DNA of 19,239 nucleotides, taken from NCBI GenBank assembly GCA_919902745.1, contig CAKKRN010000080.1, positions 1 to 19,239 on the forward strand, given 5' to 3'. Position numbers and translations under genes: made by a program. This document shows, piece after piece, positions 1 through 19,239 of this stretch. Under the pieces are notes generated by a model. The model was not told the origin of the DNA. It searched no databases and saw only the letters and a list, made by a program, of their open reading frames with translations. Origin of the DNA: Syntrophaceae bacterium. Lineage in GTDB: Bacteria > Desulfobacterota > Syntrophia > Syntrophales > UBA5619. Numbering within the stretch: the stretch's first letter is position 1; each line of letters starts with the position of its first letter.

Positions 1-816
1 ATAACCCGTCACCCGTTCGGCCACCCGCCGAGGATCAACGTCCGCCGCAAGATCTCTGCAGCGGAGAGAGACTCCAACAATCTCTTGAAATGACTCTCCT
101 TCTTGTACTGCATTTCTTTCAGACCGACGGACAAGTCGGACGAGCGCGTCCACACGGGTTTCCTGAAGGAGGCGCCCCGTTCCGAGCAGATCTGCCGCCC
201 GGAGAACCCCCCGACCCCGCACGGCAATCCGCCCCGCGGTTCTCTGATGGCCCCGCCCATAAACGGCGTCTCCCCTTCCCTCCAGAACGATGGCATCATC
301 CGCCACCCAGCGATTGCCTTTTCCCATGAGGGCAAGACCGCAGGCGGTTTTTCCGATCCCGCTTTCACCCAGGAGCAGAACGCCGAGACCCCAAACCCGG
401 ACGAGCACGCCATGGACCATGACCTGCCGCTCGCCCCTCTCCCGGAGCAGGCCGGTCAGACGGCTGTGGAGCAATGAATCGTCGTAGCACGACGAAAAGA
501 TGGGCGTCTCCGTCCGTTCCGAAAATTGCCGAAGAAAAACGGTTATCCTTTGCGTAGACAGGGCCAAACAGGTGATATTCCGCAAGAGCGATGGGGGAAC
601 AGATCTGTTCCATCCGTTTTCATAAGCTCCATCCGCCGCGGTCGGCGGAAGGATCAACATGGAGTGCGGGAAGGGCGTCATGCCATGACCGGATTCCCCC
701 CCGGCATACCGGAGCAGATGACGGACGGATCCACGGGCGCCGGAAGGTTCCACCATTTCCGTAATCCCAAGTCTCTCCCCGTATGTCAGGATTTCTTTTA
801 CCGTTACGGGCCTCAT
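1..816 (-). CDS. hprK: HPr kinase/phosphorylase, 3' end beyond window
   Basis: One open frame of 272 codons runs from the ATG at 814-816 to the left edge without a stop, so the gene is partial. HprK phosphorylates and dephosphorylates the phosphocarrier HPr on a serine. What is seen: a Walker A loop GESGIGKT at residues 150-157, preceded by HG at 135-136 (the family's histidine position), VADDA at 171-175 carrying the aspartate pair, and RGRGV near residue 200 matching the family's signature EIRGxG segment. An AGGGG ribosome site lies five bases before the ATG. Oddity: HprK normally has a glutamate just after the Walker serine (GKSE), and here the sequence is GKTA. The gene starts 19 bases after ptsN, fitting the rpoN-hpf-ptsN-hprK order known in proteobacteria. 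Family assignment is firm; activity as a normal kinase/phosphorylase is less sure. Confidence 0.88.
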   Translation of the reverse strand, partial: MRPVTVKEILTYGERLGITEMVEPSGARGSVRHLLRYAGGESGHGMTPFPHSMLILPPTAADGAYENGWNRSVPPSLLRNITCLALSTQRITVFLRQFSERTETPIFSSCYDDSLLHSRLTGLLRERGERQVMVHGVLVRVWGLGVLLLGESGIGKTACGLALMGKGNRWVADDAIVLEGRGDAVYGRGHQRTAGRIAVRGRGVLRAADLLGTGRLLQETRVDALVRLVRRSERNAVQEGESFQEIVGVSLRCRDLAADVDPRRVAERVTGY

Positions 817-835
817 AGGAGCCCCTTGATTCAGG

Positions 836-1297
836 TCACGTTTCGTCGTCTTTTTCGGCGATAATCCGGAAGAGATCCTCATGCATCTTCGCTTCCAGAA
901 GATTCTTTCGGAAGTTCGCATCCTTCAGCATTCGGGAGATCTTCGCCAGCGCCTTGAGATGCTGGCCCGCCGAATTCTCGGGCGCCATCAGCAAAAAAAA
1001 GAGATGTACGGGCTTTCCGTCCATTGCTTCGAAGGCGATCCCTTCCCGACTCCTGCCGAAAGAGACCACCATCTCTTCGAGTCCGGGGAGTTTGCCGTGG
1101 GGGATGGCGATCCCGTCACCGATGCCGGTGCTCCCCAACCTTTCCCTCTCCAGAAGGACATGGAGCATCGCCTCGGAATCAACGTTGATCCTTCCCTGCG
1201 CAAAAACCCCCGCCAATTCCGCAAGCGCATCCCGCTTGTTTGCTGCCTTCAACTGCTCAAGAACGAACTCGCGCTTGAGCATCTCCGTGATTTTCAT
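836..1297 (-). CDS. ptsN: PTS EIIA(Ntr) regulatory protein
   Basis: A 153-residue protein filling the whole EIIA mannitol/fructose-type domain. IGDGIAIPHGK holds the phospho-acceptor histidine, His67, and the C-terminal part (LLMAPENSAGQHLKALAKIS) matches the family. EIIA(Ntr) is the end acceptor of the nitrogen PTS and acts by protein-protein regulation, not sugar transport. It follows hpf by 16 bases and precedes hprK by 19, so it is almost certainly co-transcribed with both. The other nitrogen-PTS parts (EI-Ntr, NPr) are not in this window; hprK next door suggests that HPr serine phosphorylation and this pathway are linked here. Confidence 0.93.
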   Translation of the reverse strand: MKITEMLKREFVLEQLKAANKRDALAELAGVFAQGRINVDSEAMLHVLLERERLGSTGIGDGIAIPHGKLPGLEEMVVSFGRSREGIAFEAMDGKPVHLFFLLMAPENSAGQHLKALAKISRMLKDANFRKNLLEAKMHEDLFRIIAEKDDET

Positions 1298-1313
1298 GCT
1301 TTATCCTCAAACC

Positions 1314-1850
1314 TCAACAGCTGATCTCCATCAGCGCAAATTTCCCATCCTCACGCCGATAGATGACGTTGACATTTTCGGTGGACGAGTCGCGATAGAT
1401 CACAAACCGGTTTTTCGTGGTTTCCATTTCCAGGACTGCGTCATCAATCGACATCGGCTTCAAGACCACTTTGCGCGTCTCGACCACCTTGGCATCAGGC
1501 GATTCCTCGCCCTCTTCCGCAGCAGATTCTCCGTCAAATTCTCCGCTTCGGGAAGGATTGGTCTTGAAACCGCGCACCTTTTCCTTCCGTTTCTTGAGCT
1601 GCCGCTCGATCTTTTCAATGGCGTTGTCGATGGCCAGATGCATATCCTTATCTTCTTCCTTGCCGTTTACGTTCAACCCGTTCGCCATCAGATTGATTTC
1701 CGCCGTACTCCGGAATTTTTCAACCGACAGTATAACACGGGCATCCACCGGATTATCGATATATTTCTTCAGTTTTTTCAGTCTTTCTTCCACATATTCC
1801 TTCTGCCAGGTTTCACCCTCCGCATTCCTGAATGTCACAGAAATCTTCAT
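1314..1850 (-). CDS. hpf: Long-form ribosome hibernation promoting factor
   Basis: 178 residues, the length of long HPF rather than the roughly 95-residue short form. The N-terminal half (residues 1-105) is the ribosome-binding domain (MKISVTFRNAE at the start, VEKFRSTAEINLMANGLNV in the middle). A charged linker around residues 105-120 is followed by the C-terminal domain (FVIYRDSSTENVNVIYRREDG) that in other bacteria dimerises two 70S ribosomes into 100S particles. A strong ribosome site GGGAGG sits eight bases before the ATG. A sigma70-type promoter at 2028-2056 and a leader of about 170 bases rich in palindromes lie upstream, so hpf is probably transcribed partly on its own and not only with rpoN. 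Confidence 0.95.
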   Translation of the reverse strand: MKISVTFRNAEGETWQKEYVEERLKKLKKYIDNPVDARVILSVEKFRSTAEINLMANGLNVNGKEEDKDMHLAIDNAIEKIERQLKKRKEKVRGFKTNPSRSGEFDGESAAEEGEESPDAKVVETRKVVLKPMSIDDAVLEMETTKNRFVIYRDSSTENVNVIYRREDGKFALMEISC

Positions 1851-1884
1851 GATCGGTTCCTCCCGTTTCTGATTTCACCCGCCC

Positions 1885-2002
1885 GGGGACATGATGCCGC
1901 ATCGTGTCCCCCTGCATGATGCCGCATCGTGTCCCCCTGCATGATGCCGCATCGTGTCCCCCAGATCGCCAGGCGGGTCCCCCTGGACCCCATCGTGTCC
2001 CC
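1885..2002. repeat. Tandem cluster of GGGGACA/TGTCCCC palindrome units in hpf leader
   Basis: One full 27-bp imperfect palindrome (1885-1911) is followed by two partial copies that lack the left arm, giving a 25-bp tandem period across 1891-1962 (each unit begins ATGATGCCGCATCG and ends TCCCC, with a CTGC linker between units). A small GGGTCC/GGACCC hairpin (1975-1990) and a further right half (CATCGTGTCCCC, 1991-2002) follow. The array lies between the hpf promoter and the hpf ribosome site, so it would be transcribed as untranslated leader. There are no spacers of CRISPR type. Confidence 0.9.
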
Positions 2003-2012
2003 TTGGGCCGGA

Positions 2013-2025
2013 GCGGCAAAGCCGC
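2013..2025. repeat. Short GC hairpin at predicted hpf transcript start
   Basis: GCGGCAAAGCCGC is a perfect 5-bp inverted repeat with a three-base loop. On the minus strand it falls right where transcription from the 2028-2056 promoter should begin, so it could form a 5' end stem on the hpf mRNA. It has no T-run and is not a convincing terminator. Confidence 0.5.
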
Positions 2026-2027
2026 GG

Positions 2028-2056
2028 ACTATACGGATATCTCTTTACATTGTCAA
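2028..2056 (-). promoter_or_regulatory. Sigma70-type promoter of hpf
   Basis: On the minus strand TTGACA (2051-2056) and TATAGT (2028-2033) are separated by exactly 17 bases. This is one of the best promoter matches in the window. It lies immediately downstream of the rpoN stop and about 180 bases before the hpf start. Confidence 0.75.
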
Positions 2057-2062
2057 CGCTTT

Positions 2063-3526
2063 TTAAAAATATTTCTTCCGCATGGAAGAGGGCAGAATTC
2101 CCATCATCTCCCTGTATTTCGCAACCGTCCGCCGGGCGATAGAGATCCCTGAATCCCCAAGACGCGCGACGATGACCTGATCGCTGAACGGTTTGCGGGG
2201 ATCTTCCTTGCCGATGATCTTCCGGATATCATCCTGGACGCTCTTGGATGAAACGTCGTCGCTTCCGGGCTTGTGAATGCCGCTGCCGAAGAAGTATTTC
2301 AGCTCGAAGAGACCCCGCGGCGTATGCATGTATTTGTTCGTCACGACCCTGCTGATCGTGGATTCATGCATCTCCACGTCATCGGCGATGTCCCGCAGAA
2401 TCAAAGGTTTCATGGAGTTGATCCCAAGGTCAAAAAAATCCCTCTGAAACCGGACGATGCTCTCGGTAACCCGGTAGATCGTCTTCTGCCGCTGCTGAAT
2501 GCTCTTGATCAGCCAGGTTGCCGACTGGACCCGCTCCTTGATATACTTTTTCCCGTTTTCCCGCGTCACTCCGGCGTTCATTCCGCCCATGATCTCCCGG
2601 TAAAAATTGCTGATCCGGAGTCGCGGAAGCCCCTCGTCATTCAGAACGATCTTGTAATCATCGCCGCTCTTGAAGACATAGACATCGGGAACGATCGCCT
2701 GGATGCGTTCCTCATTGTAGATGCTCCCCGGATGGGGATCCATATGGCTGATGATCACGACGGCTGCCAGAACGTCATCGAGTGACTCTTTCAATTTCCT
2801 GGCGATCTGGGGATAATTCTTGACTTCAAGATCCTTGAGATGGCCAAGGATAATCCGCTCCACAAGGGAACGCGCATTCCCCACCATCTTTGCCTGGATG
2901 AGCAGGCACTCCCGAAGGTCGCGGGCGGCAATCCCGACGGGATCGAATTCCTGAATCTTTTTCAGCACCTCTTCTACAAAGGCCGGCTCGACCTTCTCCT
3001 GGACGCCAATCTCATCCAGTGTGGCAACCAGATAGCCGTTCTGATCCAGATTGCCGATGATCTGTTCGCCAATCCGGTACTCAGCTTCGGTAAATCGAGA
3101 AAGAAGGAGCTGCCACATCAGATGGTCCGTAAGCGAGTTTTTCACGACCAGGAGGTTGTCCCAGGAAGGAGCGGTCCCCTCTTGCCGATCGTAGGTGACC
3201 CCCATCGGCCCATAGTCTTCCAGATAGCCGTCCCAGTCGAACTCCTCCCGACCGTCCCCCTCGCCTGTCAACTCCCCTGTCCGCTCGACCGTTTTGCCCT
3301 CTTCCCGATCGCCTTCCTCGGTCTGTGCAGGTTCGATCTTTTTTTCGGCTTCTGGGTCCTCATCGGAGACGACCTCTTCAAGTAGCGGATTTTCCTCCAT
3401 CTCCTGGTTGACCATGTCGACCAGATCCAGTCGCGATAGCTGCAGGAGCTTGATCGCCTGCTGAAGCTGCGGTGTCATGATCAATTGCTGGGTCAGTTTC
3501 AGGTTCTGTCTTAGTTCAAACGCCAT
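2063..3526 (-). CDS. rpoN: RNA polymerase sigma-54 factor
   Basis: 487 residues, normal for RpoN. Region I is the glutamine- and leucine-rich start (FELRQNLKLTQQLIMTPQL through about residue 51). A long acidic region II follows at residues 52-115 (runs such as EVVSDEDPEAEKK). The core-binding and DNA-binding regions come next, and the RpoN box ARRTVAKYRE lies at residues 464-473 just before the C-terminus; it reads the -24 promoter element. Sigma-54 needs AAA+ activators to melt promoters. The gene starts 29 bases after lptB, in the conserved lptB-rpoN-hpf-ptsN order. The ribosome site is weak (GAGCAG region), so coupling to lptB translation is possible. Confidence 0.97.
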   Translation of the reverse strand: MAFELRQNLKLTQQLIMTPQLQQAIKLLQLSRLDLVDMVNQEMEENPLLEEVVSDEDPEAEKKIEPAQTEEGDREEGKTVERTGELTGEGDGREEFDWDGYLEDYGPMGVTYDRQEGTAPSWDNLLVVKNSLTDHLMWQLLLSRFTEAEYRIGEQIIGNLDQNGYLVATLDEIGVQEKVEPAFVEEVLKKIQEFDPVGIAARDLRECLLIQAKMVGNARSLVERIILGHLKDLEVKNYPQIARKLKESLDDVLAAVVIISHMDPHPGSIYNEERIQAIVPDVYVFKSGDDYKIVLNDEGLPRLRISNFYREIMGGMNAGVTRENGKKYIKERVQSATWLIKSIQQRQKTIYRVTESIVRFQRDFFDLGINSMKPLILRDIADDVEMHESTISRVVTNKYMHTPRGLFELKYFFGSGIHKPGSDDVSSKSVQDDIRKIIGKEDPRKPFSDQVIVARLGDSGISIARRTVAKYREMMGILPSSMRKKYF

Positions 3527-3555
3527 GTTTCGACTGCTCAGCCTTCCATTGCCGA

Positions 3556-4326
3556 TCAGAATTTAAAATCGTCGCCGAAATAGATCTTCCTCGCGATCTC
3601 GGAGCCCGCGATCAATTCCGGCGTTCCCTCCACAAGGACCTTCCCCTCGTTGACGATGTAGGCCCGATCGCAGACGGAAAGGGTCTCCCGGACGTTGTGG
3701 TCGGAGATGATGACCCCGATCCCCTTCGTCCGCAGCCGGGCGATGATCTTCCCGATATCCGCCACCGCCAGCGGATCGATCCCTGCGAAAGGTTCATCGA
3801 GAAGAATATATTTCGGCGAGGTGACGAGCGCCCGCGTGATCTCCACCCGCCTCCGTTCGCCTCCCGACAGAGAATAGGCCCTGTTGTCAGCTATTTGGGT
3901 TAAATCCAGCTCCGCAAGAAGCAGGTGCAGACGCTCCTCTCGCTCTTCCGGGACCAGGGGAAGCGTTTCGAGGATGGCCATGATGTTCTCCCGCACCGTC
4001 AGTTTCCGGAAGATGGAGGGCTCCTGCGGCAGGTAATTCAGCCCCTTTCTTGCCCGCACATACATCGGACTGCGGCTCAGATCCTCACCATCGAGGAAGA
4101 TCGCCCCCCCATCCGGTTTGATCAGCCCGACGATCATGTAGAAGGTCGTCGTCTTCCCGGCGCCGTTCGGTCCCAGGAGGCCGACCACCTCGCCAGGATT
4201 AATCTCAAGATGGATTCGATCGACCACCCGTCGTCGGTTGTAGATCTTGATCAGGCCTGTCGCCGTCAGTCCGGGGACACGATGCGGCATCATGTCCCCG
4301 TCATGATTCCGATTGGAATGGGTCAC
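3556..4326 (-). CDS. lptB: LPS export ABC transporter ATP-binding protein
   Basis: ATPase that powers LPS extraction from the inner membrane by LptFG. Seen: Walker A GPNGAGKTTTF around residues 52-62, signature LSGGERRRVEITRAL, Walker B YILLDEPFAGIDP, and an H-loop in ISDHNVRE. I take GTG at 4324-4326 as the start: it overlaps the lptA stop (GTGA) and has GGGGAGA upstream. The next in-frame starts are the ATG pair inside the palindromic repeat. With the GTG start the protein is 256 residues, about 15 longer than E. coli LptB, and residues 10-19 (GDMMPHRVPG) are encoded by a copy of the palindrome at 4273-4299. The true LptB fold begins near residue 20. Function certain, exact start less so. 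Confidence 0.95.
   Translation of the reverse strand: MTHSNRNHDGDMMPHRVPGLTATGLIKIYNRRRVVDRIHLEINPGEVVGLLGPNGAGKTTTFYMIVGLIKPDGGAIFLDGEDLSRSPMYVRARKGLNYLPQEPSIFRKLTVRENIMAILETLPLVPEEREERLHLLLAELDLTQIADNRAYSLSGGERRRVEITRALVTSPKYILLDEPFAGIDPLAVADIGKIIARLRTKGIGVIISDHNVRETLSVCDRAYIVNEGKVLVEGTPELIAGSEIARKIYFGDDFKF
4273..4299. repeat. 27-bp palindrome inside the lptB 5' coding region
   Basis: Imperfect palindrome GGGGACA...TGTCCCC with 13-base arms around a single central base. It has the characteristic asymmetric C/A mispair at positions 8 and 20 on the plus strand, which becomes a T/G wobble on the coding strand. It lies in frame at the start of lptB and supplies peptide GDMMPHRVPG. Confidence 0.9.
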
Positions 4327-4883
4327 CGTTTTTTCGTCTCCCCGGGATAGATTGTGGCCGTCACGCGCCGGCTCTCAGCGCCTTCGACCACTCCTCTGTT
4401 TTCATTCAGGAATACGACGATCCTGTCTCCCCGGATGATGTTGTCACCCTCGCGCAGGACGGCGCTGCCCGTCATCGTGATCTTCTGGGCATCCAGTTCA
4501 AAGAGGGCGTCCTCTCCGGTCACGACCCGCTCGCCCTCCGTGATCGTAACGCGCCCCTTCGCCTCCACCCTTTCCAGATTCCCCGTCCCTTCGCCCCCTC
4601 CCCCCACGGTTGACCGGCCGGGCTTCTTTTGATCATCCCTGTAGTAAAGCGTCAGGCGTTCGGCATGGATCGTCCGCGCGCCTTGCGTAGCCACGACATT
4701 GCCCGAAAAAACGACCATCCGTTTCTCGTTGTAGGCATCCATGCGGTCGGAGACGATCTGAATCGGCTGATCCTTTTCGATCCCGGGTTTCTGCTTTGTC
4801 TCGCACCGAGCGTCCCCCGGCGGATATAGGATCGTCATCATAATGCCGATGCAGAGGATGATTCGAAAGATACTTTTTAACAT
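4323..4883 (-). CDS. lptA: LPS transport periplasmic protein LptA (OstA domain)
   Basis: 186 residues. A signal peptide is visible (MLKSIFRIILCIGIMMTILY, residues 1-20, then a cleavage-like region before DARCE), so the product is periplasmic. The mature part has the OstA/LptA beta-jellyroll pattern (DQPIQIVSDRMDAYNEKRMV, VVFSGNVVATQGARTIHAERL), which forms the LPS bridge between LptC and the outer membrane. I chose ATG at 4881-4883: it is preceded by AGGGG at good spacing and begins the signal peptide. A longer frame from 4934 would start inside the palindrome and is rejected. The gene starts 10 bases after the lptC stop and ends in a GTGA overlap with lptB. Confidence 0.93.
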   Translation of the reverse strand: MLKSIFRIILCIGIMMTILYPPGDARCETKQKPGIEKDQPIQIVSDRMDAYNEKRMVVFSGNVVATQGARTIHAERLTLYYRDDQKKPGRSTVGGGGEGTGNLERVEAKGRVTITEGERVVTGEDALFELDAQKITMTGSAVLREGDNIIRGDRIVVFLNENRGVVEGAESRRVTATIYPGETKKR

Positions 4884-4893
4884 CTTATTTCCC

Positions 4894-5475
4894 CTACCGC
4901 CATTTGGGGACACCTTGCCGCAAGGTGTCCCCATAGCTCGCCCGAATCTGCGATAGCAGCGTTAACTTGCTATCGTCCAGATGAAATATCATCCCCACGC
5001 CGCTGATTCGGACATTCCCGTTTTCCATCGCGACGGGCCGGTCTGTTTCGATCCGTCGGGCGGCATTCCGGTACCAAAGACGGTCCGTCGCAAAGCGATC
5101 CCCGTTTCCTGAAACGATGCCGACATTCCCGTCGATTTCCATGTCCCGCGATTGGGTATCGAGCCGCCCCTGATCGCCGTTCATCACGAAGGTCCGACCG
5201 TCCTTCATCACCAGCCGGACCGTCACCTTCTCAAAGAGGGCCATGTTCTCCCTCTTCAGATAACGCGCCGTATCCGCGATGATCTCCCATTTTATGCCGG
5301 AATCCCCGACCTCCGTATAACGGACATTTTTGATCTGTAGATCAACCTTGTCCGCCATGATCTTCAGGAGCGCCTTTTCCGGCGCCACCCTGAGGCCGAT
5401 CACGAAAACCACGGCCAAGGACAGAATCACCGCCAGGATCGCGACGATGAACACCGTTTTTCTTTTTGTCTTCAT
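4894..5475 (-). CDS. lptC: LPS export periplasmic protein LptC
   Basis: 193 residues: a short basic start (MKTKRK), one membrane anchor at residues 7-28 (VFIVAILAVILSLAVVFVIG), then a periplasmic OstA-like beta domain (MNGDQGRLDTQSRDMEIDGNV). LptC sits on the LptBFG transporter and hands LPS to LptA. The start at 5473-5475 is chosen because it begins the anchor; a longer frame to 5565 would translate a palindrome copy and lacks family similarity. The ribosome site is weak (GGTGAT directly before ATG). The last residues (GDTLRQGVPK) come from the palindrome at 4906-4932, so a repeat has altered or supplied the C-terminus. Confidence 0.87.
   Translation of the reverse strand: MKTKRKTVFIVAILAVILSLAVVFVIGLRVAPEKALLKIMADKVDLQIKNVRYTEVGDSGIKWEIIADTARYLKRENMALFEKVTVRLVMKDGRTFVMNGDQGRLDTQSRDMEIDGNVGIVSGNGDRFATDRLWYRNAARRIETDRPVAMENGNVRISGVGMIFHLDDSKLTLLSQIRASYGDTLRQGVPKWR
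4906..4932. repeat. 27-bp palindrome at the lptC/lptA junction
   Basis: Fully symmetric variant of the family: outer arms GGGGACA/TGTCCCC are kept but the inner bases differ on both sides together (ACCTTG/CAAGGT in place of ACGATG/CATCAT), so pairing is preserved. It lies in the last codons of lptC and just before the lptA ribosome site. Confidence 0.9.
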
Positions 5476-5481
5476 ATCACC

Positions 5482-5508
5482 GGGGACATGATGCCGCATC
5501 GTGTCCCC
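5482..5508. repeat. 27-bp palindrome just upstream of lptC
   Basis: Full copy of the same imperfect palindrome, in the orientation opposite to the copies at 4273, 5558 and 5673 (judged by the mispaired base). It ends seven bases before the lptC start codon and so occupies the place where a ribosome site would be expected. Confidence 0.9.
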
Positions 5509-5557
5509 GTCATGAAGGAACAACCGATCATGTCCAAATCCACCTTTGCCCTTTCTT

Positions 5558-5584
5558 GGGGACACGATGAGGCATCATGTCCCC
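5558..5584. repeat. 27-bp palindrome in the lptC leader
   Basis: Full copy with one loop-side change (GATGAGGCATC). It is in opposite orientation to the copy at 5482, so the two make a head-to-head pair about 50 bases apart, an arrangement like that of paired REP elements. It lies between the predicted lptC promoter and the lptC start. Confidence 0.9.
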
Positions 5585-5602
5585 AAACCGTACCCTTCTG
5601 AA

Positions 5603-5631
5603 ATTCTACCATCCACGCCCGCGGTTGTAAA
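5603..5631 (-). promoter_or_regulatory. Sigma70-type promoter for lptC-lptA-lptB-rpoN
   Basis: On the minus strand TTTACA (5626-5631) and TAGAAT (5603-5608) are 17 bases apart. Transcription would begin near 5596, giving a leader of about 120 bases that includes the palindromes at 5558 and 5482. It falls in the only sizeable gap (256 bases) between kdsC and rpoN. Confidence 0.6.
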
Positions 5632-5649
5632 GGTCAAACGTCGCTCCAT

Positions 5650-5709
5650 GGGGACATGATGCGGGAGCCCAGGGGGACACGATGCGGCATCATGTCCCCC
5701 TGGGCTCCC
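5650..5709. repeat. Half palindrome plus extended 47-bp palindrome after kdsC
   Basis: A left half (GGGGACATGATGC, 5650-5662) is followed by a full copy (core 5673-5699) whose arms are extended by GGGAGCCCAG/CTGGGCTCCC. The result is a near-perfect 47-bp inverted repeat at 5663-5709 centred on 5686, with only the usual C/A mispair. It starts 22 bases after the kdsC stop. A further TGTCCCC lies at 5721-5727. On the transcript the hairpin would be very stable, but no U-run follows it, so it is not a standard terminator. Confidence 0.9.
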
Positions 5710-5731
5710 TGGTCTCAATCTGTCCCCCATT

Positions 5732-6277
5732 TCATGCGAATTCATATCTCACGGCCACATCCGGCCATCGGTTCTGCGCCTTGAGGATCACCTCGCACAC
5801 CTCTCGAACAGCCCCCCGGCCTCCCTGATGATGCGTTACATAATCGACGATCTGCCGGACCTCCAATACGGCGTCGGCCACGGCTACGGAAAACCCCGCC
5901 CTCCTAAGGAGCGGGATATCCACCACATCATCCCCGACGCAGGCTGTCTCCTCCGGGGCGATTTGCCTCCGGTTGAGAATCTCTTCAAAGGCTTCGGCCT
6001 TGTTCCAGATCCCCTGATGAACCTCGGTGATCCCCAGATCGGCGGCGCGGTGTTCGACCACGCGTGATCGCCTTCCGGTCAGCAGCACCACGCCGATTCC
6101 GTATCTCATCAGAATTTTCAGGCCATGGCCGTCCTTTACATCGAACTGCTTGCTCTCCAGCCCCGCATCGTCGATGATGATCCGGCCATCCGTCAGAACC
6201 CCATCCACATCCAGGATCAGTAGTTTCACCCTGCGGATCTTGTTCAGAAGTCTCTCTTCGGTCACCTCTTCAGCCAT
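5732..6277 (-). CDS. kdsC: 3-deoxy-D-manno-octulosonate 8-phosphate phosphatase
   Basis: 181-residue HAD-family phosphatase that releases Kdo from Kdo-8-phosphate, the step after KdsA. Seen: motif I LDVDGVLTDG with the nucleophile and general-acid aspartates, motif II region VVLLTGRRS, and motif III VGDDVVDIPLLRRAG. There is no large cap domain, as is usual for tetrameric KdsC. The start ATG at 6275-6277 is chosen because GAGGGG lies four bases upstream; an in-frame start at 6334 would overlap kdsA and adds unrelated residues. It lies 28 bases after the kdsA stop, so the two Kdo steps are co-expressed. Confidence 0.95.
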   Translation of the reverse strand: MAEEVTEERLLNKIRRVKLLILDVDGVLTDGRIIIDDAGLESKQFDVKDGHGLKILMRYGIGVVLLTGRRSRVVEHRAADLGITEVHQGIWNKAEAFEEILNRRQIAPEETACVGDDVVDIPLLRRAGFSVAVADAVLEVRQIVDYVTHHQGGRGAVREVCEVILKAQNRWPDVAVRYEFA

Positions 6278-6305
6278 GTTACCCCTCATTTCAAATTGGA
6301 CAGAT

Positions 6306-7133
6306 TCAGTCCTGTTTTGCACGCACCGCCGCATCGATCTTCATGAGCGTCGCGAGAAGCTCCGGCAGGCTGTCCAGGGCCAGGGAATTGGGCCCGTCGC
6401 AGAGCGCACAGTCCGGGTTTGGATGAACTTCAACAAACAGGCCGTCGATCCCGGCCGCCACGGCCGCCCGCGCAAGACAGGGGACCATCCGGCGGTCTCC
6501 TGCCGAGGCATTGCCGGCCCCGCCCGGGAGCTGAACGCTGTGCGTGGCATCAAAAATGACCGGATATCCCGTCGCTCGCAGAATCGGGAAGGAACGGTAA
6601 TCGACGACCAGGTTGTTGTAACCGAAACAGACCCCCCGCTCGGTCAGCATGATGTTATGATTTCCGGCCGCCGCGGATTTCTCGGCGATATGGACGGCAT
6701 CCCATGGGGCGAGAAACTGCCCCTTTTTGATGTTCACCACCTTCGCCCGGCGGGCGATCTCGACGATGAAGTCGGTCTGCCGGCAGAGAAAGGCCGGAAC
6801 CTGGAGGACGTCGAGGACCGCAGCCGCCGGAGCGATCTCCTCAAAGCGATGGACGTCGGAGAGAACGGGGATTGCGAACGCATCCCGGATCCTCTTCAGA
6901 ATTTCAAGGCCCCGGATCAAACCCGGTCCGCGGTAGGCGTCGCGGGAGGTCCGATTCGCCTTGTCGTAAGAGGCCTTGAAGATGAACGGGATGCCAAGCT
7001 TCCCCGTCAGCCCCTTCAGATCACGGGCAATCTCCATGGTCTTTTCTTCATCCTCGATCACACAGGGGCCGGCGATGAGCACAAGGGGAGCGCCCCCACC
7101 GACCTCGAAACTACCGATGCTGATCTTCTTCAT
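6306..7133 (-). CDS. kdsA: 2-dehydro-3-deoxyphosphooctonate aldolase (Kdo-8-P synthase)
   Basis: 275 residues, normal length. It condenses arabinose-5-phosphate with phosphoenolpyruvate to make Kdo-8-phosphate for the LPS inner core. Seen: IAGPCVIEDEE near the start, FKASYDKANRTS (phosphate and PEP binding), PVLSDVHRFEE, IKKGQFLAPWD and the C-terminal VEVHPNPDCALCDGPNSL loop. ATG at 7131-7133 is preferred over the in-frame GTG at 7137-7139, because AAGGAG at 7141-7146 is seven bases from the ATG and only one from the GTG. It follows the TPR gene after about 20 bases. Confidence 0.97.
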   Translation of the reverse strand: MKKISIGSFEVGGGAPLVLIAGPCVIEDEEKTMEIARDLKGLTGKLGIPFIFKASYDKANRTSRDAYRGPGLIRGLEILKRIRDAFAIPVLSDVHRFEEIAPAAAVLDVLQVPAFLCRQTDFIVEIARRAKVVNIKKGQFLAPWDAVHIAEKSAAAGNHNIMLTERGVCFGYNNLVVDYRSFPILRATGYPVIFDATHSVQLPGGAGNASAGDRRMVPCLARAAVAAGIDGLFVEVHPNPDCALCDGPNSLALDSLPELLATLMKIDAAVRAKQD

Positions 7134-7154
7134 GCACACACTCCTTAATGCGAT

Positions 7155-9152
7155 TCATTGTTTCTGCTGGAAGATCCGGATCTTCATCTGGGGGATCTTC
7201 CTGGCCGCCGTCGCCGAGTCGGGGTTCAGTTCATAGGCGGTCGTGTAGGCCTTCAGCGCCTCCGGGAAAAGCCCCTTTTTCTCATAGGCCGCTCCGAGAT
7301 TCACGTAAACCTCGTCGTCCTCAGAATCCCATTTAAGCGACTTCAGGTAATATTCGATCTGCCGGTCCGGATCACCCTTGAGTCCGTATGCGTAAGCGGC
7401 GCTCGCGTAGCCGGCTGCCTTCTTCGGGTTCAATTCGATCAGCTTCTTATAGATCCGGATGGCCTTGTCGTACTGTTTTTCCTTCATGTATGCGTCCGCC
7501 AGGGTGTTCAGGACCTCGGTCGTCGGGTTCGCGGCGGCAAGCGTTTCATACATTGCGACCGATTCTTTTGTCTTTCCCGTCTGACTGTAGGAAAGAGCCA
7601 GATTCTGCCGGATATGGGGATCCTTTGCGCCGTATCGGATGGCCTGCTCATAGTTTGCCGCGGACTGGGCGGGTTTCTTCAGCTCGGCGTAGGCAAAACC
7701 AAGACGGGTATGAATCACCGATTTCCGGGGACTCATCTTCACCGCCTTCTCATAAAGAGGCACGGCCTCGCCGAAACGCCTCGCCTTGAAATGGAGATCG
7801 GCCAGCCTTTCCAGTGAATCGGCATCCTGGGGTTTCAATGCCAGGACTTTCTGGTATTCCCGAACCGCCTCCGGCTCCTTTTTAGCCTTTTCATAAGCGG
7901 TCGCCAGGTTAAAGTGAACCACCGGATCACCCGGGTTCAGTTCGATCGCCTTTCGGTAATTTTCGATCTCTTCCCGGGTCAGCCCCTTGCTGCCGTAGGC
8001 CAGGCCGAGATTGGCATAGGCGGCGGCATTTTTCGGCTGTCTCTTCAGAACCTCCCGATGCCACCGGATCGTATCGTCATAATTCCCCAGCCTCAACGTG
8101 ACGCTCGCCAGGGCGACCGCCACATGATCGGCCTTCGGCACCTTTTCCAGCACCCGTTCATATTGTTCTACGGCCTTTCCCAACTGGCCCGTCTTCTCAT
8201 AAGCCTCCCCCAACTTGAAAATGACCAAGGGATTGCCGGGTCGAAGCTTCAGAGAATCCTCATAAGCGGCGATCGCCTTTTTCCAATTCCCCAAATTTCC
8301 CCAAGCCAGGGCCATATCGGCCAGTGCGGCATCATCCTTCGGATTGGCTTTGACGGCCTGCGCGGTGATCCGTATTGCCTCCTCGTACTGTCCGCTTTTC
8401 AGATAGCACTTTGCCAGCTCGGACAGGATCGCTGTATCATCCGGCTTCAGCGCAAGAATCTCCTGATACTGTGCAATCGCATCCCCCGTCATGCCGGCAT
8501 GGAGATAGATGGAGGCGAGCATCCGGCGCACGTTCGTATCTTCCCGGTTCAGGGCGATCGCCCGTTTGAGGTATTCGATCTGGACCTTCTGATTCCCGGA
8601 GCTCCGGGCATAGCGCAGCCAGTCCTGGGGGGTGATTTGTATCCGGATAGGAATGGCCGCAATCGGGTCTCCCCGATAGGTAATCCGCAGCGAATAATCG
8701 CCTGGTCTGTTTCTCCCGACGCCGCCCCGGCCGGTCAGGACCGCCTTGTCCACCAGGTCGATCCCCTTGAGGAGCTTTCCAAAATCATTCTTATCCCCGA
8801 GCCCTGCGACATCCACTGCGATCGCGCCGCCAAAGAGAACATCCGTCGAAACCTCTTTGATCACAAATTCATCCCGATAGGAAACCTCAAAAATATCGCT
8901 TGAGGTCAGGCGGTAATCCTTCCCGTTCTTTTCCAGAACAAGCGCATAGAAATGGGGTTTCCGGTCGAGGACGATAAAGGAAAAGGTATTCTGAATGCGG
9001 ATCCATCCTTCCGCGATCGCCCGAACCTTTTCCGGGTAAAAGAGAAGGGCCGCCAGGCCGGCTGCCGTGAAGAGCAAAAGAACGGTCCGGATCCACGTCG
9101 ATTTTCGTCCTTTCCTTCGAGATCTCGATGCGATACCAGACTTGTATTCCAT
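7155..9152 (-). CDS. Membrane-anchored 13-TPR protein
   Basis: 665 residues. A basic N-terminus (residues 1-22) is followed by one membrane segment around residues 23-40 (VLLLFTAAGLAALLFY), so most of the protein is likely periplasmic. Residues 50-165 form an unrecognised beta-rich domain (FSFIVLDRKPHFYALVLEKNG). From about residue 180 to the end there are 13 consecutive 34-residue TPR units with the usual G-Y-A-P pattern, for example GAAYEKKGLFPEALKAY. TPR arrays bind partner proteins; the partner is unknown. Its place between xerD and kdsA hints at an envelope role, but that is only context. Start: ATG at 9150-9152, nine bases after GAGAGG; an upstream in-frame TTG at 9161 is less likely. 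Confidence 0.85.
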   Translation of the reverse strand: MEYKSGIASRSRRKGRKSTWIRTVLLLFTAAGLAALLFYPEKVRAIAEGWIRIQNTFSFIVLDRKPHFYALVLEKNGKDYRLTSSDIFEVSYRDEFVIKEVSTDVLFGGAIAVDVAGLGDKNDFGKLLKGIDLVDKAVLTGRGGVGRNRPGDYSLRITYRGDPIAAIPIRIQITPQDWLRYARSSGNQKVQIEYLKRAIALNREDTNVRRMLASIYLHAGMTGDAIAQYQEILALKPDDTAILSELAKCYLKSGQYEEAIRITAQAVKANPKDDAALADMALAWGNLGNWKKAIAAYEDSLKLRPGNPLVIFKLGEAYEKTGQLGKAVEQYERVLEKVPKADHVAVALASVTLRLGNYDDTIRWHREVLKRQPKNAAAYANLGLAYGSKGLTREEIENYRKAIELNPGDPVVHFNLATAYEKAKKEPEAVREYQKVLALKPQDADSLERLADLHFKARRFGEAVPLYEKAVKMSPRKSVIHTRLGFAYAELKKPAQSAANYEQAIRYGAKDPHIRQNLALSYSQTGKTKESVAMYETLAAANPTTEVLNTLADAYMKEKQYDKAIRIYKKLIELNPKKAAGYASAAYAYGLKGDPDRQIEYYLKSLKWDSEDDEVYVNLGAAYEKKGLFPEALKAYTTAYELNPDSATAARKIPQMKIRIFQQKQ

Positions 9153-9211
9153 GGATTCCAACCTCTCGACCCCTGTTGACCCTCTTGCTTTTTAATCACC
9201 CGATGATGCCG

Positions 9212-10099
9212 TCATCCCCGGGGATGATACTTCCGATGAATCTCCTTGAGACGTTCCCTGGTCACGTGCGTGTAGATCTGGGTCGTGGAGATGTCGGCAT
9301 GACCCAGCATGATCTGCACAGAACGCAGATCGGCCCCCCCCTCTAACAGGTGTGAGGCAAAGGAATGCCGGAAGGTGTGGGGATGAATCGCCTTGTCCAG
9401 ACCTGCCTTTGCGGCATACTTTTTCACGATCTTCCAGAATCCCTGCCGGGTCAACCCTTTTCCCGATCGGTTCAGAAACAACAGCTCGCTCTCGCGCCCC
9501 TTGAGAAGAAGCGGCCTTGCCCCTTCCTGGTACCGCTTGACCCGCTCGTATGCGGTCTGACCCACGGGGACAATCCGTTCCTTCTCCCCCTTCCCCATGG
9601 CGACCAGATACCCCACCTGCCAGTTGATGCTGTTTACGGTAAGCCCGATCAGCTCCGACACCCGGATTCCGGTCGCATACACGAGCTCGAGCATGGCGGA
9701 ATCCCGGATGTCCGCCGGCGTCTCCGCACCGGGTTGCGCCAACAGCAGCGCCATTTCTTCACGACTTAGAACGTCGGGAAGTCGGGTCCAAACCTTGGCC
9801 AGTATGATATGGGCCATGGGGGTATGGTCCACCTTCTTCTCCCGAAGCAGGTATCGATAAAACCCCCGGATGGCTGCCAACGCACGGTTCACCGAATTGG
9901 CCGCCAGACCTTGGCCGTGCAGAGACGCCAGGTAGGCAATCACATCCTCCGTCTCGATCCCGCTGATCTCAACGACCCCGCGTTCTTCGATAAACCCCGC
10001 ATACCGGTTCAGATCCCGGCTGTACCCGTCGATCGTGTTGCGGGAGGCCCCTTTTTCGACCGCCATGAAATTCAGATACTCGTCGATCAGATGATGCAT
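9212..10099 (-). CDS. xerD: Tyrosine recombinase XerD
   Basis: 295 residues. N-terminal SAM-like DNA-binding domain (IDEYLNFMAVEKGASRNTIDGY) and C-terminal catalytic domain with all the tyrosine recombinase residues: Arg in ATGIRVSEL, Lys in MGKGEKERIVP, HTFRHSFASHL (H..R), the second His in LGHADISTTQIY, and the nucleophile Tyr in that last segment. Length and the absence of mobile-element neighbours favour the housekeeping XerD that resolves chromosome dimers at dif over an integrase. No dif site was recognised here. Oddity: no Shine-Dalgarno precedes the ATG; nine A residues on the coding strand lie there instead (10101-10109). Confidence 0.93.
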   Translation of the reverse strand: MHHLIDEYLNFMAVEKGASRNTIDGYSRDLNRYAGFIEERGVVEISGIETEDVIAYLASLHGQGLAANSVNRALAAIRGFYRYLLREKKVDHTPMAHIILAKVWTRLPDVLSREEMALLLAQPGAETPADIRDSAMLELVYATGIRVSELIGLTVNSINWQVGYLVAMGKGEKERIVPVGQTAYERVKRYQEGARPLLLKGRESELLFLNRSGKGLTRQGFWKIVKKYAAKAGLDKAIHPHTFRHSFASHLLEGGADLRSVQIMLGHADISTTQIYTHVTRERLKEIHRKYHPRG

Positions 10100-10303
10100 G
10101 TTTTTTTTTAACGTAAATGGCGGGGAGAAGCAAAGACTTTTTGAAATGCTCGTTTATTGAGGAGAATCGCGATCCGATCGGGAGTCTTGGTAATCGGTTT
10201 TCATTTCAGGCAAGAGCTCCTGGAATTTTCATTTAAGCGTAGGAAAGGATGAACGTCTTAAACTCGGCCAACCAAAAAGCAGGTTCCTGTCAAATCAAAC
10301 AGA

Positions 10304-11170
10304 CTAAAGCAATCCTTTCGCCCGCAAGAGCGGCATGGCATCTATCATAAGTTTTTCCATTCCGAGTGCGCCTGACCGGGCTCCCAGGGCGATGCCGATA
10401 AGCTGGGTCAGGTAGATGACAGGTATAGCGTAGGGCGCCCCTGATGGGCTGGTCAGACCCTTCTGCCTGATGTCCAGGTTGGACTGGCAGAGAGGACAGA
10501 CGACGGCAATGCAGTCTGCAGACGCCCGCGTCGCGCTTTGGAGTATCTCGCCCAAGAGCCTCTTCGTAATATCCGGTCTCGTGATGGAGAGGCTTGCCCC
10601 GCAGCAGTCCACCTTGCATGTCCACTCAACAGGTTGCCCACCGAGCGCCTCGATGATCTGCTCGAGGAGGCTGGGTTGTTCCATATCGTCGGCCGCCGCC
10701 GGGAAAAACCGGGTCAGGCAGCCGTAATAGGAGGCAATTTTAAGCCCTTCGAGGGGTTTCTTTACCATAGCCTTCAGGCCGCCCAGCGTCACCCGGTCAC
10801 GGAGGAAATCAAGCAAGTGGTATATTTTTAGCCCCCCCTCATACGTGTACCCGGTGACCTCTGAAAGACGTTGTCTGACATTAGCGTCCGTTACGCAGGC
10901 CGCTTCCGTATGGCTGATACTGTAGAGGCAGGAGGGGCAGGGGATGAGAAGCTCCTTTATACCGTGCATCTCAGCCTTCTGGATGTTTTTGTAGGGAAGC
11001 AAGTGGGAGAGTTCCTGGGAGACGGCATGGGTAGGACTCGTACCGCAACAGATCCAGTCGGGAACCTCCACGAGCGTTATGTTCATCATGCCGCATATGG
11101 CTCTCAACGAAATATCGAATTCCCTCGATGCGCTCTCCAGTGAACATCCGGGGTAGTACCCTATTTCCAT
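10304..11170 (-). CDS. hdrB: Heterodisulfide reductase subunit B (CCG-domain protein)
   Basis: 288 residues with two CCG domains, each of which holds part of a non-cubane [4Fe-4S] cluster pair in the known enzyme. First copy: YYPGCSLES at residues 5-13, DWICCGTSP around 38-46, PCPSCLYS near 77-83. Second copy: YYGCLTR near 150, VDCCGASLS near 190, VCPLCQSN near 226. In methanogens HdrB reduces CoM-S-S-CoB. Here the acceptor is unknown, as bacteria lack that disulfide; other thiols or iron-sulfur partners are possible. The start overlaps the hdrC stop by 10 bases, with GGTGGAAGG just before it. It is the last gene of the redox operon. Confidence 0.93.
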   Translation of the reverse strand: MEIGYYPGCSLESASREFDISLRAICGMMNITLVEVPDWICCGTSPTHAVSQELSHLLPYKNIQKAEMHGIKELLIPCPSCLYSISHTEAACVTDANVRQRLSEVTGYTYEGGLKIYHLLDFLRDRVTLGGLKAMVKKPLEGLKIASYYGCLTRFFPAAADDMEQPSLLEQIIEALGGQPVEWTCKVDCCGASLSITRPDITKRLLGEILQSATRASADCIAVVCPLCQSNLDIRQKGLTSPSGAPYAIPVIYLTQLIGIALGARSGALGMEKLMIDAMPLLRAKGLL

Positions 11171-11739
11171 CCTTCCACCTTCATCCTTTTATAAAAGGTT
11201 TGCCCTTTTTTGAAGAGCTCTTTCACCTCGCCCAACGCCTTCACCTTGTGCGGCAGAAGACCTATCTTCCTCTTTTTCAGTATAGCCGGCAGCAGGCCAA
11301 TGTCCCGAAACGGCGTCATCGCCATCATGTTGTTCTGGACCATGAGGCCGAGCTCGTATACACGCCCGTACTTCTTAATCATATCGATAAAAAGGCGGTT
11401 GAAGACGTGGATATGTTTCTCCTTGGGCGTATACCCTTCAGCCAGGCACATCATTCGGAGAACATTCATGACCTTCGCGATGTCTATCCCTTCCGGGCAC
11501 CGGGCTGTACAGGTAAGGCACGATGAGCAGGTCCATACCATCGACGAGGTGAGCGCCCGCTCCTTCATGTTGAGCTGGATGAATCGCATGATCCGACTGG
11601 GAATCTCCTCCATGTCAGGTGCAACCGTGCACCCGCCCGAGCACTTGCCGCACTGGATGCAATGGGTCACATCATCCCCGCTCAATTCCTTGACCCGTTT
11701 ACTCAAATTGTGGACATGTTCCGCATCAAGCTCCAGCAT
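11161..11739 (-). CDS. hdrC: Heterodisulfide reductase subunit C, iron-sulfur
   Basis: 192 residues with two [4Fe-4S] binding motifs, CIQCGKCSGGC around residue 27-37 and CSSCLTCTARCPEG around 70-83, typical of HdrC, which wires HdrA to HdrB. The C-terminal half (FNRLFIDMIKKYGRVYELGL) is the helical region seen in the family. I choose ATG at 11737-11739, preceded by AGAAGAG and overlapping the hdrA stop by 14 bases. In-frame starts at 11760 and 11790 exist and would add a basic stretch; the family usually begins near the chosen site. Start confidence is moderate, function high. Confidence 0.92.
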   Translation of the reverse strand: MLELDAEHVHNLSKRVKELSGDDVTHCIQCGKCSGGCTVAPDMEEIPSRIMRFIQLNMKERALTSSMVWTCSSCLTCTARCPEGIDIAKVMNVLRMMCLAEGYTPKEKHIHVFNRLFIDMIKKYGRVYELGLMVQNNMMAMTPFRDIGLLPAILKKRKIGLLPHKVKALGEVKELFKKGQTFYKRMKVEGWK

Positions 11740-13717
11740 AGGCGTTCTCTTCTTCCTCATCAGCTTCAAACGGCGCCGAAATCTGGGCATATATGGCCTT
11801 GTCCGTAAAGCCCTTCACGTCCAGGGCCCCGCTCCTGCAGGTCGACGCGCAGTTCCCGCAACCCTGGCATAGGGTCTGGATCACGCGCGCCACGTTCCGT
11901 CCGCTCACGGTATCCTTCTGTATCGCGTCATAGGGGCAGACGTCCACACAATTGAAGCACCCCACGCACTTGTCAACGGCCACCTCGGCCAGTTTCGGCT
12001 CCACGGTCAGCTCATCCGCAGCAAAAAGCGTGCATACCTTCGCTGCCGCCGCCGATCCCATCATGACCGAGTCGGGTATATCCTTCGGGAAGGTGCACGC
12101 ACCCGCGATGAACATGCCCCGCGTGATGCTTTCAACGGGCTGCAGCTTCGGATGGATCTCGCTGTAAAAACCGTAGCTGTCATACGGGATGTTGAGCATG
12201 CGCGCCAAGTCCCGGGCATCAGGGTTTGGCACCATGGCGCTGGCAAGCACCACCAGGTCTGCGTTGATCTTGACCGATTCACCGGCCAAGGTGTCGGCGC
12301 CGTAGACCTCGAGCTTGTCGCCGGGATCGTGGATCTTCGAGACCCTGCCCCTCAGGTAGACAACGCCGTATTCGCGCTGGGCTCTGAGGATAAACTCTTC
12401 GTAATTCTTTCCCGTGGCCCGTATGTCGATGTAGAAGACGTAAGACTGGGTTTCCGGGAAATGATCCTTGAGTAATATGGCCTGTTTTGCCGTGTACATA
12501 CAACAGACCTTCGAGCAATAGGCCATGCCCTTGACCTCGTCCCGTGAACCCACGCACTGCACGAACACGACACTCTTTGCAGGTTTTCCATCGGAAGGTC
12601 GAACGAGGCGGCCGCCTGTCGGACCGTTCGGGTCGATCATCCGTTCCAACTGCAGGCCCGTGATCACGTCCTTATAGCGGCCGCCGCCATATTCCCCGTA
12701 CTTCGAGATGTCGAAAAGGGAAAAGCCGGTGGCGACGATGATGGCGCCGAACTTTTCCGTCCTTATTGTCTCCTCTTGTTCGTAGTTAATAGCACCCGCT
12801 TTACAGACCTTCTGACAGATCTGGCACTTGCCTTTGGTGAAATAGATGCAGTGGTCACGGTCAATGACCGGGACGTTCGGTACGGCATTGGAGAAGGGTT
12901 TGTAGATAGCCCTCCTTGTGCCGAGGCCCTGGTCGGCCTCGCTTGGGACCTTCGCCGGGCACTTGGTCAGGCAGTCGCCGCAGCCTGTGCACCTGGACAT
13001 GTCAACCGAGCGCGGGCGCATGCGTATCGTGACGTCGAAATTCCCGACAAAACCCTTGACATCGATCACCTCTGAATAGGTGAGGAGTTCTATGTTTTCA
13101 TGATGGGATGACTCCGTCATCCGCGGGGTGAGTATTCAGGCACTGCAGTCGAGGGTCGGGAAGGTCTTCTCTAACAGCGCCATCGTGCCGCCGATGGAAG
13201 GCGTCTTTTCGACAAGCGTAGTGTGGTACGAGGCATTTGCCATGTCGAGCGCCGCCTGGATGCCCGCAATACCGCCGCCGATGATGAGGGCGCGCTTTTC
13301 AACGGGGAACTTGAGCGGTGTCAGGGGCGAGAGCCGGAGCAGCTTTGCTATACCCATCCGTACGAGATTAATTGCCTTGGCCGTTGCTACGTCGTTGTCC
13401 GTATGGACCCATGAACACTGTTCCCGGATGTTGACCATCTCGAACATGTAAGGGTTGAGGCCGGCCTGCGCGATGCACTTCTGGAATGTCCCTTCGTGCA
13501 TGCGCGGTGTGCACGCAGCGACCACCACGCGGTCCAGTTGGCGCTCCTTGATCGCATCCTTTATGCTGTTCTGCCCGAGATCTGAACAGCTGTACTGGAG
13601 CGTTGCCGCGTAAGCGACCCCGGGAATGGATTGCACCGAATCGACCACGCGATCCACATCGACGACCGATGCGATGTTCTTACCACACTGACATATAAAG
13701 ACCCCTGTCCTTGCCAT
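11726..13717 (-). CDS. hdrA: Heterodisulfide reductase subunit A, selenoprotein (UGA at 13136-13138)
   Basis: Read through one in-frame TGA, this is 663 residues, normal for HdrA. N-terminal domain: FICQCGKNI (Cys9, Cys11), YSCSDLGQ, NIREQCSW. FAD domain: LIIGGGIAGIQAALD near residue 145 and TPSIGGTMALLEKTFPTLDCSA, then the UGA at residue 194, then ILTPRM. The family has Cys at that point (DCSACILTPKM), and Sec is known there in some methanogen HdrA. Downstream: CTGCGDCLTKCP at 243-254, a second cluster motif near residue 290, GSRDEVKGMAYCSKVCCMYTAKQ, and two C-terminal ferredoxin motifs at about 584-598 and 607-617. HdrA carries the bifurcating flavin. Start ATG at 13715-13717 follows AAGGTGG; an upstream GTG at 13729 is too close to its AGGA. 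A hairpin at 13106-13122 supports recoding. Confidence 0.93.
13106..13122 (-). promoter_or_regulatory. Predicted SECIS hairpin of hdrA
   Basis: On the mRNA strand a perfect 7-bp stem GGATGAC/GTCATCC with loop GGA lies 14-30 bases after the UGA. Loop position and a G at the start of the loop fit the general bacterial SECIS pattern bound by SelB. The stem lies in coding sequence. Confidence 0.75.
13136..13138 (-). other. In-frame UGA read as selenocysteine in hdrA
   Basis: TGA in the frame GAC-TGC-AGT-GCC-TGA-ATA-CTC. Both sides are in the same frame with no indel, and the residue aligns with a conserved cysteine of HdrA. Confidence 0.85.
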
Positions 13718-13735
13718 CTCTGCAGCCACCTTCCT

Positions 13736-15778
13736 TTATGCTACCTTCTCCAGCTTCACTGCGCAGATCTTGAATTCGGGTATCTTCACCACCGGATCGA
13801 GGGCAGGGTTCGTGAGCACGTTTGCCGCCGTTTCCGCAAAGTGAAAGGGCACAAAGACGGAACCGCTCTGCACAATCGGTGTAATCCTTGCCTCTACCTC
13901 GATCGCGCCCCTGCGAGAGCGCAACCGCGTCAACTGCCCGGCCTTTATCCTAAGTTTCTTCGCGTCAGCCGGGTGGATCTGCACGTAGCAGCGGTTGATC
14001 TGTCCCGTTAACGACTTGGACCGGCGGGTCATGCTTCCCGTATGGTAATGGAAAGCGTCTCGTCCCGTTATGAGAATAAAAGGGTACTCCTCGTCGGGCA
14101 ACTCTGCCGGCGCCTTGTAGGCCACGGGTTTGAACGTGCCCAAACCCTTCGAGAACGTGTCCTTGTGCATGAAGACGGTCGATGGGGCCTCCTTGGTCCT
14201 GCAGGGCCACTGGATGCCGTTTTCCGCGATCCTGTCGTAGCTTATGCCCGCGAAAAGGGGAACGAGCGATGCGATCTCGTCGAAGACCTCCGACGGGGAT
14301 GCGTAGTCAAAATCGGGGGCGCCCATCGCATGGGCCACGTCACAGATGATCTGCCAGTCCGGCCGGGCCTCCCCGATGGGCTCGATGGCCTTCCGGATCC
14401 GCTGGACCCTTCGATCCGTGGAGACGAAGGTGCCGTCCTTTTCTGCAAAGGTGACCCCGGGGAGCACTACGTGGGCGAGGGCGACTGTTTCGGTAGGAAA
14501 AATGTCCTGGACGATCAGCAGTTCGAGCGATTCGAGGGCTTTTTTGACGTGCTGGATGTCGGGATCGCTTACCATGGGGTTTTCGCCCATGACGTAAAGC
14601 GCCCTGATCCCTCCCGTTCCGATGGCGTCCATCATTTCCATGATCGTAAGGCCGGGCTTCCTCGGAAGGGTGACGCCCCACGCAGTCTCGAATTTGGCAA
14701 TGACGGCATCGTCTGCAAGCGACTGGTAGCCGGGCAGCACATTCGGTATGGCCGCCATGTCCGTGGACCCCTGGACGTTGTTCTGCCCCCTGAGCGGATT
14801 GACGCCGGAGGCCCACTTGCCTATATGGCCCGTTGCCATGGATAGGTTTGCCAGGCTGAGCACGTTGTCGACCCCGACTGTGTGCTGCGTGATGCCCATG
14901 CAATACACGATAGAGCTCTGCTTTGCCTTTGCGAACATTTCTGCCGCCTGGCGTAACTGCACTTCGGGTATCCCCGTTATCTCCGAAACCCGGGCGGGTG
15001 TATACTCTTCGATAAATGTTTTCAAGACAGCGAATCCTTCTGTCCGTTTTTCAACAAACTCCTTGTCGTACCATCCTTCCTTGATGATGATGTGGAGAAG
15101 TCCGTTGATCACGGCCACGTCCGTACCCGATTTTTCCGCCAAATAGAGGTCTGCGTAGGAGGCAATGTGGGTTTTCCGGGGGTCGACCACAATGATTTTG
15201 GCCCCTTTCTCCCTTGCCCTGAAGATGCGGGTGGCAATGATCGGATGGGCGACGGTCGTGTTGGATCCGATGATCAGGATGCACGCCGCGTCCTCCAGCT
15301 CCTCGACCGAGTTCGTCATGGCGCCACTTCCGAATGCTGCGGCAAGACCTGCCACCGTGGGAGAGTGTCAGAGGCGGGCGCAGTGGTCGATGTTGTTCGT
15401 TCCAATGACCGCCCTCGTGAATTTCTGGAGGAGATAGTTCTCCTCGGTCGTACATTTTGCCGAGCTGAACGCACCAAAGCTGTCCGGGCCGTACGCCTGC
15501 GTGATGGCCTTGAGCCGAGAGGCAATAAATGAGAGCGCCTCATCCCATTCTACCTCTTCCAATCGCCCGTCTTTTCTTACAAGCGGTTTCTTCAGGCGAT
15601 CGGGGCTGTGCACGAATTCGTGGGCGGACCAGCCTTTAATGCAGAGCTTTCCCTGGTTGACGGGGTTTGTCTTGCACGGGAGAACCCCTTCCAGCCGGCC
15701 ATTCATAACTTCAAGCAGTATGCCGCACCCGGTTCCGCAAAACGGGCATATTGTGTAAACGGTCCTGTAATCGATCAT
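13736..15778 (-). CDS. fdhA: Formate dehydrogenase catalytic subunit, selenoprotein (UGA at 15368-15370)
   Basis: Read through one in-frame TGA the protein is 680 residues. The N-terminal [4Fe-4S] site is Cys11, Cys14, Cys18 and Cys46 (CPFCGTGC, GKLCIKGW with Lys48 between cluster and pterin). The catalytic site reads DHCARL-Sec137-HSPTVAGL, the exact Sec-His pair of FdhF-type enzymes. Further pterin-binding blocks are LIIGSNTTVAHPI, VDPRKTHIA, MGITQHTVG, GQNNVQGSTDMAA and the C-terminal TGRDAFHYHTGSMTRRS. The enzyme oxidises formate to CO2, or runs in reverse, using a molybdenum or tungsten bis-pterin cofactor. There is no Tat signal, so it is cytoplasmic, as expected with Hdr. It starts six bases after the upstream iron-sulfur gene and ends 18 bases before hdrA. 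A SECIS hairpin at 15339-15355 supports decoding. Confidence 0.97.
15339..15355 (-). promoter_or_regulatory. Predicted SECIS hairpin of fdhA
   Basis: On the mRNA a stem of six pairs (GUGGCA/UGCCGC with one G-U wobble) closes a GGUCU loop 19-23 bases after the UGA. The loop matches, as I recall it, the GGUCU of the E. coli fdhF SECIS that SelB recognises. Confidence 0.88.
15368..15370 (-). other. In-frame UGA read as selenocysteine in fdhA
   Basis: Context CGC-CTC-TGA-CAC-TCT encodes R-L-Sec-H-S, the canonical catalytic Sec of formate dehydrogenase. Confidence 0.95.
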
Positions 15779-15784
15779 AAAGCC

Positions 15785-16591
15785 TTAATGGCCCTCCTGT
15801 TCCCCGAATTTTCCATCGCCGAGATACTGCAGCGGTCCCTTGCCCTCTTTCGTGATGCCGGGCGTAAAACCGAATCGCGTAGTCACTACGTTCCTCATCT
15901 TCTTGTAAAGGGTTCTAAGCGGTATGCCCGAAGGACATGCCGCTTCGCAGAGTCCGCAATCGATGCAACGTTCGGCCATGTGGAAGGCCCGGATGAGATG
16001 GAAGATGGGTTTCTCAGGCGGAATGGTTCCGGTTTGGATCAGGTCGTCCTCGTCGAGTGTGCATGTAGTGCAGAAGCACATGGGACAGATGTTGCGGCAT
16101 CCATAGCACTTGATGCACTTGCCGAACTGGTCCATCCAGTACTGGAGCCGCTCCTCCTCGCTCAGGCGGTCGAGCCGGTCGAGACCCTCACTGTCGGAAA
16201 CGGGCGCCACCCGCTCCCCTGAAAGGTGTGACGAGGGGTACGGCTGCGGGCACTGGCACGCGGAAGCCTGCTCGCTGCTGCAGGCCACCCCGAAGACGAC
16301 CACGCGTTCCCCGTTCAACTGTACGTTCCGCACCAGCTCCAAAATGGCCCGTTCGTCGCACCCCCGTGCGACGATGCCAAGGTGTGCATCCAGGTCGTTG
16401 CGCAGGACCTTGAGGAGTACCGCGGCAAGGGGATAGCGAGCCTCGCCCACGACAAGCCGATCAAGGTCCTCAATCCTCCCCTTCGTGAAGAGGTGGGGTC
16501 TCGGGTGCCCTCCGTCCAGTATCAAACCCATGACACCCGCCACGGGCCCTTCTGTTAGGGCATCCCTGATCCCCTCCCTCAGCCTATCCAC
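15785..16591 (-). CDS. FdhB-like iron-sulfur protein of formate dehydrogenase
   Basis: 268 residues. The N-terminal half resembles the beta-subunit family of F420-linked formate dehydrogenases and hydrogenases (VVGEARYPLAAVLLKVLR, ARGCDERAILELVRN, FGVACSSEQASACQC). The C-terminal half has two cluster motifs, CIKCYGCRNICPMCFC near residue 159 and CIDCGLCEAACPSGIPLRTL near 215. Likely role: passes electrons between FdhA and MvhD/HdrA; cofactor use by the N-terminal half is not proven. Start: GTG at 16589-16591, seven bases after AAGGAG; the in-frame TTG at 16597 is only one base from that site. The start overlaps the mvhD stop by eight bases, so the genes are translationally coupled. Precise subfamily is uncertain. 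Confidence 0.85.
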   Translation of the reverse strand: MDRLREGIRDALTEGPVAGVMGLILDGGHPRPHLFTKGRIEDLDRLVVGEARYPLAAVLLKVLRNDLDAHLGIVARGCDERAILELVRNVQLNGERVVVFGVACSSEQASACQCPQPYPSSHLSGERVAPVSDSEGLDRLDRLSEEERLQYWMDQFGKCIKCYGCRNICPMCFCTTCTLDEDDLIQTGTIPPEKPIFHLIRAFHMAERCIDCGLCEAACPSGIPLRTLYKKMRNVVTTRFGFTPGITKEGKGPLQYLGDGKFGEQEGH

Positions 16592-17045
16592 GGGCAAACT
16601 CCTTCCTCTTGATGGGTGAGGGCCCTATTGTCCTAATCTGCTCGGTAAAACTGGTAAACGAGCGGGAGAGCTTGTCACTCTCCGATGTGGCGATATACTC
16701 GAGCCTGAGTCTGTCCTCGCCGATGCCCACGAACTTCAACATATCCCTCAGCACATCCACGCGTTTTGCTGTCAGATAATTACCCTTCTGGTAATGGCAC
16801 TCCCCCAGGTGACATGCCGCGATAATCACGCCGTCGGCACCCTTCTGGAATGCCTTAAGTACGAAATGAGGCGAAACCCGCCCGCTGCACATGGTCCGGA
16901 TCACGAGTATGTTTGCCGCATACTTCAGCCTCAGTGAACCACTAAGGTCAGCTGCTGCGTAGCTTCACCAGTGACAGCAAAAAGCAATAATCAAGGGTTC
17001 AAACTGCATAGATTTATCCATTTGTGTCTGTGCGGATTTTTCCAT
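16584..17045 (-). CDS. mvhD: MvhD-type [2Fe-2S] electron-transfer subunit, selenoprotein (UGA at 16965-16967)
   Basis: A stop-to-stop reading would leave only the 106-residue C-terminal part. Upstream of it, in frame, is IIAFCCHW-TGA-SYAAADLSGSLRLKYAAN, which matches the usual MvhD start (FxCNWCSYAGADLAG) with TGA in place of the second cysteine of CxxC. Read as Sec27 the protein is about 153 residues, near the family's size. Other conserved parts: VIRTMCSGRV with Cys53 and CHLGECHYQKGN with Cys78 and Cys83. MvhD carries a [2Fe-2S] cluster linking a hydrogenase or formate dehydrogenase to HdrA; Sec is known in the methanogen homologue VhuD. Start: ATG at 17043-17045 after GGTGA, about 24 bases from the predicted transcript start; ATGs at 17021 and 17009 are alternatives. 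First gene of the operon. Confidence 0.9.
16929..16947 (-). promoter_or_regulatory. Predicted SECIS hairpin of mvhD
   Basis: On the mRNA CCUUAGUG and CACUGAGG pair over eight positions (one U-G wobble) around a GUU loop, 18-36 bases after the UGA. The loop begins with G, as bacterial SECIS elements require. Confidence 0.8.
16965..16967 (-). other. In-frame UGA read as selenocysteine in mvhD
   Basis: TGT-CAC-TGG-TGA-AGC-TAC encodes C-H-W-Sec-S-Y, where the family has CNWCSY. The frame is open from the ATG at 17045 up to this codon and from it to the gene's stop. Confidence 0.87.
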
Positions 17046-17075
17046 ACTTCACCATCAGTTTGGCCTTCCATGTTC

Positions 17076-17104
17076 ATTATACCGATGCCTCATATCATAT
17101 TCAA
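17076..17104 (-). promoter_or_regulatory. Sigma70-type promoter of the mvhD-fdh-hdr operon
   Basis: On the minus strand TTGAAT (17099-17104) and a perfect TATAAT (17076-17081) are exactly 17 bases apart. Transcription would start near 17069, 24 bases before the preferred mvhD ATG. No clear operator was seen around it. Confidence 0.78.
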
Positions 17105-17144
17105 AATTAATGTCCACCATTTTTTGCCCGGTGAGTCTGCGAGA

Positions 17145-17366
17145 TCAATATTCGATCCCCAGGTTCACCTGCGGGGTAAAAATCCTGCCGGCCGACCCGA
17201 TAGCCCCCGCTGGATCGGACCGCAGGACGCCGGGAAGGGATTGCACCGTCGTCAGGAGGCTGTTCCTCTCATCCTCGGACCGGACCTCGTCCCGTCCCTT
17301 ACCGTCTCCGGACAAGGTACGGGAGACGAACAGATGAAAATAACCAAATTTGCACGGTCTCGTCAT
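17145..17366 (-). CDS. Small unknown protein coupled to the amidase gene
   Basis: 73 residues, not recognised. The ATG at 17364-17366 overlaps the amidase stop (ATGA), and AGGTGG lies seven to nine bases upstream, both signs of real translational coupling. The protein has no membrane segment; the middle is highly charged (GKGRDEVRSEDERN) and the rest is a mixed segment (LLTTVQSLPGVLRSDPAG). It ends 40 bases before the -35 box of the redox operon, so amidase transcripts may read into that operon. It could be a chance frame, but the overlap and ribosome site argue for a gene. Confidence 0.5.
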   Translation of the reverse strand: MTRPCKFGYFHLFVSRTLSGDGKGRDEVRSEDERNSLLTTVQSLPGVLRSDPAGAIGSAGRIFTPQVNLGIEY

Positions 17367-18811
17367 CTTGCCACCACCTTTTTTGACTGGACTGGACGCT
17401 CCGGCACCGGAAGGATCAGCTTCCGTCCGACATAAAGAGTGTCGGGGCGTTTCAGGCGATTCAGATCGATGAGAACGCGGGTCGTTGTGCCGTGCATTGT
17501 CGCAATCGCGGCCAGCGTATCGCCCTTTTTCACCCGGTATGCCGTTGTCGCTCCGGACTTCGAGATCGGATCACGCTTCCTGTCGGCGACGGATTTTGCC
17601 TTCCCCTTCACCACCCCAACAGACGGATCCCGAGGCTTGCCTTCCTCTTCACGGACGGAAAGGGATACGCGTGTCGCCGGAAGGGCCGGCAGAAACTCCA
17701 CGACAGAACGGGCAACCCCCTCCGCAATTCGCGTCTGAAAGCGGTCGCTCCGCAACAACTTTTCCTCTTTTGCATTGGAGATATAGGCGGTTTCGATCAG
17801 TATCGACGGAACCTCCGGGAGCTTGAGCACGCGGAAAGGCGCCTCCTGAATGGTCGCGAATTTCAGATGGTTCGCCGCGCCCAGTTCTCTCAGCAGAAGA
17901 GTGCCGAAGGTTCTGGACTGGTTGATGGTATGGGTCTGGAACATATCCAGGATAATCGGATCGGAGGCATCGTTTCCTTCCCCGTTGGCAACCCCGCCGA
18001 CAACGTCGGCCAAGTTTTCATTGTTGGCGAGAATCTTCGCCGCCTCGCTGCTCGCCGCCCCGGTGGAGAGGCAGTAGACCGAACTGCCGCTGGCCACCCG
18101 ATTTCTGGCCGCATCCGCGTGGATGCTCACGAAGAGATCCGCACCGTATTCTCTCACAATCATGAGTCTTTTCTTGAAGGATACATAATAATCGCCATCC
18201 CGGGTCAGAAAGGCGCGGTAACCTTCCCTTTGATTTAGAAGATCCCGCAGTTTCAATGCAATCGCCAGCACGACACTCTTTTCCAGGGTCCCCTTTTTCC
18301 CGACCGCCCCCGGTGCTTCGCCCCCATGACCCGGATCGATCACGACGACCCGCGACTTGCGCGTGACCTTAATCCGTTCCCGTGCATCACTCTCCTGTTT
18401 CGCGGCATCCGGCAAACTGATGTCAATAACGATCCGGTACGGCTTATCCTGAAATTTCTTTAATTTGAAAACGTTGGTCTGGAGGGGGCCGGGTAAGGAG
18501 AGCTCTACGCGTACCCCGGAACGAGGACGGGCGGAAAGGACAATCCCCTCCACCCCCGGCTTATTCAGGACGGTTAGACGGGGAAGATTTGGAGGCAGGG
18601 AGGTGGCGTCCAGATCGACGGCAATTTGCCGCTCCCCTTTTTCGACGGTAAAGGAGGCATCCTCGGTCGTATCGATCACGACCCGGGTGTGGTCCGGGGC
18701 CACCCAATGGCGAATGTTCAGGATCTCGTTCAAGGCCAGGGCTGAGGAGGGTCCACCGGATCCGAAGATCCAGATGACCAGAATCACGAAGAATTTTCCT
18801 GCACGGGACAT
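17363..18811 (-). CDS. N-acetylmuramoyl-L-alanine amidase with AMIN and LysM domains
   Basis: 482 residues. Signal peptide at residues 1-25 (AGKFFVILVIWIFG, then SSALA). AMIN domain around residues 28-135 (ILNIRHWVAPDHTRVVIDTT), which directs such enzymes to the septum or envelope. Amidase_3 catalytic domain around 150-375: VVVIDPGHGGEAPGAVG with the first zinc histidine, LEKSVVLAIALKL with the Glu, LFVSIHADAARN with a zinc His, and PSILIETAYISNAKEE with the catalytic Glu. A C-terminal LysM domain (YRVKKGDTLAAIATMHG) binds peptidoglycan. It cleaves the amide bond between MurNAc and the stem peptide, as AmiC-type enzymes do in daughter-cell separation. Start ATG at 18809-18811 is preferred, with AAGGA eight bases upstream; a longer frame begins at 18862. 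Confidence 0.95.
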   Translation of the reverse strand: MSRAGKFFVILVIWIFGSGGPSSALALNEILNIRHWVAPDHTRVVIDTTEDASFTVEKGERQIAVDLDATSLPPNLPRLTVLNKPGVEGIVLSARPRSGVRVELSLPGPLQTNVFKLKKFQDKPYRIVIDISLPDAAKQESDARERIKVTRKSRVVVIDPGHGGEAPGAVGKKGTLEKSVVLAIALKLRDLLNQREGYRAFLTRDGDYYVSFKKRLMIVREYGADLFVSIHADAARNRVASGSSVYCLSTGAASSEAAKILANNENLADVVGGVANGEGNDASDPIILDMFQTHTINQSRTFGTLLLRELGAANHLKFATIQEAPFRVLKLPEVPSILIETAYISNAKEEKLLRSDRFQTRIAEGVARSVVEFLPALPATRVSLSVREEEGKPRDPSVGVVKGKAKSVADRKRDPISKSGATTAYRVKKGDTLAAIATMHGTTTRVLIDLNRLKRPDTLYVGRKLILPVPERPVQSKKVVAR

Positions 18812-18934
18812 GTCCGTATCCTTATGATTTCGTGACGGTTTCGTAATCAGATCCCAAGGCAAGGCGAGCCTGATTCGACAAGCCCACCATAATCGTTATG
18901 GAACCCGCTCCGACTCTACCGAAGGGCGCCATGA

Positions 18935-18963
18935 AGCATATGGACTTTTTGCGAAGTCGTCAA
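18935..18963 (-). promoter_or_regulatory. Candidate amidase promoter, proximal
   Basis: TTGACG (18958-18963) and TATGCT (18935-18940) on the minus strand, 17 bases apart. The leader would be about 117 bases. Confidence 0.45.
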
Positions 18964-18973
18964 GTTTCCCGAA

Positions 18974-19002
18974 AATGTATCAGCTCCGGCCGACAATTTC
19001 AA
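18974..19002 (-). promoter_or_regulatory. Candidate amidase promoter, distal
   Basis: TTGAAA (18997-19002) and TACATT (18974-18979) on the minus strand, 17 bases apart, directly upstream of the proximal candidate. Either one or both may work. Confidence 0.4.
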
Positions 19003-19093
19003 CCCCGATCGCGAAAAGAGATTGACAAGGTGGGGCGTTGATGGCATGGATACCGCCGCCAGAAGACCGGTACCGCAGCGCTGTGGAAAAAGG

Positions 19094-19122
19094 TTGAATA
19101 TTCTCCCGGCCTGTAGTATGGA
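19094..19122 (+). promoter_or_regulatory. Candidate tRNA-Arg promoter
   Basis: TTGAAT (19094-19099) and TATGGA (19117-19122), 17 bases apart, about 40 bases before the tRNA. The -10 match is weak, so this is tentative. Confidence 0.3.
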
Positions 19123-19162
19123 CCAACGGTATGACCGACCGCTCCGGCGGACGTTTTTTAGG

Positions 19163-19239
19163 GGGCGATTAGCTCAGTTGGATAGAGCGCTGGTCTCCGG
19201 AACCAGAGGCCGTGGGTTCAAGTCCCACATCGCCTACCA
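19163..19239 (+). tRNA. tRNA-Arg (anticodon CCG)
   Basis: A complete 77-base tRNA at the right edge. Acceptor stem GGGCGAT/ATCGCCT with a G-T first pair, D-arm GCTCAGTTGGATAGAGC, anticodon stem CTGGT/ACCAG with loop CTCCGGA giving anticodon CCG (reads the Arg codon CGG), T-arm GTGGG-TTCAAGT-CCCAC, discriminator A and an encoded CCA. It is the only plus-strand gene. As tRNA genes often serve as integration sites, the sequence to the right could hold an island, but that is outside the window. Confidence 0.96.

Follow-up and report, generated by a model that had tools for sequence, protein, structure and literature searches.

Selenocysteine (Sec) has been reported in FdhA, VhuD and HdrA of M. 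maripaludis, where several selenoprotein genes lie in an hdrA-U/vhu/fwu operon and FdhA likewise contains Sec, according to the sections of that work available to us (PMC11097638). In the Deltaproteobacteria, hdrA-frhD-frhG-frhA operons, with glpC as a possible addition, are described with several Sec genes in the accessible part of an earlier survey (PMC1794560), and an excerpt on the genome of Desulfobacterium autotrophicum HRM2 lists Sec-containing hdrA/hdrL, mvhD and fdhA genes (PMC2702500). Here we describe a bacterial operon in which a formate dehydrogenase, an MvhD protein and an HdrA protein would each contain Sec.

In the window, as we call the whole stretch of 19,239 nt analysed, the FdhA, FdhB, MvhD, HdrA, HdrB and HdrC subunits of an Fdh-Hdr bifurcating complex are encoded together, in a minus-strand operon with the order mvhD-fdhB-fdhA-hdrA-hdrC-hdrB (Table 1). 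A first-pass annotation had placed this operon at 11726..17045; the six genes stand, but the lower end does not, as the operon reaches 10304. It had also started mvhD at the ATG at 17045, whereas the ATG at 17009 is more probably the start, because residue 1 of the MvhD chain 8rvu_F is aligned to that Met. The start of hdrA is either GTG 13729 or ATG 13717. The first-pass reading of a formate site, a [2Fe-2S] subunit and a bifurcating flavoprotein in one operon is borne out. The product of mvhD matches Pfam FlpD (E 4.4e-49) and PDB MvhD chains, scoring 129 bits against the VhuD model NF045873, below its cut-off of 215; FdhA reaches 882 bits with TIGR01591 (cut-off 666) and matches 9t1s_L, which has an X at the Sec site, at E 1.4e-246; HdrA matches PDB HdrA 5odc_A at E 5.3e-205 and scores 835 bits with NF040770, a model that includes a fused MvhD part, below the cut-off of 1100. 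At 126 of 345 bits for HdrB and 64.5 of 160 bits for HdrC, both remain under the curated family cut-offs for a CoM-S-S-CoB reductase. Across 12 aligned sequences 15 Cys of the fdhB product are invariant, and the product matches the 383-aa FdhB 9t1s_M over residues 88-126 and 272-376 alone. The bulk of the central part of F420-type FdhB, the stretch equivalent to 9t1s_M 127-271, has no match in it, and this is where we take the flavin/F420 part to lie; the product is therefore not the full-length FdhB, flavin/F420 part included, of an F420-type formate dehydrogenase (FdhAB).

Table 1. Genes, Sec codons and hairpins of the operon, in window coordinates.
Feature	Position	Strand	Remarks
mvhD (FlpD, [2Fe-2S] electron-transfer subunit)	16584..17009	-	one in-frame UGA
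Sec UGA of mvhD	16965..16967	-	site CCHWUSYA
SECIS-like hairpin of mvhD	16929..16947	-	8 bp, loop GUU, 25 nt after UGA
fdhB-like iron-sulfur subunit	15785..16597	-	270 aa, shortened
fdhA, formate dehydrogenase alpha subunit	13736..15778	-	one in-frame UGA
Sec UGA of fdhA	15368..15370	-	site CARLUHSP
SECIS hairpin of fdhA	15339..15355	-	loop GGUCU, 18 nt after UGA
hdrA, FAD/iron-sulfur subunit	11726..13729	-	one in-frame UGA; true stop TGA at 11726
Sec UGA of hdrA	13136..13138	-	site DCSAUILTP
SECIS hairpin of hdrA	13106..13122	-	7 bp, loop GGA, 20 nt after UGA
hdrC-like subunit, 4Fe-4S dicluster	11161..11739	-	start overlaps hdrA stop
hdrB-like subunit, two CCG (non-cubane cluster) motifs	10304..11170	-	PF02754 in two stretches; motif scan

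Very probably the six genes encode one soluble complex of the Fdh/Hdr type, in three subunits of which SelB would insert Sec at UGA, directed each time by the hairpin just downstream. The reading frames, the exact Cys/Sec positions, the conserved hairpins and a gene order kept in relatives can be read directly from the DNA, and the families of the subunits suggest the path that electrons would take. Formate would be oxidised at the metal site of FdhA, with Sec as metal ligand, a role given to it in FdhA in the available part of a 2026 inventory (PMC13188914). The shortened FdhB would hand the electrons to the [2Fe-2S] cluster of MvhD, where Sec would stand in a CxxU pair; in homologues of MvhD this cluster is close to FAD, as far as the accessible text goes (PMC12350162). 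The FAD of HdrA would then bifurcate or confurcate electrons between ferredoxin and, via HdrC, HdrB, the non-cubane clusters of which would reduce a disulfide or similar acceptor. The output of such an operon would be dependent on selenium, and we draw here a parallel with M. maripaludis, for which selenium is described as required for growth on formate in the sections at hand (PMC11097638).

It could be argued that Sec is real and formate-driven bifurcation is not, fdhBA being merely co-transcribed while mvhD-hdrACB serves another partner. Among full-length relatives, the one nearest to the window's HdrA (L010, 79%) lends itself to this view, since its cluster contains mvhD-U, hdrA-U, hdrC and hdrB without fdhBA and adjoins genes that, by eye, resemble those of the Wood-Ljungdahl pathway. 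However, several lineages (L011, L013, L015, L016, L019, L033 and L186), including Dehalococcoidia (L019), share the order of the six genes, which is found again in L035 with a 3-kb gap after mvhD. Moreover, FdhA, FdhB, HdrA and MvhD match subunits of 9t1s and 7bkb, in which Fdh and Hdr chains stand together. Another partner is therefore an unlikely explanation, and we retain the single formate-linked complex.

Reading TGA as U gives continuous frames that match FlpD/MvhD, Fdh-alpha and HdrA, and all three UGAs fall exactly on the family Cys/Sec position, as is expected of a bacterial selenoprotein gene. The three sites claimed by the first-pass annotation are thus upheld: as judged from sequence, we regard it as confirmed that mvhD, fdhA and hdrA each hold one Sec codon at that position. 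The HdrA site is U in 36 and C in 63 of the 99 sequences scored, and the FdhA site is U in 12, C in one and S in one of 14, window included. At the MvhD site Sec is rare (5/99, with C in 88), and U is also found in L010, L015, L016 and the same-genus contig L140. These counts take in matches that score 560 bits or more (HdrA), 500 or more (FdhA) and 60 or more (MvhD), at E <= 1e-20 throughout, so that lower-scoring paralogues are left out of them and of the stem counts given below; from the site and stem-pair counts we also dropped L140, which lies on the same contig as L062, and L198, the contig of which has the same length as that of L022. In L062/L140 an hdr cluster lies within hdrA; we took it for a probable assembly join and left it aside.

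The G-led hairpins that had been proposed at SECIS distance downstream of the three UGAs all lie within the bSECIS limits of a 2026 review (loop of 3-9 nt, G in the first two positions, 16-37 nt from the UGA, -7.5 kcal/mol or lower), limits that are unspecific: a loosely passing hairpin follows 795 of the 2124 operon codons, and one of -7 kcal/mol or better follows 254. Synonymous shuffles drawing on the operon's own codon pool gave P = 0.033 for mvhD, 0.31 for fdhA and 0.026 for hdrA, and the hairpin score was nil for L016 mvhD, L016 hdrA and L015 fdhA (shuffle P 1.0), the same three that fail the hairpin scan. After the background scan and the shuffles we rejected hairpin energy as proof by itself, and taken alone it is weak evidence for Sec. 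Hairpins alone prove little; the Sec reading rests on site conservation, codon-level invariance and covariation.

Conservation of the hairpins is strong evidence for Sec, and is best for hdrA and fdhA. In the 22 Sec-hdrA genes of the window's clade all 154 of 154 stem pairs are kept, against 174 of 441 in 63 Cys genes; the window-type stem is not formed in the 14 Sec-hdrA genes of other clades (33/98 pairs). Among the 14 of the 22 clade sequences that have the GACGGAGUC form, the codons ACG GAG UCA UCC are invariant, and the codons right after the UGA (1-5) vary, almost always synonymously; the remaining eight carry GGUGGAGUC or GGUGGAAUC, with pairing retained. The fdhA stem has 6/6 pairs in nine of 12 Sec genes and 5/6 in the other three, with one compensating pair (A-U/C-G/U-A among Sec genes), and equally good random pairings arise in 0.03% by a statistic that ignores relatedness.

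The same data bear on whether the TGAs are true stops, in genes that are decaying or are split pseudogenes. This could be suspected from the host: of the selABCD genes proposed as a check on the Sec reading, a search of the window's own assembly, which is 85.5% complete, did not find selA, selB or selC, so that the absence named as a refutation applies in part to this incomplete assembly; selD, which speaks for Sec, is present there in two copies, both of Sec type (GAGUACK). SelB gave eight matches there, none above the cut-off, the best being, by eye, EF-Tu adjoining ribosomal protein genes and the other seven weaker; tRNA-Sec gave 13 weak matches, all below the cut-off, and where the best three lie there are ordinary tRNAs for Ser, Gly and Trp. 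In addition, the same-genus contig L062/L140 has a broken hdrA, and its mvhD in two overlapping frames. Against decay, sequence is conserved before and after each TGA, the TGA itself recurs in separate MAGs, the 99 scored hdrA have solely U or C at the site, the hdrA hairpin is invariant at the nucleotide level, and mvhD, fdhA and hdrA contain no in-frame stop besides their one TGA. Among same-genus genomes selA, selB and selC are each found in 8/10, and all three in each of the seven that are at least 84% complete, while no selB was found in 4/14 relatives' genomes. True stops are in our view very improbable. That the whole genome reads TGA as an ordinary amino acid, as several genes with an in-frame TGA might suggest, has virtually no chance of being correct and is rejected on stop usage in the window, where TGA closes 10 of the 17 genes examined and is internal only in mvhD, fdhA and hdrA, there at Cys/Sec sites; TGG occurs 38 times.

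Outside the window, hdrA of five relatives contains a further UGA, which falls on the second residue of the N-terminal CxC (CHUGTNI) and lines up with position 13 of 5odc_A. One origin suffices for this site in the HdrA tree, and the operons of L015 and L016 thereby reach four UGAs, spread over three genes of a single electron path. A lineage neighbouring the window's HdrA thus probably carries an HdrA with two Sec (DCSAU and CHUGTNI), while the 2026 inventory, in the part available, gives HdrA a single Sec (PMC13188914). In hdrA of L186 a second UGA of a third type stands at a ferredoxin-domain Cys, a single case that we left uncounted. Two TGAs and a TAA occur in G311 (L195); of these, the known Sec site alone falls inside HdrA residues 5-652. 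L186 and L195 are among 11 stretches examined out of 20 retrieved, the remaining nine having contigs as long as those of L010-L014, L017, L018, L033 and L035.

If translated as read, the operon would run a whole bifurcating formate path on selenium, placed at the metal site of catalysis, in the [2Fe-2S] relay and in the flavoprotein. It would offer a natural test of Sec being favoured at electron-transfer as well as catalytic positions, and of how one operon handles three or four serial UGA decodings. The prediction that gene callers fragment hdrA holds: among the best 120 listed relatives of its downstream piece, 90 are fragments of at most 470 aa, among them every one of the first 69, and each of the 30 longer ones carries Cys at this position. 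Half-length HdrA proteins from such genes are numerous in public databases, so that Hdr-based metabolic reconstructions of uncultured anaerobes likely miss or misread them.

Known systems share parts of this arrangement. The methanogen formate-linked Hdr complex (PDB 9sfi/9t1s) also unites FdhA, VhuD/MvhD and HdrA, and 9t1s has X, a non-standard residue that would be Sec, at all three positions homologous to the Sec sites of the window; it differs in the length of its FdhB and in a second X in VhuD. These three sites, together with the multi-Sec hdr operons in the accessible parts of published work (PMC1794560, PMC11097638), speak against the assumption of the first-pass annotation that Sec was known only singly. 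M. maripaludis is archaeal, and its hdrA-U and vhuD share an operon with other genes among which fdhA is not named in the sections available. The operons of Syntrophobacter and Desulfotalea likewise combine a Sec hdrA with a Sec frhD (MvhD family) and further Sec genes (PMC1794560, PMC13188914), but the available excerpts name a hydrogenase-type partner (frhA, frhG) and no fdhA, hdrB or hdrC. Chloroflexi DscP3 from the deep sea and Desulfobacula toluolica have HdrBCA-MvhD-FdhBA, the same subunit set as the window; DscP3 shares with it a Sec FdhA, but the part of the text at hand calls only FdhA Sec-containing (PMC5736913). Loci V and VI of HRM2 (hdrA/hdrL-mvhD-fdhBA) also bring hdr, mvhD, fdhB and fdhA together, in an account whose accessible text does not state three Sec genes in one locus (PMC2702500); they may already be a Sec triple, which leaves some doubt about the triple being new. 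The bacterial mvhD-fdhBA-hdrACB type in which all three Sec occur, complete in the window and in two of its relatives, appears to be a new variant built of known parts.

In the six-gene operon (see the table), mvhD, fdhA and hdrA each hold one internal TGA and run as unbroken frames if it is read as selenocysteine (Sec, U). TGA ends 10 of the 17 window genes examined and is internal only in these three, the gene models and some gene names in this count being our own reading. The true stop of hdrA, at 11726, is itself a TGA and overlaps the hdrC start. For mvhD, a start at 17009 is more probable than one at 17045.

Coordinates of the operon, its internal TGAs and features of related loci
Feature	Sequence	Position	Strand
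mvhD-fdhB-fdhA-hdrA-hdrC-hdrB, six tightly packed genes	window	10304-17045	minus
mvhD internal TGA	window	16967-16965	minus
fdhA internal TGA	window	15370-15368	minus
hdrA internal TGA	window	13138-13136	minus
hdrA hairpin	window	13106-13122	
hdrA with two TGAs	L015	10001-11989	
hdrA with two TGAs	L016	3554-5545	
hdrA with two TGAs, gene start	L017	964	
hdrA with two TGAs, gene start	L018	672	
hdrA with two TGAs, gene start	L035	9747	
mvhD-U, hdrA-U, hdrC, hdrB	L010	5078-8973	
Insert in hdrA	L062	about 3160-10000	
Second FdhA-like protein	L015	19314-21293	
fdhA	L035	7652-9550	
hdrA with CKQKUPKKV	L186	5974-7932	

The first-pass annotation had placed the three UGAs at family Cys/Sec positions, and site alignments bear this out. 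We compared the loci of the best 80 of at least 538 HdrA relatives in GTDB species genomes, together with additional loci from the order and phylum of the window. Among 99 hdrA sequences of at least 560 bits, window included, the site is either U (36) or C (63) without exception. The fdhA site is U in 12 of 14 sequences, C in one and Ser in one, a 40% paralogue (window included), while the mvhD site has U in 5/99, C in 88/99, Ser in 5/99 and Gly in 1/99 (window included), with a further U, on top of those counted, in the same-genus contig L140 (that of L062; Syntrophaceae bacterium CG2_30_58_14). The second FdhA-like protein of L015 (40%) carries Ser at the catalytic Sec position, and in L035 fdhA the match is gapped or unread at the Sec site. 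Upstream of Sec hdrA in L141, L144, L145, L147 and L148, from genomes of the same order, lie MvhD-like paralogues whose Cys/Sec position is Ser (CCNWSPFAC or CCNWSPWAC).

The expectation that gene callers break such genes at the UGA holds for hdrA. We scored the 8000 candidates that shared the most words with its downstream piece. Among the top 120 relatives listed, 90, with the first 69 all among them, are fragments no longer than 470 aa, and 77 of these 90 start MTES or MVES, at the Met found six codons past the UGA in the window; the 30 longer relatives have Cys at the site.

The same gene order occurs in L011, L013, L015, L016, L019, L033 and L186. L035 has it too, interrupted by 3 kb behind mvhD, and contigs ending inside the operon show part of it. 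The window, L015 and L016 have U at every one of the three sites; L011-L014, L033 and L186 combine Cys in mvhD with U in fdhA and hdrA, and L019 (Dehalococcoidia) has Cys throughout. The L140 contig has U in mvhD and fdhA, its hdrA being broken at an apparent assembly join: in place of hdrA codons about 11-290 stands a different hdr cluster on about 6.8 kb, one of its products being an MvhD with FCCIYUGYEAA, probably through misassembly. L010 lacks fdhBA, and its neighbours, by eye, resemble a methyltransferase, FolD, CooC and a ferredoxin-type activator.

As single folds, the window hairpins are barely above chance. All three lie within the limits for bacterial SECIS elements (bSECIS), as, taken loosely, do the stretches after 795 of 2124 operon codons, and 254 of the 2124 are followed by a hairpin with a folding energy of at most -7 kcal/mol; synonymous shuffling gave P values of 0.033 for mvhD, 0.31 for fdhA and 0.026 for hdrA. 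A loose folding test is passed by 4/5 Sec and 25/69 Cys sites in mvhD, by 19/20 Sec and 15/60 Cys sites in hdrA, and by 9/10 Sec sites in fdhA, where the single Cys site passes too. Comparative evidence is stronger. The hdrA stem forms 154/154 pairs in the 22 Sec genes that belong to the wider clade of the window, 174/441 in 63 Cys genes and 33/98 in 14 Sec genes from other clades, whose hairpin is another one. Codons 7-10 (ACG GAG UCA UCC) are letter-identical across the 14 sequences that have the window's form, and codons 1-5 variable, with one amino-acid change in all. In fdhA, a third-position stem pair is A-U in two, C-G in eight and U-A in two of 12 Sec genes, equally good random pairings being 0.03% by a statistic that ignores relatedness. 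Against the hairpins, the folding test gave no passing fold for mvhD or hdrA of L016 or for fdhA of L015, although all seven stem pairs are kept in L016 hdrA and 5/6 in L015 fdhA. In Sec-hdrA outside the clade the hairpin is a different one at a greater distance from the UGA (26 nt in L070, L077, L078, L080 and L086; about 27 nt, by eye, in L141-L149), and SECIS sequence and spacing therefore vary between hdrA clades.

In L015, L016, L017, L018 and L035, hdrA carries an additional TGA preceded by ten codons (CHUGTNI). It takes the place of the second Cys in an N-terminal CxC, a position that is Cys in all 92 other sequences compared; L015 and L016 therefore have four UGAs per operon. For Sec speak the residues before this TGA, preserved through synonymous changes. 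A five-pair stem follows it in 5/5 genes, compared with 5/92 Cys genes and 5/17 near Cys genes, and selB is present in all five genomes. Against it, in folding terms, the loose test is passed by 5/5 but also by 36/73 Cys genes, and shuffle P values are 0.09, 0.07, 0.02, 0.09 and 0.01. Also in its favour, in a quick tree of 97 rows the five form one clade (SH-aLRT 99) inside a 13-row group that includes the window. A draw of 395 phylum genomes gave 116 with a match and seven rows with two TGAs, five of them of the CHU type, the identical five loci, from four families. In L186 hdrA, a Cys of the ferredoxin domain is replaced by a second in-frame TGA; it comes from a single assembly and may be either an error or one more Sec site.

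Of the selABCD set looked for in the window's genome, only selD was recovered, as two different genes (contigs C171 and C178), each with an in-frame TGA (GAGUACK); selA had no match, and selB and tRNA-Sec nothing over cut-off, in this assembly of 1.84 Mb and 323 contigs, 85.5% complete. This genome may really have lost selA, selB and selC, and it is the exception among same-genus genomes above 84% completeness. The likeliest explanation is nevertheless missing sequence, because this genome is smaller than its same-genus counterparts: all seven listed with at least 84% completeness (2.6-4.5 Mb) have selA, selB and selC, each found in 8/10 same-genus genomes overall. The same searches, each over 41 genomes, found selB over cut-off in 36 and selA in 36, and selB occurs in 10 of 14 genomes behind the relatives' loci.

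FdhA passes the curated threshold for the alpha subunit of formate dehydrogenase and is closest to chain L of PDB 9t1s; HdrA and MvhD match chains of Hdr-Mvh and Fdh-Hdr entries. FdhB matches F420-type FdhB only over 88-126 and 272-376 of the latter's 383 residues, yet has 15 invariant Cys in an alignment of 12, and its sequence suggests an electron wire without an F420 site. According to a 2025 Nature paper, MvhD homologues bind a [2Fe-2S] cluster near the bifurcating FAD (PMC12350162), and according to a 2026 review the FdhA Sec is a metal ligand (PMC13188914). Judging from these families, electrons would pass from formate through FdhA, FdhB, MvhD and HdrA, and then to ferredoxin plus HdrC/HdrB. 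HdrB has both CCG motifs, but it and HdrC both fall far short of the thresholds set for their methanogen counterparts, so a different disulfide probably serves as acceptor.

Our non-exhaustive literature search, covering search listings and selected passages, found no report of a two-Sec HdrA or of a triple formate dehydrogenase/Hdr Sec operon, and the table of the 2026 review, self-described as the most comprehensive inventory to date, gives HdrA one Sec (PMC13188914). The idea that Sec occurs singly in such proteins is contradicted by published operons: a 2006 study describes deltaproteobacterial hdrA-frhD-frhG-frhA (+glpC) operons with several Sec genes, and four FdhA, four FrhD and four HdrA selenoproteins in Syntrophus aciditrophicus (PMC1794560). 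In PDB 9t1s all three homologous residues are X, presumably Sec. Methanococcus maripaludis has Sec in FdhA, HdrA and VhuD, and requires selenium for growth on formate (PMC11097638). Desulfobacterium autotrophicum has Sec hdrA/hdrL, mvhD and fdhA genes, two loci with hdr, fdhB and fdhA, either of which may already carry all three as Sec, and mvhD at each hdrA/hdrL locus except hdrA4 (PMC2702500).
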